A DNA stretch of 64,000 nucleotides, taken from positions 124,001-188,000 of the forward strand of contig NZ_JAGUCO010000004.1 of NCBI RefSeq assembly GCF_018271995.1, written 5' to 3'. Below the pieces are notes generated by a model. That model ran no database searches, was not told where the DNA came from, and was given only the letters and a program-made list of their open reading frames with translations. A program made the translations under genes and the position numbers. Below, piece after piece: positions 1 to 64,000 of the stretch (positions are counted from its first letter, which is position 1; each line of letters opens with the position of its first letter). The DNA comes from Carboxylicivirga linearis. Lineage in GTDB: Bacteria > Bacteroidota > Bacteroidia > Bacteroidales > Marinilabiliaceae.

Positions 1-55
1 TACTATAAACTACTCAGACCAGATAATAAAAAAGCGTTATAAATTCCTTTACTTC

Positions 56-754
56 TTACATCTCCCCTTCATCGGCAAAACTATAATAGGCTGATTCAGT
101 AATAATAACATGGTCTAAAACAGGAATATCCATAATCTTACCTGCTTCCTTCATTTTTTGAGTTATTTGCCTGTCCATGTCACTGGGTTGTATATTTCCA
201 CTAGGATGGTTATGACATAAGATTATTGATGATGCCAGATTATCAATAGCTGATTTCAGTATCAAGCGAACATCAATAACGGTTCCGGCAATTCCTCCTT
301 GACTGATTTTATAGCGGGTAATAACTTTATTGGATCTATTCAATAATAAAACCCAGAATTCTTCATGAGGAAGATCACCCAAAACAGGCTGAAAAATATC
401 GTATACATCTTTACTTTGGGTAATCTTTATCCGCTGTCTGGGATCTTGTAGTTTTCTACGTCTCCCCAATTCTAAACAAGCAACCACATTTATTGCTTTA
501 GCATCTCCAACACCATGGTAACTCCCTTTTAAATCGGAAACTGTTTTTTTACCCAAATCATTTAAATTGTTATTGCAATCTTTTAGTATTTCCTTAGCAA
601 GATCAACAGCACTTTGCTTAGAACTTCCTGATCCTAATATTATTGCTAAAAGCTCAGCATCCGATAGTGAAGACAATCCCTTTTCGAGCAGTTTTTCACG
701 CGGCCGGTCTTCTAAGGCCCATTCCTTTATACTAAGGTGTTGGTATGGTTTCAT
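56..754 (-). CDS. radC: RadC family protein (JAB/MPN domain)
   Basis: RadC-family protein of 232 residues. An N-terminal helix-hairpin-helix-like part (DAELLAIILGSGS, about residues 30-42) precedes a C-terminal JAB/MPN metalloprotease-like domain with the full JAMM motif: His181, His183 and Asp194 in HNHPSGN...SDMD. The biochemical role of RadC proteins is unsettled; the historical link to DNA repair is weak. I chose the ATG at 754 because an upstream in-frame ATG at 838 would run the reading frame through a Rho-independent terminator (808-836), and because MKPYQHLSIKEW matches the usual RadC start. It lies downstream of the tRNA-Glu/rpsT unit, separated from it by that terminator. Confidence 0.93.
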   Translation of the reverse strand: MKPYQHLSIKEWALEDRPREKLLEKGLSSLSDAELLAIILGSGSSKQSAVDLAKEILKDCNNNLNDLGKKTVSDLKGSYHGVGDAKAINVVACLELGRRRKLQDPRQRIKITQSKDVYDIFQPVLGDLPHEEFWVLLLNRSNKVITRYKISQGGIAGTVIDVRLILKSAIDNLASSIILCHNHPSGNIQPSDMDRQITQKMKEAGKIMDIPVLDHVIITESAYYSFADEGEM

Positions 755-807
755 CAGAATCTTTTTATCAAGATAATGATGTATTATGAAAATGAAAAAT
801 TTGACAT

Positions 808-836
808 AAAAAAAGCCTTCCATTACAATGGAAGGC
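808..836 (-). terminator. Terminator after tRNA-Glu/rpsT unit
   Basis: Near-perfect hairpin (GCCTTCCATT / AATGGAAGGC) followed on the minus strand by seven T residues. It ends the tRNA-Glu/rpsT/tRNA-Glu transcript and separates it from radC. Confidence 0.85.
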
Positions 837-841
837 ATTAG

Positions 842-913
842 CAGTCCCTAGGAGAATCGAACTCCTGTTTCAAGGATGAAAACCTTGCGTCCTAACCACT
901 AGACGAAGGGACC
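842..913 (-). tRNA. tRNA-Glu (anticodon TTC), distal copy
   Basis: Cloverleaf of 72 nt on the minus strand. The acceptor GGTCCCT pairs with AGGGACT (G1-U72 wobble). The anticodon stem CAAGG/CCTTG holds loop TTTTCAT, giving anticodon TTC. The T-arm contains GTTCGATTC. CCA is not encoded. It is identical to the copy at 1216-1287, and both flank rpsT in one transcription unit. Confidence 0.97.
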
Positions 914-926
914 TTAGAAGCTTTGA

Positions 927-1178
927 TTAAAGCTTGTTCACATGGCTAGCTAATTTTGACTTTAAATTAGCAGCTTTATTTTTGTGAATAATGTTTCTTT
1001 TCGCCAATTTGTCTAGCATAGAGGTTACTTTAGGAAGCAAGTCCTGAGCAGCTTCTTTCTCAGATGTTCCTCTCAACTCTTTCACTGCATTACGAGTTGT
1101 TTTAGCGTAATATCTGTTGTGAAGTCTTCTCTTCTCTATCTGACGTATTCTCTTTTTTGCTGATTGATGATTTGCCAT
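927..1178 (-). CDS. rpsT: 30S ribosomal protein S20
   Basis: Ribosomal protein S20 of 83 residues, a 16S rRNA-binding protein of the small-subunit body. It begins [18 protein letters not shown], the standard S20 start, and is rich in Lys and Arg with a helical pattern throughout. A longer in-frame start at 1247 was rejected because it would read into the upstream tRNA-Glu (1216-1287). The gene sits between two identical tRNA-Glu genes, 37 bp from the upstream one and 13 bp from the downstream one, so the mRNA must be released by tRNA processing on both sides. Confidence 0.96.
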
Positions 1179-1215
1179 CTTACTACAAATAATATTGTTA
1201 AATCTTTTACTTTTG

Positions 1216-1287
1216 CAGTCCCTAGGAGAATCGAACTCCTGTTTCAAGGATGAAAACCTTGCGTCCTAACCACTAGACGAAGGGACC
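1216..1287 (-). tRNA. tRNA-Glu (anticodon TTC), promoter-proximal copy
   Basis: The same 72-nt sequence as the tRNA at 842-913, with anticodon TTC and no encoded CCA. It is the first gene of the unit, about 40 bp downstream of a consensus Bacteroidetes promoter. Confidence 0.97.
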
Positions 1288-1328
1288 TTATTGCGTTTGG
1301 ACTATCATATCTGTCTCAAATGCGGATG

Positions 1329-1359
1329 CAAAGATATAGCAAATTCAATTCCCTCCAAA
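1329..1359 (-). promoter_or_regulatory. Promoter of tRNA-Glu/rpsT unit
   Basis: On the minus strand, TTTG (1356-1359) and TATCTTTG (1329-1336) are separated by 19 bp. This is the Bacteroidetes primary sigma-factor pattern, about 40 bp before the first tRNA. Confidence 0.75.
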
Positions 1360-1471
1360 TATTTTTTCAAAAAAAAATACAAAAAATTTACTCCAAAATG
1401 TTAACATCATTGGTAAATAGCTCAATTACAAATAAAAATATCCGATACAAGACAAATTACTCTTATTTCAC

Positions 1472-1502
1472 TTGCGCATCATTTTAGAAATTTATTACTT
1501 TG
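1472..1502 (+). promoter_or_regulatory. Promoter of metK riboswitch transcript
   Basis: TTG (1472-1474) and TTACTTTG (1495-1502) are separated by 20 bp. Transcription would start just before the SAM-II aptamer, so the aptamer would be the extreme 5' end of the metK mRNA. Confidence 0.6.
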
Positions 1503-1507
1503 TCACT

Positions 1508-1562
1508 CGTGAAAAGTGGAAGGATTTGGCTGATTGCAACCACTCAAAAAAAGTGCTAAAAC
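1508..1562 (+). ncRNA. SAM-II riboswitch upstream of metK
   Basis: It matches the compact SAM-II (metA) aptamer, an H-type pseudoknot that binds S-adenosylmethionine. Stem P1 is AGTGG (1515-1519) with CCACT (1540-1544). Its loop contains GATTTGGC and ends GATTGCAA, as in the family consensus. The pseudoknot pairs TTTGGC (1525-1530) with GCTAAA (1555-1560). The A-rich linker between P1 and the GCTAAAAC tail is also typical. SAM-II elements usually control methionine/SAM genes by hiding the translation start. Here it lies 94 bp before the metK ATG, which is rather far for direct occlusion. Identification is by eye; a covariance-model search was not run. Confidence 0.88.
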
Positions 1563-1655
1563 GCATACATTCGTTTTAAACTTCCTTTTTCACATATCAT
1601 TTTTAAGTAATAACAATATGCAACTCATAGAAGTTGTTGTAATAGTGTATTTGAT

Positions 1656-2903
1656 ATGGGATATTTATTTACATCCGAATCGGTTTCGGAAGGTCATCCG
1701 GACAAAGTAGCTGATCAGATTTCTGATGCAATTCTTGATGAATTGCTTCGACAGGATCCTGAATCCAAAGTTGCTTGTGAAACATTAGTTACCACGGGTC
1801 TTGTTGTACTTAGTGGTGAAGTAAAAACACAAGGTTTTGTTCCTACTCAAAATGTAGCTCGCCGTGTTATTGAAAGAATTGGCTATACAGATGCTGCTTA
1901 TATGTTTGATTCAGGATCGTGTGGTGTTATCTCGGCTATACATGAGCAATCACCAGATATTAACAGAGGGGTGGAACGAGAAAGTGAAGATGAACAAGGT
2001 GCCGGCGATCAGGGAATGATGTTTGGTTATGCCTGTAAAGATACCGAAGACTACCTTCCACTTCCTTTATATTTATCTCATATATTATTAAAGGAGTTGG
2101 CAGCTATTCGTCGCGAAGAAAAAGAAATGACTTATTTGCGTCCAGACTCAAAAAGTCAGGTAACCATTGAGTATGATTCGAATAACAAGCCTTTAAAAGT
2201 ACATACTATTGTTGTTTCAACGCAGCATGATGAGTTTGATGAAGATGAGGCTATGCTTTCTAAAATTAAGGAAGACGTTCAAAATATATTAATAACCAGA
2301 GTTAAAGCCATCTTACCTGAAGATCAACAACACCTGTTTAATGATTATATTTTACATGTTAATCCTACAGGTAAGTTCGTAATTGGAGGTCCTCATGGAG
2401 ATACTGGTCTTACTGGACGTAAAATAATTGTTGATACATACGGTGGTAAAGGAGCTCATGGTGGAGGTGCCTTTAGTGGTAAAGACAGTTCTAAGGTTGA
2501 CCGCTCAGCCGCATATGCAACCCGTCATATTGCCAAGAACCTTGTGGCTGCGGGTGTAGCTGATGAGATTTTAGTACAAGTAGCATACGCTATTGGTGTA
2601 GCTAAGCCTGTTGGTTTATACATTAATACATATAGAACAGCTAAGGTAAACCTAACAGATGGACAGATTGCTGAAAAAGTGGAGGGTATTTTTGACATGC
2701 GTCCAAGCGCCATTGTAAAACGTTTTGGTTTGAAGAATCCAATTTTTGAACCAACAGCAGCTTATGGTCATGTAGGTCGTACACCATATAAAGATGAAGT
2801 AGAATTTATCGAAAATGGTCAGAAACTAATGAAGGAAGTAGAATTCTTTACTTGGGAAAAACTTGACTATGTCAATAAAGTAAAAGAGGTATTTAGCCTT
2901 TAA
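1656..2903 (+). CDS. metK: S-adenosylmethionine synthetase
   Basis: Methionine adenosyltransferase of 415 residues; makes SAM from methionine and ATP in the cytosol. Visible signatures are SEGHPDK (His14 region), the [12 protein letters not shown] loop near residue 115 and [21 protein letters not shown]-type active-site segment near residues 245-265. It is somewhat longer than the E. coli enzyme (384), which is usual in Bacteroidetes. It stands alone between its SAM-II leader and a strong terminator, so it is expected to be feedback-regulated by its own product. Confidence 0.98.
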
Positions 2904-2924
2904 AATTAATAAGCAACATTATAC

Positions 2925-2955
2925 AAAGGGGACTATTAGGTCCCCTTTTCTTTTG
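2925..2955 (+). terminator. metK terminator
   Basis: Stem AAAGGGGAC/GTCCCCTTT with a 6-nt loop, followed by a T-rich tract. Confidence 0.9.
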
Positions 2956-2992
2956 CATACATCACCACAAACACACCTCTTATCAAGTTCAA

Positions 2993-3040
2993 TTTGAAGA
3001 CATTCTGCCTTTTATTACCTTCGAATCCAACCAGAATGTC
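2993..3040 (+). promoter_or_regulatory. Promoter of the polysaccharide operon with embedded inverted repeat
   Basis: TTTG (2993-2996) is followed after 19 bp by TACCTTCG (3016-3023), one mismatch from TAnnTTTG. A perfect 9-bp inverted repeat, GACATTCTG (2999-3007) and CAGAATGTC (3032-3040), brackets the -7 box. Arm starts are 33 bp apart, about three helical turns. This could be an operator; the regulator is unknown. Confidence 0.5.
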
Positions 3041-3045
3041 AAATA

Positions 3046-4683
3046 ATGAGAAAGTCCATTTTAGCCATATTCCTTTCATTATCGATTACATTAATAAAGA
3101 GTCAGGATATCCCATATCATATAAGTAATGAAACCGTTTACGATTTCATTGATGAATTAGCCAACAAAGGACTAATCGATATTAATTCATGCATCAAACC
3201 TTACAATCGCCAACAAATTGCTAATTGGCTTGTAAGTTGCGACCAGAACACAGCTTTAACACCGAGGCAACAAAAAGAACTTACATTTTATCTAAAAGAC
3301 TTTAATAAGGAGCTACAAACTGGAAAATCATTTGATAAGCGTTGGGATCTTTTCTATCATAGCGACTCTCTCTTTAAACTTACAATCAATCCTATTATTG
3401 GCGGGCAATTTTTTAACAATAGCAATAAAACGGTGTACCACAGATGGGGAGGTGCTGAATTTTATGGCTCCATTGGTGACCATGTTGCAATTTATGGTAG
3501 CCTTAGAGACAATTATGAATCACAATTTTTAGGCGGTCCTGGATACATTACCCAAAGGCCTGGTGCAGTATACAAGGGAGACAATGACGATAAAGACTAC
3601 TCCGAGACCCGGGGTGGCATTGTTTATTCTTGGAAATGGGGAAGTGTTGGCTTACACAAAGATCATTTTCAATGGGGAAATAACTATAGTCAATCAACCA
3701 TCTTTTCTGGTAGAACACCTTCTTACGGATACATTTCATTTAAAATGTCACCTACAAAATGGTTTGACTTTAATTACATACATGGCTGGTTGATAAGTGA
3801 GGTAATTGATAGTTCAAGAACGTACCCAGTTTTCAATGGGGAACGAGAAGCCTTTACAAATAAATTTATTGCGGCCAACATGTTTACTGTTCGCCCCTGG
3901 AAAAAGTTCAATATCTCATTTGGTAATTCAATAGTCTACAGCGATGTAAATTTCAACCCCACTTTTGCTGTACCCTTTCTTTTCTATAAATCGGCCGACC
4001 ATACATATAACTCGTGGGATAATTGGGTTGGACAAAATGCACAAATGTTTATCGACATCAATAGTCGGCAGATAAAAAAACTTCATTTATACACCAGTCT
4101 TTTTATTGACGAGATCAGCATAAATAACATGTTTAAAAAAGATGAGCAATCGAACGATATAGCTTGGAAAATTGGAACCAGAGTAACAGATCTGTTTCCC
4201 AACACTTCCATTACTGCAGAATATACTATTACCAGGCCATTAGTTTATCAACACTTTGTACCTTCCCTAACATACATGAGCAATCAATATTCATTAGGAA
4301 GTTATACTCTTGATAATTCAGATGAACTCTTCTTGATGATCAAATTTAAGCCAATGAGAGGTTTGGATCTTACGGCCAACTATACCTATATCAGAAAAGG
4401 GAAAGATTATCAACATATTTTTGATGACAATGAAATGGACTTACATCCTGAGATTAATCAGGATCAGGAAGAAATTAGAAGAGGATTACCTTTCATGAAT
4501 GAAGTACGATATAAAAATACTAATTTTACCCTCAAAGGCCGTTATCAGATTATAAATGATGGATATGTTTTTGTTGAATATCAACAAAATTCATACAGTG
4601 GACCTGACAAAGAAAAGTACATTAACCCCTATTTCTTAGCAGGTAATCAAATCGTTTCAATAGGTATGAACTTCGGCTTTTAA
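3046..4683 (+). CDS. Wzi-like capsule assembly outer-membrane protein
   Basis: 545-residue protein with an N-terminal signal peptide (cleavage likely after residue 19) and a Tyr/Trp/Asn-rich body with alternating hydrophobic residues, typical of an outer-membrane beta-barrel. The pattern (WGGAEFYGSIGDHVAIYGSLRD, then HKDHFQWGNN, then the C-terminal strand ending in Phe) is that of the Wzi/capsule-assembly family, which anchors or organises polysaccharide on the cell surface. It is the first gene of an operon with four nucleotide-sugar enzymes, 30 bp before the aminotransferase, which supports a role in displaying the product glycan. Family confidence is good; the substrate is inferred. Confidence 0.8.
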   Translation: MRKSILAIFLSLSITLIKSQDIPYHISNETVYDFIDELANKGLIDINSCIKPYNRQQIANWLVSCDQNTALTPRQQKELTFYLKDFNKELQTGKSFDKRWDLFYHSDSLFKLTINPIIGGQFFNNSNKTVYHRWGGAEFYGSIGDHVAIYGSLRDNYESQFLGGPGYITQRPGAVYKGDNDDKDYSETRGGIVYSWKWGSVGLHKDHFQWGNNYSQSTIFSGRTPSYGYISFKMSPTKWFDFNYIHGWLISEVIDSSRTYPVFNGEREAFTNKFIAANMFTVRPWKKFNISFGNSIVYSDVNFNPTFAVPFLFYKSADHTYNSWDNWVGQNAQMFIDINSRQIKKLHLYTSLFIDEISINNMFKKDEQSNDIAWKIGTRVTDLFPNTSITAEYTITRPLVYQHFVPSLTYMSNQYSLGSYTLDNSDELFLMIKFKPMRGLDLTANYTYIRKGKDYQHIFDDNEMDLHPEINQDQEEIRRGLPFMNEVRYKNTNFTLKGRYQIINDGYVFVEYQQNSYSGPDKEKYINPYFLAGNQIVSIGMNFGF

Positions 4684-4713
4684 AATATTTAAACCGCACC
4701 AAAGGAAGACAGA

Positions 4714-5844
4714 ATGAAACAACATAGAATGGTAGACCTGCAAAGTCAATATAAAAGACTAAAAAGCGAAATTGACGATGCTATGGCCAATGTATTAGAA
4801 CAAACTAATTTTATCAATGGTCCTGCCGTAAAATCATTTCAATCAAATCTTGAAGAATACCTGAATGTAAAACATGTAATACCTTGCGGCAACGGAACAG
4901 ACGCCTTGCAAATTGCTTTAATGGCTTTGGACCTTCAGCCTGGCGATGAAGTAATAACATCAACATTTACATTTATTGCCACCGTTGAAGTGATTGCATT
5001 ATTAAAATTAAAACCTGTTTTGGTTGATGTTGATCCCGATACATTCACCTTGATTCCTGAAGAGATTGAAAAGTCCATCACCTCCAAAACACAAGCTATC
5101 ATTCCAGTACATCTGTTCGGACAAGGAGCCGAGATGAATGCCATCATGCCAATTGCCCAAAAATATAACCTTAGTGTGGTGGAAGATACTGCTCAAGCTA
5201 TTGGTTGCGATTATAAGTTCAATTCCACGATAACAAAACTAGGTACCATTGGTGATATTGGTTGTACATCGTTTTTCCCATCAAAAAACCTTGGCTGTTT
5301 TGGTGATGGCGGAGCATGCTTTACCAACAATGATGCATTGGCTGAGAAAATGCGCATGATTGTTAATCATGGCTCTAAGAAAAAATACTATCATCAGATT
5401 ATAGGTATTAACTCAAGACTCGACACTTTGCAGGCTGCTATATTAGATACCAAGCTAAAGCATCTGGATAACTTTAACCAAAGAAGACAAAAAGCTGCAA
5501 GTTGGTATGATCAGGAACTAAAAAACATTGAAGATTTACAAATACCATCCAAATCTTCTAAATCAGATCATATCTTTCATCAATACACTTTAAAAGTAAA
5601 AGATGGGAAAAGAGATGAATTACAAAGCTATCTGAAAGAAAATAATATTCCATCAATGGTATATTATCCGGTGCCATTGCACGAGCAAGAGGCTTTTACT
5701 GAGTATCAGGATAAAGATATCAGCTTAGCTAATTCCGAAACATTAAGCTCTGAAGTACTATCTTTACCCATGCACACCGAGCTAACAGAAGAACAATTAA
5801 AGGATATCACCACTACCATTAAACGCTTTTTTAATCATGAATAG
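4714..5844 (+). CDS. wbpE: DegT/DnrJ/EryC1 sugar aminotransferase (WbpE-like)
   Basis: PLP-dependent sugar aminotransferase of 376 residues. The PLP lysine is Lys191 in [14 protein letters not shown], with Asp158 in VVEDTAQ contacting the cofactor nitrogen and a GTDAL phosphate loop near residue 61. Given its neighbours it probably converts UDP-3-keto-GlcNAcA to UDP-3-amino-GlcNAcA using glutamate, as WbpE/WlbC do. Its last 8 bp overlap the downstream acetyltransferase, indicating translational coupling. The fold is certain; the substrate is inferred from the complete pathway set. Confidence 0.88.
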
Positions 5845-6421
5845 CAAGAGTTATTTCGCCCACGAAACAGCCGTAATTGACGATCCATGTATTATTGGTG
5901 ATGGAGTTAAAATATGGCACTTCTCACACATCATGCCTTACTGCATTATTGGTGATAACTGCAACATTGGCCAAAATGTAGTCATCTCACCCGATGTGGA
6001 ACTGGGCAAAAATGTTAAAGTGCAAAACAATGTTTCTATTTATACCGGCGTTATATGTGAAGATGATGTATTTTTGGGTCCGTCAATGGTGTTTACCAAT
6101 GTCATCAATCCACGAAGTGCCATTAACAGAAGAGGCGATTATCAAAAAACAACTGTTAAAAAAGGAGCTACCATAGGCGCCAATGCTACTGTGGTTTGTG
6201 GTCACGACATTGGCGAATATGCTTTTATTGGCGCTGGAGCTGTGGTAACTAAAAACATTCCGGCTTATGCTTTGGTTGTGGGTAATCCATCAAAACAGAT
6301 TGGCTGGATGAGTGAGTATGGACATCAACTCGAATTTAATGATGAAAATATAGCCATTTGCCCCGAAAGTAATGAGAAATATTTACTGGAGCATAACAAC
6401 GTAAGAAAGTTAACTAAATAG
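5837..6421 (+). CDS. wbpD: Hexapeptide-repeat N-acetyltransferase (WbpD-like)
   Basis: Acyltransferase of 194 residues with left-handed beta-helix hexapeptide repeats (for example [31 protein letters not shown]). This is the size and pattern of WbpD/WlbB, which acetylate the 3-amino group of UDP-2-acetamido-3-amino-2,3-dideoxy-glucuronate using acetyl-CoA. Segments [19 protein letters not shown] and [16 protein letters not shown] are characteristic of this subgroup. It overlaps the aminotransferase by 8 bp and touches the next gene. Confidence 0.88.
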
Positions 6422-7447
6422 ATGAGTACAAATCAAAAGATAAAATTTGCTGTAATTGGCCTTGGACATATTGGCAAGCGTCATTGCGAAATGATAAAAC
6501 GTAATAGCGGAGCCGAATTAGTAGCTATTTGCGACATTAAAAAACAAGAAGAACTAAATTGGGATAGCGATTTACCATATTATCATTCAGTCAATGATTT
6601 ATTAACCAATCACCCAGAAGTAGATGTTGTTAATATATGCACACCCAATGGATTACATGCCAAACAAGCCATCGAAGCTTTAGAAGCAAAAAAACACATA
6701 GTGGTAGAAAAACCAATGGCATTGAATAAGACAGATGCTGAAAAAGTAATTTTTAAAGCTTTGCAAATGTCAAAGCAGGTATTTGCCGTAATGCAAAACC
6801 GTTACTCGCCACCAAGTGTTTGGTTGAAAGAAATGGTAGAAGAAAAACGCTTGGGAGATATCTTTATGGTTCAGCTCAATTGTTACTGGAACCGCGATGA
6901 TCGCTATTACAGTAACGGTAATTGGCATGGCAATAAAGAGCTTGATGGAGGAACTTTATTCACCCAGTTCTCTCACTTCATTGATATTATGTACTGGCTA
7001 TTTGGCGATATAACCAATATCAATGGCAACTTTAAAGATTTTGCTCATCAACACTCCACCGATTTCGAAGACAGCGGCTTTGTAACCTTTGATTTTATTA
7101 ATGGTGGCACTGGAAGCCTTAATTACAGCACTGCTGTATGGGATAAAAACCTGGAAAGCAGCATTACCATTATCGGAAACCAGGGTACTGTTAAAGTTTC
7201 GGGTCAGTATATGAACGAGGTAGTTGAATGTCATGTCAAAGATTATGAAATGCCGGTTTTGGCTGAATCCAATCCTCCAAACGACTACGGACCTTATAAA
7301 GGATCGGCCGCCAACCATCATTATATTATTGATAATGTTGTAGAAGTGTTAAAAGGAAATACAACCATTACTACTAATGCCTTAGAAGGGCTAAAAGTAG
7401 TTGAAATGATTGAAAGAATTTACCAAAATAAACCTAGTAACTTATAA
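6422..7447 (+). CDS. wbpB: Gfo/Idh/MocA oxidoreductase (WbpB-like 3-dehydrogenase)
   Basis: NAD-dependent oxidoreductase of 341 residues. A Rossmann GLGHIGKR motif lies at residues 13-20 and the Gfo/Idh/MocA signature EKPMAL carries Lys97. The C-terminal alpha/beta domain holds the ELDGGTLFTQFSHFIDI segment that lines the sugar pocket. In WbpB/WlbA this enzyme oxidises C3 of UDP-GlcNAcA, producing the ketone used by the aminotransferase. The gene starts on the base after the acetyltransferase stop codon. The assignment rests on family plus operon; Gfo/Idh proteins vary widely in substrate. Confidence 0.88.
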   Translation: MSTNQKIKFAVIGLGHIGKRHCEMIKRNSGAELVAICDIKKQEELNWDSDLPYYHSVNDLLTNHPEVDVVNICTPNGLHAKQAIEALEAKKHIVVEKPMALNKTDAEKVIFKALQMSKQVFAVMQNRYSPPSVWLKEMVEEKRLGDIFMVQLNCYWNRDDRYYSNGNWHGNKELDGGTLFTQFSHFIDIMYWLFGDITNINGNFKDFAHQHSTDFEDSGFVTFDFINGGTGSLNYSTAVWDKNLESSITIIGNQGTVKVSGQYMNEVVECHVKDYEMPVLAESNPPNDYGPYKGSAANHHYIIDNVVEVLKGNTTITTNALEGLKVVEMIERIYQNKPSNL

Positions 7448-7450
7448 ATC

Positions 7451-8740
7451 ATGTTAGAAAAATTACTCAAAAAGGAAATCAAATTATCCGTTGTGGGACT
7501 TGGCTACGTAGGCTTACCAATTGCTTTAGAATTTGCAAGAAAAATGTCAGTTATTGGATTTGACATCAAAGAAGAACGAGTTGATTTGATGCGCAAAAAC
7601 ATTGATCCAAGTGATGAATTGGAAAGTTCAGCTTTTGATGGATGCGATATTACTTTCACCAGTAAGCCTGAAGATTTAAAGCAAGCCAACTTCCATGTGG
7701 TAGCAGTACCTACTCCTATCAACCAACATAACCTACCTGACCTGAAGCCACTTTTAGGAGCTACCAAAACAGTAGGTAAAGCATTAAAAAAAGGTGACTA
7801 TGTTGTGTTTGAGTCAACTGTCTATCCAGGTTGTACCGAAGACGATTGTGTTCCTATACTGGAAGCGGAATCAGGACTTAAGTTTAACGAAGACTTTAAG
7901 GTTGGTTACAGTCCCGAACGTATTAATCCGGGAGATAAAGAACATACCCTAACAAAGATATTAAAGATCGTTTCGGGTAGTGATACTGAGTCGGCAGAGG
8001 TTATTGAAGCAGTTTATGCCAGCATTATTAAAGCAGGAATCCATAAAGCTAGTTCAATAAAAGTAGCAGAAGCAGCCAAAATTATCGAAAACACTCAGCG
8101 AGATGTAAACATCGCTTTAATGAATGAACTTTCGTTGATTTTCGACCGAATGAATATCAATACTTTTGAAGTATTGGAAGCTGCCGGAACGAAATGGAAT
8201 TTCCTGAAATTCTTCCCTGGTCTGGTTGGAGGTCATTGTATTGGAGTTGATCCATACTACCTAACCTATAAAGCCAACGAACTGGGTTATCACTCAAAAA
8301 TAATTACCGGAGGAAGAACCATTAATGACTCAATGGGTGGTTATGTTGCCAAAACCATTGTAAAAAAGATGATTTCCAACGGCAATAAAATCAACGGAGC
8401 CAAAGTTCTGGTAATGGGTGCTACCTTTAAAGAGAATGTAAGTGATATAAGAAATTCGAAGGTGGCTGATGTTGTTAATGAACTAAAGTCATTTAGTGTA
8501 CATGTGGATGTGATTGACCCACATGCTTCTTCTGATGAGTTGATGCATGAATATGGTTATGGATTAATTGATGAAATTAAGGAAAAATACAATGGTATTA
8601 TTGTAGCTGTTAACCATACTGAATATGTAAAACTTGATGAAGCCTATTTTAAATCTATTATGGTTGATGAAGGTGTTTTTGTTGACATTAAAGGTATTTA
8701 TAGAGGAAAAATAAATAACCTTACATACTGGAGTTTGTAA
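7451..8740 (+). CDS. wbpA: UDP-N-acetylhexosamine 6-dehydrogenase (WbpA/TviB-like)
   Basis: Nucleotide-sugar dehydrogenase of 429 residues that oxidises C6 of a UDP-N-acetylhexosamine to the uronate in two NAD-dependent steps. It shows the Rossmann GLGYVGLP motif (17-24), the GYSPERINPGD segment, and the catalytic cysteine Cys263 in GGHCIGVDPYY. It resembles the WbpA/TviB group (UDP-GlcNAc) more than UDP-glucose dehydrogenase. With WbpB, WbpE and WbpD it completes a route from UDP-GlcNAc to UDP-GlcNAc3NAcA. A WecC-type specificity for UDP-ManNAc cannot be excluded. It is the last gene of the operon. Confidence 0.9.
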   Translation: MLEKLLKKEIKLSVVGLGYVGLPIALEFARKMSVIGFDIKEERVDLMRKNIDPSDELESSAFDGCDITFTSKPEDLKQANFHVVAVPTPINQHNLPDLKPLLGATKTVGKALKKGDYVVFESTVYPGCTEDDCVPILEAESGLKFNEDFKVGYSPERINPGDKEHTLTKILKIVSGSDTESAEVIEAVYASIIKAGIHKASSIKVAEAAKIIENTQRDVNIALMNELSLIFDRMNINTFEVLEAAGTKWNFLKFFPGLVGGHCIGVDPYYLTYKANELGYHSKIITGGRTINDSMGGYVAKTIVKKMISNGNKINGAKVLVMGATFKENVSDIRNSKVADVVNELKSFSVHVDVIDPHASSDELMHEYGYGLIDEIKEKYNGIIVAVNHTEYVKLDEAYFKSIMVDEGVFVDIKGIYRGKINNLTYWSL

Positions 8741-8759
8741 TATACAATATTTAAAAATA

Positions 8760-8795
8760 AAAGCCGGATAGTTAAAAAGATTATCCGGCTTTCTT
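8760..8795. terminator. Bidirectional terminator between convergent genes
   Basis: 11-bp stem AAAGCCGGATA/TATCCGGCTTT with an 11-nt loop. It serves the polysaccharide operon (+) and probably the C1 peptidase gene (-). Confidence 0.85.
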
Positions 8796-8802
8796 ATAAT
8801 AA

Positions 8803-9903
8803 TTATTTCACTTTAATTTTCTTAGCAATACTCTTTGGCAACGCATCTTTATGAATCATCACCGAAACCGTATGCAAACGCACATAACTCTCCGACATAT
8901 TTAAATATCCACCAAAGGCATTACTTTTTTCGCCCCAACTATTTTTTGTTTTGTAATAGACTGTTCCATTCTGATCTTTAACCATTCCGGTTATATGCAT
9001 TAAATGATCATCGGTGGACTGCCATGACAGAAAAGCCTCCTGACGAATTGCTGGTGTAATACTTTTCTCAGCCTGAGGTTCAAATCCCTTGCTTTCATCA
9101 GCAGGAACCAAAGCAACACCTTCCTTATGTGAAAAGAACTTCTCGCTTACATCGCCATCCCACACCATTGAATAACCATTAGCCAATGCATTATTAATAA
9201 CCTCCATTAATTCATCCAGTGGCAGATTATAAAATCGGTCGTGCGACCAGTTATCAGGAATTTCCAGATCAACTAGCTTATAATATGGGTAGTTTGTGTA
9301 AGAAGTCAATTCAATATAATCATCAGGATTAATCTTCATCTTTGCAGCAAATTCCTGAGGTGTCTTTCCATCTACTTTTTCAGGAATTTCTCCTAAATAA
9401 TTATCCAGCACACTGCCTAACACTTCATACCAAACAGGATTTGGGGAAGCCGAACGTTGACTGATAAAATTATCCAACAATACTTTTTGTGATAACTCCA
9501 ACTCGGTATGATTGTGTGGTTTGCTTACTTCTCTGCGACCCGGATACGCCTCTTCTGTTGCCATACCATATGCACGGATACTATTCATCACATCATGAGC
9601 CAAACCTCCCTGACTAAAATTACCCTTTCCGTGCAACATCACATATTTTTGAGCTTTTTTAGGATATACATAGCGAACAAAATACATCTCCGACAAGTCC
9701 AGTTCTGGCCCTCCAAGGCGTATAACTTCCGTTTCAACAAACGAAGTGGTACTAAAAGCCCAACATGTACCTGTTCTATCCTGACTTTTTACAGGTGTTG
9801 TTTTGATGTTGTAAACATCAGTAAATTCAAATTTTGATTCGTTCTGGGCATTGACATTTGCAATCAACACCAACCCCAGCAACAGGTTAATAATTCGTTT
9901 CAT
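8803..9903 (-). CDS. Secreted C1 papain-like peptidase (bleomycin hydrolase/PepC type)
   Basis: 366-residue cysteine peptidase of the C1B (aminopeptidase C/bleomycin hydrolase) type. The catalytic set is visible: oxyanion Gln41, Cys47 in GTCWAF, His303 in HLMHITG and Asn321 in KNSWG. Unlike classical cytosolic PepC it has a signal peptide (hydrophobic residues 5-15, cleavage near ANVNAQ), so it probably works in the periplasm or outside. It is a monocistronic minus-strand gene between a bidirectional terminator and the terminator of the upstream aminopeptidase gene. The family is certain; the peptide substrate is unknown. Confidence 0.88.
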   Translation of the reverse strand: MKRIINLLLGLVLIANVNAQNESKFEFTDVYNIKTTPVKSQDRTGTCWAFSTTSFVETEVIRLGGPELDLSEMYFVRYVYPKKAQKYVMLHGKGNFSQGGLAHDVMNSIRAYGMATEEAYPGRREVSKPHNHTELELSQKVLLDNFISQRSASPNPVWYEVLGSVLDNYLGEIPEKVDGKTPQEFAAKMKINPDDYIELTSYTNYPYYKLVDLEIPDNWSHDRFYNLPLDELMEVINNALANGYSMVWDGDVSEKFFSHKEGVALVPADESKGFEPQAEKSITPAIRQEAFLSWQSTDDHLMHITGMVKDQNGTVYYKTKNSWGEKSNAFGGYLNMSESYVRLHTVSVMIHKDALPKSIAKKIKVK

Positions 9904-9929
9904 TCTTTAATGATTTTGGTTTATCAGAT

Positions 9930-9957
9930 AAAAAAATGAGCTCCGGGAAGAGCTCAT
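9930..9957 (-). terminator. Terminator of aminopeptidase P gene
   Basis: 8-bp stem ATGAGCTC/GAGCTCAT with a 6-nt loop, followed by T residues on the minus strand. Confidence 0.85.
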
Positions 9958-10015
9958 CCAAATATAGTCTTTTTTTAATTTCTCCTTCAACAAGCGTAGG
10001 CAGCACTATTTACTT

Positions 10016-11404
10016 TCAACCTTTTACAGTAGCTTCCACCTCATCGATGGTAATTGGAATTCTTTCTCCTAAAATACGACAACCATTTTCTGTTATCAGT
10101 ATATCATCTTCCAGGCGAATGCCTCCAAAATCCTTATAGGTTTCCACTTTATCGTAATTGATAAAATTGGTGAATTTACCTTCAGCCTTCCAGGTATCAA
10201 TTAAAGCAGGAATAAAATAGATACCAGGCTCGTTGGTTACCACCCAATTTTTCTCTAAAGTACGACCCAAACGCAAGGCTGACAACCCAAACTGAGAGCT
10301 GCGTTCCATCTCATCCATATATCCCACCAAAGTATCGTTATAATCTTCCATATCATGCACATCCAAGCCAAGCATATGGCCTAAACCATGCGGAAAGAAC
10401 ATAGCATGTGCTCCTTGGGCGACCGCTTCATCTACATCACCTTTCATCAATCCCAAATCCTTCAATCCCGAAGCAATTGTTCGTGCTGCCACCAAATGGC
10501 ATTCTTTATAAGTAATTCCTGGCTTAGTGGCTTCGCGAGCTGTATCATTGGCAGCCAACACTATTTCGTATATCTCTTTCTGACGCTGCGAGAACTTACC
10601 TCCAACAGCAGTGGTTCTGGTATGATCGGTTGCATAATGCAAAGGCGATTCACTTCCAGCATCCACCAAAAGAAGATCACCATTTCGCAAGATATTTCCG
10701 TGATTGTGATTATGAAGTGTTTCTCCTCTTTTGCTGCAGATAATAGGAAAAGAAACCATTCCACCGCCCGACATTGATACACCTTCTAACACTCCGGTAA
10801 TCTCTTGTTCACTTACTCCATCGTGTGCCATCATCATGGCTGTAGTATGCATTTTATAGGCAGTAGCCATGTGACGCTCCATCTCCTCTATTTCACAAGG
10901 TTCTTTGACTGAACGAATAGCAATGCAAGCTTTAGTTAACTCTAACGAAGCCATCTCTTTTACCTTTGAGTGATGAACATCGAGCAAATCACTCAACAGC
11001 ATTATATTTTCACCTCGGTATGGCGGATTGAAATGGATTTTTCGTCCTTGTTTAACAGCATCTCCGATGACTTTAGTCAAATCAGTCATTGGCTTAACAT
11101 TCTCAACTCCTACCTGAGCGGCTTTCTCAACCATTGTTGGCTGAGGTCCCATCCATATTATGTGACCCAATGAAATATCATCACCAAACAGATATTCCTT
11201 ATTATTATCAATGTCGATAATGGCTGCATGGTTCTGCAAATCAATTCCAAAAAAATATAAGAATGTACTATCCTGACGGAAATGATAAACATTATCAGCA
11301 TAGTTCATGGGAGAATCGTTGTTACCCAACATCAGTATGATACCAGATTCAACTCTAGATTGCAGCTTTTTTCTGCGATTTATATATACGTCTTTTGAAA
11401 ACAT
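10016..11404 (-). CDS. pepP: Aminopeptidase P family protein (Xaa-Pro aminopeptidase)
   Basis: M24B metallopeptidase of 462 residues that removes an N-terminal residue preceding proline. The pita-bread domain carries the metal ligands: DAGSESPLHYATDHTRT (two Asp), HGLGHMLGLDVHD (His), NEPGIYF (Glu) and GIRLEDDILIT (Glu). The N-terminal creatinase-like domain begins with a segment typical of PepP (NNDSPMNYADNVYHFRQDS). There is no signal peptide, so it is cytosolic. The start at 11404 gives MFSKDVYINRRKKL, a usual start for the family. It forms a single-gene unit with its own terminator. Confidence 0.93.
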   Translation of the reverse strand: MFSKDVYINRRKKLQSRVESGIILMLGNNDSPMNYADNVYHFRQDSTFLYFFGIDLQNHAAIIDIDNNKEYLFGDDISLGHIIWMGPQPTMVEKAAQVGVENVKPMTDLTKVIGDAVKQGRKIHFNPPYRGENIMLLSDLLDVHHSKVKEMASLELTKACIAIRSVKEPCEIEEMERHMATAYKMHTTAMMMAHDGVSEQEITGVLEGVSMSGGGMVSFPIICSKRGETLHNHNHGNILRNGDLLLVDAGSESPLHYATDHTRTTAVGGKFSQRQKEIYEIVLAANDTAREATKPGITYKECHLVAARTIASGLKDLGLMKGDVDEAVAQGAHAMFFPHGLGHMLGLDVHDMEDYNDTLVGYMDEMERSSQFGLSALRLGRTLEKNWVVTNEPGIYFIPALIDTWKAEGKFTNFINYDKVETYKDFGGIRLEDDILITENGCRILGERIPITIDEVEATVKG

Positions 11405-11505
11405 GCGAACTGTATTTTGAATTAGGATTTCAAGATACCGCTTTTCTCAGAGCTTGAATATGACAATTGTTTGATTATCTGATTTCCGATTAATTGGCTA
11501 ATTGT

Positions 11506-11895
11506 TTAATTAGCAAATCGTCTATCTGCCACAATCATAAGAGCTTCTTCGCGGATAATTTCAGGTGGGTTAATACTGCGAGCTTGTAAACTTTTTAACC
11601 AGGCTGCCACCTCACGTTCTCTAAGAGTGTATAATACTTCTCTGAATTCTTCTATTTGCTCATCGGAGTAGCTATCCGGCTTTTTACTTTTGTAGTTATC
11701 CAACTCCTCATCTTCAAAGTATTCTGCTTTCCCATCTGCACTTAGCAGACTATCAGACTCACAAACCTCGTGAGCACCGCAACAGTCATCAGGCACTTCA
11801 ACCTTACTTTCTTCCTCTTCGCCTGGTTTTGATTTGCGTGAAAAAATCACTGCCACAATCAAGGCCAAAACGATTCCTAACACTAAATAAATCAT
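11506..11895 (-). CDS. Small membrane-anchored protein of unknown function
   Basis: 129 residues from the ATG at 11895. An N-terminal membrane segment (MIYLVLGIVLALIVAVIF) is followed by a charged acidic linker, a CCGAHEVCE motif that could bind metal, and a helical C-terminal part ending in REEALMIVADRRFAN. I do not recognise a function. A longer in-frame start exists at 11952, but a TATTTTTG -7 box at 11900-11907 lies only a few bases before the chosen ATG, which would make the mRNA almost leaderless. It lies downstream of the arsenic operon on the same strand with no clear functional link. Confidence 0.7.
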   Translation of the reverse strand: MIYLVLGIVLALIVAVIFSRKSKPGEEEESKVEVPDDCCGAHEVCESDSLLSADGKAEYFEDEELDNYKSKKPDSYSDEQIEEFREVLYTLREREVAAWLKSLQARSINPPEIIREEALMIVADRRFAN

Positions 11896-11899
11896 GCTG

Positions 11900-11907
11900 C
11901 AAAAATA
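11900..11907 (-). promoter_or_regulatory. -7 box of the small membrane protein gene
   Basis: TATTTTTG on the minus strand, 4 bp before the ATG at 11895. No convincing -33 element was found. Confidence 0.35.
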
Positions 11908-11987
11908 ATCATTTGACAAGACATAAAAGACAGAAAGCAGAAGATTGTTCATATATCTCCTGCTTTCTTTTTATTTGATTCTTCTGA

Positions 11988-13016
11988 TTAGTACTTCCAG
12001 CGATTAGCCAAAGCCACCAACGAAAGCATTACCGGTACCTCAACCAAAACTCCAACAACCGTTACCAAGGCTGCAGGTGAATGTAACCCAAACAGAGCAA
12101 TAGCAACTGCCACTGCCAACTCAAAAAAGTTACTGGCCCCAATCATAGCTGCTGGCGAACAAACAGCATGGGGCAATTTTAGTTTTCGTCCTCCAAACCA
12201 TGCCACAAAAAAGATAAAATACGTTTGTAATGTAAGCGGAATAGCTACCAAAAGAATGATTAATGGCTGACTAGTAATATTATGCCCTTGAAAAGCAAAC
12301 AGCAGAACCAAAGTTGCCAATAGTGCAATAATACTTACAGGTTTAAACTTAGGAAGAAAGGTTTGGGTAAACCACTTTTCTCCTTTTCTCTTAATTAACA
12401 TTCTATTGGTGATAGTTCCGGCCAACAATGGAACAACAACAAATACCACCACACTTACCACCAATGTATCATATGGAATAGTTATATTGGTTATTCCCAA
12501 TAAAAGTCCGACAATAGGCACAAAGGCTACTAAAATAATCAAATCGTTTACCGATACCTGAACCAAGGTATAATTTGGATCTCCATCTGTAAGATAAGAC
12601 CACACAAAAACCATTGCGGTGCATGGCGCTGCTCCCAATAAAATAGCACCTGCAATGTATTCGCCGGCCTGCGACGGATCGATAAAAGCAGCATATAGCT
12701 TATCGAAGAAGATCCATGCAAAAAAGGCCATAGTGAAAGGTTTGATTACCCAGTTAACTACCAAAGTAAGAATTAAACCTTTCGGTCGTTTACCTACATT
12801 TTTAATACTGGTAAAATCCACTTGAAGCATCATTGGGTAAATCATCAACCATACCAAAACTGCCACCAATACATTTACACCTGAAACTTCCAACCCACTT
12901 ATTACATTAACTGCATCTCCAAAAAAATGTCCGATGATAATTCCTGCAGCAATGCACAAGGCTACCCATATGGTGAGATACTTCTCAAAGAATCCAATTT
13001 GTTTTTTCTGTTCCAT
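11988..13016 (-). CDS. acr3: ACR3-family arsenite efflux transporter
   Basis: Integral membrane protein of 342 residues with about ten hydrophobic segments, of the ACR3 (bile/arsenite/riboflavin) family that exports arsenite using the proton gradient. The invariant cysteine of membrane segment 4 is present (Cys132 in [20 protein letters not shown]), as is the conserved Glu in [11 protein letters not shown] near residue 300. It is the last gene of the ars operon, 3 bp after arsM. NCBI often names such genes arsB, but the sequence is ACR3, not the unrelated ArsB antiporter. Confidence 0.95.
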
Positions 13017-13019
13017 ACT

Positions 13020-13817
13020 TTATTTCGTCCCCACAACAGTAATACTAAAAATACCCGCTCCGTTTGTTTTGAATTGATTAAGTTCTTCTTTAGAGATATA
13101 TTTCAGAAGAATATCATCGGGCACTATTATTACTTTCTCTTTTTTAATTTCTATATTTTTAAATCCAATTTCACTAACCACATTCAGATAATCGTCTTTT
13201 TGAATTGCCCCGGAAACACATCCGGCATACATCTCGGCTGCACTCTGCAATTCTGACGGCAATTCACCTATTAAAACCACATCTGAAATAGAAAAATGAC
13301 CTCCATCCTTTAAAACCCTGAAGATTTCTGAAAAAGCTTTTTCTTTATTGGGAACCAAATTTAAAACACAATTACTCACCACCACGTCATATTCGTTTTC
13401 AGGCAAAGGCATATCTTCAATATCACCTTTCACAAATTTAACATTGGTATAATTGAGCTTTAAAGCATTTGCTTTGGCTTTTTCCAACATTTCATCAGTA
13501 AAGTCAATGCCAGTAACCTTGCCTTCTGCACCCACTAACTGACGTGCAACGAAACAATCATTGCCCGCTCCACTTCCTAAATCAAGAACTGAGTCACCTT
13601 GATTAATACCCGCATATTCCGTTGGCAAACCACAACCCAATCCTAAATCAGCTTCCGGGTTATAGCCTTTCAGCTCATCATAACTATCAGCAAAATTGCT
13701 ATAATCAACCTCTCCGCAACAATTGGTACTGCCACAACACGAAGTAGTGTTATTGCCTTTGTTGGCAATTTGGCCGTACTTTTCTTTTACAATTAATTTT
13801 AAATCTTCAGGTTTCAT
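13020..13817 (-). CDS. arsM: Arsenite methyltransferase
   Basis: SAM-dependent As(III) methyltransferase of 265 residues. The SAM-binding motif is LDLGSGAGND (78-87). The three cysteines expected to hold arsenite are Cys62 (GLGCGLP), Cys150 (SNCVLNL) and Cys200 (AGCVSGA); the last two are 50 residues apart as in characterised ArsM. Two N-terminal cysteine pairs (27/28 and 33/34) add further thiols. It methylates arsenite to volatile or less retained species. It is 15 bp after arsC and 3 bp before acr3, so the operon combines reduction, methylation and efflux. Confidence 0.95.
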   Translation of the reverse strand: MKPEDLKLIVKEKYGQIANKGNNTTSCCGSTNCCGEVDYSNFADSYDELKGYNPEADLGLGCGLPTEYAGINQGDSVLDLGSGAGNDCFVARQLVGAEGKVTGIDFTDEMLEKAKANALKLNYTNVKFVKGDIEDMPLPENEYDVVVSNCVLNLVPNKEKAFSEIFRVLKDGGHFSISDVVLIGELPSELQSAAEMYAGCVSGAIQKDDYLNVVSEIGFKNIEIKKEKVIIVPDDILLKYISKEELNQFKTNGAGIFSITVVGTK

Positions 13818-13832
13818 AGTTTGGCTTTTAGG

Positions 13833-14255
13833 TTATTTACCTTTCATATTTTCAAGGTAGTATTGATAAAATTGCTCTTTAATTTCATCACGTACCCGGT
13901 GAAATTCACTCATAATAAATTCATCAGTTCCCACAGCATGCGATGGATCATCAAAACCAATATGAACCCTGTTTTTTACATTCCCAACAAAGGCAGGGCA
14001 GCTCTCGTTAGCACCTCCACAAACTGTAATTACAAAATCCCATTTTTCATCCAGATACTTCGATACAGAATCGCTGGTGTGACCACTAATATCGATTCCG
14101 ATTTCACTCATTACCTGAACTGCTTTGGCATTTAATTTACCTGAGGCTTCTGTTCCAGCAGAAAAAACCTGCAAATCTTTGTCGAACGATTGCAAAAACC
14201 CATGAGCCATTTGGCTTCTACAGCTATTACCGGTGCATAAAATCAATACTTTCAT
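13833..14255 (-). CDS. arsC: Arsenate reductase, thioredoxin-coupled LMW-phosphatase type
   Basis: 140-residue arsenate reductase with the low-molecular-weight phosphatase fold. The CX5R phosphate loop is Cys7-TGNSC-Arg13 at the N-terminus, and the redox cascade cysteines are Cys79 and Cys86, seven residues apart as in the Staphylococcus plasmid enzyme. It reduces arsenate to arsenite with electrons from thioredoxin, supplying substrate for the next two genes. It is 153 bp after arsR. Confidence 0.95.
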   Translation of the reverse strand: MKVLILCTGNSCRSQMAHGFLQSFDKDLQVFSAGTEASGKLNAKAVQVMSEIGIDISGHTSDSVSKYLDEKWDFVITVCGGANESCPAFVGNVKNRVHIGFDDPSHAVGTDEFIMSEFHRVRDEIKEQFYQYYLENMKGK

Positions 14256-14408
14256 TACTTAAATTTTTTGTATCAAGATATGATTATCAATACTAATTGA
14301 TATAACTCTTTATCCTGATAAGTTTTTATTATTTCTATTTTACTCTTTATTACTTTCTAATTTACTATTGCCATAAAATTGTTGACTAGCCATAACTATT
14401 GACTGGAC

Positions 14409-14741
14409 TCAACAATCTGTGCATTCGATGATGCTCAAGCCATCAAAAAAGTCTTTACCCATTTCTTCAAGATGCTTAACCACACTAGGGTTTATACAAT
14501 AATTTGTTTTTACACCTTGTACCGTACCTTGTATTAAACCTGCTTTTCTTAATTCCGCCAAATGCTGGTTAACAGTTGTTCTTCCCAACGGAACCTCATC
14601 TGAAATGTCACCTGTAAAACAGGCATTTTTTGAAGCCAGAAATTTAAGAATCTGCAAACGAGCAGGATGCCCCAAAGCCTTAAAAAGCTGAGCTAACTCC
14701 TGAAGATCGGAATCGAATAATTGATTTTTTGCTTCTGCCAT
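14409..14741 (-). CDS. arsR: ArsR-family arsenic-responsive repressor
   Basis: Winged-helix ArsR/SmtB repressor of 110 residues. The DNA-recognition helix lies around PLGRTTVNQHLAELRKAG. Candidate arsenite thiols are Cys41, a Cys in the NYCINPS segment near residue 90, and the C-terminal ECTDC pair; the canonical ELCVCDL motif is absent, so the sensor site differs from E. coli ArsR. I chose the ATG at 14741 because the upstream ATG at 14765 lies inside the -7 box and operator. It heads the ars operon and should repress itself. Confidence 0.92.
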   Translation of the reverse strand: MAEAKNQLFDSDLQELAQLFKALGHPARLQILKFLASKNACFTGDISDEVPLGRTTVNQHLAELRKAGLIQGTVQGVKTNYCINPSVVKHLEEMGKDFFDGLSIIECTDC

Positions 14742-14753
14742 AATTCTTAATTT

Positions 14754-14797
14754 TGACGTAAACATACGTCATTTATATTTGACGTACAAATACGTCA
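14754..14797 (-). promoter_or_regulatory. ars promoter overlaid by two ArsR-type operators
   Basis: Two perfect 18-bp dyads of form TGACGTA-N4-TACGTCA lie at 14754-14771 and 14780-14797, 26 bp centre to centre. On the minus strand the -33 TTTG (14787-14790) is the core of one dyad and the -7 TATGTTTA (14759-14766) is the core of the other, with 20 bp between. Occupation of either would block RNA polymerase. ArsR is the obvious ligand. Confidence 0.85.
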
Positions 14798-14832
14798 TGT
14801 TAAAAAATTATTAATTGAGAATTTTATGACAT

Positions 14833-14857
14833 AAAAAAAGGGAAGCTAATGCTTCCC
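14833..14857 (-). terminator. trpS terminator
   Basis: Stem GGGAAGC/GCTTCCC with a 4-nt loop, followed by seven T residues on the minus strand. Confidence 0.88.
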
Positions 14858-14885
14858 TCTATATCATTGAATGAATTAATCTATA

Positions 14886-15980
14886 TTAAATATCCATATT
14901 CATTGCAGAGCGAACTTCTTCTAAAGTAGTTTGTGCCACTCCTCTGGCCTCCGCAATTCCTTCACGCAAAATATTTTTTACGAAGTCAATATCATTTTCT
15001 AATTGAGAACGACGTTGACGAATCTCGCGGAAGTGCTCGTTAATAGATTCTGTAACTACTTGTTTTAGTTTACCAGCACCCTGATCTCCAATTTCTTCAG
15101 CTAACTTCTCAGGAGTTCCTCCCGATGCCAATGCAGCAATACGCAGCAAGTTTGCAACTTCAGGACGATTATCAGGATCGTAAGTAATCATACGCTCCGA
15201 ATCAGTCTTAGCCGATTTCACGGCTTTTAAAGTTTCGTCTTCGGTAGCCTTAATCATGATGGTATTGTTTCTACTCTTACTCATCTTCTGACCACCATCC
15301 AATCCAAGAATCATTGGCGTCTCACTCAATAATCCTGTTGGCTCACGGAACACACGCGACTTAAATTTCTTATTGAATCGCTTAGCAATCGTACGCGTCA
15401 ACTCTATGTGTGGTAACTGATCTTTTCCAACAGGAACCACATCACTCTTACAGAAAAGAATATCAGCAGCCTGATGCACTGGATAAGTGTACATACCTGC
15501 ATTAATCACATTTTGCCCTGAAGCCTGAATTTCTTCTTTGATAGTTGGGTTCTTACTTAATTCTGAATTTGATACCAACGAAAGAAAAGGAACTAACAAC
15601 TGATTCAACTCAGGAATATGACTATGAGGGAAAATATGTGTTTTAAACTTGTGAGGATCTAAACCACAAGCTATATAGTCAATAGTCAACTCCAACACAA
15701 ACTTCGAAATATCTTTAAAAACGTCACGATCGGTTAAAACCTGGTAATCTGCAATAACAATAAAAGTTTCAACACCCAAATTCTGTAATCTCACACGATT
15801 TTGCAACGATCCAAAATAATGCCCTATATGAAGATTTCCGGTTGGACGGTCACCTGTAAGCACTCGGTGTTTATGAGGATTAATTTGCAAATCAGCTTCT
15901 AAAGCCTGACTCTTTTTAACAGCAATATCAAACGATGAATTACTGATTCCTTCAGTCTTTTCTGTTGTCATAACATTCAA
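14886..15980 (-). CDS. trpS: Tryptophanyl-tRNA synthetase
   Basis: Class I aminoacyl-tRNA synthetase of 364 residues that charges tRNA-Trp. It shows GDRPTGNLHIGHYFG (HIGH at 51-54) and KMSKS in LGLDGGQKMSKSRN near residue 237. About 37 residues precede the catalytic core, longer than typical TrpRS; an internal ATG at residue 4 is possible, but no later ATG lies before the core, so most of the extension seems real. The sequence is of the streptococcal-like group (TGDRPTG). It is monocistronic with a strong terminator. Confidence 0.96.
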   Translation of the reverse strand: MNVMTTEKTEGISNSSFDIAVKKSQALEADLQINPHKHRVLTGDRPTGNLHIGHYFGSLQNRVRLQNLGVETFIVIADYQVLTDRDVFKDISKFVLELTIDYIACGLDPHKFKTHIFPHSHIPELNQLLVPFLSLVSNSELSKNPTIKEEIQASGQNVINAGMYTYPVHQAADILFCKSDVVPVGKDQLPHIELTRTIAKRFNKKFKSRVFREPTGLLSETPMILGLDGGQKMSKSRNNTIMIKATEDETLKAVKSAKTDSERMITYDPDNRPEVANLLRIAALASGGTPEKLAEEIGDQGAGKLKQVVTESINEHFREIRQRRSQLENDIDFVKNILREGIAEARGVAQTTLEEVRSAMNMDI

Positions 15981-16164
15981 TCAATTAAAGTCAACAACAA
16001 AAATTCACAAATCAAATCTTCTGTTGTTGATATATTATTTATGATTCGGATAGCTCCGAAAACTCTTAATCTTTTTTTTAAGCAGGCACAAAAATGATAA
16101 AAATATAGAAGACTTCCTCAAAAAGCCCTTTAAGAATTCATATACCATTGTGATTTTTAGGAAA

Positions 16165-16605
16165 TCAGAATAAATCAATAACTTTTAAAGTTAGTAAGGC
16201 CCAAACCACATAGCGCACCATTTTTCCCAGCAACATACCAATTGCTGCATTCCAGACATTCACTTTTAACAGACCCAAAAGCACTGCAATTACATCACCC
16301 ACCCCAGGCAGCCAACAGAAAAAGGAAATCCACAATTCCTTAGCAGCAATTCTATTTTGAGTTTTTACAATCTGTTCATGTTTAATTCTCAGGTATTTTT
16401 CAATCCATTCTGTTTTACCCAACCAACCTATGTAATACGAACTCAATCCACCTAACCAATTTCCTAATGTTGCCAAAGCTAGGCTCCAATATAAATCATA
16501 ACCTGTTGCCAACATACCCGACAATATAGCTTCGGAGCTAAAAGGAACCACTGTTGCTGCTAAAAATGAAGCCAAAAAAAGTGCTAAATATCCCGATTCA
16601 AACAT
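16165..16605 (-). CDS. yqaA: YqaA/DedA-like small membrane protein
   Basis: 146-residue membrane protein of the YqaA family, related to DedA/SNARE-associated proteins implicated in envelope lipid homeostasis. Four to five hydrophobic segments are seen. The family signatures are VVPFSSEAILSG, GNWLGGLSSYYIGW and FFCWLPGVGDVIAVLLG with its re-entrant loop glycines and proline. It is a single gene with a TACATTTG -7 box upstream. Function in this organism is unknown. Confidence 0.85.
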   Translation of the reverse strand: MFESGYLALFLASFLAATVVPFSSEAILSGMLATGYDLYWSLALATLGNWLGGLSSYYIGWLGKTEWIEKYLRIKHEQIVKTQNRIAAKELWISFFCWLPGVGDVIAVLLGLLKVNVWNAAIGMLLGKMVRYVVWALLTLKVIDLF

Positions 16606-16626
16606 CTAAACGATCTCAATTTGGGG

Positions 16627-16634
16627 CAAATGTA
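16627..16634 (-). promoter_or_regulatory. -7 box upstream of yqaA
   Basis: TACATTTG on the minus strand, 21 bp before the yqaA ATG; the -33 region is not distinctive. Confidence 0.45.
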
Positions 16635-16732
16635 AAAAAATTAATCACCCTAAGTAAAAAATATTTTCATCACAAAAGCCTTGCCACAAAAGAGATTCAT
16701 AGAAACAATTAAAATTGACTTATAAAAAATAT

Positions 16733-16755
16733 GGTACTTTGTATTGCATAGTACC
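16733..16755 (+). promoter_or_regulatory. Promoter with dyad, probable PadR operator
   Basis: GGTACT (16733-16738) and AGTACC (16750-16755) form a dyad around TTGTATTGCAT. The -7-like TACTTTG (16735-16741) lies inside it, with TTG (16715-16717) 17 bp upstream. The position before a PadR gene suggests autoregulation. Confidence 0.55.
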
Positions 16756-16811
16756 TTCTTTTGTATATATATTTGTATTACCGATATCATTGTTTAAAAT
16801 AGTATTCTGTC

Positions 16812-17087
16812 ATGAGATCAATACATCAAAAACACCTGAAAAGATTTTTGTTAGCGCTAACAATTCTCTCTATTGTCCCATTGAATTACGCTCAAATCTC
16901 AAAAGCAGATTCACTAACAAAGAATAAACCAATGAACAACACAAACAAAGTGGAGTCAGCAAAAACCTCCACCGGGACTATGAAAAAGCCCACCGATTCT
17001 TTAAAAACAAAGAAAGATAGTGTGGATATAAGCCGATGTTTCGAAAACGGATTTTTGTTTAAACAAAAACCCCTTTCCAACATTTAA
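16812..17087 (+). CDS. Small secreted hypothetical protein
   Basis: Possible 91-residue protein with a basic start and hydrophobic segment (RFLLALTILSIVPLNYAQ) like a signal peptide, followed by a Lys/Thr/Ser/Asn-rich low-complexity stretch and no recognisable domain. It lies between the dyad promoter and padR, with 24 bp before padR. It may be a real small exported protein or simply the operon leader. No function can be assigned. Confidence 0.4.
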   Translation: MRSIHQKHLKRFLLALTILSIVPLNYAQISKADSLTKNKPMNNTNKVESAKTSTGTMKKPTDSLKTKKDSVDISRCFENGFLFKQKPLSNI

Positions 17088-17111
17088 AAACAAACCTTTA
17101 AAAAAGCTCTT

Positions 17112-17441
17112 ATGAATGTAGAAAATATAAAAGCACAGATGAGAAAGGGCGTATTAGAATATTGCATCCTTTCTATACTGGCTAACAACGACGCTTATGC
17201 ATCCGACATCATCAACACTTTAAAAGAAGCTAAGATGATTGTGGTTGAAGGAACTTTATACCCGTTGTTGACCCGCCTAAAAAATGCAAAACTATTGAGC
17301 TATCGCTGGGAAGAATCAACACAGGGACCACCTCGAAAATATTACGCTTTAACAGATGAAGGAAAATCATTTTTAAACGAAATGGATACATCCTGGAAAG
17401 AATTAGTTAATGCTGTTGAATTAATCCACCAACCCAAATAA
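17112..17441 (+). CDS. PadR-family transcriptional regulator
   Basis: 109-residue winged-helix regulator of the PadR family. Signatures are MRKGVLEYCILSILANNDAYASDI, the VVEGTLYPLLTRLKNAKLL recognition region, and a wing ending GPPRKYYALTDEG. It belongs to the short PadR-s2 class, with little C-terminal dimerisation domain. Eight bp separate it from the first PspC gene, so it is expected to control this envelope operon, probably through the dyad at 16733-16755. The inducing signal is not evident. Confidence 0.92.
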   Translation: MNVENIKAQMRKGVLEYCILSILANNDAYASDIINTLKEAKMIVVEGTLYPLLTRLKNAKLLSYRWEESTQGPPRKYYALTDEGKSFLNEMDTSWKELVNAVELIHQPK

Positions 17442-17449
17442 TATTTGCC

Positions 17450-18427
17450 ATGAATAAAACAGTTACAATAAATATAAGTGGAAGGCAGTTCTTTATCGAC
17501 GAAGACGCTTACACACGGCTAAATACCTATCAAAAAAAAGTAGAACAAAGCTTTCTAAATCAAGACGGAGGCGATGAAATTATTAAAGATATTGAAGCTC
17601 GAATTGCCGAACTCTTTGAAGAAAAAATCAATCGCGAGACTGATGTCGTTACTCTGGACATGATAGAAGAAATGATATCAATTATGGGCGAACCCGAAGA
17701 AATGACTGACGAAGAAGATGAAAAGCAATCGAAAAGCCGTCCAACATCAACAGCTTTGATTAAACCCAGCAAACGCTTTTACCGCGATATTGACAATAGG
17801 ATATTAGGCGGTGTTTGTGCTGGTTTAGCAGCTTATTTCGGGATTGACAGCATTATAGTTCGTATCATCGCTTTAGTTCTGATACCTTTTACATCAGGCG
17901 CTATCATTTTAATATATCTGGTATTATGGATGGCCCTACCTCCTGCTATTACTACAGCTCAAAAGTTGGAGATGCGCGGAAAACACATTACCATAAACAC
18001 CATCGAAGAATCAATAAAAAATGAATACGACGAAGTAAAAAAGAACTTCAAAAACTTTAAACAGTCTGATACTTATAAAAAAAGTGAGAGTTTTTTTAGT
18101 CGTTTCTCAAAGTCAGATAAAACAGTTCTGATAATTGTGGCTGTAATATTAGGTCTATTAGTTTTTAGCAATTTTATTCATATCGGACCTCATATTTTTC
18201 ATGCGCCTTTTGCTGCTTTTTCATCAATCACTCATGGCATCGCTCCTACTTTTAATCACATCTTTTTTCCAGGAGCTCTTCCCATAGTGTTAGTCCTATT
18301 AGTACTTGGATTGATTTTTAAAACCATCTTCAAAGTAATTCTTTACATCATAGCTTTTCTGCTTTTGGGAGCTTTATTCCTTAAAGTTATTTTCTGGATG
18401 TTTGGAGGATTTTTATTAATGGCATAA
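17450..18427 (+). CDS. PspC-domain membrane protein 1
   Basis: 325 residues. The first 95 are a conserved acidic cytosolic domain (starts MNKTVTINISGRQF, with DIEARIAELFEEK) found N-terminal to PspC in Bacteroidetes. A PspC domain follows at about 105-175 (RILGGVCAGLAAYFGIDS, then a membrane helix with LIYLVLWMALP). Two or three more membrane helices make up the C-terminus. PspC proteins sense or counter envelope stress. It is paralogous to the next gene. Confidence 0.85.
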   Translation: MNKTVTINISGRQFFIDEDAYTRLNTYQKKVEQSFLNQDGGDEIIKDIEARIAELFEEKINRETDVVTLDMIEEMISIMGEPEEMTDEEDEKQSKSRPTSTALIKPSKRFYRDIDNRILGGVCAGLAAYFGIDSIIVRIIALVLIPFTSGAIILIYLVLWMALPPAITTAQKLEMRGKHITINTIEESIKNEYDEVKKNFKNFKQSDTYKKSESFFSRFSKSDKTVLIIVAVILGLLVFSNFIHIGPHIFHAPFAAFSSITHGIAPTFNHIFFPGALPIVLVLLVLGLIFKTIFKVILYIIAFLLLGALFLKVIFWMFGGFLLMA

Positions 18428-18454
18428 ATATTAACTGACTAATTACCGAAAACC

Positions 18455-19966
18455 ATGAATAAAACAATCAATATAAATCTCGACGGGCGTGTTTTTCAAA
18501 TCGAAGAAGACGCATATGAGAAACTGAAAACCTATCTCGATACGATAAAATCCCGCCTGGGTAAGAACGATGAGGCCAAAGAAATACTAGATGATATTGA
18601 AGCTCGAATTGCTGAGTTATTTATTTACAAAAGTGGTCAGGATATAATTCGCCTTGCCTTGGTCGAAGAAATCATCGAAACCATTGGAGAACCGTCCGAT
18701 ATTGTTGATGAGGACGAAGCTGAAGAAACAAAAAAGGAATCGGAACAATACTATTCCGCTCCGCCACCTTATTACACCAGAAAAGCACTATACAGAAGTC
18801 GTGAAGACAGAGTTTTCGGTGGTGTCTGCGGCGGCTTGGGAGCTTACTTTGATGTTGACCCTGTAGTATTCAGAATAATTGCCGTGGTTACTACCCTACT
18901 ATCAGTAGGTGCTGTTCCTTTAGTATATATAGTATTGTGGATTGCGATGCCTGAAGCTCGTACTATTGAACAACGCCTTCGCATGCGTGGCGGAGTAACC
19001 TTTAAAGATATGGGTGACAATATTAAAAATGAATACAATGCCGTATCCAATAAATTTAGAACGTACACTAAATCTCAATCATACAAAAACATGCAGCACA
19101 ACATGAACAGAACTGGAGATGTTATGTCGAAAGGCCTTAATGCTGTAGTAAGAGTTATTGGTGTAATACTTGGAATTATTATCATTTTATTCAGCGTGCT
19201 TGTAATTATGTCTTTAGCCGGAGTATTGGTTTTAAAAGATGCTATGCCAGGATTAGCCAATTCAGTAGGCAATTTTTACATCACCCAAGTTCCCAACTAT
19301 TTCTTGTCGCACCTCGACCAAACACTTTTCAGTATAGCAGCCGGATTGCTGTTAATAATTCCATTCTTGGTTATTCTCTACCTGGGCTTAAAACTGATTT
19401 TTCAGTTTAAAACCAATGGTAAGGTAATTGGCATGACTGCACTGGGCTTATGGTTAGTTGGATTGGTTCTTCTATTCTTTACAAGCCTAAGGGTAGTAAA
19501 AGGATTTGAGGATGAAGGCATTGTTACAGAAACCCATCAGCTAACAGATACACAAGCCGAGACTATTTACTTGAAAGTCGGCAATGAAAGCAAATACATG
19601 GGCGATAAAGAGTATTTATTCGAAATGAATAATCTGGAATTATCAGCTTTAAATGGCAAGCTAATTATTGAAGGTGACCCGAGAATAAATCTCACCCGAG
19701 GTGACAAATTTGAGGTATCCATCACAAAAAAAGCTCGCGGTATTAATGATGAAGAAGCTGAGTTCAATGCCAAATCAACTGATTATTATTGGGCTCAAAG
19801 TGATTCTATCATTTACCTTGACAGAACATATTTAATTGGAGATGAAGCTTTAGCTCGCAAACAAGAAGTTTACATTAACATTGAGATACCTGAAAACAAA
19901 AGATTAGAAGTAAGTCCTTATTTAGATAGACTTATTAATTACCGTCATCAATCTGACAATTATTAA
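18455..19966 (+). CDS. PspC-domain membrane protein 2
   Basis: 503-residue paralogue of the preceding gene with the same order: N-terminal acidic domain (MNKTININLDGRVFQIEEDAY), PspC domain at about 110-175 (RVFGGVCGGLGAYFDVDP), then three membrane helices. It adds an extracytoplasmic C-terminal region of about 150 residues (from near 350) rich in beta-strand-like sequence, as in DUF2154/LiaF-like tails. Pairing a short and a long PspC suggests a membrane sensor complex controlled by PadR. Function is inferred from the family. Confidence 0.85.
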   Translation: MNKTININLDGRVFQIEEDAYEKLKTYLDTIKSRLGKNDEAKEILDDIEARIAELFIYKSGQDIIRLALVEEIIETIGEPSDIVDEDEAEETKKESEQYYSAPPPYYTRKALYRSREDRVFGGVCGGLGAYFDVDPVVFRIIAVVTTLLSVGAVPLVYIVLWIAMPEARTIEQRLRMRGGVTFKDMGDNIKNEYNAVSNKFRTYTKSQSYKNMQHNMNRTGDVMSKGLNAVVRVIGVILGIIIILFSVLVIMSLAGVLVLKDAMPGLANSVGNFYITQVPNYFLSHLDQTLFSIAAGLLLIIPFLVILYLGLKLIFQFKTNGKVIGMTALGLWLVGLVLLFFTSLRVVKGFEDEGIVTETHQLTDTQAETIYLKVGNESKYMGDKEYLFEMNNLELSALNGKLIIEGDPRINLTRGDKFEVSITKKARGINDEEAEFNAKSTDYYWAQSDSIIYLDRTYLIGDEALARKQEVYINIEIPENKRLEVSPYLDRLINYRHQSDNY

Positions 19967-19987
19967 TCCTGATCAAAACTTATAATC

Positions 19988-20494
19988 ATGAAAAAAATAT
20001 CATTTATAACCATAGCACTTATTGCATTTTGTTTTATCACGCACGCCCAGAGTCGTCCTTCTGATAGATTATTTGAAAAAATGTCGCTTAAGAAAGGCAT
20101 TACCATGCTTTCATTTTCTCAAGAGATGTTGGATGCAATTGACATGAATATAGATAATGACAAAGGTGACAAAGAAAATAAAGTAACAGGCGACCTTCAC
20201 GAAGTCAAAGTTGTAATCTACAAAGCACCTGATACTGGCGAAACCATGGATTTCAGAGGTGAGGCATTACGATATCTACCTTTAAGTAAATTCAGAAAAA
20301 TTGATACTGATGAATATGATATAGATACTGAAAATGGAACTGTTGATATACGTGTAAATGGATCGGGGCGCAAAATTAAAGAATGCCACATTTTGTTTCA
20401 GGGTGAAACCAACGGAGTACTATTATCGTTTTTCGGCAACTTTAAAGTGGAAGACGTAAAAGACATGGCCGATAAACTGGATGATTATAAGTAG
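19988..20494 (+). CDS. DUF4252-like secreted protein
   Basis: 168 residues with a signal peptide ending near ITHAQS. The mature part follows the DUF4252 pattern (LFEKMSLKKGITMLSFSQEMLDAI, then alternating strands ending LLSFFGNFKVEDVKDMADKLDDY). DUF4252 proteins are small periplasmic or lipid-anchored proteins of unknown function in Bacteroidetes, often found next to sigma factors or stress regulators. Here it follows the second PspC gene by 21 bp, so it is probably part of the PadR operon. Confidence 0.65.
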   Translation: MKKISFITIALIAFCFITHAQSRPSDRLFEKMSLKKGITMLSFSQEMLDAIDMNIDNDKGDKENKVTGDLHEVKVVIYKAPDTGETMDFRGEALRYLPLSKFRKIDTDEYDIDTENGTVDIRVNGSGRKIKECHILFQGETNGVLLSFFGNFKVEDVKDMADKLDDYK

Positions 20495-20602
20495 CAAATA
20501 GTTTATAGTCTGTAGTCAGTATATATTTATCAATAAAATTTAATGAGTCGATGAGTTATTTTCGAACTTCGGAGTTAGCTCTTCCAACTAAATATTTTAA
20601 TA

Positions 20603-20971
20603 ATGTCATTTTTAGGAAATATTATTTGGCTGATTTTTGGTGGCTTTATGATTGCCATTGAATACTTTATCAGCAGTTTAATTCTAATGCTAACTATTGT
20701 TGGAATTCCCTTTGGCCTTCAAACTATGAAGTTGGGAGTATTAGCTCTCTGGCCATTTGGAACACAAACAGGTTACAACCCACAGGCATCGGGATGCTTA
20801 AATACAATAATGAACGTGATTTGGCTGATATTCGGAGGTTTTATTATTGCCCTTACACATGTTTTCTGGGGAATAATATTGGCAATCACCATTATTGGAA
20901 TTCCTTTTGCCCGTCAGCATTTTAAATTGGCCGGAATAGCTCTGACTCCTTTTGGCCGTACAATCGGATAG
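20603..20971 (+). CDS. yccF: YccF-domain inner-membrane protein
   Basis: 122 residues made of two homologous halves, each with NxIWLIFGGFxIAxxxxxxxxIxxxTIxGIPFxxQ followed by a Pro-Phe-Gly turn (LWPFGTQ and LTPFGRT). This is the YccF/DUF307 repeat, an inner-membrane protein of unknown function. It lies 108 bp after the DUF4252 gene, and a terminator follows, so it may be the last gene of the PadR unit or have its own promoter. Confidence 0.92.
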   Translation: MSFLGNIIWLIFGGFMIAIEYFISSLILMLTIVGIPFGLQTMKLGVLALWPFGTQTGYNPQASGCLNTIMNVIWLIFGGFIIALTHVFWGIILAITIIGIPFARQHFKLAGIALTPFGRTIG

Positions 20972-21003
20972 CTTTAGTTACATTTAAGTGATAAATTGAT
21001 AAT

Positions 21004-21037
21004 GGGTCAATCAGCAATGATTGGCCTATTATTTTTT
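21004..21037 (+). terminator. Terminator after yccF
   Basis: Hairpin GGTCAATCA/TGATTGGCC (one G-U pair) with loop GCAA, followed by an A/T tract ending in six T residues. It overlaps the 3' end of the convergent mpg gene. Confidence 0.7.
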
Positions 21038-21538
21038 AGCAAAATATCTCCAGTTTTTTAGCCGCCATTCATCAGGTGCGTAATCTATACCTATCCTTGG
21101 TGAAGTCTCATATAATACTTCGTCTTGTCCATTTTCAATCCACATTCGTAAAGAAGTGGTTAGATCCTCGCCATAAAAAGTTTTATTCAGTTGCAAAGCC
21201 TTACCTACTCTGCCCGGCCCATCAATATTCTCTAATCCTCTTATCAAAACAGCTTGAGGATCATCTTTGGGACCTGTAACAACATTCAACAACCAATACA
21301 TTCCGTATATAAGATAGACATATATTAGTCCACCTTCTTCATACATCACTTCTGTTCGGGGCGTTTTGCCCTTTCGGGCATGACAGGCCTCATCTTCCTC
21401 GCCCCTATAAGCTTCGGTTTCGGTAATTCTCCATCGTTCAACTGATCCATCATTAAACTGACGAAACAATATTTTTCCTATTAAATCAGGAGCTACGTCC
21501 AGTACATCTTTCATAAAATAAGATTGCCCGAGCTTCAT
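21029..21538 (-). CDS. mpg: DNA-3-methyladenine glycosylase (AAG/MPG type)
   Basis: 169-residue monofunctional glycosylase of the AAG/MPG family, which removes alkylated purines (3-methyladenine, hypoxanthine) from DNA. Key segments are ITETEAYRGEEDEACHARKGKTPR with the catalytic Glu, YVYLIYGMYWLLNVV, and AVLIRGLE...GPGRVGKALQ. It is at the short end of the family (usually about 190-200), but the core motifs are complete. It is a single gene, convergent with yccF. Confidence 0.92.
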   Translation of the reverse strand: MKLGQSYFMKDVLDVAPDLIGKILFRQFNDGSVERWRITETEAYRGEEDEACHARKGKTPRTEVMYEEGGLIYVYLIYGMYWLLNVVTGPKDDPQAVLIRGLENIDGPGRVGKALQLNKTFYGEDLTTSLRMWIENGQDEVLYETSPRIGIDYAPDEWRLKNWRYFAKK

Positions 21539-21646
21539 TTATCTTGCTTAATATTTTATTGATGAGAAAAACCTTTATCAATCAACACATCGAAAATTGA
21601 ATAATTTAAAATCTTTACTTCTGCCTATTACCTATTCAATTAAAAT

Positions 21647-22114
21647 TTAATATTCAATCTTATCTTCCTTTTCATCCCATAACTTAAAAGCCTCAATAGC
21701 TTTTTCAGGCATAAACTGTTTGGTAGGAATACTCCTATCATCAATTTGCTTATCTAATTCATCGTAAATAAACTGATCATCGAAACCTATTTTGGCAGCA
21801 TCCACTTTTGTATTTCCATAGTAAATGGTTTTCAGGCGAGCCCAATAAATGGCACCCAAACACATCGGGCAAGGTTCGCAGGAAGTATATATTTCGCAAT
21901 CAGACAAATCAAAGGTTCCTAAATTTTTTGAGGCTTCTCTAATAGCACTTACTTCAGCATGTGCAGTTGGATCACAATTGGCCGTAACTCGGTTCACTCC
22001 TTTGCCCACTATTTCATTATCTCTCACAATTACAGCACCAAACGGACCTCCACCGTTTAAAACATTACTTTTTGACAACTCGATCGCCTCAGTCATCCAC
22101 TTTGTCTTTTCCAT
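21647..22114 (-). CDS. guaD: Nucleoside/guanine deaminase
   Basis: Cytidine-deaminase-fold zinc hydrolase of 155 residues, closest in pattern to guanine deaminase GuaD of Bacillus. The zinc site is His52 and Glu54 (TAHAEVSAIR) with Cys82 and Cys85 (CEPCPMCLGAIYWAR). The downstream GFDDQFIYDELDK segment is typical of GuaD rather than TadA. The ATG at 22114 gives MEKTKWMTEAIELS; an upstream in-frame start at 22159 adds 15 residues with no family match. Guanine is the probable substrate. Confidence 0.88.
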   Translation of the reverse strand: MEKTKWMTEAIELSKSNVLNGGGPFGAVIVRDNEIVGKGVNRVTANCDPTAHAEVSAIREASKNLGTFDLSDCEIYTSCEPCPMCLGAIYWARLKTIYYGNTKVDAAKIGFDDQFIYDELDKQIDDRSIPTKQFMPEKAIEAFKLWDEKEDKIEY

Positions 22115-22217
22115 ATCAAAATAAAATTTGGCCAAACAAGATGGCGCTTTTTTCTTCAATCAACAAAATCTTAACCATTTTTTTATATTAACATTAGTAT
22201 ATAACAAATAATTAGAG

Positions 22218-22225
22218 TACTTTTG
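22218..22225 (+). promoter_or_regulatory. -7 box of the rplM-rpsI promoter
   Basis: TACTTTTG followed by CGG, a perfect TAnnTTTG box, 123 bp before the rplM ATG. Confidence 0.65.
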
Positions 22226-22229
22226 CGGC

Positions 22230-22340
22230 CGATTATTATCCGATCTGAAAAGTTGAATCATTCTTTTTACTGATTTTGGGGTGGGACCTGAAATTGGTCA
22301 GGGGGATTATTCGCTTTTGCAATTTGTTATAAATAATAAA
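22230..22340 (+). promoter_or_regulatory. Long 5' leader of rplM, possible ribosomal-protein autoregulatory element
   Basis: About 110 nt of untranslated leader between the promoter and rplM. It contains a GACC/GGTC hairpin within a G-rich segment (22277-22310) and a TTCGCTTTTGC stretch. Ribosomal-protein operons often bind their own product at such leaders. I see no decisive consensus, so this is a location to test, not an identification. Confidence 0.3.
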
Positions 22341-22348
22341 GTTAAGAA

Positions 22349-22804
22349 ATGGATACTTTAAGTTACAAAACGGTTTCAGCCACAAAAGCTACTATCAACA
22401 AAGAGTGGGTAGTTGTTGATGCTACTGACATGGTGGTTGGTCGTTTGGCATCGAAAGTTGCTAAATTATTAAGAGGTAAGTATAAGCCAAATTATACTCC
22501 TCATATGGACTGCGGAGATAACGTGATTATCTTAAACGCAGATAAAATTAAATTGACTGGTAACAAATGGGACCAACGTCAATTCTACTACCATAGTGGT
22601 TACCCAGGTGGACGTACAGATGTTACTCCAGCGGAATTATTCGCTAAAAAACCTGAAAGATTGTTCGAAAGAGCGGTAAAAGGTATGTTACCTAAAAGTC
22701 GCCTTGGACGTCAGTTATTCAGAAATCTGTATGTATATGTTGGAAATGAGCACAAGCACGAAGCTCAACAACCTAAAGTAATCGATATTAACACTCTTAA
22801 ATAA
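22349..22804 (+). CDS. rplM: 50S ribosomal protein L13
   Basis: L13 of 151 residues, an early-assembly 50S protein. It contains WVVVDATDMVVGRLASKVAKLLRGK, the DCGDNVIILNADKIKLTG segment and GMLPKSRLGRQLFRNLYVY. It is directly followed, after 5 bp, by rpsI, the conserved L13-S9 pair. Confidence 0.98.
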   Translation: MDTLSYKTVSATKATINKEWVVVDATDMVVGRLASKVAKLLRGKYKPNYTPHMDCGDNVIILNADKIKLTGNKWDQRQFYYHSGYPGGRTDVTPAELFAKKPERLFERAVKGMLPKSRLGRQLFRNLYVYVGNEHKHEAQQPKVIDINTLK

Positions 22805-22809
22805 GTAGT

Positions 22810-23196
22810 ATGGAAGTGATTAATGCTATTGGTAGAAGAAAAGAGGCAGTTGCTCGTATTTATTTGAGCGAAGGTAAAGGTCAGATCACCATTAACAAGC
22901 GTGAGTTGGCTAACTATTTCCCGGATGCCACATTACAATACATTGTAAAACAACCTTTGAATGTTATTGGTGTTGCTGATAACTACGATATCAAAATCAA
23001 CCTTTACGGTGGTGGTATCAAAGGACAAGCTGAGGCGGTGCGTTTAGCTATTGCCCGCGCACTTGTAAAAATTGACGCAGAAAATAAACCTGCTTTGAAA
23101 GCTGAAGGTTTCATGACTCGCGACTCTCGTGTTGTTGAGCGTAAGAAACCAGGTCAACCTAAAGCACGTAAGAGATTCCAGTTCTCTAAACGTTAA
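22810..23196 (+). CDS. rpsI: 30S ribosomal protein S9
   Basis: S9 of 128 residues with IGRRKEAVARIYL at the start and the basic C-terminal tail KKPGQPKARKRFQFSKR, which reaches the P-site tRNA. It is co-transcribed with rplM. Confidence 0.98.
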   Translation: MEVINAIGRRKEAVARIYLSEGKGQITINKRELANYFPDATLQYIVKQPLNVIGVADNYDIKINLYGGGIKGQAEAVRLAIARALVKIDAENKPALKAEGFMTRDSRVVERKKPGQPKARKRFQFSKR

Positions 23197-23222
23197 TATT
23201 TATCAGGTGTGTTTAGTATCTA

Positions 23223-23269
23223 AACTTTTAAGACTTCTCATTTTTACATGGGGGAACTACTTAAAAGTT
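23223..23269 (+). promoter_or_regulatory. Leader hairpin of rpsB
   Basis: A perfect 10-bp stem, AACTTTTAAG (23223-23232) with CTTAAAAGTT (23260-23269), encloses a 27-nt loop between rpsI and rpsB, 39 bp before the rpsB ATG. It has no T-tract, so it is not a normal terminator. It could be an S2-responsive leader or a processing site. Confidence 0.4.
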
Positions 23270-23307
23270 GATTTAAACAGAAAGTAAACAACTTTAAAAA
23301 AATTAAA

Positions 23308-24135
23308 ATGCCTAGAGTTAATTTCGAGGAATTATTGAATGCCGGAGTACACTTCGGTCACTTAAAAAGAAAGTGGAACCCAGCCATGGCTCCTTACATT
23401 TTTATGGAGCGTAATGGAATTCACATTCTTGACTTACACAAAACAGCGGTAAAAATCGACGAAGCTGCCGATGCACTTAAACAGATTGCAAAATCAGGTC
23501 GGAAAGTGTTATTCGTAGCTACAAAGAAACAAGCGAAAGAAATCATTGCTGATAAAGTTGGCGGTGTAAACATGCCTTACGTGGTTGAAAGATGGCCAGG
23601 TGGTATGTTAACCAACTTCCCCACTATCCGTAAAGCAGTGAAAAAAATGACTTCTATTGACAAATTGATGGCTGATAAGTCATGGAACAACTTGTCAAAA
23701 CGTGAAAGACTTCAAATTACCCGTCAGCGTGCTAAATTGGACAAAACTTTAGGTTCAATCGCTGATTTGACTCGTCTTCCAGCTGCTATGTTCGTTATTG
23801 ACGTAATGAAAGAACACATTGCAGTTAAAGAAGCTATTCGTTTGAATATCCCTGTTTTTGGAATGGTTGATACCAACTCAGATCCATCAAATATCGACTT
23901 TGTCATTCCTGCTAACGATGATGCTACAAAGTCAATCGAGTTAATTACTGATGTAATGACTAAAGCTATCCAGGAAGGATTAAGCGAGCGCAAAGCAGAG
24001 AAAGATAGCGAAGGTTCAAAAGAAAAAAGAACTCGTAGCAAAAAAGCTGAACCTGCAAAGGCAAAAGCTAAAAAAGAAGACGACGTAGTTGAAGAAGCTC
24101 CTAAAGCTTCTGAAGAAGGAACTACAAAAGAGTAA
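23308..24135 (+). CDS. rpsB: 30S ribosomal protein S2
   Basis: S2 of 275 residues. It starts PRVNFEELLNAGVHFGHLKRKWNP and contains ERWPGGMLTNFPTIRKAV and VFGMVDTNSDP. A long Lys/Glu/Ala-rich tail (about the last 45 residues) extends beyond the E. coli length, common in Bacteroidetes S2. It is followed after 32 bp by tsf, the conserved rpsB-tsf pair. Confidence 0.98.
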   Translation: MPRVNFEELLNAGVHFGHLKRKWNPAMAPYIFMERNGIHILDLHKTAVKIDEAADALKQIAKSGRKVLFVATKKQAKEIIADKVGGVNMPYVVERWPGGMLTNFPTIRKAVKKMTSIDKLMADKSWNNLSKRERLQITRQRAKLDKTLGSIADLTRLPAAMFVIDVMKEHIAVKEAIRLNIPVFGMVDTNSDPSNIDFVIPANDDATKSIELITDVMTKAIQEGLSERKAEKDSEGSKEKRTRSKKAEPAKAKAKKEDDVVEEAPKASEEGTTKE

Positions 24136-24167
24136 TTTGATTTTTAACTTTTTAAAAAGAAAATATC

Positions 24168-24992
24168 ATGGCTATTACTGCTGCTGACGTAAGCAAACTA
24201 AGAAAGACTACCGGTGCCGGTATGATGGATTGTAAAAAAGCGTTAACCGAAGCTGAAGGAGATTTCGAAAAAGCTGTTGAGATCATCCGTAAAAAAGGTC
24301 AGGCTATTGCTAGTAAACGTGCCGACAGAGAAGCTACTGAAGGTGCTGTTTTGGCAAAAACTACTGCTGACGGTAAAAAAGGAGCTATTCTTGTATTGAA
24401 CTGCGAAACAGACTTCGTTGCTAAAAACGAAAGCTTTGTTGCATTTGCTGCTTCAATTTTGGATGTTGCTTTAGCTTCTGATGCCACTGATGTGGAAGCT
24501 GTTAAAGCTTTGGATTTGAACGGTCGTACTGTTCAGGAACAAATCACAGAACAAACTGGTGTAATCGGTGAAAAACTAGATCTTTCTGCTTTTGATACTA
24601 TTACTGCTGAATCAGTTGTAGCATATATTCACCTAGGTAACAAACTAGCTACTTTAGTTGGTTTTAACCAGGAAGTAGATGCTCAGGTTGGTAAAGACGT
24701 TGCTATGCAAGCTGCTGCTATGGCTCCTGTTGCTTTGGATGCTGATAGCGTACCTGCTGAAGTAAAAGAAAAAGAGTTAGAAATTGGTAAAGAACTAGCT
24801 CGCAACGAAGGTAAACCAGAAGCTATGTTGGAAAAAATTGCAATGGGTCGTTTAAATAAGTTCTTCAAAGAAAGTACTTTATTGAACCAGGCTTTTGTAA
24901 AAGACAACAAAGTATCTATCAAACAATATCTTGATAGCTCAAGCAAAGGTTTAACTGCAGTAGATTTCAAACGTTTAGCTTTAGAAGCTTAA
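24168..24992 (+). CDS. tsf: Elongation factor Ts
   Basis: EF-Ts of 274 residues, the nucleotide-exchange factor for EF-Tu. The UBA-like N-terminus carries LRKTTGAGMMDCKKALTEA and the core has ILVLNCETDFVAKN. Its length is normal for the family. It is the last gene of the rpsB unit before a strong terminator. Confidence 0.98.
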   Translation: MAITAADVSKLRKTTGAGMMDCKKALTEAEGDFEKAVEIIRKKGQAIASKRADREATEGAVLAKTTADGKKGAILVLNCETDFVAKNESFVAFAASILDVALASDATDVEAVKALDLNGRTVQEQITEQTGVIGEKLDLSAFDTITAESVVAYIHLGNKLATLVGFNQEVDAQVGKDVAMQAAAMAPVALDADSVPAEVKEKELEIGKELARNEGKPEAMLEKIAMGRLNKFFKESTLLNQAFVKDNKVSIKQYLDSSSKGLTAVDFKRLALEA

Positions 24993-25011
24993 GAAATTTT
25001 AGCATATTATT

Positions 25012-25041
25012 AAAAAGGGGCTCAAAAGAGCCCCTTTTTTT
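25012..25041 (+). terminator. rpsB-tsf terminator
   Basis: Stem AAAAAGGGGCTC/GAGCCCCTTTTT with loop AAAA and a long T-tract. Confidence 0.93.
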
Positions 25042-25069
25042 ATGCTCGATAAATAAAAGTAGTGTTGCG

Positions 25070-25101
25070 TTTGTAGCTTGGTATTGGACTTACTACTTTT
25101 G
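25070..25101 (+). promoter_or_regulatory. pyrH promoter
   Basis: TTTG (25070-25073), 20 bp, then TACTTTTG (25094-25101); a full-consensus Bacteroidetes promoter 45 bp before pyrH. Confidence 0.75.
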
Positions 25102-25146
25102 TCCTGTTTTAAGAGAATGTTGATATTTACTTCTTGATACAATAAA

Positions 25147-25854
25147 ATGAAATACAAAAGAATACTACTTAAACTCAGCGGCGAATCATTAATGGGAGAA
25201 CAAGGCTATGGAATTGATCCGGATCGATTAAATGACTATGCCGAGCAGATTAAAGAAGCCGTTGCAATGGGCGTTCAAGTGGGCATCGTAATTGGTGGTG
25301 GAAATATCTTCCGCGGATTAGCAGGTGCGTCCAAAGGTTTTGATCGTTACAAAGGCGACCAAATGGGTATGCTGGCCACCGCTATTAATGGATTAGCTTT
25401 GCAATCAGCCTTGCTGGCTATGGATGTTAAAGCTCGCGTTTTATCAGCCATACGCATGGAACCTGTTGGCGAATATTACGACAAACCCAAAGCCGTTGCA
25501 GCCCTTGAAAAGGGTGAAGTAGTTATTTTAGTTGGAGGTACCGGCAATCCTTATTTTACAACAGACACCGGCTCTTCTCTAAGAGGAATTGAGATTGAAG
25601 CAGATGTAATGCTTAAAGGAACACGAGTTGATGGCATTTATACTGCCGATCCGGAAAAAGATCCTACGGCAACTAAATTTGACGAAATCACTTTTGATGA
25701 AATCTATAATCGAGGCTTAAAAATTATGGACTTAACAGCTACTACAATGTGTAAAGAAAACAACCTGGCCATTGTAGTTTTTGATATGGATACCAAAGGT
25801 AATCTTGTAAAAGTTTTAAAAGGCGAAAATATTGGAACTGTAGTTCACTCATAA
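25147..25854 (+). CDS. pyrH: UMP kinase
   Basis: Amino-acid-kinase-fold uridylate kinase of 235 residues that phosphorylates UMP to UDP. It shows KYKRILLKLSGESLMG, VIGGGNIFRG, VILVGGTGNPYFTTDT and DGIYTADPEKDP. It has its own promoter and terminator, yet keeps the ancient rpsB-tsf-pyrH order. Confidence 0.98.
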   Translation: MKYKRILLKLSGESLMGEQGYGIDPDRLNDYAEQIKEAVAMGVQVGIVIGGGNIFRGLAGASKGFDRYKGDQMGMLATAINGLALQSALLAMDVKARVLSAIRMEPVGEYYDKPKAVAALEKGEVVILVGGTGNPYFTTDTGSSLRGIEIEADVMLKGTRVDGIYTADPEKDPTATKFDEITFDEIYNRGLKIMDLTATTMCKENNLAIVVFDMDTKGNLVKVLKGENIGTVVHS

Positions 25855-25860
25855 GATATT

Positions 25861-25895
25861 AAATCAGACCAGGCTCGTTGGCCGGTCTGATTTTT
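25861..25895 (+). terminator. pyrH terminator
   Basis: Stem AATCAGACC/GGTCTGATT with a 13-nt loop, then T residues. It lies between pyrH and the convergent chemoreceptor gene. Confidence 0.82.
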
Positions 25896-25904
25896 GGAAC
25901 TAAC

Positions 25905-27788
25905 TCAAAACTGTTCATACTCATCCTTATTAAAATTAGCATCATAACTTCCTCCTGTATACAAAGGATCGTTTGAAACAATATGCTTTTCGGTTTTACC
26001 ATTACTTCCAACTCGCTCTTCAACCGAAAAAAATCCTACTAGTTTATCCAGATGATGTGCCTGAGAATTTAATTCTTTTGAACTACCTGCTAACTCTTCG
26101 CTACCAGCTGCGCTTTGCTGAGTAACCACATTCAACTGTTGCAGAGCCGAACTTATTTGATTACTCCCTTCCCGCTGCTCTTTCGAACTGGTTGCTATAT
26201 CTTTCATCAGTAAATTGGATTCATTAATAGCAGGTTGTATTTCCTCTAATTTGGCATTAGCATCCAAAGCAAATTCATGACTCTCCTGGGCCAGTTTCAC
26301 TATTTCATTAGCCACGCGCTGACATAATTCTGACAGCCGTTTTACCTCAGCTGCAACAACTGAAAACCCTCTACCATGTTCACCTGCACGTGCAGCTACA
26401 ACGGCAGCATTCAATGCCAAAATATTGGTTTGAGTAGCTATTTCGTTTATTACTCCTATTTTTTCCACAATAATTTTATTGGCTTCTAATGCTTTACCTG
26501 AACCATTTACTGCTAACTGTATACCTTGATGAACTTCGTCCGATTTAGCAGCACATTTTATGGCATTATTAAGGCTTTGTTCTACAGTTGCCATCATCTC
26601 CTCCATGGTGGTTGATACTTCCTCCAGAGCTGCCGCCTGCTCAGAAGCACCTTGTGAAAAATCCTGCGATGTTGAATTAACCTGATCACTTGAAGAAGCT
26701 AATTGCTCAGATCCTACTTTAATATCTCGCACAACCTCTTTTAGCTTCTCATTCATCTTAAACATAGCATTATTTAAACGGGTTAGTTCATCATTTCCGT
26801 CAATCAATACTTTATGATACAATTCTCCTTTGGCTAAGTTTTCAGCTAATATTACCCCACTATCTAACGGCTTGGTAATACTTCTTGATGTAATGCGCGA
26901 AACAACAGTTCCCAGAACAACACCCACCACTAAAAAAATGAATATTACAATATCTGCCCTGTTTATTATATGGCTTTCCTCTTCCAGCATGTATGCTACT
27001 GAAGTGGCCGTATAATGGGCAACTTCAGCTCCACATTTTTGCATATTCCTAAGCTCCACTCCTTGATCGATTAATGACTGTTTAAATCCATTAAAAGCTT
27101 GCTGATAGTTCTGATAACCAACTACAGCTTTCTGAATTGAAGCTTTTTGAGAACGGCTTGCTCCTTTGCTAATTGACTTAAGAACAGTAAAACAAGCCTG
27201 CATTTTATTTTCTAATTGTTCAACAGATGATTCTATTAAATTTCCATTTTTATCTGATGGATTTGAAATAAACATCCAGGCAACTATACGTAATTGATGA
27301 TGAGCGCTAAACAATTTCATTGAATTGTTACCCATTTGAGTTAGATCCCTATCTTCAGTTACAATAGAACCAATCTCTTCGCCATATTTCGACCAACTAG
27401 CCCGGGTTTGTTGTTTCTGCTTCTCAAGCAACATGTATTTCTTGAAGGCAACCATGTAGTTCGAAATCTCTTCATACAACCCTTCTGTAGCCGTTAAATT
27501 CTCTTTATCTGATTCGAGAATAATGGCAACTTCATCGTGTGCCAATTCCAGATATCGAATTGCCTCATCTCCCGCATCAAAATCAATAAATTTTATAAAA
27601 TACATTACTTTCAGGCGGGCTGAAAGTAGATAGGTCTCAGCTTGCTTTATATGATTTGTTGATTCAACAATGGTTCCTGTTTTGGAAAGTGAATACCAAC
27701 CAACCAATCCTACAATAGCAATAAATAAAACCAGAATAACAGATCCAACTAACAAACGAACACGAATAGATAAATGTCTAATTTTCAT
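25905..27788 (-). CDS. Methyl-accepting chemotaxis protein 1
   Basis: 627-residue chemoreceptor. Order: short cytosolic start ([12 protein letters not shown]), TM1 (about 13-33), a helical periplasmic sensor domain to about residue 275 like the HBM/four-helix type, TM2 (about 277-298), HAMP (with [18 protein letters not shown]), and a long coiled-coil signalling domain. The hairpin tip is [27 protein letters not shown]. The N-terminus aligns with the next receptor gene, so they are duplicates. No cheA, cheW or cheY is in the window. The ligand is unknown. Confidence 0.93.
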
Positions 27789-28000
27789 AATCCAAGTACT
27801 TTAGGTTTAAGCATTACTTGCCTATTATTAATAAGCAAAAAACTAAAACTTTCCTTGAGGTTATTTATCTATCCGACCGGTTGAATTGTAGCAATATTTA
27901 TTAAATATATTGATTATTAATACAAAAGCAAAACATAAAGTAAGAATTAATACATTTCAAATTTCCTATATAATCTTACAAAACTTATAACTTGCTATTA

Positions 28001-29899
28001 TTATACAATAGCTTCGTAAGCCTCTTCTTCGTACACCTCCGTTTGTGATTGTTGATAACCAGCTTTTTTATCTATTTCATCGTTTCCAATAGATTTATTA
28101 CTGTTATAAGTATATTTTGAGTTTTCATCAACCTTAAAGAAGCTGATTAATCCGTTAAGCTGTAACGCTTGAGAACTGAGCTCTTCTGCACTGCCTGCCA
28201 ACTCTTCACTTCCTGCTGCATTTTGCTGTGTTACAGTATTCAGTTGATGCAAAGCACTGCTGATTTGGTTAGCTCCGTCTCGTTGCTCCAAAGATGCCGC
28301 TGCAATTTCCTTCATCATTGAGTTTGAATCTTCAATAATGGGCAATACACTACTTAATTTTTCACTGGCAATAAGTGACGATTGTCGACTACTCTCAACC
28401 AGCTTGACTATTTCAGCAGCAGCTTGTTGACTCCTTTCAGCCAGATTACGTACTTCGCTGGCTACAACAGTAAAGCCTCGTCCATGCTCTCCGGCTCTGG
28501 CAGCGACCACAGCAGCATTCAATGCCAAAATATTGGTTTGCATAGCAATATCATTAATAACTGCAACCTTACTTGAGATAGTCTTATTATCTTCCATTGC
28601 TATTTTAGATTTCTCATTAGCGTCAGTTAGATTATTATAGGCTTGTTGTGACTTCTCAGCGGTAATTTTAGCATTATTATTACTTTGCTCAATGTTTGCC
28701 AACATTTCTTCCATTGTGGTTGAAACTTCTTCTAATGAAGCTGCTTGCTCACTTGAACCTTGAGACAATTCCTGAGATGTGGTATTTACCTGTTCGCTGG
28801 CTACAGATAATTGATCTGATCCTCCTTTTATTTCGCTCACCACTTCTTTCAACTTATGATTCATCACAAACATAGCATCATTTAGCTTTGATAATTCATC
28901 TTTACCTTCCACCTTTACACTATGATACAGTTCTCCCTCTGAAAGACTGTTGGCCAGATTTAAACTATCTTTTAAAGGCTTGGTAATACTAAGTGAAACA
29001 TACCATGCCACAATTAACCCCACAATCATTGCCACAACCAGTATAATAAGAGATCTGGCTTTAGATCGCTTCATAACAGTTTCTTCCTTTTCAGTTTGAA
29101 CCTTTACTAATTTATCTGTTAAAGTTGCAACTTTAGTACCACTTAACTGCATTCCTCTCATCATCTCTCCCTGTTGAAGAATGGCTCCTTTAAATTTCAC
29201 AAAAGCTTCTTGATAGTTAAGGTATCCATCTGCAGCTTCTTTTATAGCCAATTGAAATGTTGATTGGGGAAATTTTACCTTTGCACGCTCAAGAATTCTT
29301 TGGCAATTAATTATACTTTCCTCCAAATTATTTATTGCTTCAGTATTTATAACACCATCGCTATCACTTTGATTAGCCACAAACTGCCAGGCATTTACCC
29401 TTAATATACTATGAGCATTTAATAACTGTATAGTAATATAGCCCATTTTGTTGAGATGCTTATTACTGGTAAGAACATCGCCAAGATCCGTTCCGACTTT
29501 TGACCAATACAATCGGGTTTCCTGTTTCTGTTTTTCCAAATCAACAAAACCAGAAAAACCTGATTTATAATCCTTAATAGCATTACCAAGCTGATTTAGC
29601 TCTTCAATATCATCATCAACAATACTTAATTGGTAATCAATATTGTTAATAGCGTTATCCATAAAGTCAACTGCCTCATCAGCAGCAACAATGTCACTGA
29701 ATTTAATAAAGTACATCACCTTTAACCTTGCCTTTTGCAAGTTCATTTCAGCAGTTGCCAGGTTTTTGACTTCATTCACTATTGTAGTGGTTTGGTTTAA
29801 TGAATAATGGTTTACAACCCCTACCAATGCAACAAAAAACACTAATATTACAAAAGCAATAGTTAACCGAATCCGAATAGAAAGATTTCTAATTTTCAT
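28001..29899 (-). CDS. Methyl-accepting chemotaxis protein 2
   Basis: 632-residue paralogue of the preceding receptor with the same layout: [14 protein letters not shown]1, helical periplasmic sensor, TM2 near residue 300, HAMP ([18 protein letters not shown]) and signalling hairpin ([27 protein letters not shown]). The ATG at 29899 was chosen because it matches the paralogue start; an upstream in-frame ATG at 29935 would add 12 residues absent from the twin. The signalling halves are much more alike than the sensor halves, suggesting different stimuli feeding one pathway. It has its own promoter (30021-30052). Confidence 0.93.
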
Positions 29900-30020
29900 T
29901 TTTGATTGTGAATTTTGATATAATGAATTATTCAATATGAATACATACAGTCAATTCATTATATAATTTTACCAGGTTAATGTCGATTCCAACCCCCAAT
30001 TATATCGGTCTCGACAGATG

Positions 30021-30052
30021 CAAATATAATCTTAGTGTTGAAACAACACAAA
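30021..30052 (-). promoter_or_regulatory. Promoter of chemoreceptor 2
   Basis: Minus strand TTTG (30049-30052), 20 bp, TATATTTG (30021-30028). This leaves a 5' leader of about 115 nt. Confidence 0.65.
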
Positions 30053-30207
30053 ACAACAAATACTCCTTTAGAGTTTGATTATATGGTATTTAAGACATTT
30101 TAACAAAGTGAATATTCACTTTTCCTACATTAAACAACCGAATTATTTGATTAAATATTCGGTAATTTATTACTTTAATTTTTATTCTTAGAACAACTAT
30201 TTACATG

Positions 30208-33045
30208 TCAACCATTACTGTCAACACCAATCACACAAACCAATTTATCTTTTATAACTGTACCTGAAGCAGAAACTCGTTGACACCAAAGAATATAAAT
30301 ACCTGGAGATAAACGCTGTCCTTCTCCATCCAATCCATCCCATATATAATAGCCTTCTCTTTCCATTATACTATTATTTATCAAGTAACGTACCTCACGA
30401 CCTGTGCTATCAAAAATTCGAATATTAGCAGCTACATCAGAATCATCATTATTATACCTGATAATAAGCTGATCCTTATCCCCATCTCCATTAGGAGTGA
30501 AAACATCATAATCTAATGCAATGGATTTATCAGTCTCAGAATTAGAAATAATCTGCGAATTTATATATCCAGGTGTTGCCATTACAGAAGACGCAGCAGA
30601 ATGCCAATTTTGCCTATCTCGTGTTAGCTTATCTGTCGCCAATCGCTCTAAAGAAACACCTTCTGTATCGCGAATCAGGTCAAAGTGCATATCATTGGAG
30701 TATTCTAAAAAATCAATAATTCTTCCACCCTGATTACAAATAACAACCGCCCCTTCCTTATCGGGCATTGTAGGCATTTGTGTATTTAAAAAGGCATATT
30801 TATTCTCACACTTATATTGATCGTATAACGTTAGACTATCCTCACTTAATGTCAAATATTCACCCGGAAACAATAACCTTTGCAGGTTAGAGAATGGATA
30901 GAGCTTTTGAATAATCTTCTCATCATTCCATAACCCAAAATACAGTTCATTTAAGTTGAGCACCTTGTCTGAAACGTTTACCACTTCAACAAAATCAACC
31001 CCATCGGGGTATGGATTGAATAATATTTCATTGATTACAACATCTCCTGAGACTAAAGAATCAGGAATTGCTATCTGAATAGGATGATCATCAATCAACT
31101 CATTTCCTGCCCAATCCCGAAGATTATTAAAATTTACTGAATATTGTTTGTTGGTAACCAACTGCTCCCCAATCTCAAGATCGATGAACTGAAGAAATAA
31201 GGAATCATAAACCCAATTAAAGGATTGTAATTGGGGATGAACTGTAAAACTCCACTCTTCGTCGATACAATTCATAACTTCACTAAAATGGAATCGAAAA
31301 ACGGAATCACTTATAACCTCTGTATAGACATGCCGCGGCTGAATTTCATCTTTATATTCCTGCTGAACCGAATTTTCTATTGAAGGTGTTCCTCCATTTA
31401 AATCAACACTCCATTGCCAGTTATCAGGTCGCCCCGACATATTATCCACATCCAGTCTTTCTACTGACCACCCTCCATCAGCCTTAAACTCCTCGCCGGA
31501 AACATCATCAGGGTAATACTTAAATGACTCTATTACATTGGAAGAATCATCTAACAAAACCAAATTAAAGCCACTATTAGTTAGCCCTGGCCACTTTTCT
31601 ACCTCTATTATATTATTACCCCAGAACTCTGCATCTCGTGATGCAACTAATAAAGCGTGGGAATTTCCTTTAATTACTGAATCAGGCAAGACCGCATTTT
31701 TACCATTCACTTGTAAAACCCAATTCTTTAAAGAAAGATCAAACTCGGTTCTATTATATATTTCAACGTATTCACTCTCCGGTAATTCAACAACCGGATT
31801 TGGATCTGCCATTAATTCGTTAACTACCACATCAAATCTCTCTGGCTGAAAGAACCAAACCTCTGCATTAAAAGCTCGAATGGTATCTCCACTTACATCC
31901 TTCAATCCCATTAATTGCAAATCATATTTATGAGCTTCTTCCAATGAATGATACAATTGAATCCTTTGAGAATGTAGATCATCTGAAGCATCAATAGTAA
32001 AATCGACTACTTCTTCAAAATCCAAAGTCAATCTTGCGTCATCCCAACTATTAATATCAATTGCTTTCGAAAACTGAAACAATAAGCTATTAAGCGACTC
32101 CATTTCACCTTTGATTATCTTTACGCGATGATAACTTACAGGCAATTCAGCCGAAAGTATATTTCCGGAGCGATCAGCTATACCAGAAAGCAGTAGTGTA
32201 TCATTTTCAACATCATCTAAAGCTGGATTAAAATATAACTCTAGTCTATTTAAATCCTCATTATAAAAAAAATCTGAAGCAACTCGTTTTAACTTAGAGA
32301 GGTAGAAATTATTAGGATCTATTGAGGATTGATCGATAGCTTCATCACAAATTAAACGAATGGTTTGGCCATTAAATACTTCATAACTCAAAATTTGCGG
32401 AGGATATTTATCTTGAAAACCAGCTCCTTCTACGCTAATATTATCGAAAAAGAACTTATCTTTTCTGGTTTTGGTGTACTTACAATAAATTCCAAACCAA
32501 AAGGATGAAAAACCTATTTCTTTCTCTGTTTTACCAACTAGAATTTCTCCTTCGCCTATATTATAATTTAAAGTCCAATTATTATCTGTTCGGTTAACTT
32601 TAATATGAAATAAATTTGAATTGGCACCCAATAAACCTTCGTCACTTTGAATGATAATCTCTTCTTCACCGTTTTCTATAATTCCAAGTTCCAATCGGTC
32701 GCTGTTTCTTCCAACATCGCAGAATATTGCCTTTGTTACATTAATTGGATCAGGATTATCCATCACCAGAAAGATTCTCGAATAATTGGAGGTTGAGGGA
32801 CTAAAATCATATTTAATGTCAAAACTCCAAAGGGCATTTTCTATCACCTCCGATTTTGTATAGATAAATGACTCACCTGCAACAGAAGCATTTAATTGTA
32901 ACTGATTTTCAACATTAACAATAAAGCTATCAACCTGTCCGAACCAGGTGGGATTGTTAAGTATTTCACCATCTGAAAAGGATTCGTTTAATTGTGCTAA
33001 TACAACAGTGGGACAAAGCGTTAAAAGCAATAAAAAGCGTTTCAT
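30208..33045 (-). CDS. Secreted lamin-tail-domain protein with T9SS-type C-terminus
   Basis: 945-residue secreted protein. The start at 33045 gives a clean signal peptide (MKRFLLLLTLCPTVVLAQ); an upstream ATG at 33120 would bury it. The N-terminal 220 residues look like a concanavalin-type beta-sandwich. Ig-like segments follow, then two lamin-tail domains (VVNELMADPNP...EYVEIYN near 430 and VVINEILFNPYPDGVDFVEVVN near 700). The C-terminus has FTPNGDGDKDQL, the hallmark of CHU_C/gliding-associated, type B T9SS sorting domains. It is probably exported to the surface or medium by type IX secretion. The activity is unknown; lamin-tail domains often accompany nucleases and adhesins, but no catalytic domain is visible. 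Confidence 0.82.
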   Translation of the reverse strand: MKRFLLLLTLCPTVVLAQLNESFSDGEILNNPTWFGQVDSFIVNVENQLQLNASVAGESFIYTKSEVIENALWSFDIKYDFSPSTSNYSRIFLVMDNPDPINVTKAIFCDVGRNSDRLELGIIENGEEEIIIQSDEGLLGANSNLFHIKVNRTDNNWTLNYNIGEGEILVGKTEKEIGFSSFWFGIYCKYTKTRKDKFFFDNISVEGAGFQDKYPPQILSYEVFNGQTIRLICDEAIDQSSIDPNNFYLSKLKRVASDFFYNEDLNRLELYFNPALDDVENDTLLLSGIADRSGNILSAELPVSYHRVKIIKGEMESLNSLLFQFSKAIDINSWDDARLTLDFEEVVDFTIDASDDLHSQRIQLYHSLEEAHKYDLQLMGLKDVSGDTIRAFNAEVWFFQPERFDVVVNELMADPNPVVELPESEYVEIYNRTEFDLSLKNWVLQVNGKNAVLPDSVIKGNSHALLVASRDAEFWGNNIIEVEKWPGLTNSGFNLVLLDDSSNVIESFKYYPDDVSGEEFKADGGWSVERLDVDNMSGRPDNWQWSVDLNGGTPSIENSVQQEYKDEIQPRHVYTEVISDSVFRFHFSEVMNCIDEEWSFTVHPQLQSFNWVYDSLFLQFIDLEIGEQLVTNKQYSVNFNNLRDWAGNELIDDHPIQIAIPDSLVSGDVVINEILFNPYPDGVDFVEVVNVSDKVLNLNELYFGLWNDEKIIQKLYPFSNLQRLLFPGEYLTLSEDSLTLYDQYKCENKYAFLNTQMPTMPDKEGAVVICNQGGRIIDFLEYSNDMHFDLIRDTEGVSLERLATDKLTRDRQNWHSAASSVMATPGYINSQIISNSETDKSIALDYDVFTPNGDGDKDQLIIRYNNDDSDVAANIRIFDSTGREVRYLINNSIMEREGYYIWDGLDGEGQRLSPGIYILWCQRVSASGTVIKDKLVCVIGVDSNG

Positions 33046-33072
33046 AGGGTGAGGGTTTATAACAAATATTTC

Positions 33073-33080
33073 TATTTTTG
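33073..33080 (+). promoter_or_regulatory. -7 box upstream of asd
   Basis: TATTTTTG followed by CAC, 91 bp before the asd ATG; the -33 region is weak. Confidence 0.5.
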
Positions 33081-33171
33081 CACTAATGTGTAAGCTATTT
33101 AGTATCCACCAACAATACACTAAATACTAAACAAATGCTTGCCAACTAAATATAATTAAAATTTTACAACA

Positions 33172-34182
33172 ATGAAAGTTGCAATCGTTGGTGCCAGTGG
33201 CGCAGTAGGACAAGAATTTTTAAAAGTACTGGAAGAAAGAAATTTTCCAATGGATGAACTGATCCTTTTCGGATCTTCAAGAAGTGCAGGTAAAACCTAT
33301 ACCTTTAAAGGTAAAACACTTACTGTGAAAGAACTGAAACATAACGATGATTTTAAAGATATTGACATTGCTTTGACTTCTGCTGGTGGAGGAACGTCGA
33401 AGGATTTTGCCGAAACCATTACTAAGCACGGAACAATCATGATTGATAATTCAAGTGCCTTCCGTATGGATGAGGATGTACCTCTGGTTGTACCTGAGGT
33501 AAATGCTGAGGATTGTAAAAATGCTCCACGAAACATTATTGCCAACCCTAATTGTACTACAATCCAGATGGTAGTGGCATTAAAACCTATTAATGACATT
33601 TCACACATTAAGCAGGTTCATGTTTCAACATACCAGGCATCTAGTGGAGCTGGTGCAAGTGGTATGGCCGAATTAGAAAATCAGACAAAAGCCATTGTTG
33701 AGGGCAAAGATATTGATGTATCGGCTTTTCAGTATCAGTTAGCAATGAACCTGATTCCTCAGGTTGATGTTTTTACTGACAACAGCTATACAAAAGAAGA
33801 AATGAAGATGTTTAACGAAACACGTAAGATTATGCACAGCGACATTAGAGTTAGCGCTACTTGTGTTCGTGTTCCTATTCTTCGTGCACATTCAGAATCA
33901 ATATGGCTTGAAACGGAGAATGCTATTGCTCCGGAAGAAGCTAAAGAAGCATTTAGAAAAGCAGAAGGAGTAGTACTTATGGATAATCCTGAAAACAAAG
34001 AATATCCGATGCCACTATTCTTAGCCGGTAAAGATGAAGTATTTGTAGGAAGAATCCGCTCAGATCTGGCCAATCCCAATGGATTAGCATTCTGGTGTGT
34101 ATCTGATCAGATTAAAAAAGGAGCAGCTCTTAACGCTGTTCAAATTGCAGAATATATGATTAAAGAAGGTTTGATTAAATAA
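33172..34182 (+). CDS. asd: Aspartate-semialdehyde dehydrogenase
   Basis: 336-residue enzyme that reduces aspartyl phosphate to aspartate semialdehyde with NADPH, feeding lysine/diaminopimelate, threonine and methionine synthesis. It has [14 protein letters not shown] at the NADP site (7-20), catalytic Cys128 in NPNCTTIQ, and the [10 protein letters not shown] segment with the catalytic His. The threonine after Cys instead of the usual serine is a mild variant. It is monocistronic with a strong bidirectional terminator. Confidence 0.97.
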
Positions 34183-34198
34183 CCATCTTACTATAATT

Positions 34199-34230
34199 TA
34201 AAAAGGCTTGATCTGATCAGGCCTTTTTTC
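34199..34230. terminator. Bidirectional terminator, asd / cyclase gene
   Basis: AAAAGGC...GCCTTTTTT stem with an extended GATC/GATC interior. It overlaps the last codons of the convergent cyclase gene. Confidence 0.85.
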
Positions 34231-35335
34231 TTTTCTTCTTACTTTTCTGTTTTTGTTTAACACCGTAGATCTGAACGGCCTGGCGTTTACCTTTAAGTTT
34301 TACTTTCTGACCATCAATCTCTTTAAAAGTAAACCTTTCCTTATCCTTTAAGGATTCATATAAAACACCTGAAATCAAAAGATTTTCCTTACACACATTA
34401 CACATCGATTCAATTCGGGCAGTAGTATTAAGTGTATCTCCATTAAAGGAAATATCTCTTTTATATCGCCCCACCTGAAGAACCATAATTTCTCCAATAT
34501 GAATTCCTGCTTTAAATTCAGGCATCATACCATATCTGAAATCATAAAAAATACTTTTGCGCTGAATTACTTTTTGGAAAGCATAAAAGGCTTTTATACA
34601 ATTATTATTTCTAAGCCCTTTTTTTAAACTCCAAGAAATAATCGCCCCATCTCCCAGATATTGATATATCTCTCCATGATAATTTTCCACAATAGCCAGA
34701 TCGCTAAAAACATCTTGCACCAAAAAACTGAAATTTTTATGCCCAAGCTGCTCCGCAATGGTAACAGACGATTTCATATCAATAAACATGAAAATACGCT
34801 TTTCAGCACGAGGTTTATTGAGCATGCCCAGTATCCAATACACAAAATTATCCATGCCAATCTTATGCAAGGCACCTCTAAGTAGGTTATTTAAAATACA
34901 CGAAATATAAAACCAACTAAGAAAACGAATGTGAGTTAATGATAATTCAGGCATTCGATTGACCAAACCTTTATAATCTAATAGTTCGTCCCAAGTCAGG
35001 CTTTTATTTTCAGAAAAGAAAACTACCAGGTAACCCAAAATGAAATAAAGTATAAAGCGCAGAAAAACAACAAAGCGAATGGGCGAGTGCCTCATTATTT
35101 TATCTGAGAACAGCGCATCTAAACTGCTAAATAATAGTGCTAGAAAAAAACTTAGTAGAAAAGTGTTTCCATATACATCATCTTTAAGCAAAAGATTAAA
35201 AAAATTCGTAAATATGGAATCAATCCCGGAAATAAAAACAAATAAGGATAAGGATGCTAACCAAAAAAACAAATGGTAAAAAAAGGCCCTGTATAATAGA
35301 TGAATCTTAATTTTAAACTTATCTCTGGAAAACAT
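34217..35335 (-). CDS. Membrane-bound class III adenylate/guanylate cyclase-like protein
   Basis: 372 residues. Four hydrophobic segments (about 17-37, 59-77, 88-108, 136-153) form an N-terminal membrane module. A class III nucleotidyl cyclase domain occupies about 180-362. The two metal-binding aspartates are present: Asp186 in FIDMKSS and Asp229 in YLGDGAII, 43 apart as usual. NTTARIES carries the transition-state Asn/Arg pair. The C-terminus is very Lys-rich (KKQKSKKKRKKA-like). It is probably active in making cAMP, although the substrate-selecting residues are not clear to me. Confidence 0.88.
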   Translation of the reverse strand: MFSRDKFKIKIHLLYRAFFYHLFFWLASLSLFVFISGIDSIFTNFFNLLLKDDVYGNTFLLSFFLALLFSSLDALFSDKIMRHSPIRFVVFLRFILYFILGYLVVFFSENKSLTWDELLDYKGLVNRMPELSLTHIRFLSWFYISCILNNLLRGALHKIGMDNFVYWILGMLNKPRAEKRIFMFIDMKSSVTIAEQLGHKNFSFLVQDVFSDLAIVENYHGEIYQYLGDGAIISWSLKKGLRNNNCIKAFYAFQKVIQRKSIFYDFRYGMMPEFKAGIHIGEIMVLQVGRYKRDISFNGDTLNTTARIESMCNVCKENLLISGVLYESLKDKERFTFKEIDGQKVKLKGKRQAVQIYGVKQKQKSKKKRKKA

Positions 35336-35408
35336 ACTTAATCCGTCCGCTTGTTAGTATATCACCTTTGTTGTACCTATTCGCAACTGTTTTGTTACGC
35401 AATACTAT

Positions 35409-35440
35409 AAAAAAAGAGCGTCAAAAAACGCTCTTTTTCT
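35409..35440 (-). terminator. hflX terminator
   Basis: Stem AAAAAGAGCG/CGCTCTTTTT with a TCAAAAAA loop; T-tract on the minus strand. Confidence 0.88.
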
Positions 35441-35447
35441 TAACTAT

Positions 35448-36668
35448 CTATTCGTCACTATTTTCATCATCGTAGGTTTGATACAAATAATCATTAAAAG
35501 GAAATCGTTTGGTATGTATTTCCTTTACTGCATCATATAATACCTGCTTAAATTCAATAAAGTTAACCTTGTTTTTGGCTGAAATAAATATGCAATTATC
35601 CTGCTTACCCATCCAGGTCTCCTTCATTTCTTCCAACGAAAAGTTATCTCTGGTTTTTGGTGTCAAATCATCCTCCTCTTTAGGAGTATATGAATAGGCA
35701 TCCACCTTATTGAAAACAAGAATGGTGGGCTTCTCTCTTTTATCTATTTCAGTAAGTGTTTCGGTAACTACCTCTATTTGTTGTTCAAATCCCGGATGTG
35801 AAACATCAACTACATGCAAAAGCACATCAGCTTCACGCACCTCATCCAGAGTAGATTTAAACGATTCAACCAAATGGTGAGGTAATTTTCGAATAAAACC
35901 AACGGTGTCAGCTAACAAAAAAGGAATATTATCTATAACCACTTTTCGTACAGTCGTATCTAAGGTCGCGAACAATTTATTTTCGGCAAACACCTCAGAT
36001 TTACTCATCACATTCATCAGAGTACTTTTGCCAACATTTGTATACCCAACCAATGCCACACGTACCAACTTACCTCTATTCTGACGTTGGGTGGTCATTT
36101 GCTTATCAATCTTTTTAAGATCGGTTTTCAGTTTAGCGATTTTATCCCTGATAATACGACGGTCGGTCTCAATTTCTTTCTCACCGGGACCACGCATACC
36201 AATACCTCCTCTTTGACGCTCCAGGTGAGTCCACATTCGAGTTAACCGAGGCAATAAATATTGGTATTGAGCAAGCTCAACCTGTGTTTTTGCATGAGCT
36301 GTTCGCGCTCGACGGGCAAAAATATCTAATATTAGATTAGTACGATCAAGTACCAAAACTTTTAAATTATTCTCGAGGTTACGCAATTGCGAAGGAGACA
36401 ATTCATCATCAAAAATAATGGTCTTTACCTCATGTACTTTCATGTAATCAACTATCTCCTGAAGTTTTCCACTTCCCACAAATGTTTTGGGATCGGGCAT
36501 TGCTAAATTCTGTGTAAAACGCTTCACAGGTTCAGCTCCTGCTGTTTCAGCTAAAAAAGCTAATTCATCCAGATACTCCTCTACTTGCTGCTCTGTAACT
36601 TCGGGTGTTTTCACACTTACCAGTACAACCTTCTCTAATTCCTGTTGAGTCGACAGATTTTCAATCAT
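35448..36668 (-). CDS. hflX: GTPase HflX
   Basis: Ribosome-associated GTPase of 406 residues implicated in rescuing or splitting stalled and heat-damaged ribosomes. The N-terminal HflX domain (FVGSGKLQEI, DDELSPSQLRNLE) leads through RQRGGIGMRGPGEKEIETDRR to a G domain with G1 GYTNVGKST (208-216), G3 DTVGFIRKLPHHLVESFKSTL, and NKVD. It is monocistronic, with a TATATTTG box 23 bp before the ATG. Confidence 0.97.
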   Translation of the reverse strand: MIENLSTQQELEKVVLVSVKTPEVTEQQVEEYLDELAFLAETAGAEPVKRFTQNLAMPDPKTFVGSGKLQEIVDYMKVHEVKTIIFDDELSPSQLRNLENNLKVLVLDRTNLILDIFARRARTAHAKTQVELAQYQYLLPRLTRMWTHLERQRGGIGMRGPGEKEIETDRRIIRDKIAKLKTDLKKIDKQMTTQRQNRGKLVRVALVGYTNVGKSTLMNVMSKSEVFAENKLFATLDTTVRKVVIDNIPFLLADTVGFIRKLPHHLVESFKSTLDEVREADVLLHVVDVSHPGFEQQIEVVTETLTEIDKREKPTILVFNKVDAYSYTPKEEDDLTPKTRDNFSLEEMKETWMGKQDNCIFISAKNKVNFIEFKQVLYDAVKEIHTKRFPFNDYLYQTYDDENSDE

Positions 36669-36690
36669 TCACACTAGTGTTTTAAGGCCA

Positions 36691-36698
36691 CAAATATA
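36691..36698 (-). promoter_or_regulatory. -7 box of hflX
   Basis: TATATTTG on the minus strand, 22 bp before the hflX ATG; a T-rich stretch containing TTTG lies 15 bp upstream. Confidence 0.5.
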
Positions 36699-36714
36699 CT
36701 CATTTATAAGCAAC

Positions 36715-36746
36715 AAAAAACCCTCGCTTGCGGCGAGGGTTTTTTA
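36715..36746. terminator. tonB terminator
   Basis: Stem CCCTCGC/GCGAGGG with loop TTGCG, flanked by six A and seven T residues, so it can work both ways. It ends the minus-strand tonB transcript. Confidence 0.9.
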
Positions 36747-36766
36747 TTTTAGACTTATAAAATAAT

Positions 36767-37450
36767 CTACTGCAATACAAAGTTAATAGGTACAGTATAA
36801 GATACTTTTACTGCTTTACCCCTTTGCTTACCAGGCGTCCAGGCCGGCATTGATTTCACCACGCGAATCGCTTCTTTGTCCAAGTTTGGATCCACTCCAC
36901 GTGCAATTTTAACATCAGTTACTGCACCTTTTGTGTTCACAACAAAAGAAACATAAACACGGCCTTGAATACCGTTCTCCTGTGCAATTACAGGATACTT
37001 TACTGATTGAGCAATAAACTTACGTAATGCTTCTTCACCTCCTGGGAATTCAGGCATCTCTTCTACAATAAAGAATACAGGAGCATCTTCAGCCTCCTCT
37101 TCATCCATTGCCAGATCAGAGAAGTCAACCTCAGTATCTTCCTCCATTTCTGTATCTTCGATGTCCAACTCCTCATCCAACTCCACATCATCCTCAACGA
37201 TGTTTAATACATCGGCTACTTTTGGTGGTGGTGGTGGTGGTGGTGGTTTCACTTCCTCCTGCCTTGTAATAGGCATAATTTCCTCCTCAGCCTCGAGATC
37301 TTCGACCATCTCAAACTGAGATACGTCTACATCGGTTGTTGTCCATTCAAAAGCAATTAAAACAACTGCCAGAGTGACCACCAACCCGATCTGCATAAAG
37401 ACACTCTTTTTGTTCTCAAGATCTGCCTTCGGCGACTTTTTTACTTCCAT
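36767..37450 (-). CDS. tonB: Energy transducer TonB family protein
   Basis: 227-residue TonB-like protein that couples the inner-membrane proton gradient to outer-membrane transporters. A single N-terminal membrane anchor spans about 18-36, followed by an acidic periplasmic linker with an eight-proline run (about 70-77) and a C-terminal TonB domain (from PEFPGGEEALRKFI through VKVSYTVPINFVLQ). No exbB/exbD is adjacent. It is a single gene ending in a strong terminator. Confidence 0.93.
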   Translation of the reverse strand: MEVKKSPKADLENKKSVFMQIGLVVTLAVVLIAFEWTTTDVDVSQFEMVEDLEAEEEIMPITRQEEVKPPPPPPPPKVADVLNIVEDDVELDEELDIEDTEMEEDTEVDFSDLAMDEEEAEDAPVFFIVEEMPEFPGGEEALRKFIAQSVKYPVIAQENGIQGRVYVSFVVNTKGAVTDVKIARGVDPNLDKEAIRVVKSMPAWTPGKQRGKAVKVSYTVPINFVLQ

Positions 37451-37838
37451 AATAGATCAAAGTTTTGGTGCCTAAAGATAGCTATAAATAATAGTTTTAT
37501 TCATGTTACATAGGGCACATTGCCCCATTCCCAAATTTTTGAGTGCATAAAAATAGAATTTTAAAATCAATTTCCATGCTATTTTAGTCGTTTTTCTCTG
37601 AATATTCCAGATTCATTATTGTTTTAAAAAGTAAATCAGGCAACAATCAGTTTAATTCTTTTTCTATACCACTCTGCTTTTACAATAGAAACCTTCGTTT
37701 CTTCTTAAGTAACTGCAACAATAAATGCACCAAAAGCATCTATTTAGAAACTTTTTTTGGTGCCTAAGTCAACTTTATTGAAAAAACATCTATATTTGCA
37801 TCGCAAAAAACAGAAACGGCTGTTTACTTGAATTTAAT
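37451..37838. other. 388-bp intergenic region before tRNA-Ala
   Basis: AT-rich with no open frame of note. It contains upstream sequence of tonB (a TATCTTTA -7-like box near 37482-37489, minus strand) and the tRNA-Ala -7 box at 37791-37798. TTTTGGTGCCTAA occurs twice (near 37463 and 37755), probably by chance. Confidence 0.5.
37791..37798 (+). promoter_or_regulatory. -7 box of tRNA-Ala
   Basis: TATATTTG, 40 bp before the tRNA; no clear -33 element at the usual distance. Confidence 0.5.
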
Positions 37839-37912
37839 GGGGGATTAGCTCAGTTGGCTAGAGCGTTTGACTGGCAGTCAAGAGGTCATCGGTTCGATTC
37901 CGATATTCTCCA
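37839..37912 (+). tRNA. tRNA-Ala (anticodon GGC), probable hybrid at an integration site
   Basis: 74-nt cloverleaf. Acceptor GGGGGAT/ATTCTCC includes the G3-U70 alanine identity pair, discriminator A73 is present and CCA is not encoded. Anticodon stem TTTGA/TCAAG encloses CTGGCAG (anticodon GGC, 37873-37875); its first pair is a U-G wobble. The T-stem is ATCGG/CCGAT. The 3' half from 37874 is the left member of an 86-bp direct repeat whose right copy is at 45962, so this gene appears to have been reconstituted by a mobile element. Confidence 0.95.
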
Positions 37913-37959
37913 CATTGAAAATAAAGCGTTTGCAGGCTTCCACTGTGGGCGCTTTTTTT
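37874..37959 (+). repeat. Left 86-bp direct repeat (att-like)
   Basis: Covers the tRNA-Ala 3' half and its terminator. Differs from the right copy at 37882 (anticodon stem), 37889 and 37903 (the two partners of one T-stem base pair). Confidence 0.92.
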
Positions 37960-37960
37960 T
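37924..37960 (+). terminator. tRNA-Ala terminator
   Basis: AAAGCG ... CGCTTTTTTTT hairpin with a long loop directly after the tRNA. The same element is duplicated at 46011-46047. Confidence 0.75.
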
Positions 37961-38585
37961 GTTTTCACTAACCAAATGACTAACATTCCGATTAGTTAAA
38001 TCCAATCTTGTCATATACCTTAATAAGGAAATTCTTTTATTGCTTACATGAAAAAACTCATAAACGAATTTAAGCTATTTCATTCAAAGGTTAAGTTTAA
38101 TCCTATTAAGACCTTTAAAAGGTCTGATGTAAAAGTCAAAATCTTTCTAATAGTCATCCTATAAGAATAAATAAATTCAATCACTTTTAATTCCTCAAAG
38201 GTGCTTTATCGTAACGAAGTTAAAGTAGATTAATCTCTCATTCTGACATTAAAAAATACAAGAAGAATATAAATAAGCTTTAAAGAACTTATTTATATTA
38301 ACATGCATCAACGCACTATCTCTTAGAACCGTATTACATATACCTTCTATGAGCCAACCATCTTAAATTATCAATTTTGCCTTAATTTTTAAGATCTAAA
38401 TCTCAACATCTGATTCTAAAGCAATTCATTTTAATTGTTAAAACCAGCAAAGAATCTATTTTAAATTGTTCATCTTCCCTTTAAGCATATTGACATTCTA
38501 AGTACATGTTTTAAAGATAATTGAAACCTTCTAAGTTCTTCAATCGAGGCATGACCAATTACAGAAAAGATTTTAAGTAACTGAA
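37960..38585. other. Noncoding left end of the islet
   Basis: About 626 bp, very AT-rich, with no open frame beyond about 40 codons and no recognised RNA. Its first 26 bp weakly resemble the sequence after the right repeat (ACTAACCAAATGACTAAC versus ACTAGCAAAATGGCTAAC). It is probably degraded element DNA. Confidence 0.5.
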
Positions 38586-38615
38586 TAAAAAAAGCCGGTA
38601 CTGTACGCCGGCTTT
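38586..38615 (-). terminator. Terminator of the BspA-like gene
   Basis: Stem AAAGCCGG/CCGGCTTT with a 9-nt loop, followed by T residues on the minus strand, 19 bp after the stop codon. Confidence 0.85.
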
Positions 38616-38633
38616 AATAATGCAACTAATATT

Positions 38634-41147
38634 TTACTCCTTAATTATTTTTTTAACGATCGGCGCAGCCTCACTTTGTTGAATATAGACAATATAAACA
38701 CCCTTAGCTAAATAACTTAAATTAATTCTGGCCGCACCATCTTGTGGCACATCAATCATTTGTACTAACCGTCCGTTTGTGTTATAAATATTTATACCAA
38801 ACGCCTTTATATTTTCAGGAATTTGAATAGTAAGTGTATTTGTAAACGGATTAGGATAACATTTTACAGATTGAGAAGGTACTTTACTCAAAATAGTTGC
38901 TACTTCCCACTTGGGCCATAACTGAATATCTCCTGTACTACCCTGAGAAATTTCAGTTATAGGATCACCTGTAAGTTGTTCATTATCATACCAACCAAGA
39001 AAATTGTAACCTTCTTTAGTTGCATCTAATAAATTAATTGTAGCGGTCTCAATCGTATATTGTTGTGGGTTTGTATGCGATGCTTCATTTACATTATATA
39101 CAATGTTATATATGACGGCATTAAAGACTGCGGTAAATGCGTAATAAAGAGGTGTTGCAATATTATCTGATAATTTTTTACCATACTGATTTTTCCAATA
39201 TTCAAGCTCATATCCATATCGCTCTGGTGTAGGTAAAACAATTTTTTCCATCCTGTTATTATAAAATGCATATTCTCCAACCTCTACAAGACAGTCAGGC
39301 AAATGTACATCGCTTAAACGGTTATCATAAAAACAATATTCATAAATTTTTTCAACAGAGTTTGGAATGTCTACAGACAGCAACCATCTTCTCTCAAATG
39401 TTCGGTCAATATCTGAACCTAATTCTTTAATATTGATTCCATTAATCGATTCCGGAATTATAATATCTTTATAAATTTCATCAAAATTTACTGTTTTAAG
39501 TTGACCTTCATCGTTTAATTCAACGTCATCTGGTTGGAGAGTGTAGATACAACGGACCGCAATTCCTAAATGAAATTCAGAATAAAATGCTTGTTGATCA
39601 ATTGGCTGATAGTTTGAATTATACCATCCAATGCACGTTGGATAAATACTGGATGGCATCATTATATGAGTCAAAAGCTCATTGTTTTCAAATGCTTTTA
39701 ATTCTATCCTTTTTAAATAACTATTTTCATTAAAACTTACTTGGCTCAGATTGTTATTACTAAAAGCGTATGATCTAACACATGTAATACTGGCAGGTAT
39801 TTGAATCTCCTCTAATTGATTATCCATAAACATTCCTGTAGTAATTTCCTCAAAGTCTTGAGGGAAAACTATTGTATGTAATTTATTCTTCTCAAAAACA
39901 TAGTTTCCATATTTCGTAGGAGAATTAGGGAGTTCTAAATTAGTCAGTTGATTTTCACTAAAAGCTCTTATCCCAATAGATGTCAAACTCTCTGGAAGTA
40001 CTAAAGATTCTATATAATTGTTCTGAAATGCGTTATCTCCAATGACTTTTAAATCATTTGGTAAGTTAATATACGTAAGGTTGTTTTTGTAAAATGCTTT
40101 ATTTCCAATATATTGTAAATTTGCAGGTAATTCAATTGATTGAATAACATTATCTGCAAAACTATTTTCATGAATATGTGTTAGTGTTTTTGGTAAGTTG
40201 ACCGAAAGAACTCCTTTGGAACGAAAAAGATTAGAGTTACTTGAATTTTCCTGTCCTATAGCTTTCACAGTAATTCCATTAATTGTTTCAGGAATGGTAA
40301 TATCAGCATGATAAGATAAAGGGGTGTAAGTAATAATCTCACCAGATTCGTTTATTTCAAGTTCTTCTTCATTCAATGTGGCAAGGTAACTTATTTCATA
40401 TGTTGCATTGAAATCAATTATGGCCATATCTGGTCTAAATATGGTACTATATCGGCTTGTACCTACCCACCCTACAAAGTTAGGTGTGTTATTCTCCGGC
40501 AGCATCAATTTGGTCATTAAAGTTTGATCAAAAGGGTAATAACTCCCTATCTTTCCAATACTTTTTATTCCAGCAGGTAAGATAGTTTGTAATATTTTTT
40601 TATACCTAAATCCTCCATTTATAGCTTTGACCTCAATATTGTTTAGGCGCTCAGGAATAATAATGTAGTTATACTTTGCATCAAATGTTACATCTGTAAT
40701 TACACCATCTTGATCAATAGTTACATCTTGATCTTTTAAAGTGTAAGGAACAGCTAATCCATAAGTTGTTTCAAAGAATGTCATCAGTTCGCCTTGCTCG
40801 AAACTTTCAGAATGTCCATTAATCCATTGCCCGAATTCTCCTATTCCTGCCTTTAATAAGCTTGGTACAGTAATTCCTTCAAGATGATCGTTTTGAGAAA
40901 AAGCATTAAGCTCAATGATTTCAAGATTTGAATTCCCTTCAATGACTACTTCCTTCAAAAGATTATGATCAAATGCATATTTACCAATTCGTCTCACAGA
41001 AGAGGGAATGGTTACTTGGCCAAGTTTGCAATTTTGAAATGCATAGCTTCCAATTATCTCAAATGTGGAGGGTAGTTGAATACGGTTAATAGATTTATTG
41101 CTAAAAATCTTACCATCGATTATACCCCTAACAGTAATACCATCCAC
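38634..41147 (-). CDS. BspA-like LRR surface protein, C-terminal part (split gene)
   Basis: 837 residues in the same frame as the upstream part, separated from it only by a TAA at 41148-41150. It begins in mid-domain (VDGITVRGI completes the IIIPE/NGITVKGI motif of the repeats), so the GTG at 41147 is not a natural start. It continues the TpLRR/LRR_5 repeats with three further supermodule headers (near 137, 258 and 545). A Listeria-Bacteroides Flg_new-type domain follows (about 690-755, GYNFLGWYDNEQLTGDPI). The T9SS type A sorting domain (about 765-837) starts KCYPNPFTNTLTI and ends VKKIIKE. Without the N-terminal part it lacks a signal peptide and could not be exported. Confidence 0.85.
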   Translation of the reverse strand: MDGITVRGIIDGKIFSNKSINRIQLPSTFEIIGSYAFQNCKLGQVTIPSSVRRIGKYAFDHNLLKEVVIEGNSNLEIIELNAFSQNDHLEGITVPSLLKAGIGEFGQWINGHSESFEQGELMTFFETTYGLAVPYTLKDQDVTIDQDGVITDVTFDAKYNYIIIPERLNNIEVKAINGGFRYKKILQTILPAGIKSIGKIGSYYPFDQTLMTKLMLPENNTPNFVGWVGTSRYSTIFRPDMAIIDFNATYEISYLATLNEEELEINESGEIITYTPLSYHADITIPETINGITVKAIGQENSSNSNLFRSKGVLSVNLPKTLTHIHENSFADNVIQSIELPANLQYIGNKAFYKNNLTYINLPNDLKVIGDNAFQNNYIESLVLPESLTSIGIRAFSENQLTNLELPNSPTKYGNYVFEKNKLHTIVFPQDFEEITTGMFMDNQLEEIQIPASITCVRSYAFSNNNLSQVSFNENSYLKRIELKAFENNELLTHIMMPSSIYPTCIGWYNSNYQPIDQQAFYSEFHLGIAVRCIYTLQPDDVELNDEGQLKTVNFDEIYKDIIIPESINGINIKELGSDIDRTFERRWLLSVDIPNSVEKIYEYCFYDNRLSDVHLPDCLVEVGEYAFYNNRMEKIVLPTPERYGYELEYWKNQYGKKLSDNIATPLYYAFTAVFNAVIYNIVYNVNEASHTNPQQYTIETATINLLDATKEGYNFLGWYDNEQLTGDPITEISQGSTGDIQLWPKWEVATILSKVPSQSVKCYPNPFTNTLTIQIPENIKAFGINIYNTNGRLVQMIDVPQDGAARINLSYLAKGVYIVYIQQSEAAPIVKKIIKE

Positions 41148-44100
41148 TTACTCTGGTATAATAATAGAACGAATTAGTTTAAAATCAAGACTACACCCAG
41201 TAATCAAACCTTCGGCATTTAAAGTAAAATCACTACTTTGCAAAGTATATGGCTTAGCCATAGAATAAGATGCTTCAAAATCATTGATTATTTCACCAAT
41301 TGCATATTCTTGATTATTTGAACCTAACCATCCTTCGAAATCCGAGACTGTCGTCTCTGGTAACTTTATGCCTACTAGCTGTTCGTTGCCAGAAAAGGCC
41401 ATCTCATCTATTAATATCAGATTCGAAGGTTCTCTAACTATTATGTTGGTTAAATCGTTATTAGCAAAAGCATATGTTCCAATTTGCTTGACAGTTGCCG
41501 GAATTGTTAACTCCTTTAATACATTGTCTTTGAAGGCTTCATCACCAATTTCTTCAAGTTTGGCTGGTAATTGAAGACTTTCAAGATGTTCTCCCTTTAA
41601 ATAAGCTTTATTATTAAGTATCTTTACTGTTTTACCACCTATAGTTTCAGGTATAATTAAGTTAAGAGAGGGGCTTGGAGAGCCATATTTGCGGCTTAAC
41701 ACACCATTTTCGTCAACTGTGACATCTTCTTCTGTTAATGTATGTATATAACGCAGATAATAGGGACCACTTGATTCAACAACATCACCTGCTTCTAAAT
41801 ATTTATATTGTCTATCTCGCCAACCAAGATATGTACTATATGCAGAAGTTGGCAGTATTATGCTTATTCCTTGAAATGCATTAGCACCAATTTTCTTGAG
41901 TTTACAATTCTCTTCAAACGTTACCTTTTGTATTGAATTACTAGAAAAAGCACGATCTTGTATTGTTTCCACAGAGGCTGGAATGTTTATTTCCTTAATT
42001 TTATTGTCGATAAAAGCATCATTGCCAATATACTCAATCCCCTCAGAAAGGTGAACCATACGTAATCCCCTTAGTCTGAAAACTTGTGAATAAATTCCTT
42101 TAATAGTGACATCATTTACCACAGAAGGAATAATAATATGCTGATATGTACTATAATCGAAAATCGCATTTGTTATGTAGCCATCTTCATTTAATTTTAA
42201 TTCTTCAAAACTTAATTCATGCATAATTACCCAACTAAGTTCTTCTGTAAATTTGTCAACTTGTTCACCAGGGAAAAACGTTTCTGAAGCACAAGTCCAT
42301 CCATAAAAATCAGGATTATCAACAATTGGAAGTTCCATACTAATCAATGGATTGTCTGAAAAAGCATTCTTCTCCACCAATTTTAGTGCACTTCCAATTT
42401 CATAGTTTACTGTCTCAAGCTTATTATTTGTAAAAGCACCTTCGCGTATAGTTTCAATTCCTGCAGGTATGTCAACAGCACTTAAATTGTTATAATTGAA
42501 AATGTTGAAAGGTAGTTCATTTAGTCCTTTAGAGAGTTGCACAATTAAAAGCTCATTAGAAGAAAACGCACTGGATCCTATGCTGGTAATTCCATCTGGT
42601 AGAATCAATTTAGTCAATTGATTATCTCTAAAAGCACGGATTCCTATTGTAGTGAGTGTAGATGGTAATAATAATGTTTCTAAGCTGTTGCTTTCAAAAG
42701 CTTGTGATCCTATATTTTGCAAACCTTCGGGAAACGAAACATTGGTTAACAGGTTATATGAAAATGCTGATTCTTCAATATTAATTATAGAAGCAGGTAT
42801 GGTAAGATTTTTTATTTTATTACTTGCAAAAACACCTTTGTTTAAATTTGTGAGCGAAATGTTATCATCAAAACTTATTTGAGTTATCATATTGTTTGCA
42901 AAAGCTTCTTCACCTAGACTTTTCAAGGTAGTTGGGATATGAATTTCAACAATATCATTTTTAAAAAACGCTTTTTTCTCTATTGATTCCAATGCAGGTG
43001 AAATAATTAACTCAGTGATATTTGATGACTCAAAAGCACTTATACCTACCTTTTTAACTCCTTCCGGTAAATCTAGCATATTCAATCGGTTATTAGTAAA
43101 AGCATAATCACCGATATACTCCATTGTGGACGGAAAGAAAATCCGCTTAATGCCTTTCTGATAAAATACCCCTGACTCGTAATCTAACGCATCTGCAATA
43201 CCTGTTACAGTTTGTCCATCAAGTAACTCGGGAATATAGAGATATCCGGTAGGTGAAGAAGCTGTGCAGCTTAGTATTTTACCTTCCCCATCCATTATTA
43301 CATCTGCATCCGTTACTTCCGTGGCAAAGCGAGCTGTATATGGCGATTCAAAATCAGTTATATAATCTCCTGGCATTAAATTTTCTGAGCCGCTCCAGTC
43401 GACTAGTAATTTCCTGCCACTGGAGGGAAGCTGAATCTGCGTCAGGTAAGTATTGTAGAAAGCACCACTGTTAATTGACAACAACATGCTGTTTGCCTCA
43501 AACTTAACCTCCTTTAAAGGATTGGAATAAAAAGCTTTTTCACCAATGCTTTCCACACTTGAAGGAATCTCCAGTGTTTGTAGATTGTTATTGTAAAAAG
43601 CAAATTTTCCAATATCTTTCAGGTTACTAGGTAGAATTAGAGTTTTAATTGGATTTTGCCAAAAAGCATTCTCTCCAATATATTCAATGGAAGATGGTAA
43701 TTCAAGATTTTCAATTCCTTTAGATGCAAAAACACCAAGAATGTCATCTGCAATTCCTTTTACAATAGTACCATTAACTTCTTCAGGAATAATAACAATT
43801 GTTAGATCCTTACGATGGTATGCTGTTATGATTCCACTTGAACTAATTGTTAGGTCTTCAGGATTCAGAATTCCTGGTGATTGTAAGGTATAAGATCTTG
43901 TGAAATCATTGAAAGCCTCTCCAGCGGCATAAAGGTAACCATTGCTACTTTTCCAGTCGTAGGAACCGTATGATGATGTAGGCATTACTATCTGTGTCAG
44001 ATTATTAAAACCAAATGCATATTTACCAATATATCGAAGATTACTGTTACTCTTAAGATCAACCATTGTTAATTCGTTACTTCTGAAAGCATCTTCACTG

Positions 44101-44519
44101 ATGGTTTCAACATTTTGTGGAATGCTGAGGTTTTGAATTTTGTTTTCGGCAAAAGCACTTGTCCCGATACTTGTCACATTAGAAGGAATGCTCAAGCTGG
44201 CAAGTGCATTGTTGTAAAACGCTTTAGTTCCAATCTTTTTTAGTTCAGATGGCAAGGTAATCTCTACTAGCCCCTTACTCTCAAATACTCCTGTTGTACT
44301 ACTGTTTGCAATACCAGTTACTTGAATACCATCAATTTCATTAGGTATAATAATACTTGAAATACCTGTGCGTTTATATCTAATTATGGTCCCCCCATCC
44401 ATTTCTACATCGCTACTCGTTAATTGATACTGTGCAAAAAGACCCGGAACGGCCAGATTAAATAAGAGAAGGATTGCAAAGATCCTGCATTCCAACTTTC
44501 TCAATAGTGTATTGATCAT
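41148..44519 (-). CDS. BspA-like LRR surface protein, N-terminal part (split gene)
   Basis: 1123 residues with a signal peptide (hydrophobic 13-27, cleavage after GLFAQ) and many 23-residue TpLRR repeats of form IxIPxxVxxIGxxAFxxNxLxx. These are grouped into larger modules that each start with a header (xxxxDVxxDxxGxI ... IIIPExxNGxxVKGI); headers begin near residues 33, 218, 402, 768, 928 and 1092. Such proteins are adhesins or surface-layer components. The frame stops at IIIPE with TAA and continues with the rest of the same motif, so the intact gene (38634-44519) would encode about 1,961 residues. The break removes the secretion/anchoring C-terminus. It is the main cargo of the tRNA-Ala islet. 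Confidence 0.87.
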   Translation of the reverse strand: MINTLLRKLECRIFAILLLFNLAVPGLFAQYQLTSSDVEMDGGTIIRYKRTGISSIIIPNEIDGIQVTGIANSSTTGVFESKGLVEITLPSELKKIGTKAFYNNALASLSIPSNVTSIGTSAFAENKIQNLSIPQNVETISEDAFRSNELTMVDLKSNSNLRYIGKYAFGFNNLTQIVMPTSSYGSYDWKSSNGYLYAAGEAFNDFTRSYTLQSPGILNPEDLTISSSGIITAYHRKDLTIVIIPEEVNGTIVKGIADDILGVFASKGIENLELPSSIEYIGENAFWQNPIKTLILPSNLKDIGKFAFYNNNLQTLEIPSSVESIGEKAFYSNPLKEVKFEANSMLLSINSGAFYNTYLTQIQLPSSGRKLLVDWSGSENLMPGDYITDFESPYTARFATEVTDADVIMDGEGKILSCTASSPTGYLYIPELLDGQTVTGIADALDYESGVFYQKGIKRIFFPSTMEYIGDYAFTNNRLNMLDLPEGVKKVGISAFESSNITELIISPALESIEKKAFFKNDIVEIHIPTTLKSLGEEAFANNMITQISFDDNISLTNLNKGVFASNKIKNLTIPASIINIEESAFSYNLLTNVSFPEGLQNIGSQAFESNSLETLLLPSTLTTIGIRAFRDNQLTKLILPDGITSIGSSAFSSNELLIVQLSKGLNELPFNIFNYNNLSAVDIPAGIETIREGAFTNNKLETVNYEIGSALKLVEKNAFSDNPLISMELPIVDNPDFYGWTCASETFFPGEQVDKFTEELSWVIMHELSFEELKLNEDGYITNAIFDYSTYQHIIIPSVVNDVTIKGIYSQVFRLRGLRMVHLSEGIEYIGNDAFIDNKIKEINIPASVETIQDRAFSSNSIQKVTFEENCKLKKIGANAFQGISIILPTSAYSTYLGWRDRQYKYLEAGDVVESSGPYYLRYIHTLTEEDVTVDENGVLSRKYGSPSPSLNLIIPETIGGKTVKILNNKAYLKGEHLESLQLPAKLEEIGDEAFKDNVLKELTIPATVKQIGTYAFANNDLTNIIVREPSNLILIDEMAFSGNEQLVGIKLPETTVSDFEGWLGSNNQEYAIGEIINDFEASYSMAKPYTLQSSDFTLNAEGLITGCSLDFKLIRSIIIPE

Positions 44520-44876
44520 GAGGTTTTGTTAAAAAGTTAAGACAATTTCGGATTTGTATTTAAAATCCAGTAATTTTATACTAAAATAATATATTTTTTT
44601 AATTGTTCACTATTGGGAATATAGACATTAGAGTTTTTCTTTAGTATAATAGCTTTCTTCCCAACCATCAAAACTACATTTCACAAGGTAATTTTCATGA
44701 AACATTTTAATAAAAAAGATGAGCAATAAATTTATTCATACTATAGGAACCACCCAATGAAAACAATAAGAAGGGCCTTTTCTGACCGTTTTCACATATT
44801 AATTATGGTTAATCAACATTCCATTATATACCTAAAGTCAATACTTCTCTAGATTAGAGAAATAATCCCCATATGT

Positions 44877-45838
44877 TCATAAAATCACATTACCTTCATC
44901 TTCGATTGGCACCATTACACCTATTATTGACCTACGATTTATTAGTGGTAGATATTCAGCTATATCAAAACCTTGATTTAAGTTAAATACTAGATTATTA
45001 TTCTTCATGTAAGGTAGAAACATTAAATACCGTTTCATGTAATAAGGAGTTAAGCGTTTGTGGTTTTCTCTTTAATCTGTCAACAACTCCAAGTCCGGAA
45101 ATAAATAGCAAATATGTCCTTTTTAGACTCTACTCTTCTCAACGCTAATACCCGTTTAGGTTTTCTGAAATCAACCTAATAAACCCAAATAAATAAACAC
45201 TTGTTATTATGGCAGTTTTTTCACTTTTAACAATTGCGTTATCCCTTGGAGCTTTTTCCAATATCAAGTGCTCTCCAAAATAACATTATTTAAGGTTATA
45301 ATCTTTAAGTCCCATCATTATGTCAGCCTATGTAAAAAATAGGAATGGCTTCTTTATTCTTTTTGCTATCCTCTTCATTTAAAAGTAAATTTGTTACTCC
45401 GAATCATTCCCCTTTAATCCATTACCCAAAACACTGGTGATCCTTTCCAATACTTAAAACTACCTATTTGGTAATTTTGAAAGACATTTTTTACATCTTC
45501 AGTCAATAACGTTTTAACCATTTAGATACATAAATTGCTTTATATCACAATAGACCATGCACATAACCTTCCATCAACATAGGAAAGAGTTTTTCAATTA
45601 CCTCAGTAGGATTAAATAACTTTCCTTTATATTACTCAATTTGCTCTTTATTTAAAATATCACCATAAGGACTTAGGTGATCTGCACACTTAACCTCCAC
45701 ATCGCATCTCCAATATTCTGATGATAATAGCTTTGCTATTTCAAGATCTTTGTATCGAACAAAACTCTTTGACCTTCCAAGACTAAAATGTTTCCTTTCT
45801 GCTATTCTTTAATAATCTTCATATTACTGCTTAATCAT
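44877..45838 (-). pseudogene. Decayed DUF6371-like mobile-element gene
   Basis: Degraded coding sequence on the minus strand, with several stops and frame changes. Readable pieces in order: KSFVRYKDLEIAKLLSSEYW followed by RCDVEVKCADHLSPYGD (a zinc-finger-like start as in YGRCDR..CGYHLNPY proteins), VFQNYQIGSFKYWKGSPVFW, GLKDYNLK(stop)CYFGEHLI, KSEKTAIITSVYLFGFIRLI, a segment around GLGVVDRLK and ETVFNVSTL, and GFDIAEYLPLI. This order resembles DUF6371 (toprim-like) proteins carried by Bacteroidetes conjugative elements and prophages. The family name is from memory; the protein-like decay is clear from the sequence. About 360 bp between it and the BspA gene hold nothing recognisable. Confidence 0.65.
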
Positions 45839-45961
45839 ATTCTTAAATCAGAAGAGAGGCAGCAGTATGGTAACAACATCCTTATTATGCATATAATTTA
45901 TTGTGTATTGACACATTTAAAAAGCAATAAACTATCAAAAACAAATGTAATATTTTAACTT

Positions 45962-46047
45962 GCAGTCAAAAGGTCAGCGGTTCGATTCCGCTATTCTCCA
46001 CATTGAAAATAAAGCGTTTGCAGGCTTCCACTGTGGGCGCTTTTTTT
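45962..46047 (+). repeat. Right 86-bp direct repeat: displaced tRNA-Ala 3' half plus terminator
   Basis: Starts GCAGTCAAAAGG within the anticodon loop and includes the T-arm (AGCGG/CCGCT), acceptor 3' strand ATTCTCCA and terminator. It has no 5' half, so it is not a functional tRNA. Its TCAAA would pair perfectly with TTTGA of the intact tRNA 5' half, suggesting it is the original host 3' end. Confidence 0.9.
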
Positions 46048-46073
46048 GTCTTACTAGCAAAATGGCTAACTTT

Positions 46074-47063
46074 TCATGAAATAAGTTGCGTCTTAAATTT
46101 CTTCAGTCTCTCAAATCCGTCATCAATCGATATTTTTGGTTTATATCCTAAAACTTTTACGGCTTTTGATATATCAAACCAATGTGCCTGACAAAGCTCT
46201 TTTATAACCATTCGCGTTGTTTGAATATTTTGATTAGGTAGAAAATACTTATAAAACATTTCTTGCAGACCAACCACACCTAATGCTAATGATCGGGGAA
46301 CAGATTTTGTAATAGAAGCATATCCGTACACATCAAGAATTCTATTTATAAAATCCCATATTTTTATAGGTTCTCCATTGGTTATAAAATAACAGTTTCC
46401 GGCGACCATAGGATTATTCATCAATCCCAACAATGACAGCTTAAGTGCATCAATAAAATTATCTATATAGGTTGTATCCACCAATTTATTATAATAGCTA
46501 ATCCTAACGAGCTTTCCTGTTTGGGCATTTTTCAATATGCCGGGAATAATATGCCTGTCAGTTGGTCCCCAGATCAGATGCGGTCTAAGACTAATTGTTT
46601 TTATATTATTCCCATTCGACTGAATAATGTACTTTTCAGCCAACGCCTTTGTTATAGTATAATTAGAAAGTTGATGTGCCGGATAAAGAATTGATTCATT
46701 CCCATTTTCAATATCTTCACCACCAAAAACAACACTTGCAGAACTAGCATAGATAAAGTAGCTAACATTATTTCCATTACATGCATCAATTAACAATTTT
46801 GTTGCATCAACATTAGTACTGTAAAAATCGGAATATTTGCCCCACACTCCTACTTTGGAAGCCAAATGAAATACAGCCTCACAACCTTTACAACAATGAT
46901 TCAAAAACGCCAAATCTCTGATATCACCTATCATAAGCTCAGCTATTGCAGAAAGATCATCGGGCTGCCGTGAAGTACACCTAACATCGTAGCCTTCTGA
47001 CACCAGCATCTTAACCAGCTCCCGACCAACAAATCCCGTTCCTCCTGTTACTAGCACTTTCAT
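46074..47063 (-). CDS. oleD: OleD-like NAD(P)-dependent reductase
   Basis: 329-residue short-chain (extended SDR) reductase of the 3-beta-HSD/sterol type. It has GGTGFVGRELV at residues 7-17 and the catalytic Tyr/Lys in YTITKALAEK (about 144-153). In ole clusters OleD reduces the 2-alkyl-3-ketoacid from OleA to the 2-alkyl-3-hydroxyacid. It overlaps oleC by 4 bp and is the last gene of the operon. The stop lies only 27 bp from the islet right repeat, but the C-terminus looks complete. Confidence 0.82.
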   Translation of the reverse strand: MKVLVTGGTGFVGRELVKMLVSEGYDVRCTSRQPDDLSAIAELMIGDIRDLAFLNHCCKGCEAVFHLASKVGVWGKYSDFYSTNVDATKLLIDACNGNNVSYFIYASSASVVFGGEDIENGNESILYPAHQLSNYTITKALAEKYIIQSNGNNIKTISLRPHLIWGPTDRHIIPGILKNAQTGKLVRISYYNKLVDTTYIDNFIDALKLSLLGLMNNPMVAGNCYFITNGEPIKIWDFINRILDVYGYASITKSVPRSLALGVVGLQEMFYKYFLPNQNIQTTRMVIKELCQAHWFDISKAVKVLGYKPKISIDDGFERLKKFKTQLIS

Positions 47064-48673
47064 GGTTGATACGATTGATATTTTCGGGCAAGTTTCTCGC
47101 GCTGAATTTTAGCCTGATGCCTCGCATCCATTGGCATGTATTTGACCTGTTCAAAACAACGAACCTTCAACTTAGAGTGTTTAGCTATTTTTTTAAGCTC
47201 TTCTTTGAAAAACTCAAACTGTTTTGCTGACAACTCCTTTCTACATTCAACGCACAATAATGGCATATTATTTCCCTCCTTAGATCTAGCCTGAATTAAA
47301 GCTGTTCGATTGACAACCGGATGTCGGTTAAATACTCTTTCAATGGGTATTGGAAACAACATCGCATTTTGATCATAAACGATATGAGACTTTCGTCCAA
47401 ACATCCATAAATAACCATTCTCATCCACTAAACCTACATCACCCATTCGATGCCAATACAATTTCTTTTCTTCATCCCATACTTTTGAAGTCAAATATTC
47501 ATCGGCGGATAAATATTGCTGGGACACAACTTCTCCTCGTACGACAATTTCACCTATCTCATTAATACCCTTTAAATCTACATTGTGCCAACTATTGAAT
47601 TTCTCATCAGAAATAGCAATTATTTGCACCTCTACACCTTGCAATACTTTTCCAACACAAACACCTTTTAATGCATTAACCTCATCAATTAATTCTATCA
47701 TTTTTTGATCATCAATCTCAGTTAAAGGCAATGCTTCCGTAGCACCATATACTGCATGCACAGAACAATCATTAGATAATCGCTTACAGAACTTTTCAAT
47801 TAAAACAGGTTCAACAAAAGCACCCGCTGTAATAACTCTTTTTAGTGAAGGCAACTCAAATTGTTTTATCTCTGCAAAATCAACCAACTTTTTTATAATT
47901 AATGGCGAGCAAAACAAATGGGTACATTTATTCTCATTGATAGTTTTAATCAAATTCTGTGATTTTAATGATCCGGGTCTGGTCATATCCATTTTAGTAA
48001 AAGATAAGGTCAATCCTATTGACATCTCCAGAAGCCCTACCAATGCAAATGTACAGCAGTCAATATCCCGGGAGTTATATTTAAAGTGAGATATTAAAAT
48101 ATTAACCTGAGCTTCCAACATTTTATTCGTATAACAAACAGCTTTTGGAGGCCCGGTACTTCCACTTGTAAATACGATGGATGCCAAATCGGTAGGCTTT
48201 GACTTAATGATAGGTAATGATGAATTTAGATCTGTATTTTTGCGCCTCGGTATACCCAAATGGAATTTACCTTTAGACAAAACAATTGATTGACACCCTT
48301 TAAACAATTGTGGATTTATCAGTCTAATAAGATGACTGATGGGAATACCGATAAAGTAATCCAACTTTATACTACGAAGTGATTGAAGCATATTGCTAAT
48401 TCCCATTCCTGTATCTATAAATACGGGGACAGCAGCTAACCTTAACAATGCATATACAATAGCAAACAGATCTGCTCCGGGTTTTATCAGTACAAGTACT
48501 TTGGAATGTTGCTTCACCCCAATATTTTGAAAATTGACAGCATAAGCATCTATTCGTTTTACAAAATCATGGTAAGTAATGCTTTTCCGTCCAATGAAAG
48601 CTATTTTATCCGGTCTCTCACTGGCAACCTGATAAATTCTGGTTATGATGTTATTTCCATTGGGCTTATTCAT
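47060..48673 (-). CDS. oleC: OleC-like AMP-forming enzyme (beta-lactone synthetase)
   Basis: ANL-superfamily adenylating enzyme of 537 residues. The P-loop is VFTSGSTGPPKAVCYTNK (about 175-192). Further motifs are YGATEALPLTEID, GDVGLVDENGYLWMFGR, and the C-terminal lysine segment KIQREKLARKYQ. This combination beside OleA, OleB and OleD homologues points to OleC, which activates the 3-hydroxy acid with ATP and closes it to a beta-lactone. An ordinary acyl-CoA synthetase is the alternative. The ATG at 48673 (MNKPNGNN) overlaps the upstream stop by 4 bp and is preferred over an in-frame start at 48706. Confidence 0.82.
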   Translation of the reverse strand: MNKPNGNNIITRIYQVASERPDKIAFIGRKSITYHDFVKRIDAYAVNFQNIGVKQHSKVLVLIKPGADLFAIVYALLRLAAVPVFIDTGMGISNMLQSLRSIKLDYFIGIPISHLIRLINPQLFKGCQSIVLSKGKFHLGIPRRKNTDLNSSLPIIKSKPTDLASIVFTSGSTGPPKAVCYTNKMLEAQVNILISHFKYNSRDIDCCTFALVGLLEMSIGLTLSFTKMDMTRPGSLKSQNLIKTINENKCTHLFCSPLIIKKLVDFAEIKQFELPSLKRVITAGAFVEPVLIEKFCKRLSNDCSVHAVYGATEALPLTEIDDQKMIELIDEVNALKGVCVGKVLQGVEVQIIAISDEKFNSWHNVDLKGINEIGEIVVRGEVVSQQYLSADEYLTSKVWDEEKKLYWHRMGDVGLVDENGYLWMFGRKSHIVYDQNAMLFPIPIERVFNRHPVVNRTALIQARSKEGNNMPLLCVECRKELSAKQFEFFKEELKKIAKHSKLKVRCFEQVKYMPMDARHQAKIQREKLARKYQSYQP

Positions 48674-49530
48674 TTTTTCGATTGATAAACAGCTAATGAA
48701 GTACAAATCCCCGCACCAACTGAAATAAATAATATGGAGTCAGAATTCAAAAAATCATCAAACCTCATTGGGTTATGAAACTGATCTTTTGACAGTAGCA
48801 TTAAATCCTCTTCATCTCTCTTAATAAACAATCGAACATCTCTCCAATTAAATGATTGAAGCACCTCACAAACCACATTTGATTGCACATTGATAAAAAC
48901 AAGAGCATCAAAATTCAGCAATAAAATATCTTGCTTTTCAACCCATTCATTTAAGGTTTGACATAAACAATAAGCACATAATTCGTCAAAATCCTTTTCC
49001 GCATTAATCTTCAGTTTTACTTGTCCATCATTCAAATATCCCCAGGTAGAATATTTATTCATAAACTCAGGATATGTTTTTAAGTAAAATATTGTAAATC
49101 CCGAGTCATTCAATGTTGCTGTAAGCAAAAATACAGTTGCCTCATCCGTATCTTTTTTATTATGCATTGATATATTTCCAATCACCAAGGCATATTTTAC
49201 TTTATTAGCATTAATAAATCCGTCAACCAATTGAAACGCTTGAATTAATCCACACGCCCCCTTTGTTAAATCGAACGTTATAACTGACTGTTTTTCTGTA
49301 GCCGACGGAGTATTCTGCTCTAAATAATCGAGAAAGAAAGCTGATAAGGCAGGCTCAACCATATGATTTTCTCTATACACACCTGTACTAATTAGCATAT
49401 CAGGCCTAATGGAGATTTTATTTAAATATTGCCCCATTTTATCCAATGCTTTTTGGGCACAGAAGATATACCCTTCTTCTTTACTACCATTGCCTGTGAA
49501 GCTAACAACCGATGTGATTTCAGTTCCCAT
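48670..49530 (-). CDS. OleA-like thiolase-fold protein, probable non-catalytic partner
   Basis: 286-residue protein of the KAS III/OleA thiolase fold, divergent. It keeps a cysteine in the active-site position (Cys93 in DLTKGACGLIQAF) and the EPALS motif (Glu59) shared with the neighbouring OleA. The HQ-type histidine segment is replaced (LVFINVQS) and no GNTAS-type asparagine is visible. It is also about 50 residues shorter at the N-terminus. Paired OleA homologues with one degenerate member are known in lipstatin biosynthesis (LstA/LstB). It overlaps both oleA (11 bp) and oleC (4 bp). Likely role: heterodimer subunit controlling chain selection or donating the glutamate. Confidence 0.72.
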   Translation of the reverse strand: MGTEITSVVSFTGNGSKEEGYIFCAQKALDKMGQYLNKISIRPDMLISTGVYRENHMVEPALSAFFLDYLEQNTPSATEKQSVITFDLTKGACGLIQAFQLVDGFINANKVKYALVIGNISMHNKKDTDEATVFLLTATLNDSGFTIFYLKTYPEFMNKYSTWGYLNDGQVKLKINAEKDFDELCAYCLCQTLNEWVEKQDILLLNFDALVFINVQSNVVCEVLQSFNWRDVRLFIKRDEEDLMLLSKDQFHNPMRFDDFLNSDSILFISVGAGICTSLAVYQSKK

Positions 49531-50569
49531 AACGATCTACAATAGCATTTAACCTAAATACAACCAATCCCATCACTAATCCCGATGCATGACTGAGAAG
49601 CATTATTCTTTCTCCTTTTTGCACCTTCTTTGCCATCAACAGATGATATAAAGCAATAAAATGAGTGGTTGAGGCAGTATTGCCATACAGCTCAAGATTT
49701 GATACCACCTTTGGAACCTTCTTTACTTTAAAATGATTAAGTAATCGTTTTGCTCCAATATTAATTGCTTTTTGAGATGTTTGATGTGGAATAAGAATAT
49801 CTATTTTATCAAACGACAATTGATGTTTCTTCAGGCATACCTCAATAAAATCTGCGGACTCATCCAAGGCTGCTTTGTGAAGTTTTTTCATAAGAGTTTG
49901 CATATATGCACCCGGAAACGATGTGCTTAAAGCACCGTAACAGAGATTTTGATACCTGGCATATGTATTTTGCTCCAACACTTCAAAACCTGCATCACTT
50001 TCGTTTCTTGAAAGTATAACAGCAGCACCTGCATCACCAACAGTTAAAGAAGCCAATTCCTTGGTATCGAAAGTTGATATTGTTTTGGAGGCATTATGAG
50101 CAATTGTAGAAATAAACTCTCCGCTAACTACCATACAGTTTCTAACAATGCCTTGTTTAATGAAATTATCTGCAATCAATACACCCGAAATCATTCCGGC
50201 ACACGCATTGGTTATATCAAAATAAATGGCATGATCAGCCCCTATTTTTTGTCTGATTTATAGCGATAAAGCAGGCTCATATTGATATTCAAGTTGATGA
50301 TTAAACTTTGAAATTGAGCAACAAATCACCATTTCAATTTCGTGAGCCTGAAATTCAGAATGGCTTAAGCAATCAAGCGCTGCTTCTGACGATAAGAACA
50401 ATGCATCTTCCTCTCCCGAACATATGCGACGCTCTATTATCCCGCTCACATCTTCTAATTTGGAGCAAACAGGTAAAACTATTTTTTCAGTGAGCTCCGA
50501 GATTGTCTCAATACGATCCGGCAGTTTAACTCCTATACTCTCAATATGACTAGATGATAATGGTTTCAT
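49520..50569 (-). pseudogene. oleA: OleA-like condensing enzyme interrupted by one in-frame stop
   Basis: 349-codon KAS III/OleA-type gene that would condense two fatty acyl-CoAs head to head into a 2-alkyl-3-ketoacid. The catalytic set is present: Cys123 (DITNACAGM), His262 (IPHQTSQKA) and Asn297 (LYGNTAST), plus the Glu of EPALS before the break. Codon 104 is TAA (50258-50260), immediately after EPALSL; the same frame then continues as IRQKIGADHAIYFDITNACAG, so this is one substitution and not a frameshift. The start at 50569 (MKPLSSSHIESIG) overlaps oleB by 20 bp. Either a recent pseudogene or a sequencing error; a restart at 50194 would lose the catalytic cysteine. Confidence 0.8.
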
Positions 50570-51389
50570 TAACTCTTTTTTTGATGATAGAAGCCATTTC
50601 ATATCCGGCATCTTCCGGCAGGAAATGTCCACCGTCGATAAGAAAATGCTCATGATCAGAACTCGAGTTTAATCTTTGTTTCAACTCTTCATAAAAAGAA
50701 AATGTGATGGGGTCATTTTTACCAAATATGGTTGTTATGGGGAACGATGCCGTTATTAACTGCTTCCAGATTGAATCTGTTATTGATTTTCCTAATGGAA
50801 ATAGTGCTGGAATTAGTCTCAATGCTTTCCGACTTTGTTGCTTAAACGGTTTATTGTAGTTGCTTATCTCATTAAAAGACAAACGTACTTTTGAAAACAA
50901 CCACACGACTAATCCGACAGGAATCCAGGGTGAATATTGTGAAAAAACTTTCCATGCCTTTAAAAGCATGGGTAATCGACAATCACCCCAGGGAACAAAT
51001 CCATTAGAGATCATCAATCCGTTTATTAATTCAGGATTACAAACAGCATAATTTGTTCCTATTATTGCTCCCCAGTCATGTCCAACAATGGTTAACTTTT
51101 TAAAATTAAGTCTTTCCAGAAAGGCACCTAACCAACTAGTAAGGTTTTGGAGAGTGTAAAATGCACTATTCAAAGGCCTAAATGTTAAACCAAAACCTGG
51201 TACATCAGGGGCAACTACTCTAAATCCTGCACTTATCAGTTCTTGAATAATTTTTCGAAATAAATAGCACCAGGTAGGCACTCCATGAAGTAATAGTATT
51301 ATTGGTTGTTCACTATTTCCTTCATCAATATAATGAGTCTTGATATTTTGAACACTAACATACTTTGATTGATATGGAAAATCAATCAT
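50550..51389 (-). CDS. oleB: OleB-like alpha/beta hydrolase (beta-lactone decarboxylase)
   Basis: Alpha/beta hydrolase of about 279 residues in the haloalkane-dehalogenase/OleB group. It shows LLLHGVPTWCYLFR (oxyanion loop), nucleophile Asp in IVGHDWGAIIG (Asp, not Ser), FGKNDPIT and the catalytic His in DGGHFLPEDAGYE. OleB converts the beta-lactone to a cis-olefin and CO2. The ATG at 51389 (MIDFPYQSKY) matches the family start; alternatives are the ATG at 51422 and a TTG at 51485. It is the first gene of the ole operon. Other dehalogenase-like hydrolases share this Asp, so context carries the call. Confidence 0.78.
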   Translation of the reverse strand: MIDFPYQSKYVSVQNIKTHYIDEGNSEQPIILLLHGVPTWCYLFRKIIQELISAGFRVVAPDVPGFGLTFRPLNSAFYTLQNLTSWLGAFLERLNFKKLTIVGHDWGAIIGTNYAVCNPELINGLMISNGFVPWGDCRLPMLLKAWKVFSQYSPWIPVGLVVWLFSKVRLSFNEISNYNKPFKQQSRKALRLIPALFPLGKSITDSIWKQLITASFPITTIFGKNDPITFSFYEELKQRLNSSSDHEHFLIDGGHFLPEDAGYEMASIIKKRVNETIII

Positions 51390-51592
51390 CCAGCAGTTCA
51401 GAATATTTCGTTCCCCATCCATTGATACTCTCTTTGCCCCGATGTATCGGATTATTCTCTCCTTCTTCCATACAATCCCCAGCAAACAAAATTGATTGCA
51501 TGAATATTAATTAATTTACGAAGAAAAAAGTAAAGAGTCAAAGTATAATATCAACAACAATGATTATAACTTACTAAATGTAAATAAAGTAG

Positions 51593-54500
51593 TCACTCAA
51601 CGGCTCTTGGTATAGTAAAAACAAACCTTGTGCCTTTGTCCTGTTCCGAATGAACATTAATTGAACCGTTATTCTTCTCAACTAAATCCTTACATAAGAA
51701 TAAACCTATGCCAGTTCCGGTTTCGCCCGATGTACCGTAGGTACTTCTTAATCCTTCCTGTTCAAAAACAAAGGGTATTTTTTCCGGAGCAATACCTATT
51801 CCATTATCCTCAACCGTAACTTCTACCATTTTACCTTGACCCCTGGCAATTACTTTAATTATACCATTTGTTTTTGTAAACTTGATAGCATTACTAACTA
51901 AATTTCTGACCACAGTCTTAAACATATCGATATCGCCAAAAGCCTCCATACTTTCTTCGCACTCAATTCTAAATTGGATGTCTTTTTGTTGAAAAGCCTC
52001 ATTCAAGTGTGTAATTGAAGTATGAATGGCATTTCTAACCGTAAATTTGTGACGCGATACTTTCACCTCCTTCGTTTGGCCTTTTGCCCACATCAACAAA
52101 TTCTGGAGTAAATCGAAAATATGGCTGGCTGAAATATTAACGTTACGAGCTAACTTCTTTCGCTCGTGTGCTTCTCCTTCTTCTTCTGCCCCCATTAAAA
52201 GCTCTGACATACCCAAAATGGTATTAAAAGGACTGATTAAATCATGAGCTATTATTGAAAACAGCCTGTCTTTAGTTGTATTGAGTTCTTTCAGCCGCTT
52301 ATTACTACTTACAAGTTCATCGGATTTTTCAGATAATATTCTGGATTGTTGCTCTAGCTGAGCTTGCCTCTCTTCTAGCAACTTGTTTAGATTATCCAGG
52401 TATTCCGCCTGAGTTAGTAATTCTTCGTTTGTCTGCCTTAGTTCTCTCGTTTTTTTATGTACTTGTATAGCCAGCAATTTACGCTGACGCCTGATTCGCA
52501 ACGAATGAATATTTAGAGTAATCCAACCAATAATTACAAACAGAATCATCACCAAAACAATAAATATGGAAGTCCTGTACCATGGAGGCTTCACCTTAAA
52601 TGATACCTTTGCTACATTCGCACTCCATACCCCATCATTGTTAGCAGCCTTTACTTGAAAAGCATATTTACCTGGCTGTAGATTAGTAAAACTTGCTGTA
52701 GTTTGTTTGGTTGGAGATTGCCAGCCATCATGCAAACCATCCAATTTGTACATATACATATTGTCTTCAGGATTATTATACGATAATCCTAAATACTCAA
52801 AGGTGATGATTTTATCATCATACTCAATCTCGAAATAATTGGCATAATTAATATGCTTATCAAGAATGGATGATGAATCATTAGGTTGTGTATTCTGATT
52901 TAACACGTGCAAATTGGTAAACACTACATCTGGAGGATAAATATTTGTAGTCACTTCATCAGGCATAAAATGAGTGATACCTTTTGTTCCTCCAAAGTAT
53001 ATTCTACCTTCCCAATCTTTATACTGAGATCTGGGAACAAAGCTATTGTTGTTCACTGCCTCCATTCCTTCATACAACTGAATATCACCTAACTCTGGAT
53101 CAAGTCTGATAATTCCATTATAAGTACTTAGCCATACTGCATTATGTCCATCTTCCTGAATACCACATATTGTTGTTTTAAGCTTTGTACGATCAAAACG
53201 TTGAAATGTACCATCTGCAGAATATAGGTTCAGCCCATTATCCGTTCCAACCCATATCCTTCCTTTACTATCTTCAAATAGTACAAAAACATTGTTACTA
53301 CTAATGGAAGTTGAATCATCAGAATTAAAATAAAAATTTTTGAATTGATCAGTATTCTTTGGCATCATACTCAGTCCCCACACTGTTGCCACCCACAAAT
53401 CTCCGCTTGACGCACACAAAATATCATTTACATATGGATTAGCTAAACCTGAGTTTTCAGTGTTAAAGTGAATGAAGCGTTTGTTATCTTTATCAAATCT
53501 GTCTATCCCTTTACCGTATGTTATTAGCCACAAATCGTTATTTACATCCTCTGTAATTAAACGAATATCATTGCTTGAGATAGAAGATGAATCAGCAGGG
53601 TTGTAACGGTAATTGACGAAACGATTTTTTTCCGAATCATATTTTTGCAATCCTCCCTCATAAGTACCTACCCAGGTAACTCCTTCGGTATCGGTATACA
53701 AACTAAATACTGTTCCGGCCCCTAAACCATGCGGCTTGTTTTGATCATGCCATTTTTCCTCTTTCTTCCAATGTCCATAATCAAAAATAGTTATCCCCGG
53801 ACCGCTATTAGCAATCCAAAGACTACCATTAACATCCTTTGTAATAGCGTTAACTCCAACATTGTTCAAATACCATTTATGAGCTTTATTATTAAAAATA
53901 CTTTGAAATCCGCTTGGAGGTACTCTTAACCCCAAGCCTTCGCCATTATGTCCAACCCATATATTATTTTGATTATCCTGATAAATAATTGCCGGTGATG
54001 TTCGTATACTTTGCGGATCCTCACTGTAGAAATAATAACCGTAGAAGCTCTTTGATTCCTTATTATAGAATTTTAATCCAGTATAATCAATCGACCATAT
54101 TTTTCCTTCAGTAGAAATCATTATGTCAACAATATGATCTGTATCAGGCAACCCGACAGGGTGTTTTGTAAACACCTTTTTATTGATATCATATGATATC
54201 AACCCTTGCCCTCTGGACCCTATCCATAAAGTATCATTATTCAATTCTAAATCCTGAATATTTTCAGTTGGCACCCTGGATGGCAATTCATAAGATGAGA
54301 AGTTTAATAACTTCCCTGTATTATTCTTGTAATAAGACAATCCTCCATTTGCCATGGATCCAATCCATATATTATCATGAGAATCGAAAATAAATTTACT
54401 TATCATTCCTTTTGGAGCATCTATAAAATGCCTAAAAACATTCTCTTTTCTATGGTATTTATATAAGGAAGCATCAACACTAACAAAAATGTCTCCTTCA

Positions 54501-54895
54501 CTATTCTCTGCAATACAACCTATATTAATTGCTTCACCTTTACGATTAGCCCCATCTATATGATATCTGCGAAAGTTATCTTTAAAGTTATTATATGAGT
54601 GTAACCCATTTTGAGTGCCTACCCAAAGAGTTGATTTACTATCAATAAAAAGTGTGGTAATATAATAGTGTTGCAGCTGAGTTGTATCTTTTGAATTATC
54701 GTAATAGGGTGTGAATACCCTACCATCAAAACGGTTGAGTCCATTAATAGTTCCAACCCAAATATATCCGGTTGAATCTTTTGTAATAGAGGTGATAAAG
54801 GTATTTGATAGACCTTGCTTTTGGTTGAAGTACCTGAACTTTAATTCTTCGGGTTGCGCATTACTTTTGTGCACCATTAAACTAATTAACAGCAA
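51593..54895 (-). CDS. Periplasmic beta-propeller sensor histidine kinase (Reg_prop/Y_Y_Y type)
   Basis: About 1100 residues. Order: export signal, a large two-propeller ligand-binding sensor of Reg_prop repeats (about 20-680, motifs such as IWVGTINGLNRFD and LWVGTQNGLHSY), a Y_Y_Y domain (about 690-775), one membrane helix (about 785-805), a coiled coil, HisKA with phospho-acceptor His884 (IIAHDLISPFNT), and HATPase (NLVSNAIKF, DNGIGI, GTGIGLFLCKDLVEK). Unlike hybrid HTCS proteins it lacks receiver and AraC domains, so it must signal to a separate regulator, none being adjacent. The start is uncertain: the frame extends upstream through a Lys-rich n-region (to about 54955) without ATG, GTG or TTG, leaving the TTG at 54895 as the only standard start. 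Confidence 0.9.
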   Translation of the reverse strand: MLLISLMVHKSNAQPEELKFRYFNQKQGLSNTFITSITKDSTGYIWVGTINGLNRFDGRVFTPYYDNSKDTTQLQHYYITTLFIDSKSTLWVGTQNGLHSYNNFKDNFRRYHIDGANRKGEAINIGCIAENSEGDIFVSVDASLYKYHRKENVFRHFIDAPKGMISKFIFDSHDNIWIGSMANGGLSYYKNNTGKLLNFSSYELPSRVPTENIQDLELNNDTLWIGSRGQGLISYDINKKVFTKHPVGLPDTDHIVDIMISTEGKIWSIDYTGLKFYNKESKSFYGYYFYSEDPQSIRTSPAIIYQDNQNNIWVGHNGEGLGLRVPPSGFQSIFNNKAHKWYLNNVGVNAITKDVNGSLWIANSGPGITIFDYGHWKKEEKWHDQNKPHGLGAGTVFSLYTDTEGVTWVGTYEGGLQKYDSEKNRFVNYRYNPADSSSISSNDIRLITEDVNNDLWLITYGKGIDRFDKDNKRFIHFNTENSGLANPYVNDILCASSGDLWVATVWGLSMMPKNTDQFKNFYFNSDDSTSISSNNVFVLFEDSKGRIWVGTDNGLNLYSADGTFQRFDRTKLKTTICGIQEDGHNAVWLSTYNGIIRLDPELGDIQLYEGMEAVNNNSFVPRSQYKDWEGRIYFGGTKGITHFMPDEVTTNIYPPDVVFTNLHVLNQNTQPNDSSSILDKHINYANYFEIEYDDKIITFEYLGLSYNNPEDNMYMYKLDGLHDGWQSPTKQTTASFTNLQPGKYAFQVKAANNDGVWSANVAKVSFKVKPPWYRTSIFIVLVMILFVIIGWITLNIHSLRIRRQRKLLAIQVHKKTRELRQTNEELLTQAEYLDNLNKLLEERQAQLEQQSRILSEKSDELVSSNKRLKELNTTKDRLFSIIAHDLISPFNTILGMSELLMGAEEEGEAHERKKLARNVNISASHIFDLLQNLLMWAKGQTKEVKVSRHKFTVRNAIHTSITHLNEAFQQKDIQFRIECEESMEAFGDIDMFKTVVRNLVSNAIKFTKTNGIIKVIARGQGKMVEVTVEDNGIGIAPEKIPFVFEQEGLRSTYGTSGETGTGIGLFLCKDLVEKNNGSINVHSEQDKGTRFVFTIPRAVE

Positions 54896-55198
54896 CAGAA
54901 AAATATGCCTATATAATTCCTGTATTCTAATAACTTCTTTTTTTACCCCCTTACCAATATGCTAATAAAAATACAAATAAGTTTTAGTATTCAGTAACAT
55001 ATAATAAAGTTAATACGAAGATCTTAAGAAGAAGTTAGGAAATCACAAATGTTTTTTAGAAAAACCGTATACATGTACCATTCATTTACAATGAATCAAT
55101 TGATTATTCATAAATAAATTACTTACTTGCTCTTTCAATACACTTTAGTGCAATGGAACGCGAGCCGGTGATGCTGATAATTTGGCAATTATGATCTA
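54896..55198. other. Intergenic region upstream of the sensor kinase
   Basis: About 300 bp, AT-rich. Possible weak -7 sequences (TTATTTG near 54975, minus strand) but no confident promoter, no terminator after the lipoprotein operon that I can see, and no RNA gene. Confidence 0.4.
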
Positions 55199-57199
55199 TT
55201 ATCTTGATGGATCATATTCCCACATCCAGTTATTCATTCCCAATCCTACATATCCTTTCCCGTTTATACTAAATGCAATGGCATTTCGCTTGTCAATCAA
55301 ATCAACTGGTTCTATTTCATTCCAAGATTGATATGGTGCATTCCATTTATAAAATGGATTCCAATACCCTATGGAGGCATATACTTGGTTGTTAATAACA
55401 AAACCTAACGATCGGTTATTGTCCCCACCTTGTGGAAAATCTTTTATCTTGGTCCACTTATTACTATCCGGATCATATCTATACATATACTTAATATCCG
55501 TAGCAAAATTTATACCTAAACCCACGAAAGCTTGAGAACTTGTTGATAAAGCTAGTCCATAAGACATTTCCTCAGGATAATCTGCTACCATAATCCAAGA
55601 ATCTGCGTTTTCATCATACCTCCAAATATCGCTGAGATATTCGATGATACCACTTCCACCTCCTGTACCTATATAACCCGAGTTATTAACTTTAAAAGCA
55701 ATAGCAGCTGTGCGCTCTTTACCATCAAAATCTTGAAGCTGCGTCCATGTATTATCCTTAATATTATATTTCCACCAATCTTTATAAAAAACACGATAAG
55801 AAGAATTAGAAAGACCTGTTCCAAAGAAAACATTGTCTCCATTAACGAAACCGGCTCCATTAAACCTTTTACTACCGGGAAAATCCTTTAGTCTTTTCCA
55901 TTTATCTTGAGAAGGATCATATTCGAAAAACACTTTACTGTTATTTAATCCAATATATGCTCTCGAGTTATCAGAAAAACAACTAATATAACTATACAAA
56001 TAATCTGATGACAATAATTCTTCTGGTGCATTTTTAAGTCTGAACCACTGATCATTTATGATCAGTTCATCATCAAAAGTCCATTCCTGCTCTGCAACTT
56101 GAACTGTTAAAGATAAATTTCGAGAAGGATAAATTATTTCATCTTGCGTGGGTAATTTTATCTCAATTTCGTTTGAACTTGCCTTAACTATTTCAACTAG
56201 CATTCCTCCAACATATATGAAGTTATTTTCTGCAAGCGGACTAAAATTCTCTCCTGATATCAGAATTGTACTACCTGTTAGAGCAATTTCTGGAGAAAAA
56301 TGTGATAATTCCACAGGTAGTAATTCAAATTTTTGTGATGCAACTGAAGAGAACCCATTTAACTCAACTCTTACCTCAGAACTCTGTTTATTTAAATCAT
56401 CTGGCACATTTACAATAATCTCTTCGTCAAAAACCTCCACTATATCAGCCTGAAAATCATCAAAAAAAACTTTTAATGTTTTGGTATTAGATAGTTTTGT
56501 GCATTTTATGGTAACCAAAGTTTCAAAATTTCCTGTATTTGGGCTAAAATCAAGTATTTCTGGTGTAATTAATTCAAATTGTTCTTCAGCAATTTCTATA
56601 TTATTGAAAATGGTTACAGAAACATCAGACTTTACACTACTTAACCATGGAGGGACCATTGCAACAATTGTGTCTTGACTAACTTTTAAAATACGAGCAA
56701 TTGAGGTATTAAACTTAACTGAATTATTAATTGATACATAACTAAAATTCTGTCCTGTAATAGTTATTGTATCATTTAGGTTACCCTTTTTAGGATAAAA
56801 ATCCTCAATAATTGGAGCAGAACTTCCTAAACTCACAAACATAACCTGATTACCATAAGTAATGGAGCTTTTAGTTTGCATATAGCTACGCATATAATAA
56901 GTCTCTCCTTCTTTTAGAGAAGTTGTTATTTGCTGTCCAAATTCACCTCCATCAAAAGGCTCATACATCACATATTTTTCATCTTCTTTAATAATGGGAT
57001 TTTCTTCCTTGCTCCAAGTAAAGCCATACTCTTGCACTTCTGAGCTATAGCCATTAATAACATTTGCAGAAAAATAGGCTCCTTCTTCTGAAATTTCATT
57101 AACCTGATTCGTTAATAAAAGGGGTAATTCAGATTGTTTTTCTTTATTACAAGATAAGAGAAACAAAAACAGCAAAGATATGGATATCAAGACCTTCAT
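55199..57199 (-). CDS. IPT/TIG and Kelch-repeat lipoprotein C
   Basis: 666-residue lipoprotein; lipobox LFLLSC with Cys17, followed by NKEK. An Fn3-like domain (about 25-125) is followed by three IPT/TIG domains (about 130-390; GDT/NDTITITGQNFS-type starts) and a C-terminal Kelch-like propeller (about 395-666) with repeated YDPSQDKWKRLKDFPG blades. The layout matches lipoprotein A of this operon. Residues after Cys (N-K-E) fit an acidic surface-export signal of Bacteroidetes lipoproteins, so it is probably outward-facing. It is 34 bp after the small barrel gene and last in the operon. Ligand unknown. Confidence 0.85.
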   Translation of the reverse strand: MKVLISISLLFLFLLSCNKEKQSELPLLLTNQVNEISEEGAYFSANVINGYSSEVQEYGFTWSKEENPIIKEDEKYVMYEPFDGGEFGQQITTSLKEGETYYMRSYMQTKSSITYGNQVMFVSLGSSAPIIEDFYPKKGNLNDTITITGQNFSYVSINNSVKFNTSIARILKVSQDTIVAMVPPWLSSVKSDVSVTIFNNIEIAEEQFELITPEILDFSPNTGNFETLVTIKCTKLSNTKTLKVFFDDFQADIVEVFDEEIIVNVPDDLNKQSSEVRVELNGFSSVASQKFELLPVELSHFSPEIALTGSTILISGENFSPLAENNFIYVGGMLVEIVKASSNEIEIKLPTQDEIIYPSRNLSLTVQVAEQEWTFDDELIINDQWFRLKNAPEELLSSDYLYSYISCFSDNSRAYIGLNNSKVFFEYDPSQDKWKRLKDFPGSKRFNGAGFVNGDNVFFGTGLSNSSYRVFYKDWWKYNIKDNTWTQLQDFDGKERTAAIAFKVNNSGYIGTGGGSGIIEYLSDIWRYDENADSWIMVADYPEEMSYGLALSTSSQAFVGLGINFATDIKYMYRYDPDSNKWTKIKDFPQGGDNNRSLGFVINNQVYASIGYWNPFYKWNAPYQSWNEIEPVDLIDKRNAIAFSINGKGYVGLGMNNWMWEYDPSR

Positions 57200-57233
57200 T
57201 CCTTAAAAGCTAAATAGTTTGAAATAACTGTTT

Positions 57234-57929
57234 TTACATGAATATGTGACGATAATTACCCAAGGTTATTATTAAACCACCCATAAAAGAATGCAGATAA
57301 GTACTTTCGCTATCATACCCGGTATAGATATTAGAATATTGAAGATGATATGCTAACTTTATTCCAACTCTTTGTGAAAAGCGGAAATTAATCTCAGGAC
57401 TCAATTTATAGCTAAAACCAGAACTTGAATCTGTACTTTCAAATTTTGCATCAATGACTTCAGCTTCGGTTAACGGAATCACCTCATTATCTACTAACAG
57501 CATTCTTTCTCCGGAGTAATAATGAAATTGAGGTGCTGCTGCCAATCCAAAACGCAAACTATTTAATAAACCATTCTCTTTATGAGGAGAATGAATATTT
57601 ACCTGAGGACCAAAAGAAATAAGCTTCCCTCCATCTGAACTTATTTGAGCAAATCCGGTGTATAAAGTTGGATCTGAGAACTGATAATAACCTAAAACAG
57701 CCCCCCCCGAAAGCCATGAATACATCTTGTGCCCATATGATATATCAATATTAAAGCCCGTAAGTCCTACTTCATCAGGGAAAAACATATTATTATTTCC
57801 ACTTCCTGACAACGTTCCATATCCACCTGTAATTCCAATAATATGCTTGGTTTCCAAAAGTTGAGAAAATGTACTAATTGAATTAACTGTTAGAGTGAGT
57901 AATATGATAAAAGTGATTTTATTTTTCAT
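57234..57929 (-). CDS. Outer-membrane beta-barrel protein (small)
   Basis: 231 residues with a signal peptide (cleavage near STFSQ) and alternating strand pattern such as GITGGYGTLSG, INFRFSQRVGIKLAYHLQYS and MGGLIITLGN, typical of small PorT/OmpW-like barrels in Bacteroidetes. It lies 2 bp after lipoprotein B and 34 bp before lipoprotein C, so the three are co-transcribed. No specific function recognised. Confidence 0.72.
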   Translation of the reverse strand: MKNKITFIILLTLTVNSISTFSQLLETKHIIGITGGYGTLSGSGNNNMFFPDEVGLTGFNIDISYGHKMYSWLSGGAVLGYYQFSDPTLYTGFAQISSDGGKLISFGPQVNIHSPHKENGLLNSLRFGLAAAPQFHYYSGERMLLVDNEVIPLTEAEVIDAKFESTDSSSGFSYKLSPEINFRFSQRVGIKLAYHLQYSNIYTGYDSESTYLHSFMGGLIITLGNYRHIFM

Positions 57930-57931
57930 AG

Positions 57932-60340
57932 TTAGTATTTATAAATAAAATTTTCATTCAGAAGAAATAGGTCATCATTATCATCATTAAATAATACGCT
58001 TTCATAATAACCGGGAAGACCATATTCATTTGGAGATGAAAACGTGCGATTGTCTAGATCAAAAAAACTAAAGGTGCGGTTATGATAAATGGCTATACCA
58101 TTTTTTGAAGGTACAAAGTTTTTTTCCGTCCACATAAAGTCATCAATATCATATTCAATCACTTCATTAACAAGTAATGAGTTTATGTCTCTTATTTCAA
58201 CATTAGTTTGCTTAAACAAGAATAATTCATAGTTATTAGCATAAGCATATATAGATCTTTCATAATTTGGAATGCTTCCGAAAAATTGAATATCACCACC
58301 ATTATAATTATAAACTTTTCCATTACGTGTAATATACCATAATTCATTGTCACGTAGAAAAGTGGCATCAACCAACTCCGACATTTCAATTGCTGAAGCC
58401 TGCCATTGATCAACCACATCTTCAATAGTGTATATCATACCAAATTCATCAAGAAAAAATACATTGTCTCCAACTCTAACTATATCCATTAATGCAGATT
58501 CTATTCCCTCTACCCCTTTAATTGCTTTTGAATCTAGATTCACTAAATAACTATGCCATCCATCTCCTATAAAAAGATTGTCTTTCCATTTTAATCCTTT
58601 AGTATTCCAATTAGGGGGCTTCACAAAACCAGCAACACTATCAACATATTCAAAATCATCTTCAAAAGTAAAAGATAGTGCGTTACTTATCTTCTCCCCT
58701 CTAAGTTCTAGGTAAATCTCATATTCTCCTTTGCCAATTAACCACAGAGGATTAATCTGATTGTTTTTTAGGTTTTCGACCCTACCATTAAAGTGAAAAA
58801 CACGATCAGAATCTAAGTGCTTTATCTTAAAATTAGTATTCCCTGACCACATGTTAATTGGAAGATTATCTCCATTTACAACAATTAGTTCATCCTTTCT
58901 ACTATAACTATTCTTTTCCAAAGAGTTCAATTGGGGTTCCAGAATAGTAAATTCATTGGTTTCTGATCTACCCAAGATTTCGCTTTCATAGTAAAATTGA
59001 TACAATCCTGGTAACAAATCATATCGTAATGACCATTCTCCCTTATTTCTAGTCATTGTTAAATAATGAGATTCTGTAACAGGTCCTTGCAGATAAACCA
59101 TGCCAAAAGAACATCCCATAGCATTAACCATTAAAGTACCATTGACAATAGTTTCCATATCTATCATCTCAATATGTGGATTTTTAAAGCTGAATATACT
59201 CTCGAAAATTTTATCTCTACTTATTTTTTGTTCTATGTAATAGGCGTTATCCTTTTTCAATTCATAAAATACGTTTGTTAAGCTGAAAATAATTGAATCT
59301 TGATATTTGTGGTAATTAGCGACATTCATAAAGTGATTATCCACATAAATCGTCAATGGAAACCTTCTAAAGTCAATGTTATTACCTGTAATCACCATTT
59401 TATCTCCATAAAACACTCCGTCCTCTGGCAACCCATATATCTCCTGTTTATTATATTGAAAATCATTATCTACTATTATTTTTTCGCCAGCCTGACTTAA
59501 TTGGAGAGAATATTCACCACCAGCACCAATGAATGGAACAATAAATGAAAGTTTATCTTTACTACCAGACAATAATTTACATTCATATCCATCAAGCAAA
59601 ACATTTACATTTTCAGTATTAAACCAATCTCCACTTATTAATACTGTATCCGGGAATTGACCTTCTGTAATACTCACCTTTTCTATTATTGGTGAAAATA
59701 TTTCAAAGCTTATGGTGTTTTTAGAATCTTGTTCATAAAGACTAACTGAGACCTCACTTTCCTTCTTATTTAATTCAGCAGGAACAATCGCATAAATTGT
59801 ATCCTCACCCCCCCACACTTTTTTAGATAGAAAATGGTCAAATAGTACTTTATTGTTCTTTCCATACTTATCGAAGTTTTCTCCTGTTATAAGTATGGTA
59901 TCACCCCAAAAAGCAACCGAAGGTTCTATTTTTGATATAACTGGCGGTTGCGAACCATTTGAATAGAATTCTACTTCATTACCATAAACCAGATGTTTTT
60001 CAGTTTTCACAAAACTTCTTACATAATACATTGTATCTGGGATAAGAACATTGTTGTACTTTAAAGAAAAATCTGAGTTACCTAATTCCTGTACATGAAG
60101 CAATTCATCCTCTATGGTTGGTTTCATATTCAAAGCCACCACAAACCCTTGCTCTAAAATGGCATCCTCACTATCAAGTAATATGGAAGCAGAAAAGGTA
60201 ACACCGTTAGTTGTTGAACCATTAATTGCTACTTTCTTGGTCGATAGAACTAGAATATCAGATTTCTGATAGTCTTTTTGACAATTCACAAAGATTAAAC
60301 TAAATATTGCGAGGAGTAAAGCATTTCTTATCGTGTTCAT
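57932..60340 (-). CDS. IPT/TIG-domain lipoprotein B
   Basis: 802-residue lipoprotein; lipobox IFVNC with Cys20 followed by QKDYQ, close to the QK-acidic surface-export signal reported for Capnocytophaga lipoproteins. An Fn3-like domain (about 28-125) precedes IPT/TIG domains (starts near 130 and 215, then more divergent copies) and a C-terminal region of short propeller-like blades (about 560-802) without classic Kelch motifs. It is a divergent member of the same set as lipoproteins A and C and is longest because of extra middle domains. Function unknown. Confidence 0.8.
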   Translation of the reverse strand: MNTIRNALLLAIFSLIFVNCQKDYQKSDILVLSTKKVAINGSTTNGVTFSASILLDSEDAILEQGFVVALNMKPTIEDELLHVQELGNSDFSLKYNNVLIPDTMYYVRSFVKTEKHLVYGNEVEFYSNGSQPPVISKIEPSVAFWGDTILITGENFDKYGKNNKVLFDHFLSKKVWGGEDTIYAIVPAELNKKESEVSVSLYEQDSKNTISFEIFSPIIEKVSITEGQFPDTVLISGDWFNTENVNVLLDGYECKLLSGSKDKLSFIVPFIGAGGEYSLQLSQAGEKIIVDNDFQYNKQEIYGLPEDGVFYGDKMVITGNNIDFRRFPLTIYVDNHFMNVANYHKYQDSIIFSLTNVFYELKKDNAYYIEQKISRDKIFESIFSFKNPHIEMIDMETIVNGTLMVNAMGCSFGMVYLQGPVTESHYLTMTRNKGEWSLRYDLLPGLYQFYYESEILGRSETNEFTILEPQLNSLEKNSYSRKDELIVVNGDNLPINMWSGNTNFKIKHLDSDRVFHFNGRVENLKNNQINPLWLIGKGEYEIYLELRGEKISNALSFTFEDDFEYVDSVAGFVKPPNWNTKGLKWKDNLFIGDGWHSYLVNLDSKAIKGVEGIESALMDIVRVGDNVFFLDEFGMIYTIEDVVDQWQASAIEMSELVDATFLRDNELWYITRNGKVYNYNGGDIQFFGSIPNYERSIYAYANNYELFLFKQTNVEIRDINSLLVNEVIEYDIDDFMWTEKNFVPSKNGIAIYHNRTFSFFDLDNRTFSSPNEYGLPGYYESVLFNDDNDDLFLLNENFIYKY

Positions 60341-60349
60341 TTTTTCTAG

Positions 60350-62332
60350 CTAAGGTTTGAATTCGTTAAAATCTGATAGTGAAGTTGAAAAGTTATGCCC
60401 TCCTCCAACAAATGCAACATCGTCTATGGTAAAACAGACAGCCTGTTGTCTACCATCAAGATACTTAACTGCACTCCATCTATTGTAAATTGAGCTATAT
60501 TTATAACAAATTGCATCGTAGGCACCGGGAATCAGGTATGCATCTTGACCAAGAGCAAATACGCACCTACCACTGTAGAATTGATACTCTTTCTGATTAG
60601 ACTTTTTAATCCACATATTGGTTAAAGGATTGTATTGCCATAGTTGATCTACTCCACTATTTCCATTCCAAGTCATGATATATCCCTTATTATCTATTAC
60701 AAAAGATAGATCAGCTCTGGCTGACCAGTTCTCTTCCGGGATGAAATCATCTAATTGTTCCCATTGATCAGAAGTAGGATCATAGCGCCAGAAATTATCA
60801 GTTTGCTCACCTGTACAAATATATCCTTTACCATATATAACAAAAGAAGTCATTCTGTTAACCCCTGTTTTAGGAAAATCACTTATACGTTCCCAGGTTT
60901 TATTTAATATATCATATTTCCAAAAGTCTTCATTGTCATTCCCACCTCCAACATATGCAAAATGGTCAATAACAAACGATACCATTTTATTCCTGCTATC
61001 CACTGGAAAATAACCTTCCTCTTGCCATTCGTTTAATTGAGGTAAATATTTATACATTAGAACTTTGCCTGATTCTGTATTAAAAGCTGTATAACCAAAA
61101 CCTCCAGAACTAAAATTAAAAACTGCAGATGTATTATACCCGTGATCCGGGATAGAGCCTTTTTTTAACCATAAATCAGCAATATACACCGTTCCATCAT
61201 AAACATATTCCTGAGTTGCCACAGTAACACTGACAGAAGCATCCCTTGTAATATATATACCATCTGGAATAACAACGTTAAGATAGGTAGCTGATGCCTC
61301 AATTACTTCTGCATCCTTACCATCAATTAAAACAACATTCTGCTCAGGTAGCGGATTAAAATTCTGACCTTCTATACCCAGAGTATTTCCAATAAAGACT
61401 TTGTCGTCTGAAACACTTTCTATAACGGGTGCTACTAATTGAAATAATTCATTGTAACAATCTTTACTTCCATCAACCATTACGCACACCTGCAATTCAT
61501 TCTTAGTTACACCTGATGGAACAGTTGTTTTCAGCTTATTAGATGATACTTCAAGAATAGTTGCTGCTGTTTCGTTGAAATAAACTTTTACATTATCAGC
61601 ATCATGACCACATAGATTTCTTCCGGTAATTATCAATTCATCATTGAAAGTTCCGTTAAGTACACTTATTCCTGAAACTTCGGGACTTCTATAATTAAAA
61701 TACTCAACTGAACTTATAGTATCATCCTGAGATTCAATTAATATTTTCACCCTCTTTTCGTTCAATTTTGAAGGTACAATCACCTCCATAATACTATCTG
61801 AAGACGAAAGAATCTCAGCCTGTAAATTTCCGAAATAAACTTTATAACCTATACCATTTAACCTTTGCCCTTTAATGGATATAGTATCGCCCCATGACCC
61901 AACAGAAGGATTAAATGATGTAATTTGAACGGGTTTACTTCCTTTGCTATGAAAACTTACAACATCTCCAAAAACAAGATATTCCTGAGTTTTACTGAAT
62001 GCTTTTACATAGTATTTCTGGTTTTTATACAAACTACCAGACATTCGGTATTTATACCTTCCGGTTTTACTAATATTTTCCAGTAAAATTTTATTTTTTG
62101 AATTGTCCCCCAATACAGCTGTTGTATCCCAGAAGAAACCTTGCTCAATAATTGGGGTATTTCCCGACGATAACACCTCGCCATTAAAAGTAGCTCCTTC
62201 GGAATTAATATTAGTTACCCCTAAGGTACTTACCCTTGGATATTCTTTTGAATCAACCACCTCTTTTTGGCAACCCAAATGAAAACAAAGAACATATAGT
62301 ATTACTATTAAAATTATATAGCGCATAATCAA
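60350..62332 (-). CDS. IPT/TIG and Kelch-repeat lipoprotein A
   Basis: 660-residue lipoprotein; lipobox CFHLGC with Cys21 followed by QKEVV. Fn3-like domain (about 32-128), three IPT/TIG domains (about 133-390, for example SVGSWGDTISIKGQRLNG) and a Kelch propeller (about 395-660) with blades such as YGKGYICTGEQTDNFWRYDP and NPLTNMWIKKS. It overlaps the upstream barrel gene by 4 bp (ATGA), showing coupling. Two starts (residues 1 and 3) are possible. It probably sits on the outer surface and binds a glycan or protein partner. Confidence 0.85.
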   Translation of the reverse strand: MIMRYIILIVILYVLCFHLGCQKEVVDSKEYPRVSTLGVTNINSEGATFNGEVLSSGNTPIIEQGFFWDTTAVLGDNSKNKILLENISKTGRYKYRMSGSLYKNQKYYVKAFSKTQEYLVFGDVVSFHSKGSKPVQITSFNPSVGSWGDTISIKGQRLNGIGYKVYFGNLQAEILSSSDSIMEVIVPSKLNEKRVKILIESQDDTISSVEYFNYRSPEVSGISVLNGTFNDELIITGRNLCGHDADNVKVYFNETAATILEVSSNKLKTTVPSGVTKNELQVCVMVDGSKDCYNELFQLVAPVIESVSDDKVFIGNTLGIEGQNFNPLPEQNVVLIDGKDAEVIEASATYLNVVIPDGIYITRDASVSVTVATQEYVYDGTVYIADLWLKKGSIPDHGYNTSAVFNFSSGGFGYTAFNTESGKVLMYKYLPQLNEWQEEGYFPVDSRNKMVSFVIDHFAYVGGGNDNEDFWKYDILNKTWERISDFPKTGVNRMTSFVIYGKGYICTGEQTDNFWRYDPTSDQWEQLDDFIPEENWSARADLSFVIDNKGYIMTWNGNSGVDQLWQYNPLTNMWIKKSNQKEYQFYSGRCVFALGQDAYLIPGAYDAICYKYSSIYNRWSAVKYLDGRQQAVCFTIDDVAFVGGGHNFSTSLSDFNEFKP

Positions 62333-63549
62333 AATATTACACCCATTGTTATATTAAGAGAACTAATAACGGTTTCTACACCATTCTTTTCAGAATTAAT
62401 ATAATGATTATATCTCAATCTATTAAAAACTGTCAGTGATGTAAAAAGACGGTACTTTAACCCAATGCCTCCCATTAAGCCCTGATATGATTTTTCTAAC
62501 ACATCTAATTGAGCATATTTTGTTGACACAGTGCTACTTATCACATTTTCCACTTCATATTTTACCTCACTATCCAGTAAGTAGTTAATAAAGCCACCTG
62601 CGAAAATTTCCGGTCGTACATTTCCTTTGGGATAAGTATACCTTAATTCCATGCCTGTCAATAAATTAAAGGTATGTACATGGTAATAATTATTGACAAC
62701 TCTATTATTCCAATACTCATCTGAACTGGTTGCGTAGAAATAGTCTTTATTTAACAAACCCGAAAAAGCCAGCGACATTTTCTCGTTTAACTTTGGCAGT
62801 TTCATGTTAAGAGTAACACCCAATTGAGCTGAATGACTTGCTGTAAAATCCATTTCATTAAAATAATACCCATCATTAAAAGTTAAACTTGCCAAAGAAT
62901 AACCAATGCTGGGTTCTACTTCTATTGTAAAAACTGGCAACTCTTTTTCATAAATAATACATACTTCATCATCACATTTATAATCATGATATTTTTTTGT
63001 AATATTTATAAGTGATTTATGCGAAAGATTAGTTTTATTAATATCACTTTTCAATTCAGGGCAATCTTGAAATATATAGGTTAACATACCTCTATACCTT
63101 TGGTCATCGTATATATATGATGTTCCATTTCTTTTTATATTAACTTCATTGTTCTCAAGTTCCAACAAAGATCCTTCACCGTCATCAACGTAGTAGGCTG
63201 AAAAATTATGATTCTTATAATAGTAAAGGTTACGAATTCCACTTAGAAGAAACTCTACAAAAACAGTATCTTCCACACTCTCACTTTCAATATATTTCGA
63301 GATATAAAATTTGCCTTCATCAAATCGATATCCAAATATATCTTTTGCAAGATACTCTGTAACCATTTCACTTTCTTGCTTCTTAAAGGAACAAACCTTC
63401 ATATTTCTAATATCGCCTCTATAGTCAACCATTCCATGTACAGTATCTAACGAATGTGTGATAATACAGCCTGGTCTAAAATCAGATTGCCCTAACAAAT
63501 TGATTTTGGCACAAACAAGTATTAAAACAAAAAATAATAAACGTCGCAT
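62329..63549 (-). CDS. Outer-membrane beta-barrel protein (large)
   Basis: 406 residues with a signal peptide (MRRLLFFVLILVCAKINLLGQ). The N-terminal 190 residues look like a soluble beta domain (GCIITHSLDTVHGMVDYRGD, where such proteins often read out a linked partner). The C-terminal half has barrel strands, ending SSLNITMGVIF. It resembles PorT-like barrels. It lies 5 bp after the WD40-like gene and overlaps lipoprotein A by 4 bp. Function unknown. Confidence 0.75.
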   Translation of the reverse strand: MRRLLFFVLILVCAKINLLGQSDFRPGCIITHSLDTVHGMVDYRGDIRNMKVCSFKKQESEMVTEYLAKDIFGYRFDEGKFYISKYIESESVEDTVFVEFLLSGIRNLYYYKNHNFSAYYVDDGEGSLLELENNEVNIKRNGTSYIYDDQRYRGMLTYIFQDCPELKSDINKTNLSHKSLINITKKYHDYKCDDEVCIIYEKELPVFTIEVEPSIGYSLASLTFNDGYYFNEMDFTASHSAQLGVTLNMKLPKLNEKMSLAFSGLLNKDYFYATSSDEYWNNRVVNNYYHVHTFNLLTGMELRYTYPKGNVRPEIFAGGFINYLLDSEVKYEVENVISSTVSTKYAQLDVLEKSYQGLMGGIGLKYRLFTSLTVFNRLRYNHYINSEKNGVETVISSLNITMGVIF

Positions 63550-63554
63550 AATTT

Positions 63555-64000
63555 TTAAAAAGAACTTTTATATTTCATATCAACAAGAGGTACTATCTGT
63601 ATCCCAACTTCATGCACACAACAAACAATTTTTAATTGCGTCCCTTTGTCTTTAATTATTTCTGCTTGAGTTATGGGACCTTTTAGTTTCATTTCGTAGC
63701 TAGCAAAATTAGTATACACTAGCAGCTTATGATTTAGGCCTCCCATTGCAACTACTCCCCCACCTTGCTTCACATCTATAGATAAGATCCAATTACTCCA
63801 AACGTTTTGACTTCTTAAAAAAGTTAATCCACCATCCTTATCAACTTTCCATTCCCACAAAACACCTTCGTCGCCAACAGCAAACAGCCTATTCTTCGTT
63901 TCATCCACTACCAGATCTCTTATCCATTTTTTGCTAACCTTGGTGCGTGTTAACCAATTAAAAGCTGGCCCCTTAAAAAATTCTACAACACCTTCTCCAC
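63555..64000 (-). CDS. WD40-like beta-propeller protein, 5' part outside the window
   Basis: C-terminal 147 residues of a longer gene; the frame is open to the window edge. Repeating blades such as KWIRDLVVDETKNRLFAVGD, GVLWEWKVDKDGG and NWILSIDVKQGGGVVAMGG indicate a WD40-type propeller. A short GTG start at 63908 exists, but the open upstream sequence carries the same blade pattern, so it is not the true start. It is the first visible gene of the lipoprotein/barrel operon. Confidence 0.75.
   Translation of the reverse strand, partial: GEGVVEFFKGPAFNWLTRTKVSKKWIRDLVVDETKNRLFAVGDEGVLWEWKVDKDGGLTFLRSQNVWSNWILSIDVKQGGGVVAMGGLNHKLLVYTNFASYEMKLKGPITQAEIIKDKGTQLKIVCCVHEVGIQIVPLVDMKYKSSF

Follow-up and report, generated by a model that had tools for sequence, protein, structure and literature searches.

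Operon layout and its recurrence

The window analysed here is a 64,000-nucleotide stretch of the Carboxylicivirga linearis contig NZ_JAGUCO010000004.1. Five genes lie on its minus strand in the order alpha/beta-hydrolase, oleA, oleA2, oleC and oleD, with successive overlaps of 20, 11, 4 and 4 bp (coordinates were taken from the sequence and its open reading frames). The operon and its surroundings comprise the following features:

50550-51422, or from an inner ATG at 51389, minus strand: alpha/beta-hydrolase at the 'oleB' position, a homologue on the HLD-I side of the haloalkane dehalogenases, proposed to act on a beta-lactone
49520-50569, minus strand: oleA, an lstA-like KAS III gene interrupted by an in-frame TAA (product LstA-like, with Glu, Cys, His and Asn)
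50260-50258, minus strand: in-frame TAA stop within oleA, at codon 104 of about 349 and upstream of the catalytic Cys (from sequence and frames)
48670-49530, minus strand: oleA2, an lstB-like KAS III partner (retains Glu59 but not His or Asn; aligned with LstB-like proteins)
47060-48673, minus strand: oleC, beta-lactone synthetase family (PRK09274 and tree)
46074-47063, minus strand: oleD, 2-alkyl-3-oxoalkanoate reductase family (oxyalk_red_Shew and OleD profiles)
45962-46047, plus strand: second copy of the tRNA-Ala 3' half and terminator, an insertion scar adjoining oleD (83 of 86 positions identical to the first copy at 37874-37959)
51593-54895, minus strand: gene upstream of the operon for a sensor histidine kinase with a regulator propeller

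For locus comparison, 80 of 123 relatives were taken, and a genome screen in which the three best candidates per genome were scored gave a count of at least 8 of 395. The identical gene order and strand was found in at least four other loci (L025, L026, L027 and L163). Given that L025 and L027 share 90-96% DNA identity over their main aligned stretches, flanks included, they were counted as one lineage, leaving three independent outside lineages. Because the order recurs in these loci, it is not due to chance. A preliminary description of this DNA had proposed five overlapping genes forming a complete set for head-to-head condensation and had called for a search for the same order elsewhere; the overlapping genes and their recurrence were confirmed, but the set is not complete, since oleA is cut by a TAA codon that had been overlooked.

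Interruption of oleA and genomic surroundings

The next possible start after the oleA stop is the ATG at 50194, just past the active-site Cys, so the downstream frame lacks that residue. The frame is open at the stop position in all four same-order loci, and the corresponding alignment column is variable among relatives (the window OleA is 51.9% identical to that of L027). Among the wider set of loci with a KAS III pair, oleA is not always open, being split into three pieces in L029 and two frames in L038. A genetic-code effect was rejected, as standard stop codons terminate the other operon genes and the genes next to them in the usual way. The window copy of oleA is probably dead, or else carries an assembly error, and the nonsense codon has probably switched the pathway off in this genome.

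A gap of 26 bp separates the end of oleD from the tRNA-Ala 3' copy; a BspA-like gene, which also carries an in-frame TAA, comes next. An Rfam search of 37000-52500 returned the intact tRNA only. In the single-contig congener G645, a histidine kinase homologue (58%) lies 51 bp from a tRNA-Ala 3' copy, and the corresponding site carries no operon; in five other congeners the sequence beyond the tRNA had no match to the genes downstream in the window, such that the site was comparable in only one of six. An OleC-family match at E <= 1e-90 was absent from 13 of 13 congeners. Branch lengths of the window proteins and of the sister pair were 1.50 and 0.23 for OleA2, 1.17 and 0.31 for the OleB-like protein, 1.00 and 0.29 for OleC, 0.67 and 0.26 for OleD, and 0.49 and 0.35 for OleA, the least accelerated of the five. 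Because oleA is interrupted and the window branches are long, constraint on this operon may be relaxed.

We consider it an even call whether the operon of this genome is decaying and without product, through a recent inactivation by the nonsense codon in oleA, beside an insertion-prone tRNA site; such decay would be compatible with a pathway in relatives. The two in-frame TAA codons (in oleA and the BspA-like gene), the long window branches and the lack of OleC-family matches among the 13 congeners and of an operon at the G645 site are all consistent with decay, but the other four operon genes are open, the insertion site could be compared in only that one congener, and the modest acceleration of OleA implies that the stop is either recent or an assembly error.

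An LstA/LstB-type KAS III pair

The 286-aa oleA2 product had no Pfam match and was recognised mainly via LstB-like relatives. Its predicted model matched FabH folds and was used as support only, given a low-confidence mean pLDDT of 55. In the lipstatin system, the LstA catalytic residues are given as C128/H271/N305 and the essential Glu of LstB as E60, with an E60A mutant being inactive (PMC12141560). In alignments that left out OleA matches of <=150 bits and OleA2 matches of <=100 bits (L045 and L087 have no OleA), Cys, His and Asn were each present in 79 of 80 OleA proteins and Glu in 77 of 80, and Glu59 and Cys93 were present in all 82 OleA2 proteins. The OleA2 E59 aligns at the position expected for LstB E60. 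Using search patterns that differed slightly between the two sets, His...Asn was detected in 79/80 OleA versus 0/82 OleA2 proteins. The reading of oleA2 as a second active OleA was rejected, since it is missing this pattern, as are the 82 aligned partners.

The window has an adjacent Cys/His/Asn subunit and Glu-keeping subunit without His or Asn, as in an LstAB-type pair, with the LstA-type gene interrupted. The likeness to LstA/LstB that had been suggested from the sequence was upheld, and the pair is LstA/LstB-like in both order and residues; an obligate heterodimer is predicted. A phylogeny of OleA with characterised members, proposed in the preliminary description, was also run, and grouping with the canonical single OleA was rejected (AU p = 0.0019). 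Against PRK09258 (cut-off 285), the intact OleA of relative L027 scored 145.9 bits and the reference OleA of L119 scored 462.9 bits.

The closest known system is the Streptomyces lipstatin cluster lstABCD(EF), which shares the order A - A2(B) - C - D and the division of residues between subunits; OleA is about 33% identical to lipstatin-like LstA proteins. The present operon differs in that it is led by an HLD-I hydrolase gene and in that the NRPS and formyltransferase genes that follow lstD were not seen, by eye, after oleD in the window. It likewise differs from canonical oleABCD (Xanthomonas type) in having two KAS III genes instead of a single PRK09258-type OleA and, in this genome, an oleA that is not intact (assembly error possible); the two have in common the families of their OleC and OleD, a protein of the haloalkane-dehalogenase fold and a presumed head-to-head condensation.

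A scan of viral contigs with OleA2 found nothing, and a single-sequence OleA2 search of 295 class genomes matched only the organism's own genome. An OleA2 profile gave matches in 136 of 149 and 80 of 82 genomes; outside G683, G684 and G1057 no match reached 90 bits, and these matches are interpreted as KAS III background.

oleC and oleD

The OleC protein scored 478.2 bits against PRK09274 (cut-off 478), 391 against OlefBLtnSynShew and 338 against OlefBLtnSynXan, below the cut-offs of the more narrowly defined Xanthomonas and Shewanella equivalogs (900 and 850, respectively); the best ordinary ligase family scored 166. In a tree with three outgroup ligases it fell inside the OleC clade (bootstrap 98) and on the lipstatin side (bootstrap 92), a placement that is only suggestive, as the alternative was not significantly worse (AU p = 0.058). 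OleD scored 294 bits against oxyalk_red_Shew and 264 against OleD (cut-offs of 580, not reached), compared with 120 for HpnA and 79 for SdmB. The OleD tree was poorly resolved, save for a group of the operon proteins with L086 (95; the L090 OleD was left out). Clustering with ordinary acyl-CoA ligases and sterol-type reductases, which the preliminary description had named as evidence against it, was tested for and not observed; both assignments were rejected by the family scores and the OleC tree.

Hydrolase at the oleB position

The window hydrolase was named oleB at first sight, an identity that did not survive comparison. Canonical OleB was rejected as forming one clade with the operon hydrolases (AU p = 7.6e-6), which places them outside the OleB/HLD-III branch, and also with the window protein alone (AU p = 8.4e-4). 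All four operon relatives exceeded the PRK00870 cut-off of 265 bits (L026, 421.6; L163, 383.6; L025, 321.5; L027, 320.8). Because the window protein scored 218.4 bits, under that cut-off, it is called an HLD-I homologue and not a member. Its best PDB sequence matches were the haloalkane dehalogenases 5esr and 6f9o. At E <= 1e-15 the operon gene was the sole PRK00870 match in each of the four relatives' genomes, and the window's own genome had one additional match of 59 bits. In L025, L027 and L163 there is a 4-bp overlap between the hydrolase frame and oleA; in L026 the listed starts place the two 32 bp apart.

The Asp nucleophile, the Trp that follows it, the cap Trp, the Asp acid and the His base are all kept in the window, L025, L026 and L027; the cap Trp belongs to the catalytic set of HLD-I. 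The same residue set and the PRK00870 sequence family are shared with DpcA (6f9o), DccA (5esr) and DmrA (4mj3), which we take to be HLD-I. The operon hydrolases differ from these enzymes in their genetic tie to an ole-type operon and in the variable HGxP residue, which is V in the window, V in L025, E in L026, V in L027 and N in L163 (E in five references). Support within the HLD-I side was low (29-60; few dehalogenase references were included), and another tree grouped four operon hydrolases at 0.989. In structure comparison of the predicted OleB-like model (pLDDT 69), HLD-I and HLD-III tied (Z 26.6, 26.5 and 26.4). By sequence, the hydrolase of the window, L025, L026, L027 and L163 is a DpcA/DccA-side (HLD-I) homologue of non-OleB ancestry.

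Clusters in L086 (Deltaproteobacteria) and L076 (Myxococcota) resemble the operon in combining paired KAS III genes with OleB, OleC and OleD, but their OleB groups with canonical OleB and their gene order differs. OleB-type matches counted as background were one of 131 bits in L040, a locus where no OleC or OleD scored highly, and weaker ones of 22-58 bits in L034 and L035.

The retained catalytic residues and the PRK00870 scores of all four relatives would also suit an enzyme that is a haloalkane dehalogenase in function, its target being a fatty-acyl substrate or product that carries a halogen. We regard this as improbable: no halogenase was apparent on visual inspection of the listed frames surrounding the L026, L027 and window operons, and in four lineages the hydrolase gene is strictly linked to oleA, which suggests that its product works on the lactone.

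Proposed pathway

The arrangement points, by a narrow preference, to lipstatin-type KAS III condensation, reduction and beta-lactone closure followed by an HLD-I step, with an olefin as the most likely product. OleA (Cys/His/Asn) and OleA2 (supplying the essential Glu) would join two acyl-CoAs as a putative heterodimer to give a 2-alkyl-3-oxo acid, these substrates being presumed; OleD would reduce this acid and OleC would close the beta-lactone. The Asp nucleophile of the HLD-I hydrolase would then attack the lactone, most likely with loss of CO2 to yield a cis-olefin, such that the hydrolase would be an independently recruited stand-in for canonical OleB. The broader proposal, that beta-lactone decarboxylation evolved twice, with an HLD-I dehalogenase recruited independently of OleB after a lipstatin-type KAS III heterodimer start, is tentative and falls somewhat short of an even chance.

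An end product that is a beta-lactone or its ring-opened 2-alkyl-3-hydroxy acid, with the HLD-I protein serving as a beta-lactone hydrolase for self-protection or release instead of as a decarboxylase, is a less likely reading, at about a one-in-four chance. Hydrolysis is the normal chemistry of haloalkane dehalogenases, the OleC placement tends towards the lipstatin side, and LstAB-type pairs with OleC and OleD otherwise occur largely in lipstatin-like or nlt-like actinobacterial clusters; an FtsX-like permease frame, noted by eye on the opposite strand roughly 1 kb from the L026 operon, could be part of an exporter. A dedicated hydrolase, however, would undo the ATP-costing OleC step, and visual inspection of the operon flanks in the window, L026 and L027 showed no NRPS or formyltransferase gene. 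The same superfamily includes canonical OleB, which is described as a beta-lactone decarboxylase (PMC10503415), so the fold is capable of the reaction proposed in the olefin route.

Distribution and significance

The preliminary description held that Bacteroidetes are not a classic source of this pathway, which agrees with an ole-cluster survey whose relevant passages report none in that phylum (PMC7158056). As excerpted, one study of 80 genomes with secondary lipid synthases, some of them from Bacteroidetes, records ole genes in 44 (PMC3098273), and a member of the phylum may be among those 44. Olefin genes are elsewhere assigned mostly to PVC and Deltaproteobacteria, in the portion consulted of PMC10176705. 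Within the titles, abstract starts and passages of open-licence PMC literature, no description of an HLD-I / LstAB-type / OleC / OleD operon was recognised.

Here a putative lipstatin-type heterodimer is linked to an operon that is probably of hydrocarbon type, beyond Actinobacteria and in a phylum where the ole survey, as far as its passages go, found none. Surveys resting on single-OleA patterns would overlook such clusters. A second recruitment of an HLD-I-side dehalogenase to break beta-lactones, if true, bears on the natural role of these dehalogenases: some HLD-I proteins would then have a natural, non-dehalogenating function.

Operon layout and the interrupted oleA

Five genes were read from the sequence:
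50550-51422, minus strand, hydrolase in the oleB position
49520-50569, minus strand, oleA, interrupted
48670-49530, minus strand, oleA2
47060-48673, minus strand, oleC
46074-47063, minus strand, oleD

By these coordinates, neighbouring genes overlap by 20, 11, 4 and 4 bp (in order from the hydrolase to oleD), which bears out the overlapping five-gene layout of the preliminary description; oleA, however, is interrupted. One in-frame TAA lies at 50260-50258 (codon 104), ahead of the active-site Cys; beyond it the same reading frame stays open as far as the usual end of oleA and includes the Cys, His and Asn. Downstream of the stop, the earliest start codon is the ATG at 50194, just past the Cys, so reinitiation would not restore this residue. 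The window branch was long in OleA2, OleB-like and OleC, shorter in OleD and least long in OleA, a pattern that fits a stop acquired recently, or an error. In a gammaproteobacterial pair (L029, 5777-6894), the frame listing splits the LstA-type gene into three pieces; the window's copy is therefore not the sole broken one.

The hydrolase in the oleB position

The identity of the first gene was the chief surprise of the analysis. Against the dehalogenase profile PRK00870 (cut-off 265 bits), the hydrolases of four loci with the same gene order scored above the cut-off (L026, 421.6; L163, 383.6; L025, 321.5; L027, 320.8 bits) and that of the window below it (218.4 bits). At E ≤ 1e-15, the operon gene was the only match in each of the four relatives' genomes, and the window's own genome held one extra match (59 bits). 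In a tree with few references, and with low support inside the HLD-I side (also for the operon proteins as a single group), the five operon hydrolases grouped with the dehalogenases DpcA, DccA, DmrA, 2xt0 and 7avr, which we take to be haloalkane dehalogenase subfamily HLD-I, whereas OleB of canonical oleABCD loci grouped with DhmeA (subfamily III). A single clade uniting canonical OleB with every OleB-position protein was rejected (AU p = 7.6e-6), as was one of the window hydrolase alone with canonical OleB (AU p = 8.4e-4). Given these scores and tests, the naming of this gene as a canonical oleB was abandoned, and on sequence the operon hydrolase is assigned to another branch of the superfamily. 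Structure comparison gave a tie between dehalogenase subfamilies. The hydrolases of the window, L025, L026 and L027 share an Asp with the Trp after it, a Trp in the cap, the acid Asp and the base His.

The OleA/OleA2 pair

OleA2 had zero Pfam matches and a single weak KAS III score in the family profile search. Lipstatin-like clusters were reached by tblastn of plasmids using OleA2 and OleC as queries. In Streptomyces and Rhodococcus these read KAS III, hypothetical, OleC and OleD, followed by NRPS and formyltransferase (records differ slightly, and one stretch stops inside the NRPS). Window OleA was ~33% identical to their KAS III (39% for Rhodococcus DK17), and OleA2 20-30% identical to the partners. 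According to passages of a review (PMC12141560), activity is absent from LstA C128A, LstA H271A and LstB E60A, and a soluble complex is not obtained with LstA N305A; at the matching positions, window OleA keeps Cys, His and Asn, and OleA2 keeps Glu59. Residues were counted in 80 OleA and 82 OleA2 sequences, the window and L163 among them. Cys, His and Asn were each present in 79/80 OleA sequences (Glu in 77/80), and Glu59 and Cys93 in 82/82 OleA2 sequences; the His...Asn pattern, slightly different for each protein, was found in 79/80 OleA and 0/82 OleA2. One group of operon OleA with canonical single OleA was rejected (AU p = 0.0019). Since homology and residues agree, the earlier likening of the two thiolase-fold genes to LstA/LstB is supported at the sequence level, and we infer an OleA/OleA2 heterodimer.

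Cys93 of OleA2 (gene 48670-49530) adjoins the KAS III active-site Cys position and is kept in all 82 LstB-like partners despite the His...Asn loss. Rhodococci and mycobacteria (L020, L033, L036, L041) have an LstA/LstB-like pair, and the stretch read holds no high-scoring OleC or OleD.

OleC, OleD and the proposed pathway

Canonical references exceeded their cut-offs (L117 OleC, 1038.9 bits, Xanthomonas-type; L117 OleD, 640.1 bits; L119 OleA, 462.9 bits, PRK09258). Window OleC just reached the PRK09274 cut-off with ordinary ligase families far lower, and two OleD families gave the best scores for OleD, both below equivalog cut-offs; OleC falls with its own family, as first proposed, and OleD probably does too. 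The OleC tree joined the operon group to L086 (99), a locus with the pair and a canonical-type OleB, and, at 92, to lipstatin-type OleC, apart from canonical OleC; the alternative to this placement was not rejected (AU p = 0.058).

From family membership, OleA/OleA2 would condense two acyl-CoAs, OleD would reduce the product and OleC would close a beta-lactone. For the HLD-I enzyme, decarboxylation of the beta-lactone to an olefin is the favoured role, because canonical OleB, of the same fold, decarboxylates beta-lactones (passages of PMC10503415) and the hydrolase gene keeps its link to oleA in four lineages, the window counted; hydrolysis of the lactone or true dehalogenation would be less favoured alternatives.

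Genomic site and distribution

Two further features lie downstream of oleD:
37874-37959 and 45962-46047, 86-bp direct repeat (83/86 identical), tRNA-Ala(ggc) 3' half and terminator
38634-44519, minus strand, BspA-like LRR gene, split like oleA by a single in-frame TAA (41150)

The repeat copies bracket 8.1 kb with the BspA-like gene. At the same tRNA, the single-contig congener G645 carries 6.2 kb of different cargo that includes an integrase-like gene (Pfam scores slightly below cut-offs), then a 3' tRNA copy; 51 bp beyond this copy comes a gene homologous to the sensor kinase of the window (51593-54895), and no ole operon lies between tRNA and kinase. The operon was gained in the window's genome or lost in G645, at an insertion-prone site, which was comparable in one of six congeners fetched (downstream region unmatched in the other five).

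A profile scan of genome contigs gave 123 relatives, and neighbourhoods were searched in the 80 listed. Among these 80, the exact five-gene order occurred in three (L025, L026, L027) and the pair with canonical-type OleB, otherwise arranged, in two (L086, L076). L163, from the phylum of L026, also had the five-gene order, and oleA was open in all four such loci. By DNA, L025, whose record is titled Bacteroidales, belongs to one lineage with L027, whose title says Chlorobiota. Their main aligned stretches, flanks too, are 90-96% identical, so one title may be wrong. Identity of window and L027 proteins was 51.9% (OleA), 52.6% (OleD), 40.5% (OleC), 37.9% (OleB-like) and 33.6% (OleA2).

Few genomes of the window's phylum have OleC-family genes (own genome counted, at least 8/395 genomes at E ≤ 1e-90 and at least 3/395 over the cut-off); among 40 relatives (13 congeners), only the own genome matched. 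In the same phylum, L013 (G386, 1-11382) holds oleB-oleC-oleD together with a desaturase and PKS/NRPS genes; the stretch read gave no OleA-type match.

Relation to known ole clusters

That Bacteroidetes are not a classic source agrees with passages of a survey (PMC7158056), which gives zero ole clusters there; its queries were Micrococcus OleBC/OleD and an OleA pattern with NACL at its end. Window OleA would miss that pattern, because it reads NACA. In passages of PMC7064751, the OleA proteins of that study come from three contexts (oleABCD, oleBC fusions and oleACD without oleB). No HLD-I/LstAB-type/OleC/OleD hybrid operon was described in the portions of open-licence PMC papers searched.
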